DNA from: Pyropia yezoensis
Taxonomy: Eukaryota; Rhodophyta; Bangiophyceae; Bangiales; Bangiaceae
Assembly: GCA_009829735.1 (NCBI GenBank)
Contig: CM020619.1
Location: forward strand, 31,641,751-31,705,750
DNA length: 64,000 nt
Direction of reading: 5' to 3'
Translations under genes and position numbers: made by a program
Notes under the pieces: generated by a model
Told to the model about the DNA's origin: nothing
Databases searched by the model: none
Seen by the model: the letters and a program-made list of their open reading frames with translations, nothing else
In this document: positions 1-64,000 of the stretch, piece after piece
Layout: every line of letters starts with the position of its first letter
How positions within the stretch are numbered: the first letter of the stretch is position 1

Positions 1-1436
1 GACCGCACGGCCACTCCCAGACTCGCCGCAGACAAGCGCGGTGCCGGAGGAGCTTGAAGTACCGGCACAGCAGGAACAGGGCGCGGACGCGCCGGTGACG
101 GTTCAGGCGAGGCAACCGGGGCGACAGGGGCAACAGGAGGAAGCGGAGCCGCCGCAGACGCCCGACCGACCGCCGCGGCCCATCCCGACTCCTGCACCGG
201 CGGCCCAACTGGCAGAAGATCAAGGGCGGCCGGAGCAGGAAAGCTACCTAGCTGCGGCCACGCTGGAAGCGGCGTCGCCAGCTGCACCTTGGCCGGAGAA
301 GACTGGTAGACCACCTGCGCCCAACCGAAGCCATCCCGACGCGGGCGGTTCTGGTCGGCAATCGCGTTCAAGAAGCTCCGGTCATGCACCGGCACCAGAC
401 GCCGGAAGTCGATCATCGCCTGGAAGAGCTCCTTGTACTCCTCGTCCTCGCTGCACAGGAAGTCGACGGTTAACTTGTCGACAATCCAGACCATCAGGAG
501 GTCGGGGAGAAACCAAAGCCGGTTGGACACCAAGACCTCGTGAAGCCAGTGGTTGGCCGCCAAGACTGTCATCTCGGACGTGTACATCATGTACGGGATT
601 GAGTGGAAGAAGCCCTTGATCGACGCCTGAGTCAAGGCGTCCAAGAAGTACCAGGTGCAAGGGATGCTGGAAGGAGCAAACCCGACCGGGATCTCGACTT
701 CCTGCTGCTGCGGGATGACCTTGGGGTAGTATGCCGCCCGGTTAGCCTTGTCCAGCTTCCAGAATTCCTGGTGGTTGCAGCTCACAAGGAAGTCACGCTG
801 ACGCCCGCGTCGCTCACCCTGCTCTCGTGCCGGCGACAACTTGGAGTATTTCCGGGTCAAGAAAGGCGGCTCCAGAGCGACCATGCTCGGACGGGGGGTC
901 GCAGTTCAAGCTTCCCGACCCCTTGAGCGCCTCGTCCCAGACCTTGAGCGCCCGGTGGACGTACCCTTCCTCCTCCGGCCACCGGAGAACGGACGCGGAC
1001 ACGCGACGCTCGGTCAAGGGTAGATCCAGTACCAGCGCGAAGGGGAGATCCTCCAGACGAGCAACCCAAGAGGAACCCGAGAAGCTCTGGGAGCGGTCTT
1101 GTGCCAGGCGCATCTGGTCCGCCGTATGAAGACGTGCCTTGTCTATCTCGGTCAAGACCCCGCGCTGGAGTTCCTTGCGCCAGAGGTCCATGCAATCCTA
1201 CTGGCACTGGGCCGCGCCGGCGTTGCCAACCACCGTGGAGTAACGCCGGGCCGCCAGAGGGTCCTGCCCAAGGAGCATCTCCGGGAGACCCTCCGGGGGG
1301 GCCTCGACCGGGTGCATCGCGGAAGCCGGGGGAACTCGATCCGTCCCCGCCGTGGCGACCGGCGCCGGCACCGACATCCGAGGAACCGGAGGCAGGAGAG
1401 GGGCACGACTACCCGAGTTCTCCTCCGCAACACTCG
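1..1436 (-). pseudogene. Antisense ORF (aORF) of element A0, broken
   Basis: This stretch matches the intact antisense gene of element A2 (24438-26555) and is read on the minus strand, convergent to a pol gene that would lie to the left of the window. The piece at 1191-814 is in the same frame as A2 and nearly identical in protein. The frame then breaks near the G run at 894-900, and further small changes scatter the rest over several frames. About 110 bp present in A2, including its start codon, are missing near 1430-1450, where a long G run stands instead. The copy is therefore unlikely to make the protein. Function of the family is unknown. Homology to A2 is certain; pseudogene status is inferred from the lost start and frameshifts. 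Confidence 0.85.
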
Positions 1437-1577
1437 GGGGGGGGGGGGCAGAATCGGGGCAGGTGATCGTGACCGGGGTGAAGACGCTCGACCTCGGCAC
1501 CGGTGTGGACGTGCTCGAGGCTGTGCACGGTGGCACCTGGTTCGGCCCGAGGACGTGCCGGACTAGGGAGGGAGCTA

Positions 1578-2021
1578 TGTAGCATCCCTGGCCCCGACTT
1601 GGCGCCGACCCGGGACTGCAACCAGAGGGCACCAGGTGCCAGAACACGCCCGCCGTGTGGCGATGGTTGGCGGCCGTGGCCCGTGCCCGGCACTGGGATG
1701 CGGTGGACTACGCTATCCACACGCGAGAGAGGGATTTCTGATGTGTTTTTGCATATTTGTGAGGGACTTGATTTGAGAGAATTTGAGTGTGAGATTAGTG
1801 AGTGGGAATAGAATTAGTAGTGATAGTGGCCCCCGACCTGACGAGGTTAGACTCGGGTCGGGGCCACTCGGGGTTATGGGGGGGCTACCGGGCCAACGTG
1901 CCGGGGTTCCCCCAGATGCACGTTAAGAGGGACAGCGAGGCGCCCTCGGCCCCGCGCCCTCAGGGAAAAAGACAACTGCGCGTTTGCTTTCCTCTTCCCC
2001 GTGTGCACTACCGTGCGTATC
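1578..2021 (+). repeat. 3' LTR of element A0, cut by gap
   Basis: It begins TGTAGCATCCCTGG directly after a purine run (AGGGAGGGAG, 1565-1574, then CTA) that is the likely polypurine tract. It follows the 571-bp LTR of A2 for 444 bp until the sequence gap. It differs from the other A LTRs at many positions, so A0 is an older copy. Confidence 0.9.
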
Positions 2022-2521
2022 NNNNNNNNNNNNNNNNNNNNNNNNNNNNNNNNNNNNNNNNNNNNNNNNNNNNNNNNNNNNNNNNNNNNNNNNNNNNNNN
2101 NNNNNNNNNNNNNNNNNNNNNNNNNNNNNNNNNNNNNNNNNNNNNNNNNNNNNNNNNNNNNNNNNNNNNNNNNNNNNNNNNNNNNNNNNNNNNNNNNNNN
2201 NNNNNNNNNNNNNNNNNNNNNNNNNNNNNNNNNNNNNNNNNNNNNNNNNNNNNNNNNNNNNNNNNNNNNNNNNNNNNNNNNNNNNNNNNNNNNNNNNNNN
2301 NNNNNNNNNNNNNNNNNNNNNNNNNNNNNNNNNNNNNNNNNNNNNNNNNNNNNNNNNNNNNNNNNNNNNNNNNNNNNNNNNNNNNNNNNNNNNNNNNNNN
2401 NNNNNNNNNNNNNNNNNNNNNNNNNNNNNNNNNNNNNNNNNNNNNNNNNNNNNNNNNNNNNNNNNNNNNNNNNNNNNNNNNNNNNNNNNNNNNNNNNNNN
2501 NNNNNNNNNNNNNNNNNNNNN
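2022..2521. other. Assembly gap (500 N)
   Basis: Exactly 500 N, a scaffolding placeholder. The left side is an A0 3' LTR on the plus strand and the right side is A' integrase on the minus strand, so the two flanks are not parts of one element. Confidence 0.99.
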
Positions 2522-5364
2522 GCACACGAAACGCAAGCCTCCAGGTACTTATGGACGTCACTGGCCATGGTTTCCCAGTAATAGTGTCGTCTCATGGAAG
2601 CATACATCCGATTGATACCAGGATGTCCGGCCTGGGGAGACGAGTGCTCCAGGCGTAGGATGTCAGCTCGTAGGCCCCGGGGTACGTAGACTTGAGTGGC
2701 CCCATCGAAGGGTGACACCCGTACTAGGAGTCCGTCCGTAGACTCGGAGAAACGACTGTTCCGGTTCAGGTCCATTTGGTGGCGAAGCTCCAAGCATTGA
2801 GGATCCGTCAGTTGTGCCTCCAGCATCCGGTGAATGGTCACCGGTTGATGAGCTTCAGGTGTCTCATACAGGGGAGCGTGCCAGCCACGTCCGACATTCG
2901 GGAGGATGAAGCAAGGTATTTCCTCCGGGATAGGACCGGTATCGGCTGCAGGAGTCTCCAGCCGGGACATGGTGTCGGCGCAGTGGTGCTCCCTCCCTGC
3001 TCTGGGGCACACCTTGTACTTGAACTCTGAAAGGCGTAGGCGCCACCGGGCTACCCTTCCTTGACTGATGTCCATACATAGCAGCCACCTTAGGCTGGCG
3101 TGGTCCGTCCGGATGAGGAACTCTTGTCCTTCAAGATATGGCCGTAACAGGAAGCAAGCCCAGACGACTGCCAAGCACTCGCGCTCGGTCGTGGAATAGT
3201 TCTTCTCAGCTGGAGTCAAGACGCGACTGTAGTAGCCTATCGGGAGAAAGTGCCCATCAGGTTGCTGCTGGAGTAGTGAGCACCCCACCTGGACGCCACA
3301 GGCATCCGTCTCCAGAACAAACTGGCCCTCCCGCTTGGGTAACGCCAGTACTGGAGTAGTGGTCAGGCGCTTCTTGAGCTCTTCGAAGGCCGCCGTCTGC
3401 TTCTCGTCGAACACCGGGAGTTGTGCGGGAAGCTTCTTGCTGGTCAGCTTGGTCAGTGGCCGGGCAATCAGAGCATAGTCCCGTACGAACCGGCGATAGA
3501 CGTTGCACATACCCAGGAAGCTCTTGAGTTCCGTCTGGGTTTTGGGTTGCCGTGCATGCCGGAGGGCCTTGATGTTCTTCTCATTGACTCGGAGCTCCCC
3601 CGGACTCAGCACGTGCCCCAGATACTCCACCTCAGTCTCAAACAGGTGGCACTTCTCGGCCTTGAGGGTAACTCCAGCCTTGGACAGGAGGGCCAGGACC
3701 TCCCGAAGGTGCTCCAGGTGTTCCGCTGGGGTCTTGGAGAAAACGATAATGTCGTCCAGGTAGACCAAACATGTTCTCCACCTTAGCCCGGACAGGATGA
3801 TGTCGATGGCTCTTTGGAAGGTTGCCGGAGCATTGGTGAGACCAAAAGGAAGACGCTTGCACCGAAATAGTCCCAGGTGGCACGTGAAGGTGGTCTTGTC
3901 CTTGTCCTCGTCAGCCAGAGGGATCTGCCAGTAACCGGCATTACAATCCAGCGTCGAGAAGAGGGTGGCATCACCAAGAAAGTCGAGGCAATCATCCATC
4001 CGGGGTATCGGGTATACGTCCTTGACTGTCATCTCGTTCAGGCGCCGGTAGTCAACGCAGGAACGGAAGTGACCGCCGGTTTTCGGGACGACTACCACCG
4101 GGAAAGCCCACTCGCCATCAGACGGCTCGATAACATCCATCTTGAGCATCTTGTTAACCTGCTTCTCAATCTCATCCCGGCGATGAGGTCCGGCCCGATA
4201 TGGTTGCATGTGCACTGGCTTAGCTTCCGGCTTGAGTTGAATCCGGTGTAGAGTGGCGTCCATCTTGCCCAGCTCTCCCGACCACAGGTGCAGATATTCC
4301 TGGAGAAGCTTCTCCAGTGCCTCCTTCAAGTCGGGAGGGACATTTTCTTGCTTGACCTTCGGCATCCCGGGTGGTGCTTGTTCGGGTTTCGGAGTAGCGC
4401 TGCCAGCCTGCTCTTGTTTCGGAGGGACGTCTACGGCCGTCAAGTTGGATGCCAGTTCTTGCTGCAGGTTCAGGAGGTCTTCCTTGCTCATAGCACGGGC
4501 GGACCCCCGGTAAGGCTCTGCTGTACCAACTCGGGTGCCCTTGGCGAGGGTTATTGGCTTCCGGCTCACGTTGACGATTAGCACCGAGAACGGGGTGTGC
4601 CTTTCTACCTTCTTGTGATGTCCGTGGGCCAAGTATAACCGGTGTTTCGCCAGAAATTCCTTACGTCCGTAGATCAGGCATTGACCTGCAATCCGGGTCG
4701 TTACTTGAACCTTGGTCTCCGAGCGAGGGGGTAGGAGCACCGGTTTGAAGAGAGTCAAGGTAGAGGGTGGGATGCGTTCCCTCTTGCCCTTGGCTACACG
4801 AACCTTGGCGTCCAGATGCTCCAATACCGGTGACACAAACCCATGGTTGAACTGGACCTTCCCTTCTCCGGGTAGGATGCTCTTGACATGCTGCTTCTGG
4901 AAGTCCCAGCCTAGGATGAGGGGGACTGATAGGGTCTTGACTACCAGAAAGGGAAAAAGCATTGGTTCATTGTTGACATAGATGGCGACAGGAAGACGGC
5001 CAAGCGGTCGTAGGGTTTGACCCGAAGCGTCGACGATATGGGTCCGGGTAGGCGCTCTCCAGGCATGTCGACGCCAGCCCGGAGGTAACAGGTTCTCAGT
5101 GATGACGCTTGGTCCGGCTCCCGTGTCAACCACCGGCGTAACAGCTTGGGGGAGGCTATCCCCCACACGCATACGAGCATTAATCTTGAGGTTTTCTTTA
5201 CGCAGGACGAGCAATGTCCCCTTGAACACACAGGGTGTCCAGGCGGCTACCGGTTGAGCAGGTAACCGCCGTCCTTTCTCCCGGCACGCAAGGGGAGAAC
5301 AGGTAGAAGTACCCTGCCGTCGGAGATTCGGGAAGACACTTGGGGAGAGCGCCTGCCCTACTCG
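2522..5364 (-). CDS. pol: Pol polyprotein of element A' (3' end lost in gap)
   Basis: Chromoviral Ty3/gypsy polyprotein read in the -1 frame relative to gag. Counting from the GTG codon at 5229: protease DTGAG at residues 35-39, an RT block with CVDYRRLN near 391 and YLDD near 490, RNase H, and the integrase HHCC zinc finger up to CVSC, where the gap begins. The frame is open throughout, unlike A1 and A2, which carry frameshifts in the linker before integrase. There is no in-frame ATG near the start, so expression by frameshifting from gag is expected. One oddity is Ser in place of Phe just before CVDYRRLN; A1 and A2 have FCVDYRRLN. The DDE core and chromodomain would lie left of 2522. Family assignment is certain; activity is not shown. 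Confidence 0.95.
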
Positions 5365-7118
5365 TTTCCCGGGTCCGAGGAGTCCTTAGAGGTTTCGGTC
5401 TCCAGGTCGAAGTCCGTAGGAGCTTCCCTTGCCAGAGCCTCCGTGATGCTCTGTAAGGTTGCCACTCGGATTGCATGTACCTGTGCCTTGTCCATCTTGG
5501 AGGGTGCCCACCGGTCAGCCCAGTTGACCGCCTTTGCAAACACCAGTCCTTGACGCTTGAGTTTCTCCTGGAGGTCCTTGGGAATGGTCGGGCACTGGTA
5601 GGACATGTGATCCTCCTTCTGGCACAGCCAGCAAGACCGAAACCGCTGGTTCTTGACTTGCTTGGGGGCGACCAGGGATGGTTGCTCCTTAGAAACGAAG
5701 CCGCCCCACTTGTCCCCTGACCCCATGGGTGAGGCCTCGCCAACTGCGAGTACCGGTACAGGGCTATCACCTCCCTTATACTTGTCGGGTCCGGGTCGAA
5801 CTCGCGACAACGGCTTGGGGGTTGATACCATGGGAGCTTGGAGGGCCCTGGCTTGCCGGTGCTTGCCCTGGGTGTAGGCCATCAACTGCTGGAAGGTATG
5901 TTCTTGATGTTCCTGGTTGTAGTTCTCCGCATCCACTTGAAGATATTCAGGAAGCCCTTCCGAGAAGATCATCTTGAGCCTGTCCTCGGGGTAAACGTTG
6001 CCACAAGCATCGCTCATTTCCCGGACACGACGGGCGAACGCCTCTGGAGTCTCTTGTCTTTCCATGGTTGCCCGGTTCAGCCTGCCGACTGCTTTACGCA
6101 GAGAGTCCGCGTCAGCGTAGTTGGACAGGAGCCAGTTGACCGCCTCCGGATAACTCGCGACGGTACGTCCGACAATGTGTCCGGCAGAGTCTGGTAGAAC
6201 CTGTGCAAACCGCTGTTCCGCTTCTCCGGTCATGAAGTTAACCAGGAGGTAGAGAGCCTTGCCCTCGGACACATCGTTGTCATTGCATGCCTTGACAAAC
6301 CGGCGCAGGAAGGCAAAGATAAGCGCCGGTCTCTTCCCGGAAAACTTAGGATGTCCCCCGAAGCTCGGCTGCATTCGCCGGTTCAGGGACGCCATCTTCT
6401 TGGCCATCTTCCGGGTGTAACCTTGGTCTTGGTTCTCCAGCCGGTAGTTACCCCAATACGTGACCTTGTTCAGGGTGGCATCTCCCACTTGGTGGGCAGG
6501 GAAGTCAAACTCGACTAGCCTGCGCCGGGTGGGACCGGGAGATGCATCCCAATCATATCCCCCCTCAGAGCTGGAGGAACTGGTCTCGCTGGTGCTAGAG
6601 CGACGGCGATGACGCCGACGCCTTCGGCTGCTCCGGTTACCGGTCTTGGAGCTCCCCGCCCCATAGGATGCAAGGGGAGGAAAAGCTTGGCCGGTCCCAG
6701 GAGTCGAGGTCTCAGGGAGACCCGTAGAACCAGTCACAACGGTGCCTCTGGCATCGCCAGTGCCCACAGGAAGAGGTGTATACACCCAACTGCCATGTGT
6801 GGGTCCAGGAGTAAACACACCAGGGGCTATCCCTGGAGGTTGAGGAGTAGAACCGACAGGAGGGAGACGTCTGCTGCGAGCGGACTCAAACGCCGTTGAC
6901 CCCGGGGTGGCTCCCACAGGAGGAACAGCCGGAGGAACGGGAGCAGGTGGTGCTTGGCCGCCTGTGGACTCCAGTCCGCTACCAGATGTCACGCCCAGGT
7001 CTGCTTCACCCGTAGGGAGAACGCCGGGTTGGGCACCGTCCCCCGCGGTGACCAGGGATGCGTCAAGGGACGCGGGGTCTACCCCTTCGGGCACCGTCGT
7101 GCCAGGAAGGGTAGCCAT
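5358..7118 (-). CDS. gag: Gag of element A'
   Basis: Structural capsid/nucleocapsid precursor of 586 aa. The start ATG (7116-7118) is the first one inside the element after the primer-binding site; the longer open frame that runs on into the LTR is ignored. The N-terminus is rich in Pro, Gly and Thr. A basic then serine-rich stretch follows, then a capsid-like domain containing FLRRFVKACNDN and NWLLSNYADADSLR, and a CX2CX4HX4C zinc knuckle (CWLCQKEDHMSYQC). The protein ends DPGNE-stop, where the codons for GN form part of the frameshift site. It lies upstream of pol with overlapping ends. The protein is almost identical to those of A1 and A2. Confidence 0.95.
   Translation of the reverse strand: MATLPGTTVPEGVDPASLDASLVTAGDGAQPGVLPTGEADLGVTSGSGLESTGGQAPPAPVPPAVPPVGATPGSTAFESARSRRLPPVGSTPQPPGIAPGVFTPGPTHGSWVYTPLPVGTGDARGTVVTGSTGLPETSTPGTGQAFPPLASYGAGSSKTGNRSSRRRRRHRRRSSTSETSSSSSEGGYDWDASPGPTRRRLVEFDFPAHQVGDATLNKVTYWGNYRLENQDQGYTRKMAKKMASLNRRMQPSFGGHPKFSGKRPALIFAFLRRFVKACNDNDVSEGKALYLLVNFMTGEAEQRFAQVLPDSAGHIVGRTVASYPEAVNWLLSNYADADSLRKAVGRLNRATMERQETPEAFARRVREMSDACGNVYPEDRLKMIFSEGLPEYLQVDAENYNQEHQEHTFQQLMAYTQGKHRQARALQAPMVSTPKPLSRVRPGPDKYKGGDSPVPVLAVGEASPMGSGDKWGGFVSKEQPSLVAPKQVKNQRFRSCWLCQKEDHMSYQCPTIPKDLQEKLKRQGLVFAKAVNWADRWAPSKMDKAQVHAIRVATLQSITEALAREAPTDFDLETETSKDSSDPGNE
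5364..5370 (-). promoter_or_regulatory. Putative -1 ribosomal frameshift heptamer, A' gag/pol
   Basis: On the minus strand the gag end reads CCG GGA AAC GAG TAG. G GGA AAC is a canonical X XXY YYZ slippery heptamer in the correct frame, and pol is open in the -1 frame across it. Confidence 0.75.
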
Positions 7119-7308
7119 GTTGGTCTCTTGACAGCCACAGTCCAGTTGCCTGCGTGTCCAAAGATCGCAAGACCACAAGAGAGGGGTTGGAGAGCCAGGA
7201 ATGGGATTCCCGTGAACGGGTGCAAATAATTCCCAAACCACAGAAAAAGACAGAACAGGAACAACCCAACCGCTGCTCCCAAATGTCTCTTCCCAAACAC
7301 TCCACAAT

Positions 7309-7325
7309 CCCCTGCTGCTCCACCA
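7309..7325 (-). promoter_or_regulatory. Primer-binding site of A'
   Basis: On the minus strand TGGTGGAGCAGCAGGGG, starting 4 nt after the 5' LTR. It is complementary to a tRNA 3' end finishing in CCA. The same 17 nt occur in families B and D. Confidence 0.8.
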
Positions 7326-7329
7326 AATA

Positions 7330-7900
7330 TGTGGTATAAAACTCGATCCTCTCAGACACGTGTCAATATCCCTCGGGGGAAAGGGACAGGTAACACAGAA
7401 AGGGGAACTACGAGAATGGTATGCCTGTTGCCTCACGTGCCTGCTCGCAGAGCGAACAGATACGCACGGTAGTGCACACGGGGAAGAGGAAAGCAAACGC
7501 GCAGTTGTCTTTTTCCTGAGGGCGCGGGCCAAGGGCGCCTCGCTGTCCCTCTTAACGTGCATCTGGGGGAGCCTCGGCACGTTGGCCAGGTAGCCCCCCC
7601 ATAACCCCGAGTGGCCCCGACCCGAGTCTAACCTCGTCAGGTCGGGGGCCACTATCACTACTAATTCTATTCCCACTCACTAATCTCACACTCAATTTCT
7701 CTCAAATCAAGTCCCTCACAAGTATGCAAAAACACATCAGAAATCCCTCTCTCGCGTGTGGATAGCGTAGTCCACCGCATCCCAGTGCCGGGCACGGGCC
7801 ACGACCGCCAACCATCACCACACGGCGGGCGTGTACTGGCACCTGGTGCCCTCTGGTTGCAGTCCCGGGTCGGCGCCAAGTCGGGGCCAGGGATGCTACA
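7330..7900 (-). repeat. 5' LTR of A' (571 bp)
   Basis: Minus-strand LTR with TGTAGCATCC at its start (7900) and TTTTATACCACA at its end (7330). It is very close to the A1 and A2 LTRs; I noticed one substitution (GCGAAC against GCAAAC). It contains the GC-rich hairpin typical of the family. Confidence 0.93.
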
Positions 7901-8121
7901 ATAACAAAAGTAGTCCCCCAAAGGGCGAGCCACAAGCGGACCCATGCCAACAAGGCTGGGGCCACCAGTCAGGGGGGCTACAAGCCAGTAAATACCGGAA
8001 TTCGGTACAAGGGACGGATATGCTACATACCCCCGTTGCGAGCTTCGAGCCGTCCCGGCGAGGTCCGATCCGGTGCGGCCGGGCGGCCGGATGTGGCTAC
8101 CTGCCAGCGTGCGATGGAGGG
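7901..8121 (-). mobile_element. Remnant of element B: LTR start (7901-8027) and 3' internal edge
   Basis: Positions 7901-8027 match the last 127 bp of the complete B LTR at 42405-42811, ending GATATGCTACA, which on the minus strand is the LTR start. A' has inserted into this LTR. Positions 8028-8121 are the adjoining internal B sequence; on the minus strand a short G run precedes the LTR, as expected at a 3' LTR. Positions 8117-8121 (GAGGG) match the 5 bp after the A2 3' LTR at 27316, the target duplication of the A1/A2 insertion. Confidence 0.85.
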
Positions 8122-8692
8122 TGTAGCATCCCTGGCCCCGACTTGGCGCCGACCCGGGACTGCAACCAGAGGGCACCAGGTGCCAGTACACGCCCGCCGT
8201 GTGGTGATGGTTGGCGGTCGTGGCCCGTGCCCGGCACTGGGATGCGGTGGACTACGCTATCCACACGCGAGAGAGGGATTTCTGATGTGTTTTTGCATAC
8301 TTGTGAGGGACTTGATTTGAGAGAAATTGAGTGTGAGATTAGTGAGTGGGAATAGAATTAGTAGTGATAGTGGCCCCCGACCTGACGAGGTTAGACTCGG
8401 GTCGGGGCCACTCGGGGTTATGGGGGGGCTACCTGGCCAACGTGCCGAGGCTCCCCCAGATGCACGTTAAGAGGGACAGCGAGGCGCCCTTGGCCCGCGC
8501 CCTCAGGAAAAAGACAACTGCGCGTTTGCTTTCCTCTTCCCCGTGTGCACTACCGTGCGTATCTGTTTGCTCTGCGAGCAGGCACGTGAGGCAACAGGCA
8601 TACCATTCTCGTAGTTCCCCTTTCTGTGTTACCTGTCCCTTTCCCCCGAGGGATATTGACACGTGTCTGAGAGGATCGAGTTTTATACCACA
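8122..8692 (+). repeat. 5' LTR of A1 (571 bp)
   Basis: TGTAGCATCC to TATACCACA. Within it, 8370-8411 forms a long GC-rich hairpin (GTGGCCCCCGACC paired with GGTCGGGGCCAC, one bulge) and 8172-8184 is the palindrome GGCACCAGGTGCC. It looks the same as the A2 LTRs. Confidence 0.95.
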
Positions 8693-8696
8693 TATT

Positions 8697-8713
8697 TGGT
8701 GGAGCAGCAGGGG
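8697..8713 (+). promoter_or_regulatory. Primer-binding site of A1
   Basis: TGGTGGAGCAGCAGGGG, 4 nt after the LTR. The predicted primer tRNA 3' end would be CCCCTGCTGCTCCACCA. I cannot name the tRNA. The leader from here to the gag ATG (8714-8903) shows nothing else. Confidence 0.8.
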
Positions 8714-8903
8714 ATTGTGGAGTGTTTGGGAAGAGACATTTGGGAGCAGCGGTTGGGTTGTTCCTGTTCTGTCTTTTTCTGTGGTTTGGGAATTATTTGC
8801 ACCCGTTCACGGGAATCCCATTCCTGGCTCTCCAACCCCTCTCTTGTGGTCTGGCGATCTTTGGACACGCAGGCAACTGGACTGTGGCTGTCAAGAGACC
8901 AAC

Positions 8904-10664
8904 ATGGCTACCCTTCCTGGCACGACGGTGCCCGAAGGGGTAGACCCCGCGTCCCTTGACGCATCCCTGGTCACCGCGGGGGACGGTGCCCAACCCGGCG
9001 TTCTCCCTACGGGTGAAGCAGACCTGGGCGTGACATCTGGTAGCGGACTGGAGTCCACAGGCGGCCAAGCACCACCTGCTCCCGTTCCTCCGGCTGTTCC
9101 TCCTGTGGGAGCCACCCCGGGGTCAACGGCGTTTGAGTCCGCTCGCAGCAGACGTCTCCCTCCTGTCGGTTCTACTCCTCAACCTCCAGGGATAGCCCCT
9201 GGTGTGTTTACTCCTGGACCCACACATGGCAGTTGGGTGTATACACCTCTTCCTGTGGGCACTGGCGATGCCAGAGGCACCGTTGTGACTGGTTCTACGG
9301 GTCTCCCTGAGACCTCGACTCCTGGGACCGGCCAAGCTTTTCCTCCCCTTGCATCCTATGGGGCGGGGAGCTCCAAGACCGGTAACCGGAGCAGCCGAAG
9401 GCGTCGGCGTCATCGCCGTCGCTCTAGCACCAGCGAGACCAGTTCCTCCAGCTCTGAGGGGGGATATGATTGGGATGCATCTCCCGGTCCCACCCGGCGC
9501 AGGCTAGTCGAGTTTGACTTCCCTGCCCACCAAGTGGGAGATGCCACCCTGAACAAGGTCACGTATTGGGGTAACTACCGGCTGGAGAACCAAGACCAAG
9601 GTTACACCCGGAAGATGGCCAAGAAGATGGCGTCCCTGAACCGGCGAATGCAGCCGAGCTTCGGGGGACATCCTAAGTTTTCCGGGAAGAGACCGGCGCT
9701 TATCTTTGCCTTCCTGCGCCGGTTTGTCAAGGCATGCAATGACAACGATGTGTCCGAGGGCAAGGCTCTCTACCTCCTGGTTAACTTCATGACCGGAGAA
9801 GCGGAACAGCGGTTTGCACAGGTTCTACCAGACTCTGCCGGACACATTGTCGGACGTACCGTCGCGAGTTATCCGGAGGCGGTCAACTGGCTCCTGTCCA
9901 ACTACGCTGACGCGGACTCTCTGCGTAAAGCAGTCGGCAGGCTGAACCGGGCAACCATGGAAAGACAAGAGACTCCAGAGGCGTTCGCCCGTCGTGTCCG
10001 GGAAATGAGCGATGCTTGTGGCAACGTTTACCCCGAGGACAGGCTCAAGATGATCTTCTCGGAAGGGCTTCCTGAATATCTTCAAGTGGATGCGGAGAAC
10101 TACAACCAGGAACATCAAGAACATACCTTCCAGCAGTTGATGGCCTACACCCAGGGCAAGCACCGGCAAGCCAGGGCCCTCCAAGCTCCCATGGTATCAA
10201 CCCCCAAGCCGTTGTCGCGAGTTCGACCCGGACCCGACAAGTATAAGGGAGGTGATAGCCCTGTACCGGTACTCGCAGTTGGCGAGGCCTCACCCATGGG
10301 GTCAGGGGACAAGTGGGGCGGCTTCGTTTCTAAGGAGCAACCATCCCTGGTCGCCCCCAAGCAAGTCAAGAACCAGCGGTTTCGGTCTTGCTGGCTGTGC
10401 CAGAAGGAGGATCACATGTCCTACCAGTGCCCGACCATTCCCAAGGACCTCCAGGAGAAACTCAAGCGTCAAGGACTGGTGTTTGCAAAGGCGGTCAACT
10501 GGGCTGACCGGTGGGCACCCTCCAAGATGGACAAGGCACAGGTACATGCAATCCGAGTGGCAACCTTACAGAGCATCACGGAGGCTCTGGCAAGGGAAGC
10601 TCCTACGGACTTCGACCTGGAGACCGAAACCTCTAAGGACTCCTCGGACCCGGGAAACGAGTAG
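8904..10664 (+). CDS. gag: Gag of element A1
   Basis: A 586-aa capsid/nucleocapsid precursor starting MATLPGTTV. The order is: Pro/Gly/Thr-rich N-terminus, a run of Arg (RSSRRRRRHRRR), a Ser-rich acidic patch, a capsid-like helical domain with FLRRFVKACNDN, and a knuckle CX2CX4HX4C (CWLCQKEDHMSYQC). The same frame is open upstream through the whole LTR, but the internal ATG after the primer-binding site is the sensible start. It ends GNE-stop at the slippery site. It is followed by pol in the -1 frame. Clearly gag by position, knuckle and neighbour. Confidence 0.95.
   Translation: MATLPGTTVPEGVDPASLDASLVTAGDGAQPGVLPTGEADLGVTSGSGLESTGGQAPPAPVPPAVPPVGATPGSTAFESARSRRLPPVGSTPQPPGIAPGVFTPGPTHGSWVYTPLPVGTGDARGTVVTGSTGLPETSTPGTGQAFPPLASYGAGSSKTGNRSSRRRRRHRRRSSTSETSSSSSEGGYDWDASPGPTRRRLVEFDFPAHQVGDATLNKVTYWGNYRLENQDQGYTRKMAKKMASLNRRMQPSFGGHPKFSGKRPALIFAFLRRFVKACNDNDVSEGKALYLLVNFMTGEAEQRFAQVLPDSAGHIVGRTVASYPEAVNWLLSNYADADSLRKAVGRLNRATMERQETPEAFARRVREMSDACGNVYPEDRLKMIFSEGLPEYLQVDAENYNQEHQEHTFQQLMAYTQGKHRQARALQAPMVSTPKPLSRVRPGPDKYKGGDSPVPVLAVGEASPMGSGDKWGGFVSKEQPSLVAPKQVKNQRFRSCWLCQKEDHMSYQCPTIPKDLQEKLKRQGLVFAKAVNWADRWAPSKMDKAQVHAIRVATLQSITEALAREAPTDFDLETETSKDSSDPGNE
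10652..10658 (+). promoter_or_regulatory. Putative -1 frameshift heptamer, A1 gag/pol
   Basis: CCG GGA AAC GAG TAG: heptamer G GGA AAC in the gag frame, stop codon one codon later. The -1 frame is open from 10637 into pol, so the two frames overlap by only about 28 nt around this site. Confidence 0.8.
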
Positions 10665-13600
10665 GGCAGGCGCTCTCCCCAAGTGTCTTCCCGAATCTCC
10701 GACGGCAGGGTACTTCTACCTGTTCTCCCCTTGCGTGCCGGGAGAAAGGACGGCGGTTACCTGCTCAACCGGTAGCCGCCTGGACACCCTGTGTGTTCAA
10801 GGGGACATTGCTCGTCCTGCGTAAAGAAAACCTCAAGATTAATGCTCGTATGCGTGTGGGGGATAGCCTCCCCCAAGCTGTTACGCCGGTGGTTGACACG
10901 GGAGCCGGACCAAGCGTCATCACTGAGAACCTGTTACCTCCGGGCTGGCGTCGACATGCCTGGAGAGCGCCTACCCGGACCCATATCGTCGACGCTTCGG
11001 GTCAAACCCTACGACCGCTTGGCCGTCTTCCTGTCGCCATCTATGTCAACAATGAACCAATGCTTTTTCCCTTTCTGGTAGTCAAGACCCTATCAGTCCC
11101 CCTCATCCTAGGCTGGGACTTCCAGAAGCAGCATGTCAAGAGCATCCTACCCGGAGAAGGGAAGGTCCAGTTCAACCATGGGTTTGTGTCACCGGTATTG
11201 GAGCATCTGGACGCCAAGGTTCGTGTAGCCAAGGGCAAGAGGGAACGCATCCCACCCTCTACCTTGACTCTCTTCAAACCGGTGCTCCTACCCCCTCGCT
11301 CGGAGACCAAGGTTCAAGTAACGACCCGGATTGCAGGTCAATGCCTGATCTACGGACGTAAGGAATTTCTGGCGAAACACCGGTTATACTTGGCCCACGG
11401 ACATCACAAGAAGGTAGAAAGGCACACCCCGTTCTCGGTGCTAATCGTCAACGTGAGCCGGAAGCCAATAACCCTCGCCAAGGGCACCCGAGTTGGTACA
11501 GCGGAGCCTTACCGGGGGTCCGCCCGTGCTATGAGCAAGGAAGACCTCCTGAACCTGCAACAAGAGCTGGCATCCAACTTGACGGCCTTAGACGTACCTC
11601 CGAAACAAGAGCAGGCTGGCTGCGCTACTCCGAAGCCCGAACAAGCACAACCCGGGATGCCAAAAGTCAAACAAGAAAATGTCCCTCCCGACTTGAAGGA
11701 GGCACTGGAGAAGCTTCTCCAGGAATATCTGCACCTGTGGTCGGGAGAGCTGGGCAAGATGGACGCCACTCTACACCGGATTCAACTCAAGCCGGAAGCT
11801 AAGCCAGTGCACATGCAACCATATCGGGCCGGACCTCATCGCCGGGATGAGATTGAGAAGCAGGTTAACAAGATGCTCAAGATGGATGTTATCGAGCCGT
11901 CTGATGGCGAGTGGGCTTTCCCGGTGGTAGTTGTCCCGAAAACCGGCGGTCACTTCCGTTTCTGCGTTGACTACCGGCGCCTGAACGAGATGACAGTCAA
12001 GGACGTATACCCGATACCCCGGATGGATGATTGCCTCGACTTTCTTGGTGATGCCACCCTCTTCTCGACGCTGGATTGTAATGCCGGTTACTGGCAGATC
12101 CCTCTGGCTGACGAGGACAAGGACAAGACCACCTTCACGTGCCACCTGGGACTATTCCGGTGCAAGCGTCTTCCTTTTGGTCTCACCAATGCTCCGGCAA
12201 CCTTCCAAAGAGCCATCGACATCATCCTGTCCGGGCTGAGGTGGAGAACATGTTTGGTCTACCTGGACGACATTATCGTTTTCTCCAAGACCCCAGCGGA
12301 ACACCTGGAGCACCTTCGGGAGGTCCTGGCCCTCCTGTCCAAGGCTGGAGTTACCCTCAAGGCCGAGAAGTGCCACCTGTTTGAGACTGAGGTGGAGTAT
12401 CTGGGGCACGTGCTGAGTCCGGGGGAGCTCCGAGTCAATGAGAAGAACATCAAGGCCCTCCGGCATGCACGGCAACCCAAAACCCAGACGGAACTCAAGA
12501 GCTTCCTGGGTATGTGCAACGTCTATCGCCGGTTCGTACGGGACTATGCTCTGATTGCCCGGCCACTGACCAAGCTGACCAGCAAGAAGCTTCCCGCACA
12601 ACTCCCGGTGTTCGACGAGAAGCAGACGGCGGCCTTCGAAGAGCTCAAGAAGCGCCTGACCACTACTCCAGTACTGGCGTTACCCAAGCGGGAGGGCCAG
12701 TTTGTTCTGGAGACGGATGCCTGTGGCGTCCAGGTGGGGTGCTCACTACTCCAGCAGCAACCTGATGGGCACTTTCTCCCGATAGGCTACTACAGTCGCG
12801 TCTTGACTCCAGCTGAGAAGAACTATTCCACGACCGAGCGCGAGTGCTTGGCAGTCGTCTGGGCTTGCTTCCTGTTACGGCCATATCTTGAAGCACAAGA
12901 GTTCCTCATCCGGACGGACCACGCCAGCCTAAGGTGGCTGCTATGTATGGACATCAGTCAAGGAAGGGTAGCCCGGTGGCGCCTACGCCTTTCGGAGTTC
13001 AAGTACAAGGTGTGCACCAGAGCACGGAGGGAGCACCACTGCGCCGACACCATGTCCCGGCTGGAGACTCCTGCAGCCGATACCGGTCCTATCCCGGAGG
13101 AAATACCTTGCTTCATCCTCCGAATGTCGGACGTGGCTGGCACGCTCCCCTGTATGAGACACCTGAGGCTCATCAACCGGTGACCATTCACCGGATGCTG
13201 GAGGCACAACTGACGGATCCTCAATGCTTGGAGCTTCGCCACCAAATGGACCTGACCGGAACAGTCGTTTCTCCGAGTCTACGGACGGACTCTGGTACGG
13301 GTGTCACCCTTCGATGGGGCAACTCAAGTCTACGTACCCCGGGGCCTACGAGCTGACATCCTACGCCTGGAGCACTCGTCTCCCCAGGCCGGACATCCTG
13401 GTATCAATCGGATGTATGCTTCCATGAGACGACACTATTACTGGGAAACCATGGCCAGTGACGTCCATAAGTACCTGGAGGCTTGCGTTTTCGTGTGCAA
13501 GGAACCGGTTGTCCCAGAGGAAAAAGACTTCTAAGCTACGCCTATTCCCTGCGGCGGAGCCCTTTGCAAGCTTGAGCATGGACATCCTGGGGCCCCTACC

Positions 13601-14705
13601 TGAAACATCCAGTGGCAACCTATACCTGCTCATCATATGTGACCGGTTCTCCAAGTTCACTCGAGCAATCCCGCTGAGGACCATCACGGATCTGGATGTT
13701 ACGTCAGCCTTCTGCGAGTACTGGATAGCTGCCTACGGTCCTCCAGACTCCGTCTTGACCGACAACGGTCCCCAGTTTGCATCCCTGTTCTTCCAAGGAG
13801 TCTGTGACCTGATGGGCATCAAGAACTTGTACACTACGACGTATCACCCTCAAACGAACGGCCAGGTGGAACGATTCAACCGGACCCTAGTAGACATGCT
13901 ACGGCACTACGTGGAGGAGCACCAAGAAGACTGGGACGAGCTCCTGGCTGTCCTCACTCTAGCCTACAACTCCCGAGTTCACCGGACAACGGGGGTCGCT
14001 CCACTCGACTTTGTCACCCCAAGGCGGCTGACCAACTTCTCCCTGGAAAGAATACCAGACGGTCTCCAGCCTGCACTGAAGTCAGGTCCCAAGGCAAAGG
14101 ATGAGTTCCTGGAACAACTGAAGCTCCTGCTCCCAAGAGTCAAGGAGTCAATCTCGAAGACCCAGGAGCGCTACAAGCGGGACTATGACAAGGGCGTTCG
14201 GGAAAAGAACAAGGAACTGGGTGGTGGCGACTGGGTTTTTGTTGTCAACCATAGCAAGACCCGGGGGAAGCTGGACTCGAAGACGGATGGACCTTCTGAG
14301 ATCCTGAATACGGACGGTTGGACGTTTCTTCTGGACGTGGATGGCTCCCCGTACCGCGTGAGCAGCGACCATGTCACCCGAGCTCCACCGCCAAGCCAAC
14401 GGGACTTGACCCGGCGCAAGCGGGCCGCAGTACCCTGGCTATCCCAAGAAGAAGGTCGGGAATATGTCTACGTCAAGTTTGTGGACCATGCCTGGAGAGA
14501 CGGACGCTTGTACCTGCGAGTACGCTGGTTCGGTTTTAACCCGGCAGATGATACATGGGAACCCTCAAACCGGCTACCCATCGCGGATGTCTGTGCCTAC
14601 ACGCGACGGAACGGGATAGAGGGCACTCCAGTGGCCAGAGCCGGCAAGATTCTGGAGTCGGACTCGGAGGAGGACCAAGAGGATGGGGCCAACCAAGACC
14701 CTCGG
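10658..14705 (+). pseudogene. pol: Pol of element A1, frameshifted, 3' end in gap
   Basis: Protease (DTGAG), RT (FCVDYRRLN, YLDD at 12260-12271), RNase H, integrase and the start of the chromodomain. The first frame stops at 13183 because a C is missing from the run near 13121. One A is missing at about 13255, as in A2, and one base near 13290, which together restore the frame. An extra T near 13488 throws it out again, and the integrase then continues in another frame to the gap. Several faults lie in short runs of one base and may be sequencing errors. The 13260-14350 stretch also differs from A2 by several substitutions, so it is not simply the same sequence. Domain content is certain; whether the copy is truly broken is not. 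Confidence 0.85.
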
Positions 14706-15205
14706 NNNNNNNNNNNNNNNNNNNNNNNNNNNNNNNNNNNNNNNNNNNNNNNNNNNNNNNNNNNNNNNNNNNNNNNNNNNNNNNNNNNNNNNNNNNNNNN
14801 NNNNNNNNNNNNNNNNNNNNNNNNNNNNNNNNNNNNNNNNNNNNNNNNNNNNNNNNNNNNNNNNNNNNNNNNNNNNNNNNNNNNNNNNNNNNNNNNNNNN
14901 NNNNNNNNNNNNNNNNNNNNNNNNNNNNNNNNNNNNNNNNNNNNNNNNNNNNNNNNNNNNNNNNNNNNNNNNNNNNNNNNNNNNNNNNNNNNNNNNNNNN
15001 NNNNNNNNNNNNNNNNNNNNNNNNNNNNNNNNNNNNNNNNNNNNNNNNNNNNNNNNNNNNNNNNNNNNNNNNNNNNNNNNNNNNNNNNNNNNNNNNNNNN
15101 NNNNNNNNNNNNNNNNNNNNNNNNNNNNNNNNNNNNNNNNNNNNNNNNNNNNNNNNNNNNNNNNNNNNNNNNNNNNNNNNNNNNNNNNNNNNNNNNNNNN
15201 NNNNN
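14706..15205. other. Assembly gap (500 N)
   Basis: Exactly 500 N. The left flank is the A1 chromodomain region (+) and the right flank is A gag on the minus strand. About 9 kb left of the gap (from about 5655) repeats to its right (15206 to about 24245), so the two contigs probably overlap instead of adjoining. Confidence 0.97.
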
Positions 15206-16668
15206 GGTTCTTGACTTGCTTGGGGGCGACCAGGGATGGTTGCTCCTTAGAAACGAAGCCGCCCCACTTGTCCCCTGACCCCATGGGTGAGGCCTCGCCA
15301 ACTGCGAGTACCGGTACAGGGCTATCACCTCCCTTATACTTGTCGGGTCCGGGTCGAACTCGCGACAACGGCTTGGGGGTTGATACCATGGGAGCTTGGA
15401 GGGCCCTGGCTTGCCGGTGCTTGCCCTGGGTGTAGGCCATCAACTGCTGGAAGGTATGTTCTTGATGTTCCTGGTTGTAGTTCTCCGCATCCACTTGAAG
15501 ATATTCAGGAAGCCCTCCGAGAAGATCATCTTGAGCCTGTCCTCGGGGTAAACGTTGCCACAAGCATCGCTCATTTCCCGGACACGACGGCGAACGCCTC
15601 TGGAGTCTCTTGTCTTTCCATGGTTGCCCGGTTCAGCCTGCCGACTGCTTTACGCAGAGAGTCCGCGTCAGCGTAGTTGGACAGGAGCCAGTTGACCGCC
15701 TCCGGATAACTCGCGACGGTACGTCCGACAATGTGTCCGGCAGAGTCTGGTAGAACCTGTGCAAACCGCTGTTCCGCTTCTCCGGTCATGAAGTTAACCA
15801 GGAGGTAGAGAGCCTTGCCTCGGACACATCGTTGTCATTGCATGCCTTGACAAACCGGCGCAGGAAGGCAAAGATAAGCGCCGGTCTCTTCCCGAAAACT
15901 TAGGATGTCCCCCGAAGCTCGGCTGCATTCGCCGGTTCAGGGACGCCATCTTCTTGGCCATCTTCCGGGTGTAACCTTGGTCTTGGTCTCCAGCCGGTAG
16001 TTACCCCAATACGTGACCTTGTTCAGGGTGGCATCTCCACTTGGTGGGCAGGGAAGTCAAACTCGACTAGCCTGCGCCGGGTGGGACCGGGAGATGCATC
16101 CCAATCATATCCCCCTCAGAGCTGGAGGAACTGGTCTCGCTGGTGCTAGAGCGACGGCGATGACGCCGACGCCTTCGGCTGCTCCGGTTACCGGTCTTGG
16201 AGCTCCCCGCCCCATAGGATGCAAGGGAGGAAAAGCTTGGCCGGTCCCAGGAGTCGAGGTCTCAGGGAGACCCGTAGAACCAGTCACAACGGTGCCTCTG
16301 GCATCGCCAGTGCCCACAGGAAGAGGTGTATACACCCAACTGCCATGTGTGGGTCCAGGAGTAAACACACCAGGGGCTATCCCTGGAGGTTGAGGAGTAG
16401 AACCGACAGGAGGGAGACGTCTGCTGCGAGCGGACTCAAACGCCGTTGACCCCGGGGTGGCTCCCACAGGAGGAACAGCCGGAGGAACGGGAGCAGGTGG
16501 TGCTTGGCCGCCTGTGGACTCCAGTCCGCTACCAGATGTCACGCCCAGGTCTGCTTCACCCGTAGGGAGAACGCCGGGTTGGGCACCGTCCCCCGCGGTG
16601 ACCAGGGATGCGTCAAGGGACGCGGGGTCTACCCCTTCGGGCACCGTCGTGCCAGGAAGGGTAGCCAT
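15206..16668 (-). pseudogene. gag: Gag of A' (second contig copy), frameshifted
   Basis: Same gene as 5358-7118, in the same relation to its LTR, but with at least eight one-base losses. Nearly all fall in runs of one base: near 15514, 15590, 15817, 15894, 15987, 16037, 16112 and 16227. The zinc knuckle and C-terminus lie beyond the gap. The start ATG (16666-16668) and the N-terminal third remain in frame. The pattern of homopolymer losses near a contig end suggests unpolished sequence of the same locus and not natural decay. Confidence 0.85.
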
Positions 16669-16858
16669 GTTGGTCTCTTGACAGCCACAGTCCAGTTGCC
16701 TGCGTGTCCAAAGATCGCAAGACCACAAGAGAGGGGTTGGAGAGCCAGGAATGGGATTCCCGTGAACGGGTGCAAATAATTCCCAAACCACAGAAAAAGA
16801 CAGAACAGGAACAACCCAACCGCTGCTCCCAAATGTCTCTTCCCAAACACTCCACAAT

Positions 16859-16875
16859 CCCCTGCTGCTCCACCA
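16859..16875 (-). promoter_or_regulatory. Primer-binding site of A' (second contig copy)
   Basis: Same 17 nt on the minus strand as at 7309-7325, 4 nt from the LTR. Confidence 0.78.
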
Positions 16876-16879
16876 AATA

Positions 16880-17449
16880 TGTGGTATAAAACTCGATCCT
16901 CTCAGACACGTGTCAATATCCCTCGGGGAAAGGGACAGGTAACACAGAAAGGGGAACTACGAGAATGGTATGCCTGTTGCCTCACGTGCCTGCTCGCAGA
17001 GCGAACAGATACGCACGGTAGTGCACACGGGGAAGAGGAAAGCAAACGCGCAGTTGTCTTTTTCCTGAGGGCGCGGGCCAAGGGCGCCTCGCTGTCCCTC
17101 TTAACGTGCATCTGGGGGAGCCTCGGCACGTTGGCCAGGTAGCCCCCCCATAACCCCGAGTGGCCCCGACCCGAGTCTAACCTCGTCAGGTCGGGGGCCA
17201 CTATCACTACTAATTCTATTCCCACTCACTAATCTCACACTCAATTTCTCTCAAATCAAGTCCCTCACAAGTATGCAAAAACACATCAGAAATCCCTCTC
17301 TCGCGTGTGGATAGCGTAGTCCACCGCATCCCAGTGCCGGGCACGGGCCACGACCGCCAACCATCACCACACGGCGGGCGTGTACTGGCACCTGGTGCCC
17401 TCTGGTTGCAGTCCCGGGTCGGCGCCAAGTCGGGGCCAGGGATGCTACA
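16880..17449 (-). repeat. 5' LTR of A' (second contig copy, 570 bp)
   Basis: Matches 7330-7900 with one G missing from the run near 16925. The start is TGTAGCATCC on the minus strand at 17449. Confidence 0.93.
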
Positions 17450-17662
17450 ATACAAAGTAGTCCCCCAAGGGCGAGCCACAAGCGGACCCATGCCAACAAG
17501 GCTGGGCCACCAGTCAGGGGGCTACAGCCAGTAAATACCGGATTCGGTACAAGGGACGGATATGCTACATACCCCCGTTGCGAGCTTCGAGCCGTCCCGG
17601 CGAGGTCCGATCCGGTGCGGCCGGGCGGCCGGATGTGGCTACCTGCCAGCGTGCGATGGAGG
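17450..17662 (-). mobile_element. B1 3' LTR remnant (17450-17569) and B1 internal edge
   Basis: Second copy of 7901-8121 with several one-base losses. The LTR remnant ends at 17569 (GATATGCTACA). Positions 17570-17662 are B internal sequence, which resumes after A2 at 27316. The left target duplication reads GGAGG here because one G is missing; contig 2 has GAGGG. Confidence 0.83.
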
Positions 17663-18233
17663 TGTAGCATCCCTGGCCCCGACTTGGCGCCGACCCGGGA
17701 CTGCAACCAGAGGGCACCAGGTGCCAGTACACGCCCGCCGTGTGGTGATGGTTGGCGGTCGTGGCCCGTGCCCGGCACTGGGATGCGGTGGACTACGCTA
17801 TCCACACGCGAGAGAGGGATTTCTGATGTGTTTTTGCATACTTGTGAGGGACTTGATTTGAGAGAAATTGAGTGTGAGATTAGTGAGTGGGAATAGAATT
17901 AGTAGTGATAGTGGCCCCCGACCTGACGAGGTTAGACTCGGGTCGGGGCCACTCGGGGTTATGGGGGGGCTACCTGGCCAACGTGCCGAGGCTCCCCCAG
18001 ATGCACGTTAAGAGGGACAGCGAGGCGCCCTTGGCCCGCGCCCTCAGGAAAAAGACAACTGCGCGTTTGCTTTCCTCTTCCCCGTGTGCACTACCGTGCG
18101 TATCTGTTTGCTCTGCGAGCAGGCACGTGAGGCAACAGGCATACCATTCTCGTAGTTCCCCTTTCTGTGTTACCTGTCCCTTTCCCCCGAGGGATATTGA
18201 CACGTGTCTGAGAGGATCGAGTTTTATACCACA
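17663..18233 (+). repeat. 5' LTR of A2
   Basis: TGTAGCATCC to TATACCACA, 571 bp. The GC-rich hairpin is at 17911-17952. Confidence 0.96.
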
Positions 18234-18237
18234 TATT

Positions 18238-18254
18238 TGGTGGAGCAGCAGGGG
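18238..18254 (+). promoter_or_regulatory. Primer-binding site of A2
   Basis: TGGTGGAGCAGCAGGGG, 4 nt (TATT) after the LTR. A leader of about 190 nt follows before the gag ATG. Confidence 0.8.
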
Positions 18255-18444
18255 ATTGTGGAGTGTTTGGGAAGAGACATTTGGGAGCAGCGGTTGGGTT
18301 GTTCCTGTTCTGTCTTTTTCTGTGGTTTGGGAATTATTTGCACCCGTTCACGGGAATCCCATTCCTGGCTCTCCAACCCCTCTCTTGTGGTCTGGCGATC
18401 TTTGGACACGCAGGCAACTGGACTGTGGCTGTCAAGAGACCAAC

Positions 18445-20205
18445 ATGGCTACCCTTCCTGGCACGACGGTGCCCGAAGGGGTAGACCCCGCGTCCCTTGA
18501 CGCATCCCTGGTCACCGCGGGGGACGGTGCCCAACCCGGCGTTCTCCCTACGGGTGAAGCAGACCTGGGCGTGACATCTGGTAGCGGACTGGAGTCCACA
18601 GGCGGCCAAGCACCACCTGCTCCCGTTCCTCCGGCTGTTCCTCCTGTGGGAGCCACCCCGGGGTCAACGGCGTTTGAGTCCGCTCGCAGCAGACGTCTCC
18701 CTCCTGTCGGTTCTACTCCTCAACCTCCAGGGATAGCCCCTGGTGTGTTTACTCCTGGACCCACACATGGCAGTTGGGTGTATACACCTCTTCCTGTGGG
18801 CACTGGCGATGCCAGAGGCACCGTTGTGACTGGTTCTACGGGTCTCCCTGAGACCTCGACTCCTGGGACCGGCCAAGCTTTTCCTCCCCTTGCATCCTAT
18901 GGGGCGGGGAGCTCCAAGACCGGTAACCGGAGCAGCCGAAGGCGTCGGCGTCATCGCCGTCGCTCTAGCACCAGCGAGACCAGTTCCTCCAGCTCTGAGG
19001 GGGGATATGATTGGGATGCATCTCCCGGTCCCACCCGGCGCAGGCTAGTCGAGTTTGACTTCCCTGCCCACCAAGTGGGAGATGCCACCCTGAACAAGGT
19101 CACGTATTGGGGTAACTACCGGCTGGAGAACCAAGACCAAGGTTACACCCGGAAGATGGCCAAGAAGATGGCGTCCCTGAACCGGCGAATGCAGCCGAGC
19201 TTCGGGGGACATCCTAAGTTTTCCGGGAAGAGACCGGCGCTTATCTTTGCCTTCCTGCGCCGGTTTGTCAAGGCATGCAATGACAACGATGTGTCCGAGG
19301 GCAAGGCTCTCTACCTCCTGGTTAACTTCATGACCGGAGAAGCGGAACAGCGGTTTGCACAGGTTCTACCAGACTCTGCCGGACACATTGTCGGACGTAC
19401 CGTCGCGAGTTATCCGGAGGCGGTCAACTGGCTCCTGTCCAACTACGCTGACGCGGACTCTCTGCGTAAAGCAGTCGGCAGGCTGAACCGGGCAACCATG
19501 GAAAGACAAGAGACTCCAGAGGCGTTCGCCCGTCGTGTCCGGGAAATGAGCGATGCTTGTGGCAACGTTTACCCCGAGGACAGGCTCAAGATGATCTTCT
19601 CGGAAGGGCTTCCTGAATATCTTCAAGTGGATGCGGAGAACTACAACCAGGAACATCAAGAACATACCTTCCAGCAGTTGATGGCCTACACCCAGGGCAA
19701 GCACCGGCAAGCCAGGGCCCTCCAAGCTCCCATGGTATCAACCCCCAAGCCGTTGTCGCGAGTTCGACCCGGACCCGACAAGTATAAGGGAGGTGATAGC
19801 CCTGTACCGGTACTCGCAGTTGGCGAGGCCTCACCCATGGGGTCAGGGGACAAGTGGGGCGGCTTCGTTTCTAAGGAGCAACCATCCCTGGTCGCCCCCA
19901 AGCAAGTCAAGAACCAGCGGTTTCGGTCTTGCTGGCTGTGCCAGAAGGAGGATCACATGTCCTACCAGTGCCCGACCATTCCCAAGGACCTCCAGGAGAA
20001 ACTCAAGCGTCAAGGACTGGTGTTTGCAAAGGCGGTCAACTGGGCTGACCGGTGGGCACCCTCCAAGATGGACAAGGCACAGGTACATGCAATCCGAGTG
20101 GCAACCTTACAGAGCATCACGGAGGCTCTGGCAAGGGAAGCTCCTACGGACTTCGACCTGGAGACCGAAACCTCTAAGGACTCCTCGGACCCGGGAAACG
20201 AGTAG
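18445..20205 (+). CDS. gag: Gag of element A2
   Basis: Intact 586-aa Gag, same start (MATLPGTTV) and domain order as A1: Pro/Thr-rich N-terminus, Arg-rich patch near residue 180, Ser-rich stretch, capsid-like region, CX2CX4HX4C knuckle near residue 505, end DPGNE-stop. It should assemble the intracellular particle that packages element RNA. The knuckle marks the nucleocapsid part, the basic patch could aid nucleic-acid binding or nuclear entry (inference). No protease motif lies in this frame; that is supplied from pol after frameshifting. Confidence 0.96.
   Translation: MATLPGTTVPEGVDPASLDASLVTAGDGAQPGVLPTGEADLGVTSGSGLESTGGQAPPAPVPPAVPPVGATPGSTAFESARSRRLPPVGSTPQPPGIAPGVFTPGPTHGSWVYTPLPVGTGDARGTVVTGSTGLPETSTPGTGQAFPPLASYGAGSSKTGNRSSRRRRRHRRRSSTSETSSSSSEGGYDWDASPGPTRRRLVEFDFPAHQVGDATLNKVTYWGNYRLENQDQGYTRKMAKKMASLNRRMQPSFGGHPKFSGKRPALIFAFLRRFVKACNDNDVSEGKALYLLVNFMTGEAEQRFAQVLPDSAGHIVGRTVASYPEAVNWLLSNYADADSLRKAVGRLNRATMERQETPEAFARRVREMSDACGNVYPEDRLKMIFSEGLPEYLQVDAENYNQEHQEHTFQQLMAYTQGKHRQARALQAPMVSTPKPLSRVRPGPDKYKGGDSPVPVLAVGEASPMGSGDKWGGFVSKEQPSLVAPKQVKNQRFRSCWLCQKEDHMSYQCPTIPKDLQEKLKRQGLVFAKAVNWADRWAPSKMDKAQVHAIRVATLQSITEALAREAPTDFDLETETSKDSSDPGNE
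20193..20199 (+). promoter_or_regulatory. Putative -1 frameshift heptamer, A2 gag/pol
   Basis: G GGA AAC in gag frame, followed by GAG TAG (stop 20203-20205), with pol open in the -1 frame. Confidence 0.8.
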
Positions 20206-23200
20206 GGCAGGCGCTCTCCCCAAGTGTCTTCCCGAATCTCCGACGGCAGGGTACTTCTACCTGTTCTCCCCTTGCGTGCCGGGAGAAAGGACGGCGGTTA
20301 CCTGCTCAACCGGTAGCCGCCTGGACACCCTGTGTGTTCAAGGGGACATTGCTCGTCCTGCGTAAAGAAAACCTCAAGATTAATGCTCGTATGCGTGTGG
20401 GGGATAGCCTCCCCCAAGCTGTTACGCCGGTGGTTGACACGGGAGCCGGACCAAGCGTCATCACTGAGAACCTGTTACCTCCGGGCTGGCGTCGACATGC
20501 CTGGAGAGCGCCTACCCGGACCCATATCGTCGACGCTTCGGGTCAAACCCTACGACCGCTTGGCCGTCTTCCTGTCGCCATCTATGTCAACAATGAACCA
20601 ATGCTTTTTCCCTTTCTGGTAGTCAAGACCCTATCAGTCCCCCTCATCCTAGGCTGGGACTTCCAGAAGCAGCATGTCAAGAGCATCCTACCCGGAGAAG
20701 GGAAGGTCCAGTTCAACCATGGGTTTGTGTCACCGGTATTGGAGCATCTGGACGCCAAGGTTCGTGTAGCCAAGGGCAAGAGGGAACGCATCCCACCCTC
20801 TACCTTGACTCTCTTCAAACCGGTGCTCCTACCCCCTCGCTCGGAGACCAAGGTTCAAGTAACGACCCGGATTGCAGGTCAATGCCTGATCTACGGACGT
20901 AAGGAATTTCTGGCGAAACACCGGTTATACTTGGCCCACGGACATCACAAGAAGGTAGAAAGGCACACCCCGTTCTCGGTGCTAATCGTCAACGTGAGCC
21001 GGAAGCCAATAACCCTCGCCAAGGGCACCCGAGTTGGTACAGCGGAGCCTTACCGGGGGTCCGCCCGTGCTATGAGCAAGGAAGACCTCCTGAACCTGCA
21101 ACAAGAGCTGGCATCCAACTTGACGGCCTTAGACGTACCTCCGAAACAAGAGCAGGCTGGCTGCGCTACTCCGAAGCCCGAACAAGCACAACCCGGGATG
21201 CCAAAAGTCAAACAAGAAAATGTCCCTCCCGACTTGAAGGAGGCACTGGAGAAGCTTCTCCAGGAATATCTGCACCTGTGGTCGGGAGAGCTGGGCAAGA
21301 TGGACGCCACTCTACACCGGATTCAACTCAAGCCGGAAGCTAAGCCAGTGCACATGCAACCATATCGGGCCGGACCTCATCGCCGGGATGAGATTGAGAA
21401 GCAGGTTAACAAGATGCTCAAGATGGATGTTATCGAGCCGTCTGATGGCGAGTGGGCTTTCCCGGTGGTAGTTGTCCCGAAAACCGGCGGTCACTTCCGT
21501 TTCTGCGTTGACTACCGGCGCCTGAACGAGATGACAGTCAAGGACGTATACCCGATACCCCGGATGGATGATTGCCTCGACTTTCTTGGTGATGCCACCC
21601 TCTTCTCGACGCTGGATTGTAATGCCGGTTACTGGCAGATCCCTCTGGCTGACGAGGACAAGGACAAGACCACCTTCACGTGCCACCTGGGACTATTCCG
21701 GTGCAAGCGTCTTCCTTTTGGTCTCACCAATGCTCCGGCAACCTTCCAAAGAGCCATCGACATCATCCTGTCCGGGCTGAGGTGGAGAACATGTTTGGTC
21801 TACCTGGACGACATTATCGTTTTCTCCAAGACCCCAGCGGAACACCTGGAGCACCTTCGGGAGGTCCTGGCCCTCCTGTCCAAGGCTGGAGTTACCCTCA
21901 AGGCCGAGAAGTGCCACCTGTTTGAGACTGAGGTGGAGTATCTGGGGCACGTGCTGAGTCCGGGGGAGCTCCGAGTCAATGAGAAGAACATCAAGGCCCT
22001 CCGGCATGCACGGCAACCCAAAACCCAGACGGAACTCAAGAGCTTCCTGGGTATGTGCAACGTCTATCGCCGGTTCGTACGGGACTATGCTCTGATTGCC
22101 CGGCCACTGACCAAGCTGACCAGCAAGAAGCTTCCCGCACAACTCCCGGTGTTCGACGAGAAGCAGACGGCGGCCTTCGAAGAGCTCAAGAAGCGCCTGA
22201 CCACTACTCCAGTACTGGCGTTACCCAAGCGGGAGGGCCAGTTTGTTCTGGAGACGGATGCCTGTGGCGTCCAGGTGGGGTGCTCACTACTCCAGCAGCA
22301 ACCTGATGGGCACTTTCTCCCGATAGGCTACTACAGTCGCGTCTTGACTCCAGCTGAGAAGAACTATTCCACGACCGAGCGCGAGTGCTTGGCAGTCGTC
22401 TGGGCTTGCTTCCTGTTACGGCCATATCTTGAAGCACAAGAGTTCCTCATCCGGACGGACCACGCCAGCCTAAGGTGGCTGCTATGTATGGACATCAGTC
22501 AAGGAAGGGTAGCCCGGTGGCGCCTACGCCTTTCGGAGTTCAAGTACAAGGTGTGCACCAGAGCACGGAGGGAGCACCACTGCGCCGACACCATGTCCCG
22601 GCTGGAGACTCCTGCAGCCGATACCGGTCCTATCCCGGAGGAAATACCTTGCTTCATCCTCCCGAATGTCGGACGTGGCTGGCACGCTCCCCTGTATGAG
22701 ACACCTGAGGCTCATCAACCGGTGACCATTCACCGGATGCTGGAGGCACAACTGACGGATCCTCAATGCTTGGAGCTTCGCCACCAAATGGACCTGACCG
22801 GAACAGTCGTTTCTCCGAGTCTACAGATGGACTTCTGGTACGGGTGTCACCCTTTGATGGGGCAACTCAAGTCTACGTACCCCGGGGCCTACGAGCTGAC
22901 ATCCTACGCCTGGAGCACTCGTCTCCCCAGGCCGGACATCCTGGTATCAATCGGATGTATGCTTCCATGAGACGACACTATTACTGGGAAACCATGGCCA
23001 GTGACGTCCATAAGTACCTGGAGGCTTGCGTTTCGTGTGCAAGGAACCGGTTGTCCCAGAGGAAGAAGACTTCTAAGCTACGCCTACTCCCTGCGGCGGA
23101 GCCCTTTGCAAGCTTGAGCATGGACATCCTGGGGCCCCTACCTGAAACATCCAGTGGCAACCTATACCTGCTCATCATATGTGACCGGTTCTCCAAGTTC

Positions 23201-24292
23201 ACTCGAGCAATCCCGCTGAGGACCATCACGGCTCTGGATGTTACGTCAGCCTTCTGCGAGTACTGGATAGCTGCCTACGGTCCTCCAGACTCCGTCTTGA
23301 CCGACAACGGTCCCCAGTTTGCATCCCTGTTCTTCCAAGGAGTCTGTGACCTGATGGGCATCAAGAACTTGTACACTACGACGTATCACCCTCAAACGAA
23401 CGGCCAGGTGGAACGATTCAACCGGACCCTAGTAGACATGCTACGGCACTACGTGGAGGAGCACCAAGAAGACTGGGACGAGCTCCTGGCTGTCCTCACT
23501 CTAGCCTACAACTCCCGAGTTCACCGGACAACGGGGGTCGCTCCACTCGACTTTGTCACCCCAAGGCGGCTGACCAACTTCTCCCTGGAAAGAATACCAG
23601 ACGGTCTCCAGCCTGCACTGAAGTCAGGTCCCAAGGCAAAGGATGAGTTCCTGGAACAACTGAAGCTCCTGCTCCCAAGAGTCAAGGAGTCAATCTCGAA
23701 GACCCAGGAGCGCTACAAGCGGGACTATGACAAGGGCGTTCGGGAAAAGAACAAGGAACTGGGTGGTGGCGACTGGGTTTTTGTGGACAACCATAGCAAG
23801 ACCCGGGGGAAGCTGGACTCGAAGACGGATGGACCTTCTGAGATCCTGAATACGGACGGTTGGACGTTTCTTCTAGACGTGGATGGCTCCCCGTACCGCG
23901 TGAGCAGCGACCATGTCACCCGAGCTCCACCGCCAAGCCAACGGGACTTGACCCGGCGCAAGCGGGCCGCAGTACCCTGGCTATCCCAAGAAGAAGGTCG
24001 GGAATATGTCTACGTCAAGTTTGTGGACCATGCCTGGAGAGACGGACGCTTGTACCTGCGAGTACGCTGGTTCGGTTTTAACCCGGCAGATGATACATGG
24101 GAACCCTCAAACCGGCTACCCATCGCGGATGTCTGTGCCTACACGCGACGGAACGGGATAGAGGGCACTCCAGTGGCCAGAGCCGGCAAGATTCTGGAGT
24201 CGGACTCGGAGGAGGACCAAGAGGATGGGGCCAACCAAGACCCTCGGGACGAGCCGAGTTCATCCGCAACGGATGCGGAACAAGAGGATTGA
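20199..24292 (+). CDS. pol: Pol of element A2 (one frameshift before integrase)
   Basis: About 1,364 aa if the single frame break is ignored. Counting from the GTG at 20334: protease DTGAG at 35-39, RT FCVDYRRLN near 390 and YLDD near 490, RNase H (VLETDACG, TERECLAVVW). The linker breaks at 22795-22800, where GACCTGACC replaces GACCTGAACC of A'. After that come the HHCC finger (HSSPQAGHPG, CVSC), the DDE integrase core (SMDILGP, LTDNGPQF, NGQVERFN) and a chromodomain (about 24000-24130: YVKFVDHAW, LRVRWFGF, DDTWEP). The end is acidic and Ser-rich. The upstream frame stops at 22970. A1 has the same missing A, so this is probably a real mutation of the locus. No ATG opens the gene; frameshifting from gag is expected. 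Confidence 0.93.
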
Positions 24293-24437
24293 GAAGAAGG
24301 GAACGGGTATATCAAGGAGAACACGCAATACAAGCATGGAACAATCAAGGAAAACAAGCACCCGCTCGGGCAACCCTTCTCTCCGCCTCTTCCCTCCTCG
24401 CTTCTCCCAAGACCCTCACCCTCCTTGCCTCCAACTA

Positions 24438-26555
24438 CTACTCCCGGCGCGGACGCTGAGCCGCGGGAGTGTCCTCCAGCGCTGCCTCCGCGGCACGACG
24501 GGAACCGGAGGAAGACGGGATGACGTAGTGCGGTGGACGCGGTGCATCCCGGTATGACGCCATCGGAGTAGTACCGGTAGTTGCCGGGGGCTCCCGCTCA
24601 TCCAGATATGCCCGTCGGCGCCCCTGGAAGCCAGTGAAGGTTTCGGACCACTGCTGGGCCAAGCCATGCCGCGTCAAGGTCGCCAGAAGTTCGCCAACCA
24701 CCGGGCTGTTCGACATCTGGCCGCTGTCCGCGCAAGCAAACACCCGGTCAACCACGTTGTTCAAGACGCTGGCGTAAGTGCCCAGCACCAGGGAAGACCC
24801 GACGCCCTCAACCTGCACCGGAAGACGACCCAGCTGGTCTTCAATCATACCGACGTCGTACTGGTCGCATGTCGGACCACCTTGGATCAGGTACCAGTCA
24901 GGCACCCGGAAGCGGGTAAGGCGCAGAGTCGGCGCCGGAATCTCGAACCGCCCCGAGGATGACACCACCGGACGGTCCACAACAGCCCCCGAAACCGGAG
25001 TACCTAACTCCAGCGGAGGCACAGCGCCGCCGGCGTTGGAAGAAGGCGTCCGAGGCGGAGCGGCCGGAGTGGTAGGCGACCGCACGGTCACCCCCAGACT
25101 CGCCGCAGACAGGCGCGGTGCCGGAGGAGCTTGAAGTACCGGCACAGCCGGAACAAGGCGTGAACGCGCCGGCGACGGTTCAGGCGAGGCCACCGGGGCG
25201 ACAGGTGCAACAGGAGGAAGCGGAGCCGCCGCAGACGCCTGACCGACCGCCGCGGCCCATCCCGACTCCTGCACCGGCGGCCCAACTGGCAAAAGATCAA
25301 GGGCAGCCGGGGCAGGAAAGCTACCTAGCTGCGGCCACGCCGGAAGCGGCGTCGCCAGCTGCACCTTGGCCGGAGAATACTGGTAGACCACCTGCGCCCA
25401 ACCGAAGCCATCCCGACGCGGGCGGTTCTGGTCGGCAATCGCGTTCAAGAAGTTCCGGTCATGCACCGGCACTAGACGCCGGAAGTCAATCATCGCCTGG
25501 AAGAGCCCCTTATACTCCTCGTCCTGGCTGCACAGGAAGTCGACGGTCAACTTGTCGACAATCCAGACCATCAGGAGGTCGGGGAGAAACCAAAGCCGGT
25601 TGGACACCAGGACCTCGTGAAGCCAGTGGTTGGCCGCCAAGACTGTCATCTCGGACGTGTACATCATGTACGGGATTGAGTGGAAGAAGCCCTTGATCGA
25701 CGCCTGGGTCAAGGCGTCCAAGAAGTACCAGGTGAAGGGGATGCTAGAAGGAGCAAACCCGACCGGGATCTCGACTTCCTGCTGCTGCGGGATGACCTTG
25801 GGGTAGTACGCCGCCCGGTTAGCCTTGTCCAGCTTCCAGAACTCTTGGTGGTTGCAGCTCACGAGGAAGTCACGCTGACGTCCGCGTCGCTCACCCTGCT
25901 CCCGTGCCGGCGACAACTTGGAGTACTTCCGGGTCAGGAAGGGCGGCTCCAGAGCGACCATACTCGGACGGGGATCGCAGTTCAGGCTCCCCGACCCCTT
26001 GAGCGCCTCGTCCCAGACCTTGAGTGCCCGGTGGACGTACCCTTCCTCCTCCGGCCACCGGAGAACGGACGCGGACACGCGACGCTCGGTCAAAGGTAGA
26101 TCCAGCACCAGCGCGAAGGGGAGATCCTCCAGACGAGCAACCCAAGAGGAACCCGAGAAGCTCTGGGAGCGGTCTTGTGCCAGGCGCATCTGGTCCGCCG
26201 TGTGAAGACGAGCCTTATCCATCTCGGTCAAGACCCCGCGCTGGAGTTCCTTGCGCCAGAGGTCCAAGCAATCCTGCTGGCACTGGGCCGCGCAGGCGTT
26301 GCCGACCACCGTGGAGTAACGCCGGGCCGCCAGGGGGTCCTGCCCAAGAAGCATCTCCGGGAGACCCACCGGGGGGGTCTCGACCGGGTGCAACGCAGAA
26401 GCCGGGGGAACCCGATCCGTCTCCGCCGTAGCAGCCGGCGCCGGCACCGACACCCGAGGAACCGGAGGCAGGAGAAGGGCGCGACTACCCGAGTTCTCCT
26501 CCGCATTGCTCGCCGCCGGAACCACGGGCCCAGCTTGAATCTCGGAACTGGACAT
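24438..26555 (-). CDS. Antisense ORF (aORF) of A2, 705 aa, unknown function
   Basis: Long gene on the strand opposite to gag-pol, between pol and the 3' LTR; its stop is 145 bp from the pol stop and its ATG is 189 bp from the LTR. The N-terminal 60 residues are Pro/Ala-rich. A probably folded region spans about 70-390, with YYPK at 250-253, VEIPVGF at 261-267, HWLHEV at 310-315 and LWFLP at 321-325. A Pro/Ala/Ser-rich linker follows, then a C-terminal block (VLGTYASVLN to RHGLAQQWS) and a basic tail. I see no signal peptide, zinc motif or known catalytic motif, so it is not an obvious envelope. The C family protein shares the central motifs and the D fragment shares the C-terminal block. Transcription from the 3' LTR region is an inference. 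Confidence 0.85.
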   Translation of the reverse strand: MSSSEIQAGPVVPAASNAEENSGSRALLLPPVPRVSVPAPAATAETDRVPPASALHPVETPPVGLPEMLLGQDPLAARRYSTVVGNACAAQCQQDCLDLWRKELQRGVLTEMDKARLHTADQMRLAQDRSQSFSGSSWVARLEDLPFALVLDLPLTERRVSASVLRWPEEEGYVHRALKVWDEALKGSGSLNCDPRPSMVALEPPFLTRKYSKLSPAREQGERRGRQRDFLVSCNHQEFWKLDKANRAAYYPKVIPQQQEVEIPVGFAPSSIPFTWYFLDALTQASIKGFFHSIPYMMYTSEMTVLAANHWLHEVLVSNRLWFLPDLLMVWIVDKLTVDFLCSQDEEYKGLFQAMIDFRRLVPVHDRNFLNAIADQNRPRRDGFGWAQVVYQYSPAKVQLATPLPAWPQLGSFPAPAALDLLPVGPPVQESGWAAAVGQASAAAPLPPVAPVAPVASPEPSPARSRLVPAVPVLQAPPAPRLSAASLGVTVRSPTTPAAPPRTPSSNAGGAVPPLELGTPVSGAVVDRPVVSSSGRFEIPAPTLRLTRFRVPDWYLIQGGPTCDQYDVGMIEDQLGRLPVQVEGVGSSLVLGTYASVLNNVVDRVFACADSGQMSNSPVVGELLATLTRHGLAQQWSETFTGFQGRRRAYLDEREPPATTGTTPMASYRDAPRPPHYVIPSSSGSRRAAEAALEDTPAAQRPRRE

Positions 26556-26731
26556 GACGTCTAGGCTCCGGGGGGGGGAACGAGAGGGCCAAGGTGAAGG
26601 AGAAAGGGGAGGGGGCAGAACCGGAGCAGGTGATCGTGACCAGGGGGAAGACGCTCGACCTCGGCACCGGTGTGGACGTGCTCGAGGCTGTGCACGGTGG
26701 CACCTGGTTCGGCCCGAGGACGTGCCGGACT

Positions 26732-26741
26732 AGGGAGGGAG
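26732..26741 (+). promoter_or_regulatory. Polypurine tract of A2
   Basis: AGGGAGGGAG, three bases before the 3' LTR. It is the likely plus-strand primer and is conserved in A0 (1565-1574). Confidence 0.7.
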
Positions 26742-26744
26742 CTA

Positions 26745-27315
26745 TGTAGCATCCCTGGCCCCGACTTGGCGCCGACCCGGGACTGCAACCAGAGGGCACC
26801 AGGTGCCAGTACACGCCCGCCGTGTGGTGATGGTTGGCGGTCGTGGCCCGTGCCCGGCACTGGGATGCGGTGGACTACGCTATCCACACGCGAGAGAGGG
26901 ATTTCTGATGTGTTTTTGCATACTTGTGAGGGACTTGATTTGAGAGAAATTGAGTGTGAGATTAGTGAGTGGGAATAGAATTAGTAGTGATAGTGGCCCC
27001 CGACCTGACGAGGTTAGACTCGGGTCGGGGCCACTCGGGGTTATGGGGGGGCTACCTGGCCAACGTGCCGAGGCTCCCCCAGATGCACGTTAAGAGGGAC
27101 AGCGAGGCGCCCTTGGCCCGCGCCCTCAGGAAAAAGACAACTGCGCGTTTGCTTTCCTCTTCCCCGTGTGCACTACCGTGCGTATCTGTTTGCTCTGCGA
27201 GCAGGCACGTGAGGCAACAGGCATACCATTCTCGTAGTTCCCCTTTCTGTGTTACCTGTCCCTTTCCCCCGAGGGATATTGACACGTGTCTGAGAGGATC
27301 GAGTTTTATACCACA
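26745..27315 (+). repeat. 3' LTR of A2
   Basis: 571 bp, no difference seen from the 5' LTR. Hairpin at 26993-27034. It is followed by the target duplication GAGGG (27316-27320). Confidence 0.96.
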
Positions 27316-27619
27316 GAGGGGTCGCGTCCGCGTCGTCGTTCTGGAAGCACCGGGCCGTATGGCCGTCGGGCGCTGACTTGCATGCCTGGCCGGACGCCTC
27401 GTTGGCAGGGCACTATAAGTGTCTGGCACGTCGGTGCCGCGGAGCACTTGGCCGTCGGTCGGCACGTCTTTTGACGGGTGCGCCGGCTCGACCGTCGGTC
27501 GTGGCCGGTGGCTGGCCAGTTGGCTCGTTACGCCCCGCCGAGGGGCACTACGCGGCTGCCGTTGGCTGGCGGCTGAGATCGGCCTGTGCGGCTAAGGGGC
27601 CAGTGCGGCCGTGCGGCAG

Positions 27620-27850
27620 GCGTGGCGGCACGGCAAGGGCGGCCACGCGGCGCGAGCGGTCAGGGGCGTCGGCCTGGCGGCAAGGGCGGCCACGCGGCGC
27701 GGTCGACCAAGGGCTTCGGCCGGGCGGCAAGGGCGGCCACGCGGCACGAGCGACCAAGAGCGTCGGGGCGAGGGCGGCCAAGTGCGGCCGTCGAACGGCA
27801 AGGGCGGCCAAGCGGCGCGGTCGGCCAAGGGGCACGATTGGTCAAGGGCG
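27620..27850. repeat. GC-rich tandem repeat, about 47-bp period, in B1
   Basis: The core GGCAAGGGCGGCCACGCGGC starts at 27632, 27679 and 27726 (spacing 47 bp), then two more diverged copies of the core near 27770 and 27797. The array lies between the 3' LTR side of B1 and the ATG of its antisense gene, so it could be the promoter or leader region of that gene (inference). Confidence 0.75.
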
Positions 27851-27895
27851 TCGCGTCTTGCCGGTTGGCGTCAGTTGCTTGTGGCTATTGCCAGT

Positions 27896-29782
27896 ATGGC
27901 AGACGAGGTTGCCCCAGTGGTGGGCGGTGGTGAGGCGGAGGCATCGCTTGATGAATGTGCGGGGGCCGCACGGCCGGTGGTGGGCTGGTATCGGAGCCCA
28001 AGGGCGACCTATATGTTTGACGGTGTCGGGTTCGTGGCGGACCCGCCGTTGATGGAGGCGGCGCGGACCAATCGGTCATTGGCTCTACAGCGTATCCGCG
28101 ACGCGCGGTGGGCGTCGTTGCCCAACTTCCGGGACGCGTCAATCGACGGGCGGTTCTACGAGGGCGAGTCCGTGTCGGACGTCCATGGTCATGCTGACTT
28201 TGGTCGTCAAGGGCCGGAACGGCAGGCGTACGAGGTGTTGTCGTTGTCCAACGAGTTGCTGCGGTACGGGGCGGCTGGTGGTCTTCACCCTTATCATCGG
28301 CGTCTGTACGCTTGGGCGCTTGCCTTTCGTGTCGGGCAAGTTGAGACCTTTGTGGTCGCGGCCAACAACTTCGGCCGTCTTCGCCGGCTGTGGCCTTCGG
28401 CCGTGTTCTTGGCACGTGACTTGGCCGAGCGGCTTGATGTGCCTATCGCGGAGGACCATGGGCTAGAGGAGTATCTGGCCATGTTGGCTGACAAGGTTGC
28501 CCATGGGGTGCGTCCGGCGGGCGTCGAATTTGGTCCTGCGACCTGTTCGCTTCCTAACCCGTTCCGGGATCCGACGACGTCGATTCGTCTTCGTAGGTCG
28601 TGGGACCTGGCGGCCTTTGAGCGTCGCGGCCATTTGGCGCCGGCTTGGGCGTCCAGCCTGGGGCGCGCACGCCCGTTCTTCGACCTGAAGCGTTGGCTTC
28701 CATCACGCCCATCGTGGTGGGTTGAGTACGGACCGTACATGGAGACGCCGGCGGCATTGTCGTACGTCGCCAGTGGGCTTAAGGACGCAGATAACGCGGC
28801 TTGGGGCGTCGTGTACGACGAGTTTTTCTGCTTTGCCTTGGCGGCTTGGGTGCATTGGCTCGTCCATGACGGACTTTTTTGCTGGTTGCCGGACCAAGTG
28901 ACCGAGTGGTTCGACGGGTTGGACGTGTCGCGGCTGGCCGATGGGCCCGGGGGTGAGGAGCGTCTTGCGACGTACCACCGTATGCGTGATGCACACGCCG
29001 TCTTCCCGTGGACAACCATTGTCGCCGACGTCCGCCGACGTGATGAGCGCACCAAGGCGGCTCGCCAGGTGTACGTCAAGTTGGACGCGACGGCCAAGTA
29101 TGGCTTCGTTCTTCGTCAGCCGTGCGGCGCGTTTGATTGGAAGTATGACGCCTCGTGGGAGGGTGGTGACGAGTCGTCCGGACCGGGTCGTGGTCCTGGT
29201 CGTGGTCGTGAGACCGGTCGTCGGGTGCGGGACGCGTCTCGGTCGTTGTCGCCGGTGGCCGGTGCGGGGTCAAGTGACCGTGTTAACCCTAGTGTGGTTG
29301 CCCCTGTGTCCGGTGGGACCGGTGGCACGGAGCCGATCTGGCCGTCGGAGTGGGCCCGTGTGGGTGCTGTTGCCCTGTTGGGTACTGACTGGGTGGGTGC
29401 CTTGGCTGGGCAAGTGGTGCCTCGTGGCGCAACGGCTGGGGCGTTGGCCATTGCTTGGTCTCGTCAGACCGTGGAGATTGATGACGTTCTTCGTCGGGTC
29501 AGTGGGATGACTGAGTCGGAGGCCGTTGAGGCTTTGGTGTTGACGGTCTCCCGTTTGGCGGATCCGTCTCGCATTCGCGATAGCTTCCTCAGTGAGCTGC
29601 GTCGTGCGCCCTCGGTGGAGGCTCGGGCTGCGAGTCCTCGTCGTGTTGACGTTGGTGCCATTCTTGGCGTTCGTCGTCGACAGATGTCGGATGACGAGGA
29701 GGAGGATGCGCCTCGTGCGCCGGCTCGGCGTGTGCGCTCGCGCAGTTCGTCTTTTGACGAGGGCTCGCGACGTCGCCGTTGA
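27896..29782 (+). CDS. Antisense ORF (aORF) of B1, about 628 aa, unknown function
   Basis: Opposite strand to B pol and convergent with it; the stops are 41 bp apart. I chose the ATG at 27896 (MADEVAPVV) because the open frame upstream is the GC-rich repeat. Features: a mostly uninterrupted folded-looking region to about residue 430, with HWLVHDGLFCWLP at 320-332, which resembles the HWLHEV-LWFLP stretch of the A2 antisense protein; then a Gly/Arg/Ser linker; then a C-terminal tail that is first acidic (SDDEEEDAP) and then Arg/Ser-rich. No known catalytic or membrane motif. Position and layout match the A and C antisense genes; sequence similarity is weak and needs a profile comparison. Confidence 0.78.
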   Translation: MADEVAPVVGGGEAEASLDECAGAARPVVGWYRSPRATYMFDGVGFVADPPLMEAARTNRSLALQRIRDARWASLPNFRDASIDGRFYEGESVSDVHGHADFGRQGPERQAYEVLSLSNELLRYGAAGGLHPYHRRLYAWALAFRVGQVETFVVAANNFGRLRRLWPSAVFLARDLAERLDVPIAEDHGLEEYLAMLADKVAHGVRPAGVEFGPATCSLPNPFRDPTTSIRLRRSWDLAAFERRGHLAPAWASSLGRARPFFDLKRWLPSRPSWWVEYGPYMETPAALSYVASGLKDADNAAWGVVYDEFFCFALAAWVHWLVHDGLFCWLPDQVTEWFDGLDVSRLADGPGGEERLATYHRMRDAHAVFPWTTIVADVRRRDERTKAARQVYVKLDATAKYGFVLRQPCGAFDWKYDASWEGGDESSGPGRGPGRGRETGRRVRDASRSLSPVAGAGSSDRVNPSVVAPVSGGTGGTEPIWPSEWARVGAVALLGTDWVGALAGQVVPRGATAGALAIAWSRQTVEIDDVLRRVSGMTESEAVEALVLTVSRLADPSRIRDSFLSELRRAPSVEARAASPRRVDVGAILGVRRRQMSDDEEEDAPRAPARRVRSRSSSFDEGSRRRR

Positions 29783-29823
29783 GGGGGGGGTTGGGAGGTG
29801 AGGGTGTTGCCGTACGGCTTGTG

Positions 29824-32800
29824 TTAGTCTTGTTTGTACTTGTGTTGGCCCTTTGGCTTGTTGTTTGTTTGTTCGTGTTTGAACATGAAGGCAGCCCTGG
29901 CCCATTCTGTTGTCTTTTTGTCCGATGTTAGGACTGGCCGGAGTATCTTCGACTCATGACAGAGCCGTTTGGCTTTTGAGAACCATGAGGCATGTTCCCA
30001 GCGTGGGGTGACCAGGAGGGTGTCCTTTGGACTGGATTGTAGCTCTGTGACCACTTGGTCAAGGGTGTGGGTGGGGGGTACCCTTAGGCAGATGCCTTGT
30101 GAGTTCTGCTCCGAGGCAGTGACATGCCTCTCCGGCTGGTAGCTCAACTGGCCATAGTGCTTGGTGAGTTCTAGGAGTTCCCAGAGTGGTCCCCATGTGG
30201 GGGAGGTGAAGTTCCGGCATGCCTCTGGCAGTGTTGACTTCATGTAGTACACAGGGATGTTTTCCTGGACCGAGCGGTCTGCGTTGTCCCATTGGACATT
30301 AGCCTGTACCACCCCCCATGGGTCGACGTAGACCGCGAGTATGTGTGGTTGCCAAATAGCGGCGGTTGCGCCAGTGAGCGCAACAAGTCCAGTTGCCAGG
30401 GCAACCTTGGTGGTTGGCTTTCGTGGCTTCCGCCACGTGTATCCAGGTATTTCTACCTTTTTGGATCGCAAATGTCGAATGACAAGGTTACGTGGCAAGT
30501 TTTCCACTGGTTCCCACGTGTCGTCTTTGGGGGTATAATCATACCATCGGACTTTGAATTCGTACGAATCTCCAGACCGTCGGTGAGACATGAGTTTTTC
30601 GATGACGTATTCGTCGTGGACGGTTGGCTCCGGCCGTGGTTTGTCAAACCCATCGAGTAGTGGGTGTGGTGTGGACTCATTGGAGTTGTCCGGCCGGGGT
30701 GCCGCAGTGGCATAATCGCTGTTGATGCGTTTCTCGATACCATCGACGTCAATGACGAAGGTAGAGTCGTCGGCGTCGACGACCATGAATGGCCCGACGG
30801 CCTTGCTCTGCAGCTTGTTCGCTCGTTGATGGTTTGTCGTATAGACATAGTCGCCGATCTTGATCTTACGATTGCGCGTCCCAACGTGGGCATCGAAGTT
30901 ACGTTTGTAACGTTGTTGAGTCTTGGCGAGGGCCTTGATGACGGCCGGGATCTGCAGCCGCAGTCGGGCCATGAACTCGCGCTTTCTCGCGAGCGGCGAT
31001 CCGTCATTGAGGGTCCTTTTTTGGGATATGGACGTGCCTGGTGGCAAGTTACGAACCGACAGGTTAGGGACACGTCGTGGGATGACAAGCTCGAATGGCG
31101 CTAGTCCAGTGGACCGATGTGGTTGGCTGTTGTAAGCCATAGTCAGGACGGGCAGAAGCTCGTCCCAGCGCTTGGGGTCCTCGGTCACGTAGTGACGCAG
31201 TTGTGTAGCAATCGTACGATTGTACCGTTCGACTTGACCGTTGGTCTGTGGGTGGTACGCGGTGGTGCGCACCGTCTCGACTCCGAGTACCTTCATCACG
31301 GCGATGAAAAAGTTTGACATGAACTGGGGTCCTTGGTCGGACAAGATCTTGTCCGGTGGGCCATAGCAGGCTATCCAGTGTTCAATAACAGCGGATGAGA
31401 CGGAGATGGCCGTGATGGTCTTGAGTGCGATGCACTTTGTAAGCTTTGCAAAGCGGTCCGTAATGACCAAGATGAATCGATTTCCGCTTTTGCTTGCTGG
31501 CAAGGGGCCGAGGATGTCGATCGACAGTTCTGTCAGTGGTTCTGACGCCGGGAACAGGGTCAGAGGCGTCGTATGCTTACGCAACGCTAGCCGGTTCTGT
31601 GCACAAGTGGTGCAATTGGTGATGCTCTTGTGGATATCCGATATCATGGATGGCAAGTAGAACTTTGTTCTCATAGTGAAGTACATCTTGTTCATGCCCG
31701 GGTGGGCGGCCGTGGTGGCCATGTGTTGGAGCTTCAAGATGACATCTTGTTGCGACTTGGGGATGACCAGTTGGTCTCCATACACAGTTTTGCGACGCAG
31801 TGCGTTGTTGTTGTCAAGGTAGAATGACTTGTGTCCTCCGCTGTTGACGCTGTCGATGATCGACTTGCAGAAGTCATCCGATTGTTGCTTGTTAATGACT
31901 TCATAGAAGTCAAGAGGCTTGGGGTCGGTTGTGCCTGTGTACCTGTCCGTTTGGACGCCGTGTGCCGTCTGGGCCACCGCTAGACATGGTATGTCATCGT
32001 TGATCGTTTCGTTCATCGCGTTATTGTCCGCGCGGGACAGGAAGTCGGGCAGGTGGTGACTAGCACCTGGCTTGTATTTCAGTTCGAAGTCGAACTCTGC
32101 GAGACGCATACGCCATCTCATCAACCGACCGCTAGAGTCGGCAGTGCTGTATATCCATCTAAGGCTTTGATGGTCCGATCGGATTATGAAGTGTTGTCCT
32201 TCTAGGAAGTGCCTCAACTTGAGGACAGCCCACACAATGCCAAGGCATTCTCGCTCCGTTGTGGAGTAGTTGAGCTCCGCTGCGTTGAGAGCGCGGCTCC
32301 AGTAGCCGAGTGGCTGTGGTTTTCCATCGTCGTCCGTTTGGAGTAACGTGCAGCCGAGTTGATACGCACTTGCGTCGACATCGAGCGTTAGCTCACGCCC
32401 AGCCTTAGGCAAGGCCAAGATTGGTGGGTGCACCAAGGCGTCACGGAGGTCCTCAAAGGACGCCAACTCCTCGGTCGAGGGTGGGGACAGGTCCGGTGGG
32501 ACGTCTTTCTTGGTCAACGCGTTTAGCGGTCGGGCTCTCTTGGTAAAGTCTACCACGAACCGTCGATAGACGTTGCACATGCCGAGAAAACTCTTGAGTT
32601 GGGTCTTGGTCTTGGGGAACGTTGCTTGACGCAGGGCGTCGGTGTTCTTGTTAAGAACGTGGAGTTTACCAGGCGTTATGCTGTGGCCGAGGTACTCCAC
32701 CTCGTTGGAAAACCACTTGCACTTCTCAAGATTGAGAGTCACGCCGGCCTCCCGTAGTCGGGTAAGGACCTTGTCTACATCATGGATGTGTTGTTTGGCG

Positions 32801-34296
32801 GTTGCCGAGAAGATGATGACGTCGTCTAAGTAGACGAGGCAGACTTGCCACTTGAGTCCGGAGAGTATAATATCCAGGGCACGTTGAAACGTCGCCGGGG
32901 CATTGGTCAAGCCGAATGGCATCGTTGTCCAGTCGAAGATGCCATAGTGCGTTGTGAAGGCCGTTTTTTCTTGGTCCTCCTGCCGCAATGGCACTTGCCA
33001 GTACCCAGCGGTACAGTCGAGAGAGGTGAATACTTTGGCGTCTCCGAGGGAGTCGAGACAGTCCTCCATACGCGGGAGGGGGTACGCATCCTTCTTAGTG
33101 ATGCTGTTCAACCGTCGATAATCGACACAAAACCGGGCCTTCCCATTTTTCTTCGGTACGATGACGACCGGACTGGCCCAGTCACTGTGACTTGGTTTAA
33201 TAACCTTGAGCTTCAACATCTTGTTGATTTGATCGACGATGATCGCCCGTTTGAACGCACCGGTTCGATAGGGCTGCGCCCTTATCGGGGCAACCCCCGG
33301 TGGGGTGACGATGGCGTGCTCTGTGGCGTGTATGACCCCGAGGGTCCCGTCCCACATCTTGCCATGCTTGGCCAACATCGACTTAATTTGCGCGTGCAAA
33401 TGTTGGGGAGCCCCGTCGAGGTTGATGTCGTCAAGTGACGGTTTGGGCTGTTCGGTCTCTGGGTCGGTTGACCCCGTATCCTCCGTCGGGGCGGCGAGGA
33501 CTTGCCCGAGGTGGGGCTCGGCAAACGCGAGGACGCAGCCCTTTCGCAGGATGGCCGTGTCTGGCCCGAAGTTGCATACCTTAACCATAAATGGTTCGTC
33601 AGGTTTGATGGTGGCGAGTCCGCGGGCGACTGCCATGGTCTTGTGTCGGCACAATCGTGCGTTTGGTTGAAGAGTAACCAGTCCCGGCGTGTCACATCTG
33701 ACCATAATCCATTCCTCGGTCTTGCCCTTGAGGCGCGTTTGTTTGCAGGCACGGACCTTGGTCGACCCCCCGGCCCATTGGGGCTCCATGACGTCGTCTT
33801 GACGGATGCTCAGGATTGGGGAGTGGCCGATCGAATGGTTTTCAGCACCTTGCCAAACGATACGTTTGCGGGCGGGCAGGATTGCCTCGATGTGCTTATC
33901 GATGAACTCGGTCCCGAGTATGCACTTGACCGACAGGTTGGGCGTAACGTAAAAACGTTCAAAGGCTTGAACCCCTCCGGTGTCGATGAACAAGTGGATG
34001 GCTTGGAGAGCCTTGATTGTTTGCCCGTTGGCATCAACAATGTGCGGTGCACTGGTTAACGTGTCGGCGTAGTCGCGCCAATGTGGCGGTAGAACATCCG
34101 GCCGGATGAGGTTGACGCCAGCTCCGGTATCGAGGATGGGTCTCATACTCCGCGTGTTCGCGAGCTCCGTGCCTATACAGGCGGCGATTTCATAATGTCG
34201 ATGAGCTTTGCTCAGTATCTTGGTGACCTTAGGTCTATCTTGTCGGGCAGGCAAGGGTGCGTCGGGGAGACTGCCCGGTGGTCCTCGACTTACTCG
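29824..34296 (-). CDS. pol: Pol of element B1, intact, with extra C-terminal region
   Basis: Open for 1,476 aa from the ATG at 34254, and open further up to the gag frameshift site. Protease DTGAG at 42-46, RT FCVDYRRLN, YLDD at 475-478, RNase H, HHCC finger, integrase core (SIDILGP, LSDQGPQF, NGQVERYN), chromodomain (YVIEKLMSH, KVRWYDY, DDTWEP) ending near 1278. Then comes a roughly 198-residue extension not present in the other families. It starts with a hydrophobic segment (about 1284-1301, VALATGLVALTGATAAIW) and contains PRWEHASWF near 1418. This is the best preserved pol in the window. What the extension does is unknown; a membrane anchor or a Trp-rich nucleic-acid-modifying domain are only guesses. 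Confidence 0.95.
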   Translation of the reverse strand, partial: RVSRGPPGSLPDAPLPARQDRPKVTKILSKAHRHYEIAACIGTELANTRSMRPILDTGAGVNLIRPDVLPPHWRDYADTLTSAPHIVDANGQTIKALQAIHLFIDTGGVQAFERFYVTPNLSVKCILGTEFIDKHIEAILPARKRIVWQGAENHSIGHSPILSIRQDDVMEPQWAGGSTKVRACKQTRLKGKTEEWIMVRCDTPGLVTLQPNARLCRHKTMAVARGLATIKPDEPFMVKVCNFGPDTAILRKGCVLAFAEPHLGQVLAAPTEDTGSTDPETEQPKPSLDDINLDGAPQHLHAQIKSMLAKHGKMWDGTLGVIHATEHAIVTPPGVAPIRAQPYRTGAFKRAIIVDQINKMLKLKVIKPSHSDWASPVVIVPKKNGKARFCVDYRRLNSITKKDAYPLPRMEDCLDSLGDAKVFTSLDCTAGYWQVPLRQEDQEKTAFTTHYGIFDWTTMPFGLTNAPATFQRALDIILSGLKWQVCLVYLDDVIIFSATAKQHIHDVDKVLTRLREAGVTLNLEKCKWFSNEVEYLGHSITPGKLHVLNKNTDALRQATFPKTKTQLKSFLGMCNVYRRFVVDFTKRARPLNALTKKDVPPDLSPPSTEELASFEDLRDALVHPPILALPKAGRELTLDVDASAYQLGCTLLQTDDDGKPQPLGYWSRALNAAELNYSTTERECLGIVWAVLKLRHFLEGQHFIIRSDHQSLRWIYSTADSSGRLMRWRMRLAEFDFELKYKPGASHHLPDFLSRADNNAMNETINDDIPCLAVAQTAHGVQTDRYTGTTDPKPLDFYEVINKQQSDDFCKSIIDSVNSGGHKSFYLDNNNALRRKTVYGDQLVIPKSQQDVILKLQHMATTAAHPGMNKMYFTMRTKFYLPSMISDIHKSITNCTTCAQNRLALRKHTTPLTLFPASEPLTELSIDILGPLPASKSGNRFILVITDRFAKLTKCIALKTITAISVSSAVIEHWIACYGPPDKILSDQGPQFMSNFFIAVMKVLGVETVRTTAYHPQTNGQVERYNRTIATQLRHYVTEDPKRWDELLPVLTMAYNSQPHRSTGLAPFELVIPRRVPNLSVRNLPPGTSISQKRTLNDGSPLARKREFMARLRLQIPAVIKALAKTQQRYKRNFDAHVGTRNRKIKIGDYVYTTNHQRANKLQSKAVGPFMVVDADDSTFVIDVDGIEKRINSDYATAAPRPDNSNESTPHPLLDGFDKPRPEPTVHDEYVIEKLMSHRRSGDSYEFKVRWYDYTPKDDTWEPVENLPRNLVIRHLRSKKVEIPGYTWRKPRKPTTKVALATGLVALTGATAAIWQPHILAVYVDPWGVVQANVQWDNADRSVQENIPVYYMKSTLPEACRNFTSPTWGPLWELLELTKHYGQLSYQPERHVTASEQNSQGICLRVPPTHTLDQVVTELQSSPKDTLLVTPRWEHASWFSKAKRLCHESKILRPVLTSDKKTTEWARAAFMFKHEQTNNKPKGQHKYKQD

Positions 34297-35130
34297 TTTT
34301 TCGAGTCAGCCTTGCCGTCGCCGGCGTCGTTGCTTTCGACGTCGTCGTCGTCCGAGTCCGGCAGGACTTCGTTCTCGACGATTGCATTGATCTGCTTGCG
34401 GACTGAGTCGTCAATGAGTGCCATCACTCGTGCCTGACGTCGTTCACGACGGGGCTTAGGGCATCGAGAGGCAAAGTGTCCGCGCTCGTTACAGTTGTAA
34501 CAGATGTCGTTCGCTCGCGGGTTGGGCGTGTCCGTGCGGACAGCCCTAATGGGGTCGAATGGTCGATCGACCGTGCGCGCTGGGGGCTCAGGGGTAGAGT
34601 CGATTTGACTAACCTTGATCATGGCTGGCCGGCTGGCCTTGATGGACTGCCGCAGGCGCGTGGCGCCTTCCCAAAACCCTTGGGCAGCTGCCACTGTGTC
34701 CGCCATTGGGCGATCAGGGAACTGACTGTCCAGAACACGGACGTTTGGTTTGATGAGGTCTGAAAGACCGTTGATGAAGACATCCTTCACGTCTTGGGCG
34801 GAGAACAGGCCACAGAGGCGATCGCACGCCGCCTCCACGCGGGAGGCAAACACGCGCGGGACCTCTGTGTCCGCTTGATTCATCGTAATGATGTCGTGGT
34901 AGGCCGTTGCCAAACCGGCATGAGTTGCGTACTTCTTGAGAAGCCAGTTGACTCCTTCACCATAGGTGGTGAGCTCGTAGTGCTTGCCACTGACAACCGT
35001 GTTGGCCGCGCTGGCGAATGCGCGCTTGGCGGCTCCCGCCAGCCGGAAGGCGATCAAGGGGAACGCCCGGCCGTGGGTCAGCCCTGCCGCGTCGCAAGCT
35101 CTGCGAAAGGTGGTGAGGAAGGTGAAAAAC
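34290..35130 (-). CDS. gag: Gag of B1, C-terminal part (5' part in gap)
   Basis: Carboxy half of B Gag: capsid-like region with FRRACDAAGLTHGR and NWLLKKYATHAG, then the zinc knuckle CX2CX4HX4C (CYNCNERGHFASRC) and an acidic tail ending KNE-stop. It reads the same as the complete copy at 40441-42186. The contig ends in a short A run with one A more than the second copy. Confidence 0.93.
34296..34302 (-). promoter_or_regulatory. Putative -1 frameshift site, B1 gag/pol (non-canonical)
   Basis: Minus strand: TCG AAA AAC GAG TAA. G AAA AAC sits in the same place as GGGAAAC in the other families, two codons before the stop, but its first base breaks the X XXY rule. Pol is open in the -1 frame across it. 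Confidence 0.6.
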
Positions 35131-35630
35131 NNNNNNNNNNNNNNNNNNNNNNNNNNNNNNNNNNNNNNNNNNNNNNNNNNNNNNNNNNNNNNNNNNNNNN
35201 NNNNNNNNNNNNNNNNNNNNNNNNNNNNNNNNNNNNNNNNNNNNNNNNNNNNNNNNNNNNNNNNNNNNNNNNNNNNNNNNNNNNNNNNNNNNNNNNNNNN
35301 NNNNNNNNNNNNNNNNNNNNNNNNNNNNNNNNNNNNNNNNNNNNNNNNNNNNNNNNNNNNNNNNNNNNNNNNNNNNNNNNNNNNNNNNNNNNNNNNNNNN
35401 NNNNNNNNNNNNNNNNNNNNNNNNNNNNNNNNNNNNNNNNNNNNNNNNNNNNNNNNNNNNNNNNNNNNNNNNNNNNNNNNNNNNNNNNNNNNNNNNNNNN
35501 NNNNNNNNNNNNNNNNNNNNNNNNNNNNNNNNNNNNNNNNNNNNNNNNNNNNNNNNNNNNNNNNNNNNNNNNNNNNNNNNNNNNNNNNNNNNNNNNNNNN
35601 NNNNNNNNNNNNNNNNNNNNNNNNNNNNNN
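35131..35630. other. Assembly gap (500 N)
   Basis: Exactly 500 N. Sequence from about 29477 to 35130 (5.6 kb) repeats at 35631 to about 41276, so the flanking contigs overlap or carry two copies. Confidence 0.97.
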
Positions 35631-35934
35631 TGATGACGTTCTTCGTCGGTCAGTGGGATGACTGAGTCGGAGGCCGTTGAGGCTTTGGTGTTGGACGGTC
35701 TCCCGTTTGGCGGATCCGTCTCGCATTCGCGATAGCTTCCTCAGTGAGCTGCGTCGTGCGCCCTCGGTGGAGGCTCGGGCTGCGAGTCCTCGTCGTGTTG
35801 ACGTTGGTGCCATTCTTGGCGTTCGTCGTCGACAGATGTCGGATGACGAGGAGGAGGATGCGCCTCGTGCGCCGGCTCGGCGTGTGCGCTCGCGCAGTTC
35901 GTCTTTTGACGAGGGCTCGCGACGTCGCCGTTGA
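35631..35934 (+). pseudogene. Antisense ORF of B2, C-terminal end, with small indels
   Basis: Matches 29479-29782 of B1: the last 100 residues with acidic and Arg/Ser-rich tail. A G is lost near 35648 and one gained near 35693, so the frame is restored for the tail. The rest lies in or beyond the gap. Both changes are in short runs at a contig end and may be errors. Confidence 0.82.
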
Positions 35935-35974
35935 GGGGGGGTTGGGAGGTGAGGGTGTTGCCGTACGGCTTGTG

Positions 35975-38900
35975 TTAGTCTTGTTTGTACTTGTGTTGGC
36001 CCTTTGGCTTGTTGTTTGTTTGTTTCGTGTTTGAACATGAAGGCAGCCCTGGCCCATTCTGTTGTCTTTTTGTCCGATGTTAGGACTGGCCGGAGTATCT
36101 TCGACTCATGACAGAGCCGTTTGGCTTTTGAGAACCATGAGGCATGTTCCCAGCGTGGGGTGACCAGGAGGGTGTCCTTTGGACTGGATTGTAGCTCTGT
36201 GACCACTTGGTCAAGGGTGTGGGTGGGGGGTACCCTTAGGCAGATGCCTTGTGAGTTCTGCTCCGAGGCAGTGACATGCCTCTCCGGCTGGTAGCTCAAC
36301 TGGCCATAGTGCTTGGTGAGTTCTAGGAGTTCCCAGAGTGGTCCCCATGTGGGGGAGGTGAAGTTCCGGCATGCCTCTGGCAGTGTTGACTTCATGTAGT
36401 ACACAGGGATGTTTTCCTGGACCGAGCGGTCTGCGTTGTCCCATTGGACATTAGCCTGTACCACCCCCATGGGTCGACGTAGACCGCGAGTATGTGTGGT
36501 TGCCAAATAGCGGCGGTTGCGCCAGTGAGCGCAACAAGTCCAGTTGCCAGGGCAACCTTGGTGGTTGGCTTTCGTGGCTTCCGCCACGTGTATCCAGGTA
36601 TTTCTACCTTTTTGGATCGCAAATGTCGAATGACAAGGTTACGTGGCAAGTTTTCCACTGGTTCCCACGTGTCGTCTTTGGGGGTATAATCATACCATCG
36701 GACTTTGAATTCGTACGAATCTCCAGACCGTCGGTGAGACATGAGTTTTTCGATGACGTATTCGTCGTGGACGGTTGGCTCCGGCCGTGGTTTGTCAAAC
36801 CCATCGAGTAGTGGGTGTGGTGTGGACTCATTGGAGTTGTCCGGCCGGGGTGCCGCAGTGGCATAATCGCTGTTGATGCGTTTCTCGATACCATCGACGT
36901 CAATGACGAAGGTAGAGTCGTCGGCGTCGACGACCATGAATGGCCCGACGGCCTTGCTCTGCAGCTTGTTCGCTCGTTGATGGTTTGTCGTATAGACATA
37001 GTCGCCGATCTTGATCTTACGATTGCGCGTCCCAACGTGGGCATCGAAGTTACGTTTGTAACGTTGTTGAGTCTTGGCGAGGGCCTTGATGACGGCCGGG
37101 ATCTGCAGCCGCAGTCGGGCCATGAACTCGCGCTTTCTCGCGAGCGGCGATCCGTCATTGAGGGTCCTTTTTTGGGATATGGACGTGCCTGGTGGCAAGT
37201 TACGAACCGACAGGTTAGGGACACGTCGTGGGATGACAAGCTCGAATGGCGCTAGTCCAGTGGACCGATGTGGTTGGCTGTTGTAAGCCATAGTCAGGAC
37301 GGGCAGAAGCTCGTCCCAGCGCTTGGGGTCCTCGGTCACGTAGTGACGCAGTTGTGTAGCAATCGTACGATTGTACCGTTCGACTTGACCGTTGGTCTGT
37401 GGGTGGTACGCGGTGGTGCGCACCGTCTCGACTCCGAGTACCTTCATCACGGCGATGAAAAAGTTTGACATGAACTGGGGTCCTTGGTCGGACAAGATCT
37501 TGTCCGGTGGGCCATAGCAGGCTATCCAGTGTTCAATAACAGCGGATGAGACGGAGATGGCCGTGATGGTCTTGAGTGCGATGCACTTTGTAAGCTTTGC
37601 AAAGCGGTCCGTAATGACCAAGATGAATCGATTTCCGCTTTTGCTTGCTGGCAAGGGGCCGAGGATGTCGATCGACAGTTCTGTCAGTGGTTCTGACGCC
37701 GGGAACAGGGTCAGAGGCGTCGTATGCTTACGCAACGCTAGCCGGTTCTGTGCACAAGTGGTGCAATTGGTGATGCTCTTGTGGATATCCGATATCATGG
37801 ATGGCAAGTAGAACTTTGTTCTCATAGTGAAGTACATCTTGTTCATGCCCGGGTGGGCGGCCGTGGTGGCCATGTGTTGGAGCTTCAAGATGACATCTTG
37901 TTGCGACTTGGGGATGACCAGTTGGTCTCCATACACAGTTTTGCGACGCAGTGCGTTGTTGTTGTCAAGGTAGAATGACTTGTGTCCTCCGCTGTTGACG
38001 CTGTCGATGATCGACTTGCAGAAGTCATCCGATTGTTGCTTGTTAATGACTTCATAGAAGTCAAGAGGCTTGGGGTCGGTTGTGCCTGTGTACCTGTCCG
38101 TTTGGACGCCGTGTGCCGTCTGGGCCACCGCTAGACATGGTATGTCATCGTTGATCGTTTCGTTCATCGCGTTATTGTCCGCGCGGGACAGGAAGTCGGG
38201 CAGGTGGTGACTAGCACCTGGCTTGTATTTCAGTTCGAAGTCGAACTCTGCGAGACGCATACGCCATCTCATCAACCGACCGCTAGAGTCGGCAGTGCTG
38301 TATATCCATCTAAGGCTTTGATGGTCCGATCGGATTATGAAGTGTTGTCCTTCTAGGAAGTGCCTCAACTTGAGGACAGCCCACACAATGCCAAGGCATT
38401 CTCGCTCCGTTGTGGAGTAGTTGAGCTCCGCTGCGTTGAGAGCGCGGCTCCAGTAGCCGAGTGGCTGTGGTTTTCCATCGTCGTCCGTTTGGAGTAACGT
38501 GCAGCCGAGTTGATACGCACTTGCGTCGACATCGAGCGTTAGCTCACGCCCAGCCTTAGGCAAGGCCAAGATTGGTGGGTGCACCAAGGCGTCACGGAGG
38601 TCCTCAAAGGACGCCAACTCCTCGGTCGAGGGTGGGGACAGGTCCGGTGGGACGTCTTTCTTGGTCAACGCGTTTAGCGGTCGGGCTCTCTTGGTAAAGT
38701 CTACCACGAACCGTCGATAGACGTTGCACATGCCGAGAAAACTCTTGAGTTGGGTCTTGGTCTTGGGGAACGTTGCTTGACGCAGGGCGTCGGTGTTCTT
38801 GTTAAGAACGTGGAGTTTACCAGGCGTTATGCTGTGGCCGAGGTACTCCACCTCGTTGGAAAACCACTTGCACTTCTCAAGATTGAGAGTCACGCCGGCC

Positions 38901-40447
38901 TCCCGTAGTCGGGTAAGGACCTTGTCTACATCATGGATGTGTTGTTTGGCGGTTGCCGAGAAGATGATGACGTCGTCTAAGTAGACGAGGCAGACTTGCC
39001 ACTTGAGTCCGGAGAGTATAATATCCAGGGCACGTTGAAACGTCGCCGGGGCATTGGTCAAGCCGAATGGCATCGTTGTCCAGTCGAAGATGCCATAGTG
39101 CGTTGTGAAGGCCGTTTTTTCTTGGTCCTCCTGCCGCAATGGCACTTGCCAGTACCCAGCGGTACAGTCGAGAGAGGTGAATACTTTGGCGTCTCCGAGG
39201 GAGTCGAGACAGTCCTCCATACGCGGGAGGGGGTACGCATCCTTCTTAGTGATGCTGTTCAACCGTCGATAATCGACACAAAACCGGGCCTTCCCATTTT
39301 TCTTCGGTACGATGACGACCGGACTGGCCCAGTCACTGTGACTTGGTTTAATAACCTTGAGCTTCAACATCTTGTTGATTTGATCGACGATGATCGCCCG
39401 TTTGAACGCACCGGTTCGATAGGGCTGCGCCCTTATCGGGGCAACCCCCGGTGGGGTGACGATGGCGTGCTCTGTGGCGTGTATGACCCCGAGGGTCCCG
39501 TCCCACATCTTGCCATGCTTGGCCAACATCGACTTAATTTGCGCGTGCAAATGTTGGGGAGCCCCGTCGAGGTTGATGTCGTCAAGTGACGGTTTGGGCT
39601 GTTCGGTCTCTGGGTCGGTTGACCCCGTATCCTCCGTCGGGGCGGCGAGGACTTGCCCGAGGTGGGGCTCGGCAAACGCGAGGACGCAGCCCTTTCGCAG
39701 GATGGCCGTGTCTGGCCCGAAGTTGCATACCTTAACCATAAATGGTTCGTCAGGTTTGATGGTGGCGAGTCCGCGGGCGACTGCCATGGTCTTGTGTCGG
39801 CACAATCGTGCGTTTGGTTGAAGAGTAACCAGTCCCGGCGTGTCACATCTGACCATAATCCATTCCTCGGTCTTGCCCTTGAGGCGCGTTTGTTTGCAGG
39901 CACGGACCTTGGTCGACCCCCCGGCCCATTGGGGCTCCATGACGTCGTCTTGACGGATGCTCAGGATTGGGGAGTGGCCGATCGAATGGTTTTCAGCACC
40001 TTGCCAAACGATACGTTTGCGGGCGGGCAGGATTGCCTCGATGTGCTTATCGATGAACTCGGTCCCGAGTATGCACTTGACCGACAGGTTGGGCGTAACG
40101 TAAAAACGTTCAAAGGCTTGAACCCCTCCGGTGTCGATGAACAAGTGGATGGCTTGGAGAGCCTTGATTGTTTGCCCGTTGGCATCAACAATGTGCGGTG
40201 CACTGGTTAACGTGTCGGCGTAGTCGCGCCAATGTGGCGGTAGAACATCCGGCCGGATGAGGTTGACGCCAGCTCCGGTATCGAGGATGGGTCTCATACT
40301 CCGCGTGTTCGCGAGCTCCGTGCCTATACAGGCGGCGATTTCATAATGTCGATGAGCTTTGCTCAGTATCTTGGTGACCTTAGGTCTATCTTGTCGGGCA
40401 GGCAAGGGTGCGTCGGGGAGACTGCCCGGTGGTCCTCGACTTACTCG
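35975..40447 (-). CDS. pol: Pol of element B2 (two indels near its 3' end)
   Basis: Same protein as B1 from protease to chromodomain, open from the frameshift site to about 36470. There, a C missing from the run in CACCCCCATGG breaks the frame inside the extra C-terminal region; an added T near 36023 is a second fault. Both are at runs of one base close to the contig start, so the gene is probably intact in reality. DTGAG, YLDD, the integrase DDE motifs and the chromodomain are all present. It overlaps gag at the slippery site as in B1. Confidence 0.92.
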
Positions 40448-42186
40448 TTTTTCGAGTCAGCCTTGCCGTCGCCGGCGTCGTTGCTTTCGACGTCGTCGTC
40501 GTCCGAGTCCGGCAGGACTTCGTTCTCGACGATTGCATTGATCTGCTTGCGGACTGAGTCGTCAATGAGTGCCATCACTCGTGCCTGACGTCGTTCACGA
40601 CGGGGCTTAGGGCATCGAGAGGCAAAGTGTCCGCGCTCGTTACAGTTGTAACAGATGTCGTTCGCTCGCGGGTTGGGCGTGTCCGTGCGGACAGCCCTAA
40701 TGGGGTCGAATGGTCGATCGACCGTGCGCGCTGGGGGCTCAGGGGTAGAGTCGATTTGACTAACCTTGATCATGGCTGGCCGGCTGGCCTTGATGGACTG
40801 CCGCAGGCGCGTGGCGCCTTCCCAAAACCCTTGGGCAGCTGCCACTGTGTCCGCCATTGGGCGATCAGGGAACTGACTGTCCAGAACACGGACGTTTGGT
40901 TTGATGAGGTCTGAAAGACCGTTGATGAAGACATCCTTCACGTCTTGGGCGGAGAACAGGCCACAGAGGCGATCGCACGCCGCCTCCACGCGGGAGGCAA
41001 ACACGCGCGGGACCTCTGTGTCCGCTTGATTCATCGTAATGATGTCGTGGTAGGCCGTTGCCAAACCGGCATGAGTTGCGTACTTCTTGAGAAGCCAGTT
41101 GACTCCTTCACCATAGGTGGTGAGCTCGTAGTGCTTGCCACTGACAACCGTGTTGGCCGCGCTGGCGAATGCGCGCTTGGCGGCTCCCGCCAGCCGGAAG
41201 GCGATCAAGGGGAACGCCCGGCCGTGGGTCAGCCCTGCCGCGTCGCAAGCTCTGCGAAAGGTGGTGAGGAAGGTGAAAACACCGAGGGGGTCGCCACCGT
41301 TAAAGGTCTCTTGACCCTGGAACGCCCCGTCTAGGCGCTTGTTCATCTTGCTAGCATCTTTCACCATCGATGGTGTATACTTGGTGCTCCGTCGGAGAAG
41401 GAAGTAGGTCCTGTAGTCCAAGAGTGACTTAAAGCGACTGTTGCCGGGTCGAATGACCAACTTGCGGTCACCCAAATCCGTGAGTTCAGCTGCCGGCGCC
41501 GGTCGGCGCCGGAAACGACGCGCACGTCGACGGTGCGCGTCCGAACTTTCCGTAACGGAATCACTGCTCGATGAGGTCGGGCTTGACGGTGGGGAAGGGT
41601 CCCAACGACCGTCATAGGTTTCGTCCGCAGACGAGGAAGACGAGGACGACGAGTTGTCGGATGACATCCCATCATCAGCGGATGATGCGCCTCCCTCCCG
41701 GGCGTTCGAACGCTTAGTCGAGACCCTGACCTTTAGGTCTTCGACTTGGCGCTCCAACGCGCGGATCCGACGGTTCTTCATCTGAAGATTGCCAATAGGC
41801 AGGCTGGCGTGGGACGCCCCTTGAGCAGGTCCCCGGGTCATCTTGCCCACCGGCTGTCGGTTCGACGTCGTCCGTTGACGAAACGCCTCATTTGAGGGTG
41901 GCTTTCTCAGCTCCTCAAGAGTGGTCACCAGTTTGGTGTTAGACTTCTCCAACTCCTTGTTGGCGGCCTCTTGGGCCTCAAGACGGTCACGAAGTGCCTC
42001 CACCACCGCCTTCAAGCTCTCCAACTTGGAGTTAGGAATATCCTCCGCGTCGGGGTTGGGGGGGGTAACCTCGGGTGCCGGACGGCGGCTTGTTCCGCTC
42101 CCTCCGCCTGGTGGCGTGTAACCCGAAGGCAGGGCAATCCCCTTACCCTTCGAGCGCCGAGCGCCATCAGGGGCTCCCGAAGCCAT
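40441..42186 (-). CDS. gag: Gag of element B2, complete
   Basis: 581 aa from the ATG at 42184-42186 (MASGAPDG). The frame is open 30 codons further upstream, but only a GTG opens it there. The order is: basic/Gly-Pro-rich N-terminus; a predicted coiled coil (about residues 55-100, heptads with Leu/Val such as LKAVVEALRDRLEAQEAANK); a Ser-rich acidic stretch; a capsid-like domain; the knuckle CYNCNERGHFASRC; and an acidic tail ending KNE-stop. The coiled coil is absent from A Gag. The leader between this ATG and the primer-binding site is about 200 nt and shows no other feature. Confidence 0.95.
   Translation of the reverse strand: MASGAPDGARRSKGKGIALPSGYTPPGGGSGTSRRPAPEVTPPNPDAEDIPNSKLESLKAVVEALRDRLEAQEAANKELEKSNTKLVTTLEELRKPPSNEAFRQRTTSNRQPVGKMTRGPAQGASHASLPIGNLQMKNRRIRALERQVEDLKVRVSTKRSNAREGGASSADDGMSSDNSSSSSSSSADETYDGRWDPSPPSSPTSSSSDSVTESSDAHRRRARRFRRRPAPAAELTDLGDRKLVIRPGNSRFKSLLDYRTYFLLRRSTKYTPSMVKDASKMNKRLDGAFQGQETFNGGDPLGVFTFLTTFRRACDAAGLTHGRAFPLIAFRLAGAAKRAFASAANTVVSGKHYELTTYGEGVNWLLKKYATHAGLATAYHDIITMNQADTEVPRVFASRVEAACDRLCGLFSAQDVKDVFINGLSDLIKPNVRVLDSQFPDRPMADTVAAAQGFWEGATRLRQSIKASRPAMIKVSQIDSTPEPPARTVDRPFDPIRAVRTDTPNPRANDICYNCNERGHFASRCPKPRRERRQARVMALIDDSVRKQINAIVENEVLPDSDDDDVESNDAGDGKADSKNE
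40447..40453 (-). promoter_or_regulatory. Putative -1 frameshift site, B2 gag/pol
   Basis: Same GAAAAAC as B1, followed by GAG TAA. Confidence 0.6.
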
Positions 42187-42386
42187 ATCGCAACCCGGCG
42201 TACTTGCGTCGGCGCGCCCTGCGTCGCCAACCAAAAGGTCCTCGTGGCACGACGCCCGGCGTCGTCCAGCCTTCACTGATCGGTGATGTCGCCCTGCAAC
42301 ACCCGATCAAGAGATCGTCAACACAACTGCCACAAGGCACCAAGGAACACGTACGAGTGTACGGCAGCGCCGCACACGAGCAGTAT

Positions 42387-42403
42387 CCCCTGCTGCTCCA
42401 CCA
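42387..42403 (-). promoter_or_regulatory. Primer-binding site of B2
   Basis: TGGTGGAGCAGCAGGGG on the minus strand, one base from the LTR; identical to A and D. Confidence 0.82.
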
Positions 42404-42404
42404 A

Positions 42405-42811
42405 TGTGGAATATGTGTTACCCAATATAAAGGATATGGGACCGACCGGCGCCCGGAAGGCAAAGAGGAAGCTATTACCGTAGAGGCAAAGAAGACAGAC
42501 CTTTAGCTCCTGGACGTTCGATGGGGAGCAAGCCGGCCGAAGGCAGCGGCGAGTCCCCACGTCGCAGATAAGGGCGAAAACAATATGCCGGTCGAGCGAC
42601 CGAGCGGAGGCCGGACGGCCGATCGCTACGAGCATAGCAATCAATATAAAAGATCCCTCCAAGGCAAGGACAGATAAACAATACAAAACAAAAGTAGTCC
42701 CCCAAAGGGCGAGCCACAAGCGGACCCATGCCAACAAGGCTGGGGCCACCAGTCAGGGGGGCTACAAGCCAGTAAATACCGGAATTCGGTACAAGGGGCG
42801 GATATGCTACA
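42405..42811 (-). repeat. 5' LTR of B2 (407 bp)
   Basis: On the minus strand TGTAGCATATCC (from 42811) to CATATTCCACA (42405). The B remnants at 7901-8027 and 17450-17569 match its first 127 bp. It lies against a truncated D gene at 42812, so it marks the point where B entered D. Confidence 0.93.
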
Positions 42812-43069
42812 GAGGCGCCTCCGGTAAGCTGGGGGGACATCCCCCCAGGTGCTGCGGTGGTCGGTACCGCGCGTTGCCTCGGTTGGGTGCTCAACCGCCT
42901 ACAGATGGCTCTGGATGATGTGGAGGCTGGTGACAGCACTCTGGTGCATCTTAGCGCTGAGGTAGCTCAGGCGCTCAACCGGCATGAGATAGCCGACCGT
43001 TGGAGTACGGAAGTGTACGCGACGACGCGTGACTGGCCCCCTTCTGCTGGCGGGGGTAACCCCTTCTGA
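42812..43069 (+). pseudogene. Antisense ORF of element D, C-terminal fragment
   Basis: Open plus-strand frame from the B insertion point to a TGA at 43067-43069, 85 codons, with no start of its own. It faces D pol tail to tail (450 bp between stops), the same layout as the antisense genes of A, B and C. Its sequence VLNRLQMALDDVEAG and RHEIADRWS aligns almost without gaps to the C-terminal block VLNNVVDRVFACADSG and RHGLAQQWS of the A2 antisense protein. The remainder was separated by the B insertion. Homology is my own alignment; a profile search should settle it. Confidence 0.72.
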
Positions 43070-43242
43070 TGGTTGTGGGAGTGAGAGTGAGGGACCCGGT
43101 GACCCTTATGGTGGCCGGGTATTAGTGAGTATAAGCTCATCCCCTTTGGGGGCATTGCTTGCCTCTGTTTGCTGCCCTGGGGAGTACCCCTTCTGGCTTA
43201 GTGGTGCCTTGCCTCCCGTCCAGCTTCTTCCAGTTGGTTCAT

Positions 43243-43441
43243 GCTTGGGGAGGTCATCCTCCCTCACTTTGTGTCTTGGCTTGGGGAGGTCATCCTGCCT
43301 TGTAAGCCCCCTAGTTACTTCGATATTATCGGAGTTAGCCTCTACCTTTAAGTTAACTTATTAAGGTTCAGGTTTTACTTAGTTACCTAAGCTTGGCTGG
43401 ACTTAGAAACCTAAGTCTGATTTGACTTAGAAACCTAAGTC
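43243..43441. repeat. Direct repeats and CTTAG hairpins between D pol and D aORF
   Basis: The 450 bp between the two convergent stops holds an 18-bp direct repeat (GCTTGGGGAGGTCATCCT at 43243 and 43279). Three short hairpins follow: ACTTAGTTACCTAAG (43377-43391) and two perfect copies of GACTTAGAAACCTAAGTC (43400-43417, 43424-43441). Symmetric hairpins between converging genes could serve RNA 3'-end formation in both directions; that is inference. Confidence 0.7.
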
Positions 43442-43519
43442 TGCCGTAACAATGTCACACCCTACTTAGTAGGACTAAGCCCCACCCCCCTACATCCGAA
43501 GTCGGTGTCGGTTGGGTTG

Positions 43520-46500
43520 TTACAGGAGGCGGCGTCGCCTCATGTACGGCATGAGTAGTTGGCGGGGTATATTCGCCGCCTGTTCCCAGGTGGGTGAGTC
43601 GTAACCGACCCACATTACCTTGACGTACCAGGGTTCTGGTAGATCTGGGTCGGTATGTCCGACGATGCTCTTCACCTGGTATGGGATTCCATCCGGTCCC
43701 ACCGGGTCATCCGACCGGTGGGTGGTAAGCGCTTCATGTAGCAACCCAGCCGGTACCGGCTGAGGATGTTCTGGCTTCGGCGCTGGTGTGACATCATTCA
43801 CACTGATGCGTTGGATCTCCGTATCGGAGTGTAAGATAACAGAGTAGTCATCTCTGTGGAGAATCTGGTACGGTCCCTTGACCGGTTGCATGAGCTTGTT
43901 CCCCCGGAACTTCTGGTGTCTGTTGTAGACCCAGTCACCGGTCATCAGGGTAGCGTTGCGCACCCGTAGCCGGGCGTCGAAGTTCTTCTTGTATCGAAGT
44001 TGTGTTCTGTCAAGGGCACCCTTGAGCTTAGGAATCATCCACGATAGCTTGGCCAACCAAGCTAGGTGGATGCGTTCGGCCGGTCGGCCCTTCGGTGTAT
44101 CATACCGAGTGCACCTGCCGGGTGGCAGCGTCAGGTTACCGACGGCTAGTGGCATGACCCACTCCAGTGGGGCGATGTTTGTGCTCCGATGTGGCCTGGC
44201 ATTGTATGCCAGGGTGAGTACGAACAGAAGCCTGTCCCAAGTGTTCGTGTGCTCGGCCACGTAGCACTGTAGCATCTTAACGATGGTGCGGTTAAACCGC
44301 TCCACTTGCCCGTTGGTTTGCGGGTGGTAGTCGGATGCCCGACGTGGTTCGATGCCGAACATGCCCATGACCTTAGTGCAGAATGCAGACGTCAGGTTTG
44401 CTCCGTTGTCGGAGAGGAGTTGCTTCATGACTCCGTATGCACTGATTCAGTGGTCAACCACTGCGTTCATGATGGTATATGCCGTATCATTCGGGATGGC
44501 TGCCGCTCGTGACAGCTTAGTGAATCGTTCTGACATGCCTAGGATGTACCTGTTCCCTTCTTCCGTTACCGGAAGTGGCCCGAGTATGTCGATAGCGACC
44601 TGCTCGTTGGGCCCATCAGGTGGGAACAGCTTCATGGCAGACGCCTGCCTATGTAGACTCATGCGGTTACGTGCACAGGGGTGGCATCCCCTTACGTGGT
44701 CGACCACGTCGACGGCCATTGCTGGCCAGTAGAAGAACCTTCGCATTGCTGCGAACATACGAGAACCCCCCGGGTGTCCGGCTGTAGGGTTCTCGTGTTC
44801 TCGTTCCATGACGGCTTGCCGTAAGGACACGGGAACCACGACTTGATGTCGTCCATCGGCGGGTGCCCGCCGGTATATGAGTCCGTCTTCATTCTCGGAG
44901 AAGATGCGGGCCGTACCGGCCAGGAGGTTAGCGCGATGGCGTCTACAGTCGTCGTCATTGGCTTGTGCCTCGCGGAAGTCCGCGAGAGTCAATGGGCATG
45001 CTCGGTGCGCCATGGTATGGTCAACCATACCTTGGGTGGCGTTACCCACCATGCAGACCGGTACCACCGAGATGTCTTCGTCCACCGGGCGGGTATCCCC
45101 GCTCGGGGTGTCGAGTCGAGACAACGCGTCTCCGAGGTGGTGGGTTGACCCAGCCTTATACACGGTACGGTAGTCGTGCTCGGCCATCTTCAGCCTCCAT
45201 CGGGCTAGCCTCCCATGGCTATCGGAATCCTTGTCACCAAGATTGAGGAGCCATCGTAGGGGTTCGTGGTCGGACCTCACGATAAACCTGGAGCCCTCCA
45301 GGTATGGACGGAGCAGTTGCACTGCCCATATAACTCCGAGGCATTCACGCTCGGTGGCACTATAGTTCCGCTCAGCCGGGTTGAGTGTCCGGCTGAAGTA
45401 CCCTACTGGAAGTAGGTCCGGGATAACGTTATCGGTACCGATCAACGTCTCTCCCTGCAACAGGGTGCATCCCACTTGGGTGTCGCACGCATCGACATCG
45501 ATGACGAAGGTACCCCGTCTGTGCGGTAACGCAAGGACGGGTGGGGATAGTAGGGCTCGCTTCAGCGACTCGAATGCCTCCTCTTCGCTAGGCGAAGGGG
45601 GTTGGAGTACCTTGGGCAAGGTACTGCTCGTAAGAACCGTTAATGGTTTAGCTATCCGAGCGAAGTCCTTGACGAACCGTCGGTATACGTTGCACATTCC
45701 CAGGAAGCTCTTGAGCTGCGTCTGGGTGTTAGGGAACCGGGCATCCCGGAGTGCCCGGGTATTGGCTTCGAGTACCCCTAGTTTACCAGGGGTTATCTGG
45801 TGGCCCAGATACTCGACCGTCTGTTGGAAGAAGGCGAACTTCTTCAGACGCAGGGTTACCCCGGGGTCCCTCAACAGGGTGAGTACCTCGTCAACATGTT
45901 GCACATGGTCATCCACGTTACGCGAGAAGACGATGACGTCATCGAGGTACACTAGGCAGTTACGCCACTTCACCCCCGACAGTATAATGTCGATAGCCCG
46001 CTGGAATGTAGCGGGGGCGTTGGACAATCCGAAGGGCATCCTTAGGAACTCGTACACTCCACTGTGACAGACGAACGCCGTCTTGGGGATATCCTCGTCC
46101 GCCACCGGGATCTGCCAGTATCCGGCATTGCAGTCGATGGTGGGAAACACCGTAGCTTCCCCCAGGGAGTCGATGCATTCATCCATCCTTGGTAAAGGGT
46201 ATGAGTCTTTCTTGGTAACCAAGTTGAGGCGTCGATAATCGATGCAAAACCGAGGGTTTTGATCCTTCTTCGGTACGATAACGACTGGGGCACCCCACTC
46301 CGACATCGAAGGTCGTAACACCTTCGCGTCGCTCATCCTCTTCACTTCTCCATCAACGATCTCTCGTTGCATAGGTCCCGCTCGGTGCGGTTGTGACCGG
46401 GCGGGTCGTGCGCCTGGTACCAGGTCTATACGATGTTGGGTTGCCCCAATGGTACCCAAGGCCCCGCCTGTCCACATGACGTCATGTTTTCTTAGCATCC

Positions 46501-47475
46501 GTCGTACCCCTTCGGCTACCGAAGGGGGAAGGTGGTCGAGGTCAGCCTCGGCCAGGGCCTTCAGTGCTGCTTGGTCCTTTGGCGGCATGTCCGCCGAAGC
46601 CGCCGATGGGTTAGGCTTCCCGTCATCGGGTTGCTGTCGCTCGGTGGTCTCGGCGACCGCCAGCACCTCAAGTGGTTCCACTTGACCTTCCTTGTCAGGG
46701 GTAAGGATATCTCCTTCGTAGAGCTCGGCAATCCCGAGGATAGTTCCCTTCGGGAGGGTGACTGCCTTACGGCGATAGTTCGCCATCACTAGGAGGGACG
46801 ACCCTCCTGCTGGGAGGTCTATGAGACCGTTGGCCATGGTCAACTCATGGCGCTTGTACGTCCGCAGGTTGGACCGGACTCTGCAGATGCCTGCGAGGTC
46901 GCATTTAACCGGGAGGACTGTCTCTGACAACGGCTCAAAGCGAGTTCGCTTGGCCAACCGAAGTGTCTTCGGCTCGACGTTACCCGCAGCGACATCGCTG
47001 CGGTCGTACGAATGAGACGACCATTCGCATCCTTGATCGTGGGTCCCCGAGCAACTCGAACTCGCGGGAGCCACTTGTCCGGGAGGGTATCCTTCCGGAT
47101 CAGGTTAGGTCCAGCCCCTGTATCCAGTACGGGGTAATACGACCGGGTCGACTGGGTGTCAACCCCCAGTGTGGCTGATACTTTGAAGTTCTCCAAGGTG
47201 AACAGCACGTGGCCTACGCCGATATCCGGTGTATCTCGGGCATCCTGAACAGGGCCCTTGTCTGGTTCCATGTGACGGGGCTTCCCGTCCTCTCCTCCCA
47301 ACCTTGGTGGTTGGTCATCAACCCCCTGACGCCGTGTCGTCGGGGCCGGAAGGTGTACCCGGGGGTTGATGCGGCGTCGGCTCAACCGCGCTCTCCGTGG
47401 GGCCTTCCCCGCGGCAGTCCGAGGTGGCTTGCTAGGGTTACCCCAGCGACCCCGTGTCGTCCTTCCTCTTACTCG
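43520..47475 (-). pseudogene. pol: Pol of element D, with protease deletion and a nonsense codon
   Basis: Protease begins well (VLDTGAGPNLI) but jumps near 46990 from the DANGR region to sequence that lies some 75-90 codons further on in A and B, with a change of frame. The second half of the protease, including the ILG-type motif, is gone. RT (FCIDYRRLN, YLDD), RNase H and the HHCC finger follow in one frame to a TGA at 44447-44449, which replaces the TGG of the conserved HWI in integrase. The same frame then continues through LSDNGANL, NGQVERFN and a chromodomain (KVMWVGY, SPTWEQ) to 43520. This copy cannot make active protease or full integrase. Confidence 0.92.
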
Positions 47476-49651
47476 TTTCCCGTGCTCGTCCGGGTGCTGT
47501 CTGCCGGGACATCCTGATGAGGAGGTGCCTCCTCGACGGCCAGTACTCCACCTGGAGCTGGCTGCCTACCCGGTGCGGGTCCGGGTGCTCTGGCGGGGTA
47601 CCCCCCGGTGGATGCCTTGCGTTGCGCCGCTGCCCGCCGAGACTCCTCGGGGATGAGTGGGCAGGAAGACACCCAGTGTTGGGGATCCCCACACAACATA
47701 CATCCGGACGTGCCGGCCACCCCTTGGGTTCGCATAGGGGTAGCCCCGTAGCTCCGGTTGCCTGCCTCGGGCGCCCGAGTGCCTGCTCCTTGGTAGGCCT
47801 TGGGTCCCGGTGCCAGCCGGAACATGGACTCCCCCAACCGGTTGGCTTTACCAGCGATGTGCGGAGGTGCCTCCGTTAGTACTGCCCATGTAGGCAGGGG
47901 CTGATGGGGGTTACCCGTAACCGGGGCATACCCCGTAGTCCGCACATACGGGACGCGCCGTCCCGCTCCTTCGTTGACCTGGAACTGGGTTCCAGCCGGG
48001 GCGATGTACGCTACCGTACCGTGCTCATCAATCACCGGCGTCGCCGGTAGCAACAGGTGGCCCTGTTGGTCGACTAGAGGTTCATCCTCACCGGTAGGGG
48101 GATGTTCGGTCGCCACCAGTACTGGTGCGGCCTTACGTTCCACCTTCTCTTGCCTCGGTACCGGGGTAAGACTGGGCTTGCCTCCCTCACCCTTGGGCTT
48201 CGGGGCCAAGGCACATTCCGGGTGTAGAACCCGGTAGGCGTCCCCTAGGGACTTGCACATGTGCATCAGTCGACTGAAGTTGGTCCGAGCCGTATTGGCT
48301 CCCCGTGCGGATATCCGCACGTAGTTGGGTACTCCTGCGAACAGGATGGCCCGTAGCTCCCCTTCTCCGAGGAGCTTCCCCAGCTCGTAGTCGAGCTCTT
48401 GAATCCGTCGTCCGAACATCTCCTCATCCTCCCAGCTCTGGGCGGTGGCAGTGCGCAGGGCCCGGTAGTGGTCCTCGCACTTGTCCTCACTGAGGTAACT
48501 GCTCAGCAGCTCCTTGAGAATCCCACGGTAATCCATGGGGGTGGCCGCATCCCTCATTCCCGGCATCGGGGATGCCTGGCGAAGGATGCCTCGCACCCGT
48601 TCATCAACGAAGAACGGGAGGATCTCCAGGGCCAGCCCCTCGTTAACGAGGGCCTTGTCCGCGGCTGCCTTGAAGCTAGTCAAGAAACCGATGACTGCCA
48701 ACGGGCGTCCGTTGGGGCCCCCGAACATAGGGACTCCCTTCATAAGGGTCTGCATAGAGCAAATCGCTCGGTGCGAGGTCGTACGCATCGATTCCGATAC
48801 GGCAGTGGATCGGTCTTCCAAATGATAACGTTCGGGAGTCAGTACCGACCGGAAGACTTCGTTGACAATCTCCGTGTCCGCGTCCTGGATATCCAGTCGC
48901 TTCGCCAGTTGATGGGTGAACTCATTGGACTCCATCCGCTTCAGTAAGCTCGCAGTAACCTGCGCTGTCATCGCTTGCATCAGTGACGCTGGAACTTCAG
49001 GCGTCGGCGCCTCGGGTACCCGAGTTGCCTGGCTTCCGTCGTCGAGGGGGTAATGGAAGACGGTACCGTCTCCCCCCATCGCCGACTCTGTTCCGGCGTA
49101 AGTGTCCGCCGGACCATGTCTGCGGAGCCCGCTCTGGGTGCTCCGAGCGTAGCGCTCCGTATGGCTACGTTACAACTCAGCCGACGAGGCGGATCCATAC
49201 CCCGCCGTGTCCGGGGGTGTCCAGGAGTAGCAACACCGGGGTTGACCCTGGTGGACTTCGAAAGTAGTCCGGCCGGTTCGAATCGTACCGGGGTGGGAGG
49301 GATACGACGGGGTAACGTCGTATGGCGTGCTGACATCAGCACCACCATCGCGTCCTCCGTCCGCTCCTGGCGAGCGTCGAGTCCGGAAAACCGGGCCTTG
49401 ATGCGGGCCAATGATGCCATCAGGGAATCCCCTGGTGAAGGAGGAGGCGGAGTGAGGTCGGTCGACGACAGTTGAGGTGGGCCCCCGCCTCCTGCCGTCC
49501 GAGCCGTGCCAAACGTCGATCCGGCACCGGAAAGCATTGGCTTCTCAATGTTGTTGATCGGGTTCCCGATCCCGGTTCCCGTAGTCACCTCCGGAGTCGG
49601 CGTCGACGCCGATCCGTATTCTTGAACGTTCCCCGTCTCTTGGGTAGACAT
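47469..49651 (-). CDS. gag: Gag of element D (one frameshift)
   Basis: About 727 codons from the ATG at 49649-49651 (MSTQETGNV). The first 190 codons are rich in Pro, Thr and Arg. The frame then shifts by one lost base, most likely in the G run at 49072-49077, and continues with a capsid-like domain (GFLTSFKAAADKALVNEG), Pro-rich linkers and the knuckle CX2CX4HX4C (CMLCGDPQHWVSSC). It ends TGNE-stop at a GGGAAAC site. It is longer than A and B Gag by about 140 residues, mainly in the linkers. Whether the single indel is real or an error is open. Confidence 0.9.
47475..47481 (-). promoter_or_regulatory. Putative -1 frameshift heptamer, D gag/pol
   Basis: Minus strand: ACG GGA AAC GAG TAA. Same heptamer, spacer codon and stop position as family A. 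Confidence 0.78.
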
Positions 49652-49858
49652 AGTCACAATCAGTCAACCGACGTAACAATCACCACGAATAAGAGAGCGA
49701 GGGGGTAGGTTGGGGAGAGTAACAGTAGATCACAGTCAGAGGTAAAAACTCAACACAATCGATCAGGTCGCAACACGACGAGTACAAGAAAAGGACCGGA
49801 TCCCTATCCGTGTGCCAGGGCCGAAGACGTCGTCACCACAAGGGTGATGGAAACCCGT

Positions 49859-49875
49859 CCCCTGCTGCTCCACCA
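49859..49875 (-). promoter_or_regulatory. Primer-binding site of D
   Basis: TGGTGGAGCAGCAGGGG on the minus strand, one base from the LTR. The leader between it and gag (49652-49858) has no other visible feature. Confidence 0.82.
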
Positions 49876-49876
49876 A

Positions 49877-50238
49877 TGTAGCACAATTGGAATCCGTCGC
49901 ACGTCCACTCTCAGGGAACACTCACCAAGGGGGATCGGCACTAACGTCACCGGGAGGCCAAGGTTGCTGTCCTTGGAGCGCAAGCCACGGGACCAAGATG
50001 GGAGCCCAAATGGGAGGGGTTTGTTGTTCTACCTTGGCCGGCGGTGGATTCACCGCCGGCCCCCTCGTTATAAACCCTCGGAGACACTACTAACTACCCT
50101 CCACCCAAGATGCAAGTCCCTCTGGTCATACGTAACTTATAGATACCGTGACCAGTACGGACTCTCAAGTTAAAAGCCAAGGATTAGAAGTAGCCCCCCT
50201 AACATTAGGGTCACAGTACGGCCAACCATGTTGCTACA
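49877..50238 (-). repeat. 5' LTR of D (362 bp)
   Basis: On the minus strand TGTAGCAACATGG (from 50238) to GTGCTACA (49877). It contains a perfect hairpin with 11-bp arms (GGCCGGCGGTG at 50036, CACCGCCGGCC to 50061). Outside lies ACAAG of A3 gag, the likely target duplication. Confidence 0.92.
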
Positions 50239-51349
50239 ACAAGGTCACGTATTGGGGTAACTACCGGCTGGAGAACCAAGACCAAGGTTCACCCGGAAGA
50301 TGGCCAAGAAGATGGCATCCCTGAACCGGCGAATGCAGCCGAGCTTTGGGGGACATCCTAAGTTTTCCGGGAAGAGACCGGCGCTTGTCTCTGCCTTCCT
50401 GCGCCGGTTTGTCAAGGCATGCAATGACAACGATGTGTCCGAGGGCAAGGCTCTCTACCTCCTGGTTAACTTCATGACCGGAGAAGCGGAACAGCGGTTT
50501 GCACTGGTTCTACCAGACTCTGCCGGACACATTGTCGGGCGTACCGTTGCGAGTTATCCGGAGGCGGTCAACTGGCTCCTGTCCAACTACGCTGACGCGG
50601 ACTCCCTGCGCAAGGCAGTGGGCAGGTTGAACCGGGCAACCATGGAACGACAAGAGACTCCAGAGGCCTTCGCCCGCCGTGTCCGGGAGATGAGCGAGGC
50701 TTGTGGCAACGTTTACCCTGAGGACAGGCTCAAGATGACCTTCTCGGAAGGGCTTCCTGAATATCTTCAAGTGGATGCGGAGAACTACAACCAGGAACAT
50801 CAAGAACAGACCTTCCAGCAGTTGACGGCCTACACCCATGGCAAGTACCGGCCAGCCAAGGCCCTCCAAGCTCCCATGGTATCAACTTCCAAGCCGTTGT
50901 CGCGAGTTCGTCCCGGACCCGACAAGTATAAGGGAGGTGATAGCCCTGTACCGGTACTCGCAGTTGGCGAGGCCTCACCCGTGGGGTCAGGGGACAAGTG
51001 GGGCGGCGTCGTTTCTAAGGAGCGGCCTTCCCTAGTCGCCCCCAAGCAGGTCAAGAACCAGCGGTACCGGTCTTGCTGGCTGTGCCAGAAGGAGGACCAG
51101 CTGTCCTACCAGTGCCCGACCATTCCCAAGGATCTCCAGGAGAAGCTCAAGCGTCAAGGACTGGTGTTTGCAAAGGCGGTCAACTGGGCTGACCGGCGAG
51201 CACCCTCCGAGATGGACAAGGCACAGGTACACGCAATCCGAGTGGCAACCTTACAGAGCATCACGGAGGCTCTGGCAAGGGAAGCTCCTACGGACTTTGA
51301 CCTGGAGACCGAAACCTCTAAGGACTTCTCAGACCCGGGAAACGAGTAG
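50239..51349 (+). pseudogene. gag: Gag of A3, 5' part cut off by D, frameshifted
   Basis: Starts inside the gene exactly at the D LTR edge (ACAAGGTCACGTATTGGGG). One base is missing at about 50288 (GGTTCACC for GGTTACACC). From 50300 it is open to the stop: capsid-like region, knuckle CX2CX4HX4C with small changes from A2 (CWLCQKEDQLSYQC: the usual knuckle His is replaced by Gln), and the GGGAAAC site at 51337-51343. The lost knuckle His and the missing N-terminus make this an inactive gag. Confidence 0.92.
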
Positions 51350-54300
51350 GGCAGGCGCTCTCCCCAAGTGTCTTCCCGAACCTCCAACGGCAGGGTACTT
51401 CTACCCGTTCTCCCCTTGCGTGCCGGGAGAAAGGACGGCGGTTACCTGCTCAACCGGTAGCCGCCTGGACACCCTGTTTGTTCAAGGGGACCTTGCTCGT
51501 CCTGCGTAAGGAAAACCTCAAGATTAATGCTCGTATGCGTGTGGGGGATAGCCTTCCCCAAGCTGTTACGCCGGTGGTTGACACGGGAGCCGGACCAAGC
51601 GTCATCACTCAGAACCTGTTACCTCCGGGCTGGCGTCGACATGCCTGGAGAGCGCCTACCAAAACACACATTGTCGACGCATCAGGTCAAACCCTACGAC
51701 CGCTGGGCCGCCTTCCCGTCGCCATCTATGTCAACAATGAACCAATGCTTTTTCCCTTTCTAGTAGTCAAGACCCTATCAGTCCCCCTTATCCTAGGCTG
51801 GGACTTCCAGAAGCAGCATGTCAAGAGCATCCTAACCGGAGAAGGGAAGGTCCAGTTCAACCATGGGTTTGTGTCACCGGTATTGGAGCATCTGGACGCC
51901 AAGGTTCGTGTAGCCAAGGGCAAGAGGGAACGCATCCCACCCTCTACCTTGACTCTCTTCAAACCGGTGCTCCTACCCCTCGCTCGGGGACCAAGGTTCA
52001 AGTAACGACCCGGATTGCAGGTCAATGCCTGATCTACGGACGTAAGGAATTTCTGGCGAAACACCGGTTATACTTGGCCCACGGACATCACAAGAAGGTA
52101 GAAAGGCACACCCCGTTCTCGGTGCTGATCGTCAACGTGAGCCGGAAGCCAATAACCCTCGCCAAGGGCACCCGAGTTGGTACAGCAGAGCCTTACCGGG
52201 GGTCCGCTCGTGCTATGAGCAAGGAAGACCTCTTGAACCTGCAACAAGAGCTGGCATCCAACTTGACGGCCTTAGACGTACCTCCGAAACAAGAGCAGGC
52301 TGGCTGCGCTACTCCGAAGCCCGAACAAGCACAACCCGGGATGCCAAAAGTCAAACAAGAAAATGTCCCTCCCGACTTGAAGGAGGCACTGGAGAAGCTT
52401 CTCCAGGAATATCGGCACCTGTGGTCGGGAGAGCTGGGCAAGATGGACGCCACTCTACACCGGATTCAACTCAAGCCGGAAGCTAAGCCAGTACACCTGC
52501 AACCATACCGGGCTGGACCTCATCGCCGGGATGAGATTGAGAAGCAGGTAACAAGATGCTCAAGATGGATGTTATCGAGCCGTCTGATGGCGAGTGGGCC
52601 TTCCGGTGGTAGTCGTCCCGAAACCTGGAGGTCACTTCCGTTTCTGCGTTGACTACAGGTGCCTGAACGAGATGACAGTCAAGGATGTAAACCAGATACC
52701 CCGGATGACCGATTGCATCGACTTGGACGATTGCATCGACTTTCTTGGTGATGGCCCTCTTCTCAACGCTGGATTGTAATGCCGGTTACTGGCAGATCCC
52801 TCTGGCTGACGAGGACAAGGACAAGACCACCTTCACGTGCCACCTGGGACTATTCCGGTGCAAGCGTCTTCCTTTTGGTCTCACCAATGCTCCGGCCACC
52901 TTCCAAAGAGCCATCGACATCATCCTGTCGGGGCTAAGGTGGAGAACATGTTTGGTCTACCTTGACGACATTATCGTTTTCTCCAAGACCCCAGCGGAAC
53001 ACCTGGAACACCTTCGGGAGGTCCTGGCCCTCCTGTCCAAGGCAGGAGTTACTTCTCAAGGCGAGAAGTGCCACCTGTTTGAGACTGAGGTGGAGTACCT
53101 GGGGCACGTGCTGAGTCCGGGGGAGCTCCGAGTCAATGAGAAGAACATCAAGGCCCTCCGGCATGCACGGCAACCTAAACCCAGACGGAACTCAAGAGCT
53201 TCCTGGGTATGTGCAAACGTCTACCGCCGGTTCGTACGGGACTATGCTCTGATTGCCCGGTCATTGACCAAGCATACCAGCAAGAAGCTTCCCGCACAAC
53301 TCCCGGTGTTCGACGAGAAGCAGACCGCTGCCTTCGAAGAGCTCAAGAAGCGCCTGACCACAACTCCAGTACTGGCGTTACCCAAGCGGGAGGGCCAGTT
53401 TGTCCTGGAGACTGATGCCTGTGGCGCCCAGGTGGGGTGCTCACTACTCCAGCAGCAGCCTGATGGGCTCTTCCTCCCGATAGGCTACTACAGTCGCGTC
53501 CTGACTCCAGCCGAGAAGAGTCATTCCACGACGGAGCGCGAATGCTTGGCGGTCGTCTGGGCATGCTTCCTGTTACGCCTATATCTTGAAGGACAAGAGT
53601 TCCTCATCCCTACGGATCACGCCAGCCTAAGGTGGCTGCTATGCATGGACAGCAGCCAACGAAGGGTCGCCCGGTGGCGCTTACGCCTTTCGGAGTTCAA
53701 GTACAAGGTGTGCACCAGAGCAGGGAGGGAGCACCACTGCGCCGACACCATGTCCCGGCTGGAGACTCCTGCAGCCGACACCGGTCCTATTCCGGAGGAA
53801 ATACCTTGCTTCATCCTCCCGAATGTTGGACGTGGCTGGCATGCTCCCCTGTATTAGACACCTGAAGCTCATCAACCGGTGACCATTCACCGGATGCTGG
53901 AGGCACAACTGACGGATCCTCAATGCTTGGAGCTTCGCCACCAAATGGACTTGAACCGGAACAGTCGCTTCTCCGAGTCTACAGATGGACTTCTGATACG
54001 GGTGTCACCCTTCGATGGGGCAACTCAAGTCTACGTGCCCCGAAGTCTGCGAGCTGACATCCTACGCCTGGAGCACTCGTCTCCCCAGGCCGGACATCCT
54101 GGCATCAATCGGATGTATGCTTCAATGCGACGACACTACTACTGGGAAACCATGGCCAGTGACGTCCATAAGCACCTTGAGGCTTGTGTCTCCTGTGCAA
54201 GAAACCGGGTGTCCCAGAGGAAGAAGACTTCTAAGCTACGCCTATTCCCGGCGGCGGAGCCCTTTGCAAGCTTAAGCATGGACAGCCTGGGGCCCCTACC

Positions 54301-54900
54301 TGAAACATCCAGTGGCAACATATACCTGCTCATCATTTGTGACCGGTTCTCCAAGCTCACTGGAGCGAACCCGCTGAGGACCATTACGGCCCTGGATGTC
54401 ACGTCAGCCTTCTGCGAGTACTGGATAGCTGCCTACGGCCCCCCAGACTCCGTCTTAACAGACAATGGCCCCCAGTTTGCATCCCTGTTCTTCCAAGGAG
54501 TCTGTGACCTGATGGGCATCAAGAACTTGTTCACCACGACGTATCACCCACAAACGAACGGCCAGTGGAACGCTTCAACCGGACCCTTGTGGACATGCTA
54601 CGGCACTACGTGAAGGAGCACCAAGAAGACTGGGATGAGCTCCTGGCTGTCCTCACTCTAGCCTACAACTCCCGAGTTCACCGGACAACGGGGGTCGCTC
54701 CACTCGACTTTGTCACCCCAAGGCGGCTGACCAACTTCTCCCTGGAAAGAATACCAGACGGTCTCCAGCCTGCACTGAAGTCAGGTCCCAAGGCAAAGGA
54801 TGAGCTCCTGGAACAACTGAAGCTCCTGCTCCCAAGAGTGAAGGAGTCAATCTCAAAGACCCAGGAACGATACAAGCGGACTATGACAAGGGTGTCCAGG
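51343..54900 (+). pseudogene. pol: Pol of A3, many frameshifts and a nonsense codon
   Basis: Protease DTGAG to about 51975, where the frame breaks (ACCCCTCGCTCGGGG). A second block runs 52074 to 52550. The RT start is damaged: a base is lost near 52548 and another near 52605, and GATTGCATCGACTT occurs twice at 52709-52742. Then YLDD, RNase H and further breaks near 53055 and 53175-53215; a GAG to TAG stop at 53855-53857; HHCC finger and integrase core, with a lost G near 54565 (GGCCAGTGGAA). It ends in the gap. These are scattered through the gene and not only at base runs, so this is genuine decay. Confidence 0.92.
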
Positions 54901-55400
54901 NNNNNNNNNNNNNNNNNNNNNNNNNNNNNNNNNNNNNNNNNNNNNNNNNNNNNNNNNNNNNNNNNNNNNNNNNNNNNNNNNNNNNNNNNNNNNNNNNNNN
55001 NNNNNNNNNNNNNNNNNNNNNNNNNNNNNNNNNNNNNNNNNNNNNNNNNNNNNNNNNNNNNNNNNNNNNNNNNNNNNNNNNNNNNNNNNNNNNNNNNNNN
55101 NNNNNNNNNNNNNNNNNNNNNNNNNNNNNNNNNNNNNNNNNNNNNNNNNNNNNNNNNNNNNNNNNNNNNNNNNNNNNNNNNNNNNNNNNNNNNNNNNNNN
55201 NNNNNNNNNNNNNNNNNNNNNNNNNNNNNNNNNNNNNNNNNNNNNNNNNNNNNNNNNNNNNNNNNNNNNNNNNNNNNNNNNNNNNNNNNNNNNNNNNNNN
55301 NNNNNNNNNNNNNNNNNNNNNNNNNNNNNNNNNNNNNNNNNNNNNNNNNNNNNNNNNNNNNNNNNNNNNNNNNNNNNNNNNNNNNNNNNNNNNNNNNNNN
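54901..55400. other. Assembly gap (500 N)
   Basis: Exactly 500 N between A3 integrase (+) and C gag (+); no link between the flanks can be seen. Confidence 0.98.
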
Positions 55401-56425
55401 TCCACAACAAGTCGGTGGCGTATGGTCCTGACCAGGCCCGAGCTATGGGCCGTGCCAAGAAGAATGCACTTCATTCTTTTGGGCACAGAGCGGAGTGGGA
55501 TGGAACTCCCCCCTCCTTGTCTTTGAGTTCCTACGTCGTTTCACAAAAGCCTGTGACGACAATGCCATAAGTGAAGGCATGGCTTTTTACATGCTACAGG
55601 AGTTTACGAAGGGAGACCTGCGGACAGAACTTATGTCCGTCATGCCCAGCTCCTCAAGTGGAGGCGCTGGGGAGGTGACGTCCTATTTGGAGCTCGTCAA
55701 CTGGTTGTTGAGGGCCATGGTTGATGAAGCGGCGTTGGCTTCTCAAGTCGAGGAGTTTACGCAAGCCCATCAGGAAGAGGCGGAGGACGAGTTGTCCTTT
55801 GCGGAGCGAGTCCGTAAGCTCAACAATCTTTGTGGGTTTCTTCATCCACAGCTGTGGTGAAGAGTCGGTTTGTGGAAGGACTCCACTGGTCAGTCCGGAT
55901 GGAGACCCGGGAGCATAACACTGCCCGGGCGACCCTGGCCGAGTTGGCTAGGTTCGCCTACCGCAGAGGCGAGGCCTACCGCAAGTTGCGGGAAGAACAA
56001 CGCCAGGAGCGTCAGGCCGAGTTGGCCAAGGAACGGGAAGAGGCGCGCCAGGCCAGAGAGTTGCGAGAGGCACGCCGAATCCGCAAGGAGAGGGTGGTAG
56101 CTGCCGTGGGAACTTCCCAAGGTACCTCGTCGTCTTCCCCAGTTGGAAGACCCCTCCGGGAACTGATCATCGGTGTTGGAACTGCAACTCCGATGGTCAC
56201 TGGGCATATGATTGCCCCAAGTTGAGTAAACGCATCCAACAGCTTGTTAGGAATGCGAGTAAGAAGTCGGCTACGAACGAAGTGCGTTCACGCCGCGAGG
56301 GTGGGTCTCGACCAGTGGTGGCGGTCGCCACACCCTCGACGGAGGGGGCGGACACGTCGTCCTCGGACTCGTCGTCGTCCCCTTCGCCCTCAGATTCGGA
56401 CGCCAAGTCGGCGGGAAACGAATGA
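55401..56425 (+). CDS. gag: Gag of element C (5' part in gap, indels)
   Basis: Begins inside the capsid-like domain: ARAMGRAKKNALHSF and FLRRFTKACDDNAISEGM correspond to AKKMASLNRRM and FLRRFVKACNDNDVSEGK of A. Two frame changes lie near 55840 and 56155. Between them is a long charged stretch of Arg, Glu and Ala (about 55960-56095) that looks like a continuous helix or coiled coil. A knuckle CWNCNSDGHWAYDC (CX2CX4HX4C), a Ser/Asp-rich tail and the GNE-stop follow. Indels sit near runs of one base close to the contig start and may be errors. Confidence 0.88.
56413..56419 (+). promoter_or_regulatory. Putative -1 frameshift heptamer, C gag/pol
   Basis: GCG GGA AAC GAA TGA: same heptamer and spacing as A and D with different spacer and stop codons, which suggests that the heptamer itself is under selection. 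Confidence 0.78.
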
Positions 56426-59400
56426 CCGTTGGGGCTGGTCGTCCGAAGCTCACAACGGCAGCCTCGGCCAAGTGGGCCAGGAGGACGAACCAACCGTGTC
56501 GGATACTGCGGCGACCTAAGGGAGTCCGCCCACCTCGGGTGGGACTTCCAAGAACGTAAACCCACGTCGGGTCATCGCGGTGCTGACGGGTGAGAACTTC
56601 CAGGTGGCTGGACGGGTGCAACTTGCCCCCGGCCGCGCCTGTTGTGCCCGTATCGTACTTGATACCGGGTCAGGAGCCTCCTTGATACGCAAGTCGCTAT
56701 TACCAAAGGGGATGAGGCTCCAACGCTGGAAGTCTAAAGCTGACCATCTGATCGATATCAATGGTGGGGTACTTCCCATCGTTGGTGCCGTGACCCTACC
56801 AACTCGGTTGGGGACCCATGAGGTCGACGTGACCTATGGTGTAGTTGAGAATATATCGGTACCCCTGCTTCTGGGTACCCCTTATGTCGTAACACAAGTG
56901 CCTTTGATTTGTGGCCCTGAGTACTGGGTCAAGTTGATGAATGGGGAGACTATCCCCATCCTTGGTAAGGGAAAGTCTGTGGCTCCTGTGACAGTTTCAC
57001 AGTCGAAGCCTGTTTGTTCTGTGAGGGAAGGGTTTACTGCTACTCTGCGTTTAGCCCGTAAAGTCACGTTGCCCCCAACTCGGTGGCGCACGTGGATGTT
57101 GTAACTGATTATGCGGGGAACGGGTTGGTGCACCCTAACCCCCGTCTTGCTCGCAAGCACCAAGTGCATGTTGCCCTTGGCACGATGGACTCCAAAGCCG
57201 GAGTCCCGTGGAGGATCCAGGTGATGAACCTGAGCTCGTCGCCCAAGTTCTTCAAGTCGGGGGCCAAGTTCGGCTATATCGACCAACACGAGGGACCGGT
57301 AGTAGCGGTCACCCTCAGCGCGGGCGCAAGTAGCGACCCGAAGTCCGGAAAGGAGAAGCATCAAGCCAAGTCGGCCGCCTCTCCTCGGCCCCAGGTAAAC
57401 ATGGAGGGTGTTCCACCCAGGTTGAGGGTTCAAGTTGAACGCCTCTTGGACCAATATCACAAGTTGTGGGATGGTCAATTGGGACTCATGAGAGCTACCC
57501 AACACCGGATCGAGTTGAAACCCGGTGCGCCCCTATACGCCAACAACCGTATAGGGGGGGACCCCGTTCAAGGGCCCTCGTTAAGGAGCAAGTTGCTCGC
57601 ATGGAGGCCCTCGATGTGATCGAGGCCAGCAACGCCGAGTGGGCGAGTCCGGTGGTGATCGTCCCCCAAAGTTGATGGGACCCCCCGGTTCTGTATCGAC
57701 TACCGTAAGCTCAACGAGAGCACGGTGAAGGATAGTTATCCCCTACCTCGGATGGATGACTGTCTGGACTCTCTGGGGGAGGCAAACGTGTTCTCTACCC
57801 TGGACTGTAACGCGGGGTACTGGCAAATTCCCATTGCCCCGGAGGACAGGCATAAAACTACCTTTACCTGTCACTGTGGTACCTACCAGTGCAAGCGTCT
57901 ACCGTTTGGCCTGTGTAACGCGCCGGCAACTTTCCAGCGCGCTATGGACATGATTCTGGCCGGAGTACGGTGGCAGATCTGTCTCGTGTACCTAGACGAT
58001 ATCATTGTGTTCTCCCGAAGTCCGGAGGAACACATTGGCCATCTTGGCCAGGTGTTCAAGCTACTTGCTGACGCCGGAGTGTCACTGAAGGCGAGTAAGT
58101 GCCACCTCTTCACTCAAGAGGTGGAGTACTTGGGACATGTTGTCCGTCCGGGGCGTCTCAGTGTCAACGAGAAAAACTTGAGGGCCATCCGCAAGGCTCA
58201 GTACCCCCGGACCCAGACCCAGATGAGGAGCTTCCTCGGGATGTGTAACGTGTACCGACGTTTCACTAAGGGCTTCGCCAAAGTGGCGAAGCCGTTGAAT
58301 GAGTTAGTGAGCTCAACGCTACCGAAGAACCTGCCTCCCCCAAGTCGGGTGGAGCAGGAATCCTTTGAGACTCTTCGGGACCTTCTGCTGAAGCCCCCTA
58401 TCCTGGCTATTCCCAGGTTGGGAGGCCACTACATCCTGGATGTGGACGCTAGCTACGACCAACTTGGTTGTGTGTTGCTTCAGCAACAGCCGGACAAGGA
58501 GTACTTGCCGGTGGGATACTTCAGCAAGGGGCTAAACTCGGCCGAGAAGAACTACGGAGTCACCGAGTTGGAAGGACTCGCAGTGGTATGGGCGGTGACG
58601 TCACTTCGTCACTACCTAGAGGGTGAGAAGTTCCTCATCCGCTGTGACCACCGCGCGTTGCAGTTCATCTTCAAGACGGACTGTACGAACACTCGTCTCA
58701 ACCGGTGGAGGGTGCGACTTGCACCCTTCAACTTTGATATTGAGTACCGACCTGGCAGGCAACATGCCCTTGCCGACGGCCTCTCTCGGGTACCTACCGA
58801 GGGACTGGACACCACCCCAGTCGATGAGGACATCCCCATCGTGGGGGTAGTCACGCGCTCGGGTCAGGCGTTGAATCCCGAGGCGCCAGGGAACAAGAAG
58901 TACTTGCCCCTGTCCCTGGACGAAGTAGTGAAGGCCCAGGCCGAGGATCCCTTCTGCAAGTCGCAGAGGGATACCCTGGATACAGTGGCGGAGACGCGGT
59001 TCTTCCTGGGAAACGATGGCCTCCTCATGAGGAGGGGGGTATTCCAGGGGACCGAACAACTTGTCGTCCCCGCATCCCTCAAGGACAGTATCCTTGAGAG
59101 GGAGCATAACGCTCCCACGGGTGGACACCTGGGGTCTAGTAAACTGTACCAGACCCTGAGGACCAGGTACTACTGGCCGTCCATGGTGGTGGACATCTAC
59201 AGTTGGGTGGCTGCCTGCACAAGTTGTGCACAGAACCGTCTGATGGAACGGCGGCCTACTACGGCTATGCTATTGTTCCCGGCCAAGGAGCCCTTCGCCG
59301 CGTTGGCGATGGACATCCTTGGGCCACTGCCAGTGACCGAGGAGGGCAACCAGTACCTCCTGGTCATCTGTGACCGCTTCACGAAACTTACGCGAGCGAT

Positions 59401-60403
59401 CCCACTGGCAGAGATCACGGCCATGTCGGTCGTGTCAGCCTTCCTAGATCACTGGGTTGCCGCGTATGGCATTCCGGATAGTACACTATCGGACAATGGA
59501 CCGCAATTTGCGTCTGTACTGTTTCAAGGAGTGCTGGATATGTTGGGGGTTAAGGCAAACTATGCCACCCCCTACCACCCACAAACTAATGGGCAGGTGG
59601 AGCGCTTCAACAAAACTATTGTTAGGCAGCTGCGCCATTATGTGAGTGAGCACGTGAAGACGTGGGACCAATACATTTCTATTCTGACCACTGCCTACAA
59701 TTCGCAGGTTCACTCATCTACCGGGGAAGTACCCCTCGCTTTTGTGACCCCCCGTCGCGTGCGGTCTATTGCCGTGCGGCGGCCGCTCCCAACTAGGGAG
59801 GATGGTGGCAGTACGCCCACTCCTACTGAGAGTAAGGCGGAGTTCGCTGCTAGGCTTGAAAACCTCATCCCTAAAGTCAGGGCTGAGATGGACAAAGCAC
59901 AAAAGCGCTACAAGCGTACCTTTGACAAAAAGGTGCGCAACGCCAAGCATGTCCCCGAGCAGGGTGACTGGGTATTGGTCCACTCACACACCCCAACTGG
60001 GGGAAAGTTGGTGTTCCAGACGAAGGGGCCGTACCAGGTCCTTCGTACTGATGGGCGGCGCTTCACCATCGAAAGTGACGATGGGGTCCGCACAGTGAAC
60101 GGACAGGACGTGGTCAAAGTTGCACCACCGCCTGCAGGCGACCCAGCTTGGGCGCGTGCTTTGAAAACGTGGCGCCTGCCCTCGCTGCCTGCAGCCAAAC
60201 AGGGCCCGCAGGAGTACGTGTTCGACAAGTTCATCGACCACGGCTGGGATGAGGATACTGACCGCCTCATGTTGAGGGTGCGTTGGTTTGGCTACAAAGC
60301 CAAGGATGATACGTGGGAGTATGTGGAGGACCTTCCTGCTGAGAAGGTCCGGGCGTACTGTGCCCGGAACGAGATAGACCCTAACAGCCCTCCCTCAACG
60401 TGA
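56419..60403 (+). CDS. pol: Pol of element C (four indels in its first 1.3 kb)
   Basis: The -1 frame from gag runs to 56557 and then needs one base change to join the protease frame (VLDTGSGASLI). Further breaks are at 57080 (C run), about 57535 (C run) and 57665 (one C too many), all at runs of one base. From 57725 one frame of 892 aa holds the RT core ([16 protein letters not shown] at 57989-58000), RNase H (ILDVDAS), HHCC finger (HNAPTGGHLG, CTSC), integrase (AMDILGP, LSDNGPQF, NGQVERFN) and a chromodomain at about 60210-60350 (KFIDHGW, LRVRWFGY, DDTWEY). The gene is likely functional if the indels are errors. Confidence 0.93.
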
Positions 60404-60514
60404 GGGAAGGCCGAGCAACAGTGCCAAGAGAGTGCTTCAAGTCGAAGTGGTACGCAGAGTGGCTTTAAACTACAGCCCTAACCCTCACACTCTCACAACA
60501 AAGGCAGCTGCCAA

Positions 60515-62458
60515 CTAGGCACGCATGCTAGACTCTCCCACTCCACGGCCCTCGCCCTCACGTGGAGGCGAGCGGCGAGACCCACGCCGATAACGGTCTC
60601 CACTCGTTGGAAGGGGCGGCGGCTCCAAGTCGGAACCGTCGCGCCCCTCACGGTCGCGCAAGTGGCGCCGACCGTGGCTACTCTTCTGCCTGGTCTTGCG
60701 CGCAAGTTTGCGACGCAGACGCTGGACAGACTCCGTCTCCGATGGGGTAGAGGACTCCGAGACGGAGTAAGACAACTCGTCTTCCGACACGGAGGGAAAG
60801 CGCCGCGAGTGACGGCGACGACGGCGAGGAGGCGAGTATGCCCGGCTCGCACGACGCTTGCCACGCCCAAGTGGGGTTGGCTGGGGCATAATAGCCCCAA
60901 TGCGAGCCAACTCGGCCGTCATAAACTCCGCCACCGACTCGCAACTCGCGGTCGCCACTGCAGTACGAACGCGCTCCTCAAGTTGAGGAGTCTCGGAACT
61001 TTGGAGGGTTGCGGTCGACGCGGCCAACCAGGAAATGGTGCGCACCAACGTGGTGATCATCATCTCTGAGGTTAGAGGCGTGGGCGGTAACACCAACTTG
61101 GGGTATACCGTCAGGAGGGTGGCCCCCAAGTTGGGAGACACCGGTGTGGATGACTCTACGGCCACGCTGATCGGGATGTTCCCGTGAGGCTGGAAAGGAA
61201 CAGGAGGAAGCGGAGGGGCACGCCGAGGTGGCGGTACCCGGGTGTAACTGCGACCCCGACTTGGGGCCCCCGCAGTAGGTTGAGTCATATGGTCATCATA
61301 TGAGGGCACAGCCATAACTATGGGCTTGTCCGGGGGTGGCGCAGTGTGACGATCCACCCCCGGGGCATACGGGTAGTCCCCGATGCCCAACCCCTCTCGT
61401 AGGACCACACGGCCGTCGTGAAGTTCACGAGCGACCCACACGAACTGGCGAAGTGCGCCATCGTCCTTGGGCCCCCGAGTGGGGCGGCGCAACTTGTGCT
61501 CAATGCTCTCCCACTCGATAAACTTGTGGAGGCGGAGCATCTCCTCAAGTAGAGTGAGTTGTCCTGACGAGCACCCCTCAGCAACTAGCTGAGGGGTGAG
61601 CTGTTCCAAACCCTGGATGAGCCGGAGGGGGAGATGCCAGAGCATCCCCCGCCGCTGAACACATGACACCCAGGTCGACATGACCTCGAGGAGCCACTGG
61701 GTGGCCAACATGGCCCACACCAGATGATCAGGGCCAGCCGTCAACATGACGGAGCCGAAGTGGTCAAGCAACCGTGGCAACAATGCCGGGAACCCGTAGG
61801 GGACCTCAACTTGAGGCCACCACTCGGGCTTCTTCGGGTAGTATTGCTCCTTACTGGCAGCAGACTGCTGAGGAAACTCAAGTTGAGCCGAGGTCACCAA
61901 GTAGGGACCTCGCCGGAAGTCCTTCTCCATCCGCACATCAAAGTGATGAGTGTGCGGATCGGCCTCGTGAAGGTACGGGGGGCGAGTTGCCACCGCGTCC
62001 CAAGTGAAGGTCGGCAAGTCGCCGGGACCCGGGATAGTTCCCCCGCGGTCCACCATGGCCTTGGCCCGCTGCACGTCCTCGACCTCCTCGTCGTCCAGGA
62101 AGGCAAACTGGTCCGTCCTGAAGCCGGCAGGGAACCCGACCCTACGGGGATACTTCTCCCGTAGGCGGTCCCATACCCGACCCATCGCTGCGCCGAGTCG
62201 GCCACAGCGAAGAACAGTCAACCCCTCCTCATACAGAGGCCAAGCGGGGTAAAACCACCGCCCCAAGGCCTCACGCGGGACAACTTGTCCCGCCTCCGGG
62301 GGAGATCCTGCCGTCAACCCAAAGCCGGGTGACGCGGGAGTCCCACCCCCCGGAGCGATCGCGGAGCCCCCGCCGGAAGTCCCGGCAGGCGCTGCACCGT
62401 AGGAGGTGTCCTCCATACGCTCATCGAGAGAGTCCGTCTCCACTCCCGGAGTCGCCAT
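60515..62458 (-). CDS. Antisense ORF (aORF) of C, about 647 aa, unknown function
   Basis: Opposite strand to C pol, convergent, stops 111 bp apart. I chose the ATG at 62456-62458 (MATPGVETD); the open frame runs 57 codons further. After a Gly/Pro/Ala-rich start come the shared motifs: YYPK (206-209), VEVPYGF (217-223), QWLLEV (254-259), LWHLP (273-277), matching YYPK, VEIPVGF, HWLHEV and LWFLP of A2. A Pro-rich linker follows, then a helical stretch, then a long Arg/Ser-rich tail (RRRRRHSRR, SVSESSTPSETES) that resembles RS domains and may bind RNA (inference). No signal peptide or membrane span seen. The open frame across almost 2 kb, in a strand opposite to an element, argues for coding selection. 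Confidence 0.85.
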   Translation of the reverse strand: MATPGVETDSLDERMEDTSYGAAPAGTSGGGSAIAPGGGTPASPGFGLTAGSPPEAGQVVPREALGRWFYPAWPLYEEGLTVLRCGRLGAAMGRVWDRLREKYPRRVGFPAGFRTDQFAFLDDEEVEDVQRAKAMVDRGGTIPGPGDLPTFTWDAVATRPPYLHEADPHTHHFDVRMEKDFRRGPYLVTSAQLEFPQQSAASKEQYYPKKPEWWPQVEVPYGFPALLPRLLDHFGSVMLTAGPDHLVWAMLATQWLLEVMSTWVSCVQRRGMLWHLPLRLIQGLEQLTPQLVAEGCSSGQLTLLEEMLRLHKFIEWESIEHKLRRPTRGPKDDGALRQFVWVARELHDGRVVLREGLGIGDYPYAPGVDRHTAPPPDKPIVMAVPSYDDHMTQPTAGAPSRGRSYTRVPPPRRAPPLPPVPFQPHGNIPISVAVESSTPVSPNLGATLLTVYPKLVLPPTPLTSEMMITTLVRTISWLAASTATLQSSETPQLEERVRTAVATASCESVAEFMTAELARIGAIMPQPTPLGRGKRRASRAYSPPRRRRRHSRRFPSVSEDELSYSVSESSTPSETESVQRLRRKLARKTRQKSSHGRRHLRDREGRDGSDLEPPPLPTSGDRYRRGSRRSPPREGEGRGVGESSMRA

Positions 62459-62788
62459 GGCTCTCCCCAAGTTGGGGAGAGACGTCCTGGCTATCGCGGC
62501 ACGAGACCCGCCTCGAGTTGAGGGGGACTCGGATCGTGGGTAAACGGGTGGCCTCCCCAGCGTGGGGTGGCCCCGTGTAAGGTGAAGGAGAAGTGGTGGT
62601 GGTGGTGAGGTGTGAACCGAGGAGAGCAAGCTGCCAAGTGGGCAAGCTTGAGGAGAGGGGCGGCCAACGTGACCGCCTCCACATCCGCGTTACGTACTCA
62701 AGGGGGGACAGCAAGTCGCGTCCCCCCCCCAACGCCGAGACGTGCGTTTACGCACCCCCTCACAGGGCCGACCGGGTCGGTCGGAACT

Positions 62789-62801
62789 GAGGAGAGGGGA
62801 G
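62789..62801 (+). promoter_or_regulatory. Polypurine tract of C
   Basis: GAGGAGAGGGGAG directly before the 3' LTR. Confidence 0.78.
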
Positions 62802-63269
62802 TGTGGCAGTATTGACCCCCAGGTAGGGGGCAACACGTGCCATGCAAGGGGCGGCAGGCCACTAGCCTGATCCGTTCCTCCCCCTGCATTTGGGTCCATA
62901 TTCCCTAAGTTCGGGATAGTTAGCTTAGTAGTAAATCCAACTTGGATTTGAGGGTTTTCTGCATTTATCGTCTTGAATTTTCGTGTGGCCCGGTGGGCAG
63001 GTGCTGGGGTGGGAGATTCTGAGTGGCGAGATTCTGAGTGGACCCTGGGGGGATAAGGGGAGGGACAGCGGGGCTTGGCCCTGCGTCCCCGTCCCGACCA
63101 AGAAACTGTTGGACCACACACCATCTTCTTGTTTGTCCGTGGGGGGATTGCCCCACAACAGGGATAGAGTGTGTGCGACTTGCACTTCTTCCGGTTCCCC
63201 CGACACGGGAGGCAGCCCTCGCACACCGCCCCAACTTGGGTACTGTGTGTGCGAGTGGTTTTTGCCACA
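62802..63269 (+). repeat. 3' LTR of C (468 bp)
   Basis: TGTGGCA at the start and TGCCACA at the end form a 7-bp inverted terminal repeat. The 5 bp after it, GTAAC, occur in uninterrupted D leader (GAGAGTAACAGTAG near 49715), which fixes the insertion site. The 5' LTR and primer site of C are in or beyond the gap. Confidence 0.88.
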
Positions 63270-63427
63270 GTAACAGTAGATCACAGACACAGGTAAAAGT
63301 TCAACACAATCGATCAGGTCGCGACACCACGAGTACAAGAAAAGGACCGGATCCCTATCCGTGTGCCAGGGCCGAAGACGGCGTCACCACAAGGGTGACG
63401 GAAACCCGTCCCCTGCTGCTCCACCAA
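63270..63427 (-). mobile_element. D2 leader with primer-binding site
   Basis: Matches D 49718-49876 with some substitutions. The primer site, TGGTGGAGCAGCAGGGG on the minus strand, is 63410-63426. The leader is cut at GTAAC (63270-63274) by the C insertion; D2 gag is not in the window. Confidence 0.88.
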
Positions 63428-63790
63428 TGTAGCACAATAGGGATCCGTCGCACGTCCACTCTCAGGGAACACTCACCAAGGGGGATCGGCACCAACGTCA
63501 CCGGGAGGCCAAGGTTGCTGTCCTTGGAGCGCAAGCCACGGGACCAAGATGGGAGCCCAAATGGGAGGGGTTCGTTGTTCTACCTTGGCCGGCGGTGGAT
63601 TCGCCGCCGGCCCCCACGTTATAAACCCTCGGAGACACTACTAACTACCCTCCACCCCAAGATGCAAGTCCCTCTGGTCATACGTAACCTATAGATACCG
63701 TGACCAGTACGAACTACCAAATTAAAAGTTAAGGGTTATAAGTAGCCCCCCTAATATTAGGGTTACAATACGGCCAACCATATTGCTACA
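63428..63790 (-). repeat. 5' LTR of D2 (363 bp)
   Basis: Same ends as the D LTR (minus strand TGTAGCAATATGG to GTGCTACA) with roughly 5 percent differences, so it is a separate copy. The 11-bp hairpin is kept at 63587-63612 with one changed base. Confidence 0.92.
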
Positions 63791-63795
63791 CACAG

Positions 63796-64000
63796 CCTTC
63801 GTCGATGCCGCTGTCACTGTCACTGCCGTCGTCGCTGACGCTGTCGCCGTCACTGTCGCCGTCACAGCCGCCGTTGCGGTCACTGCCGCCGTCACTGCCG
63901 CCGTCGCTGCCGCTGTCTCTGCCGCTATCGCTGCCGCTGTCGCTGCTGACGCCACTGCCGCTGTGGCTGCCGCTGTCGCTGCCAGTGTCGCTGCCGACGT
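63796..64000 (-). repeat. GCTGTC/GCTGCC-type low-complexity repeat, possibly coding
   Basis: Imperfect hexamer-like repeat running to the window edge. On the minus strand all three frames are open; one reads Gly-Ser-Asp repeats (GSDTGSDSGSHSG). In that frame most variation is at third codon positions (AGC/AGT, GAC/GAT), which hints at a host protein repeat that D2 entered. The short stretch gives no more evidence, and a plain microsatellite is possible. Confidence 0.5.

Follow-up and report, generated by a model that had tools for sequence, protein, structure and literature searches.

Results

Four element families in one stretch of repeats

The window, a stretch of 64,000 nucleotides from Pyropia yezoensis (C2:31641751-31705750), is made up of repeats in which we recognized four element families, designated A, B, C, and D (Table 1). 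It contains four gaps of 500 N, and at two places neighboring contigs overlap without having been merged. Positions 5648-14705 and 15206-24247 are 99.68% equal, and positions 29479-35128 and 35631-41279 are 99.91% equal, with five single-base gaps and no substitutions in the 1024 bases of the second pair that were checked closely. Given this near-identity of unmerged neighbors, each pair probably represents a single locus with sequencing errors rather than two copies. Rfam and tRNA scans of the window gave no match.

A2 is a complete LTR element, having both LTRs, the gag, pol, and integrase-chromodomain ORFs, and an antisense ORF, and its LTRs are identical at 571/571 positions. The sequence preceding the 5' LTR is GGAGGG in overlapping contig 2 and has one G fewer in contig 3; the contig 2 reading would give A2 a 5-bp target duplication, GAGGG. 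In a second A copy, A0, the antisense gene has one TAG, a 1-nt insertion, and a 91-bp deletion across the start. A second reading of the B pol ORF is found at 36392-40405 in overlapping contig 4, and the other copy of the B LTR starts in 17450-17569, separated from the 5' LTR by A insertions. Only 85 codons of the D antisense gene are left in the window because B inserted there. The end of the C element was mapped by ungapped comparison of 11 loci: L014, L018, and L019 part from L013 approximately 800 bp from the ATG, where matching stops after a sequence ending ...TTTTTGCCACA that is present at the same place in the window, while the other 8/11 loci lose register earlier and are uninformative. 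The repeat pair 49718-50241/63269-63794 was considered as the LTR of C and rejected, since it belongs to D and consists of the LTR, primer site, and leader of that family in minus-strand orientation.

The order protease, reverse transcriptase (RT), RNase H, integrase is present in A and B, with the protease under the cut-off in both, and no protease scored in the pol ORFs used for C and D. The chromodomain match exceeded the cut-off of 25.1 bits in B (36.9 bits) and fell below it in A (21.3 bits) and C (20.0 bits); no chromodomain match was detected in D at E 0.1. The name chromovirus, given to A and C in an earlier reading of the sequence alone, is not proven for these families, as the cut-off was passed in B alone.

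Table 1. Positions of the element features recognized in the window.
Feature	Position	Strand	Remarks
A0 antisense gene (second A copy)	1..1443	-	degraded
A0 LTR	1578..2021	+	differs from A2 LTR at 9/442 positions
A2 5' LTR	17663..18233	+	TGTAGC...CCACA; followed by primer site common to B and D
A2 gag ORF	17887..20205	+	open frame begins within LTR; zinc-knuckle match under cut-off
A2 protease, RT, RNase H ORF	20334..22970	+	protease slightly under Pfam cut-off
A2 integrase, chromodomain ORF	22766..24292	+	Chromo 21.3 bits, cut-off 25.1
A2 spacer between convergent stops	24293..24437	.	145 bp
A2 antisense gene	24438..26555	-	705 aa, ATG start; faces pol
A2 antisense leader, ATG to 3' LTR	26556..26744	-	189 bp
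A2 3' LTR	26745..27315	+	TATAAA on antisense strand at 27310; 3' flank GAGGGG
B antisense gene	27896..29782	+	628 aa counted from ATG; frame open from 27596; converges on B pol
B protease (weak), RT, RNase H, integrase, chromodomain ORF	29824..34254	-	contig 3
B gag ORF	40441..42276	-	
B 5' LTR	42405..42811	-	ends taken from sequence
D antisense gene remnant	42812..43069	+	last 85 codons and stop
D integrase, C-terminal part	43520..44428	-	
D RT, RNase H, integrase zinc-binding part	44447..47074	-	
D gag ORF	47469..49079	-	
D 5' LTR	49877..50238	-	LTR, primer site, and leader present again at 63269-63794
C RT, RNase H, integrase, chromodomain ORF	57725..60403	+	Chromo 20.0 bits, cut-off 25.1
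C antisense gene	60515..62458	-	647 aa from ATG at 62458
C leader and 3' LTR side	62459..63269	+	element end near 63269

All four families carry a homologous antisense gene

An earlier sequence-only reading had described long antisense ORFs in A2 and C with stops facing the pol stop. We found both as described, at 24438-26555 (minus strand, 705 aa) in A2 and at 60515-62629 (minus strand, 704 aa when counted from the first non-ATG start) in C, with stop-to-stop gaps of 145 bp (24292/24438) and 111 bp (60403/60515), respectively. The length of the A2 antisense ORF exceeds chance, its longest stop-free run being 763 codons when the maxima of 300 simulations each were 494 (order-1 Markov) and 599 (order-2). 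The corresponding run in C is 724 codons (maxima 665 and 379). In B it is 726 codons (maxima 514 and 728), and the length of the B ORF alone is not significant against the Markov simulations.

The same reading listed four motifs common to the A and C proteins. YYPK (residue 250 in A, 263 in C), VE[IV]P.GF (261 and 274), and LW.LP (321 and 330) are indeed shared;.WL.EV (310 and 311) occurs in the expected order but does not align, because it precedes LW.LP by 11 residues in A and by 19 in C and is thus out of register. Relatedness of the A and C proteins was seen by two measures. The blastp comparison gave 43.5 bits over approximately 165 residues at 23% identity, and the Smith-Waterman score was 117, where 300 shuffles had a mean of 48 and a maximum of 83 (z 10.2). 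The B and C proteins were likewise similar (45.8 bits; z 10.5 in the shuffle test), and direct pairwise comparison of A with B detected no similarity (z 0). A profile built from B and C without A retrieved A0 (E 1.5e-7) and A2 (E 1.1e-6) as the top non-self matches among 928 six-frame pieces, and a profile of A and C retrieved B at E 0.0013.

D was accepted as a further carrier on the strength of longer D genes elsewhere in the genome. The D remnant in the window is by itself only suggestive: its comparison with A gave z 4.8, a score reached by 3/1000 shuffles, and no similarity to B or C was seen in the shuffle test. A single-sequence search with A placed the remnant at E 0.26, below a piece opposite gag at 0.0068 that we took as a chance match. 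Nine D loci were retrieved in full; their antisense genes are open over 825-970 codons, and all nine match the C core in blastp (E 9e-9 to 3e-6, best 48.9 bits).

Each of the four window families therefore carries a homologous gene of about 630-880 codons that lies downstream of integrase and is convergent with it. Integrase converges on the antisense gene in 57/59 fetched loci, or 55/57 distinct places (L035/L045 are the same place, as are L038/L046); convergent integrase was not detected at L054 and L057. The gap between the two, measured from where the integrase match ends, is 266 bp in 8/8 A loci, 139 bp in 12/12 C loci, 665-818 bp in B loci, and 454-488 bp in D loci. The fetched loci are the best matches, among them the window's own (L001, L009, L021, and L033), and L045-L059 were picked by hand, mostly for long open frames, so that these figures give no estimate of the intact fraction. 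Together, the profile search, the B and D homologues, and the convergent integrase support the earlier proposal that the gene is older than the split of the families.

The antisense core is 21-25% identical among A, B, and C. Gag has diverged to a like extent (21-28% among A, B, and D), and pol is better conserved (40-53%); judged by these values, the gene behaves like a component of the element that is old and evolves rapidly. LTR elements are known to transduce foreign sequences, according to the available portion of one report (PMC7264820), and one could envisage a captured host gene, or a duplicated gag domain, that is carried along as a passenger. This is quite improbable in view of the presence of the gene in all four window families despite such divergence of their polymerase regions, the gag-like divergence of the core, and a profile comparison with gag and pol that returned a probability of 0.1.

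The antisense protein is under purifying selection

The genome searched for copies comprises 107,475,971 bases in 11 contigs. The searches list the best-scored copies, and the counts are therefore lower bounds that lean toward well-kept copies. At least 63 A copies were scored, 97-100% identical across the query length (two lacked one end residue), and 50/63 among the matches listed had no internal stop. All C copies among the matches listed (68/68) were open and approximately 100% identical, which suggests a recent burst. For B there were at least 71 matches, the first 18 of which were full-length and 98-100% identical, with 16/18 open; among the matches listed, further groups lay near 86%, 72%, and 55-64%, with one at 41%, and many of these had stops or were incomplete. 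At least 150 D places were scored, and those listed fell into 39 at 85% or higher and a further 111 at 67-80%, identity being taken over the 85 residues of the query.

The antisense genes of A2 and A0 differ by 48 synonymous and 23 nonsynonymous changes in 478 codons, giving a dN/dS of 0.155 (bootstrap 0.09-0.254) and a codon-position bias of 15/11/43. For comparison, A2/A3 values were 0.227 for gag, 0.133 for pol, and 0.108 for integrase. When the A2/A0 comparison was made in the other frames, the two on the gene's own strand gave dN/dS of 1.18 and 2.42, and the three on the opposite strand gave 1.23, 0.22, and 2.73; the low value of 0.22 is probably due to third positions held in common with the gene frame. 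No opposite-strand ORF longer than 192 codons lies inside the A2 antisense gene. Between the A subgroups L001-L004 and L005-L008, dN/dS was 0.110-0.180 in 16/16 pairs. It was 0.144 and 0.153 between B and the 86% group (B86), 0.20-0.22 between either of these and the 72% group (B72), and 0.32-0.35 between D and D' (L047, L048, and L058), a comparison from which the L057 pair (0.43) was excluded. Young pairs often had values of 0.4-0.8, as expected of copies after insertion, yet the values within A L005-L008 were 0.10-0.22. The selection tests rest on A, B, and D, the C copies being too alike. In A, C, and A0 codon usage spoke for the frame of the gene; in B the gene scored -0.088, slightly worse than the opposite strand at -0.082. 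As dN/dS between subgroups lies well under 1 in A, B, and D, the antisense gene is a protein gene under purifying selection, in agreement with the earlier proposal that it is kept by selection.

These data also bear on whether the antisense transcript, and not the protein, is what counts. The convergent layout and the short gaps would fit a double-stranded RNA that tunes silencing, the open frame being incidental, and for antisense ORFs of plants this possibility is raised in the part of PMC7264820 available. The dN/dS values of 0.11-0.35 between subgroups, the codon-position bias in A2/A0, and the open frames in 50/63 A and 68/68 C copies among the matches listed already contradict the transcript as the sole function, and we consider this explanation very improbable.

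Features of the antisense protein and of the LTRs

The A2 antisense protein has a conserved core at approximately residues 200-400, linkers rich in proline and alanine, and a second region at approximately 575-665 that is common to D. Pfam searches gave no match at E 1 for the A, C, D, D', and B86 proteins, none at E 0.1 for B, and none at E 10 for the four core rows (A, A0, B, and C). Transposase_28 (PF04195) was not matched by any of these proteins, by B72, or by the cores; a match of B72 to another Pfam family (0.23) was rejected as chance. Searches of PDB by sequence gave only chance-level matches, and those naming a cyclin, a defence reverse transcriptase, and interleukin-10 were dismissed on that ground. 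No relative of the antisense proteins was found in PHROGs, in virus contigs, or in prokaryote contigs, and none of pol in the virus contigs; with A pol as the query, three plasmid records matched at 26-42% identity. The A and C cores gave poor fold models (mean pLDDT 41 and 47), and Foldseek gave best E values of 1.9 and 0.58 against PDB and of 1.1 against viral structures (C core only), so that no fold could be assigned to either core. The models suggest that the core is mainly helical.

Basic stretches resembling nuclear localization signals were detected near the C-terminus in B and C, and the pattern is absent from the A protein. The usual level of hydropathy in transmembrane segments is approximately 1.6. 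The most hydrophobic 19-residue windows, all located in the core, reached 1.54 in A, 1.44 in B, and 1.23 in C, and we saw no clear transmembrane segment in these three proteins by this measure. A location between pol and the 3' LTR is that of env and env-like genes, as stated in the accessible text of PMC7264820, and could be taken to indicate an envelope-like or movement protein for exit from the cell. The antisense orientation, hydropathy maxima under the transmembrane level, and lack of any Pfam match make such a function extremely improbable.

TATA[AT]A occurs in the LTRs solely on the antisense strand, once in A, twice in B, and once in D. The chance of this is 0.08 for the single occurrence in A and 0.05 for the two in B, and that of D is a near-palindrome. 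The motif is a weak hint of an antisense promoter.

Whole antisense genes have been exchanged in family D

Two types of gene were distinguished in family D, type D (L045, L046, L055, and L059) and type D' (L047 and L048). DNA identity between the types is 73% within the gene (8 pairs), as opposed to 89-92% in the 700 columns upstream of the start, and 89-93% in the 450 columns past the stop; the integrase side is 90-97% identical (8 pairs). The borders are sharp: in two pairs followed in 50-column steps, identity drops less than about 150 bp before the start and recovers less than 100 bp past the stop. On the integrase side L046 differs from L047 at 27/794 sites and L047 from L048 at 25/794, whereas the genes of L046 and L047 differ at 633/2345 sites; among L045-L048, the L046 gene is nearest to that of L045 (190/2531 sites differ). 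When L045 or L046 was compared with L047 or L048, dS reached 0.72-0.77 for the gene but stayed at 0.09-0.29 for integrase, a contrast that argues for exchange of older gene versions and not merely for faster protein change. Between L045 and L059, dS was 0.08 in the gene and 0.45 in integrase (109 codons). As judged from these distances and borders, the D gene has been swapped as a whole, as a cassette, between element backbones. L057 and L058, the right flank of which did not align (37-69%), and L056, with a left flank of 82-85%, were omitted from this analysis; the L057 gene is closer to type D (83-84% identity) than to L047 (72%). In A we found no sharp cassette border (dS between subgroups was 0.065-0.08 in the gene and 0.036-0.054 in integrase), and no cassette was found in B, where divergence is spread across the gene and its flanks.

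The exchange suggests that the specificity of the antisense protein matters. It could be a type-specific recognition factor that controls copies of its own type, through copy number or exclusion, or that escapes a host factor; rare gene types would then be favored, and cassettes would be exchanged by template switching between co-packaged RNAs. The low identity within the D gene between better-conserved flanks and integrase, the sharp borders, and a dS contrast for which faster protein change is insufficient all agree with this. The pattern was seen in D alone, however; recombination with an older sister family would, if neutral, produce it as well; and the site counts of quartets are equal for the integrase side (1, 1, and 1) and thus uninformative. 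We regard a recognition factor of this kind as unlikely.

Discussion

The analysis identified an antisense accessory gene that is probably a standing part of the chromodomain-type Ty3/gypsy lineage formed by families A-D, with a putative role as a nuclear regulator. What is new here is that the gene is common to several chromodomain-type families and encodes an unrecognized protein; convergent antisense genes as such were known. We noticed no report, in the open literature to which our search extended, of an antisense gene conserved across chromodomain families.

A close likeness is to the Tat/Retand elements of plants (and to Grande and RIRE2), which have a convergent antisense gene at the same location. 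Available portions of two reports (PMC7264820, PMC11963269) describe antisense ORFs between pol and the 3' LTR in most copies, with unknown function. In the same portions Retand elements are described as non-chromoviruses, whereas a chromodomain above the cut-off is found here in B, and the Retand antisense ORFs mostly contain Transposase_28 (PF04195), which was not matched by the present proteins (PMC7264820, PMC11963269). Outside plants, the Boty-like elements of Botrytis also have an antisense gene, brtn, between pol and the 3' LTR (PMC7264820, PMC8365987, both as partly available); we compare it by description only, and noticed no report of its being shared by several families in one genome or exchanged as a cassette. 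The oomycete Chronos elements carry a second, archaeal-type RNase H beside the first, as given in the accessible part of PMC5348765; in the present pol ORFs only RT_RNaseH families were matched, and no separate RNase H family.

Retroviruses of the HTLV type also carry an antisense regulatory gene, but its product is much smaller and the virus family is a different one. The antisense promoter of these viruses lies in the 3' LTR, and maize Grande makes a nuclear antisense product from a promoter of its own (PMC7264820, as far as available). CERV of the Caenorhabditis elegans element Cer1 is likewise an accessory nuclear protein of an LTR element and is required for export of the genomic RNA, although it is made from a spliced mRNA of the element (available part of PMC10309623). 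By analogy, CERV could serve as a model of the task that such a gene might have.

Most probably, the antisense protein is an accessory regulator that acts in the nucleus and is expressed from an antisense promoter of its own, a reading based on the predicted helical core, the basic stretches, the antisense TATA motifs, and the nuclear product of Grande; because the fold models are poor and neither Pfam nor PDB gave a match, the nuclear role rests on the basic stretches of B and C. The gene would be ancestral to all four families. Its transcription would start from an antisense promoter within the 3' LTR or next to it, and the product could thereby be made separately from gag-pol with no need for splicing. 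The protein, with its helical core and proline-rich linkers, may work in the nucleus on transcription of the element, on handling of its RNA, or on silencing. The D types may have arisen by selection for variants that are recognized differently by the host or by related elements. The suggestion made from the sequence that the gene helps the element or manages its interaction with the host is plausible, and the cassette exchange in D lends it indirect support. A further and rather doubtful possibility is that the whole lineage is ambisense, with each family making a dedicated protein, not recognized before, from the opposite strand, and that the protein is a type-specific identity or immunity module, swapped as a cassette between backbones. 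If this is true, the module would serve host evasion or the exclusion of like elements, much as phages exchange immunity regions.

Antisense genes of LTR elements have long been known and their function is unsettled. The present results widen their known range from the plant Tat-type and Boty elements to chromodomain-type families, and provide one gene that can be traced through four families and many copies, with measured constraint and a natural swap. Its function becomes testable, because the D types that were exchanged offer natural comparisons, and conservation of the core marks the part of the protein to assay.

Assembly redundancy and nested insertions

The contigs of the window are separated by 500-N gaps, and those flanking the gaps overlap in two cases, by 9.1 and 5.6 kb. 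Because single-base gaps were the only differences in the portion of the shorter overlap that was compared in detail, it is probable that assembly redundancy partly accounts for the seeming tandem and inverted copies. Contigs 3 and 4, neighboring pieces with partly the same sequence, give different readings of the family B pol frame; the frame is shorter in contig 4 than in contig 3, and its length is therefore uncertain. In contig 3, about 220 codons of this frame lie past the chromodomain (29824-30489).

LTR ends and flanks showed that a B element is inserted in the family D antisense gene (42385-43520), and that A2, the complete A element, is inserted upstream of the B antisense gene (17450-27610). 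The primer-site core GGAGCAGCAGGGG, which adjoins the 5' LTR, is common to families A, B, and D. The C LTR was a tempting identity for the first repeat pair in the table, but was ruled out in favor of family D. The A LTR contains an inverted repeat, GTGGCCCC...GGGGCCAC. At the right end of the window (63790-64000) is a GC-rich, imperfect triplet-like repeat (GCTGCC/GTCGCT).

Features of the window and of three family D loci (L047, L057, L058; local positions)
Feature	Position	Strand	Remark
LTR, primer site and leader	49718-50241, 63269-63794	-	family D
A LTR inverted repeat	26993-27034; further copies from 1826, 8370, 17911
Primer-site core	18238, 8697, 42385, 49859, 63410		families A, B, D
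500-N gaps	2022-2521, 14706-15205, 35131-35630, 54901-55400
Frame opposite D antisense gene	L047, from 3001	-	422 codons, open
Frame opposite D antisense gene	L057, from 3197	-	454 codons, open
Frame opposite D antisense gene	L058, from 1145	+	576 codons, open

Similarity to plasmid records and opposite-strand frames

A search of plasmid records with A pol detected a reverse transcriptase (42% identity) in the 5.3-kb NZ_CP087956.1, which is filed as a Wolbachia plasmid and possibly derives from an insect host. Matches at 26-29% identity came from two plasmid records of Bacillus licheniformis. As for the frames opposite the D antisense gene, codon bias is perhaps the reason that they are open at all three loci.
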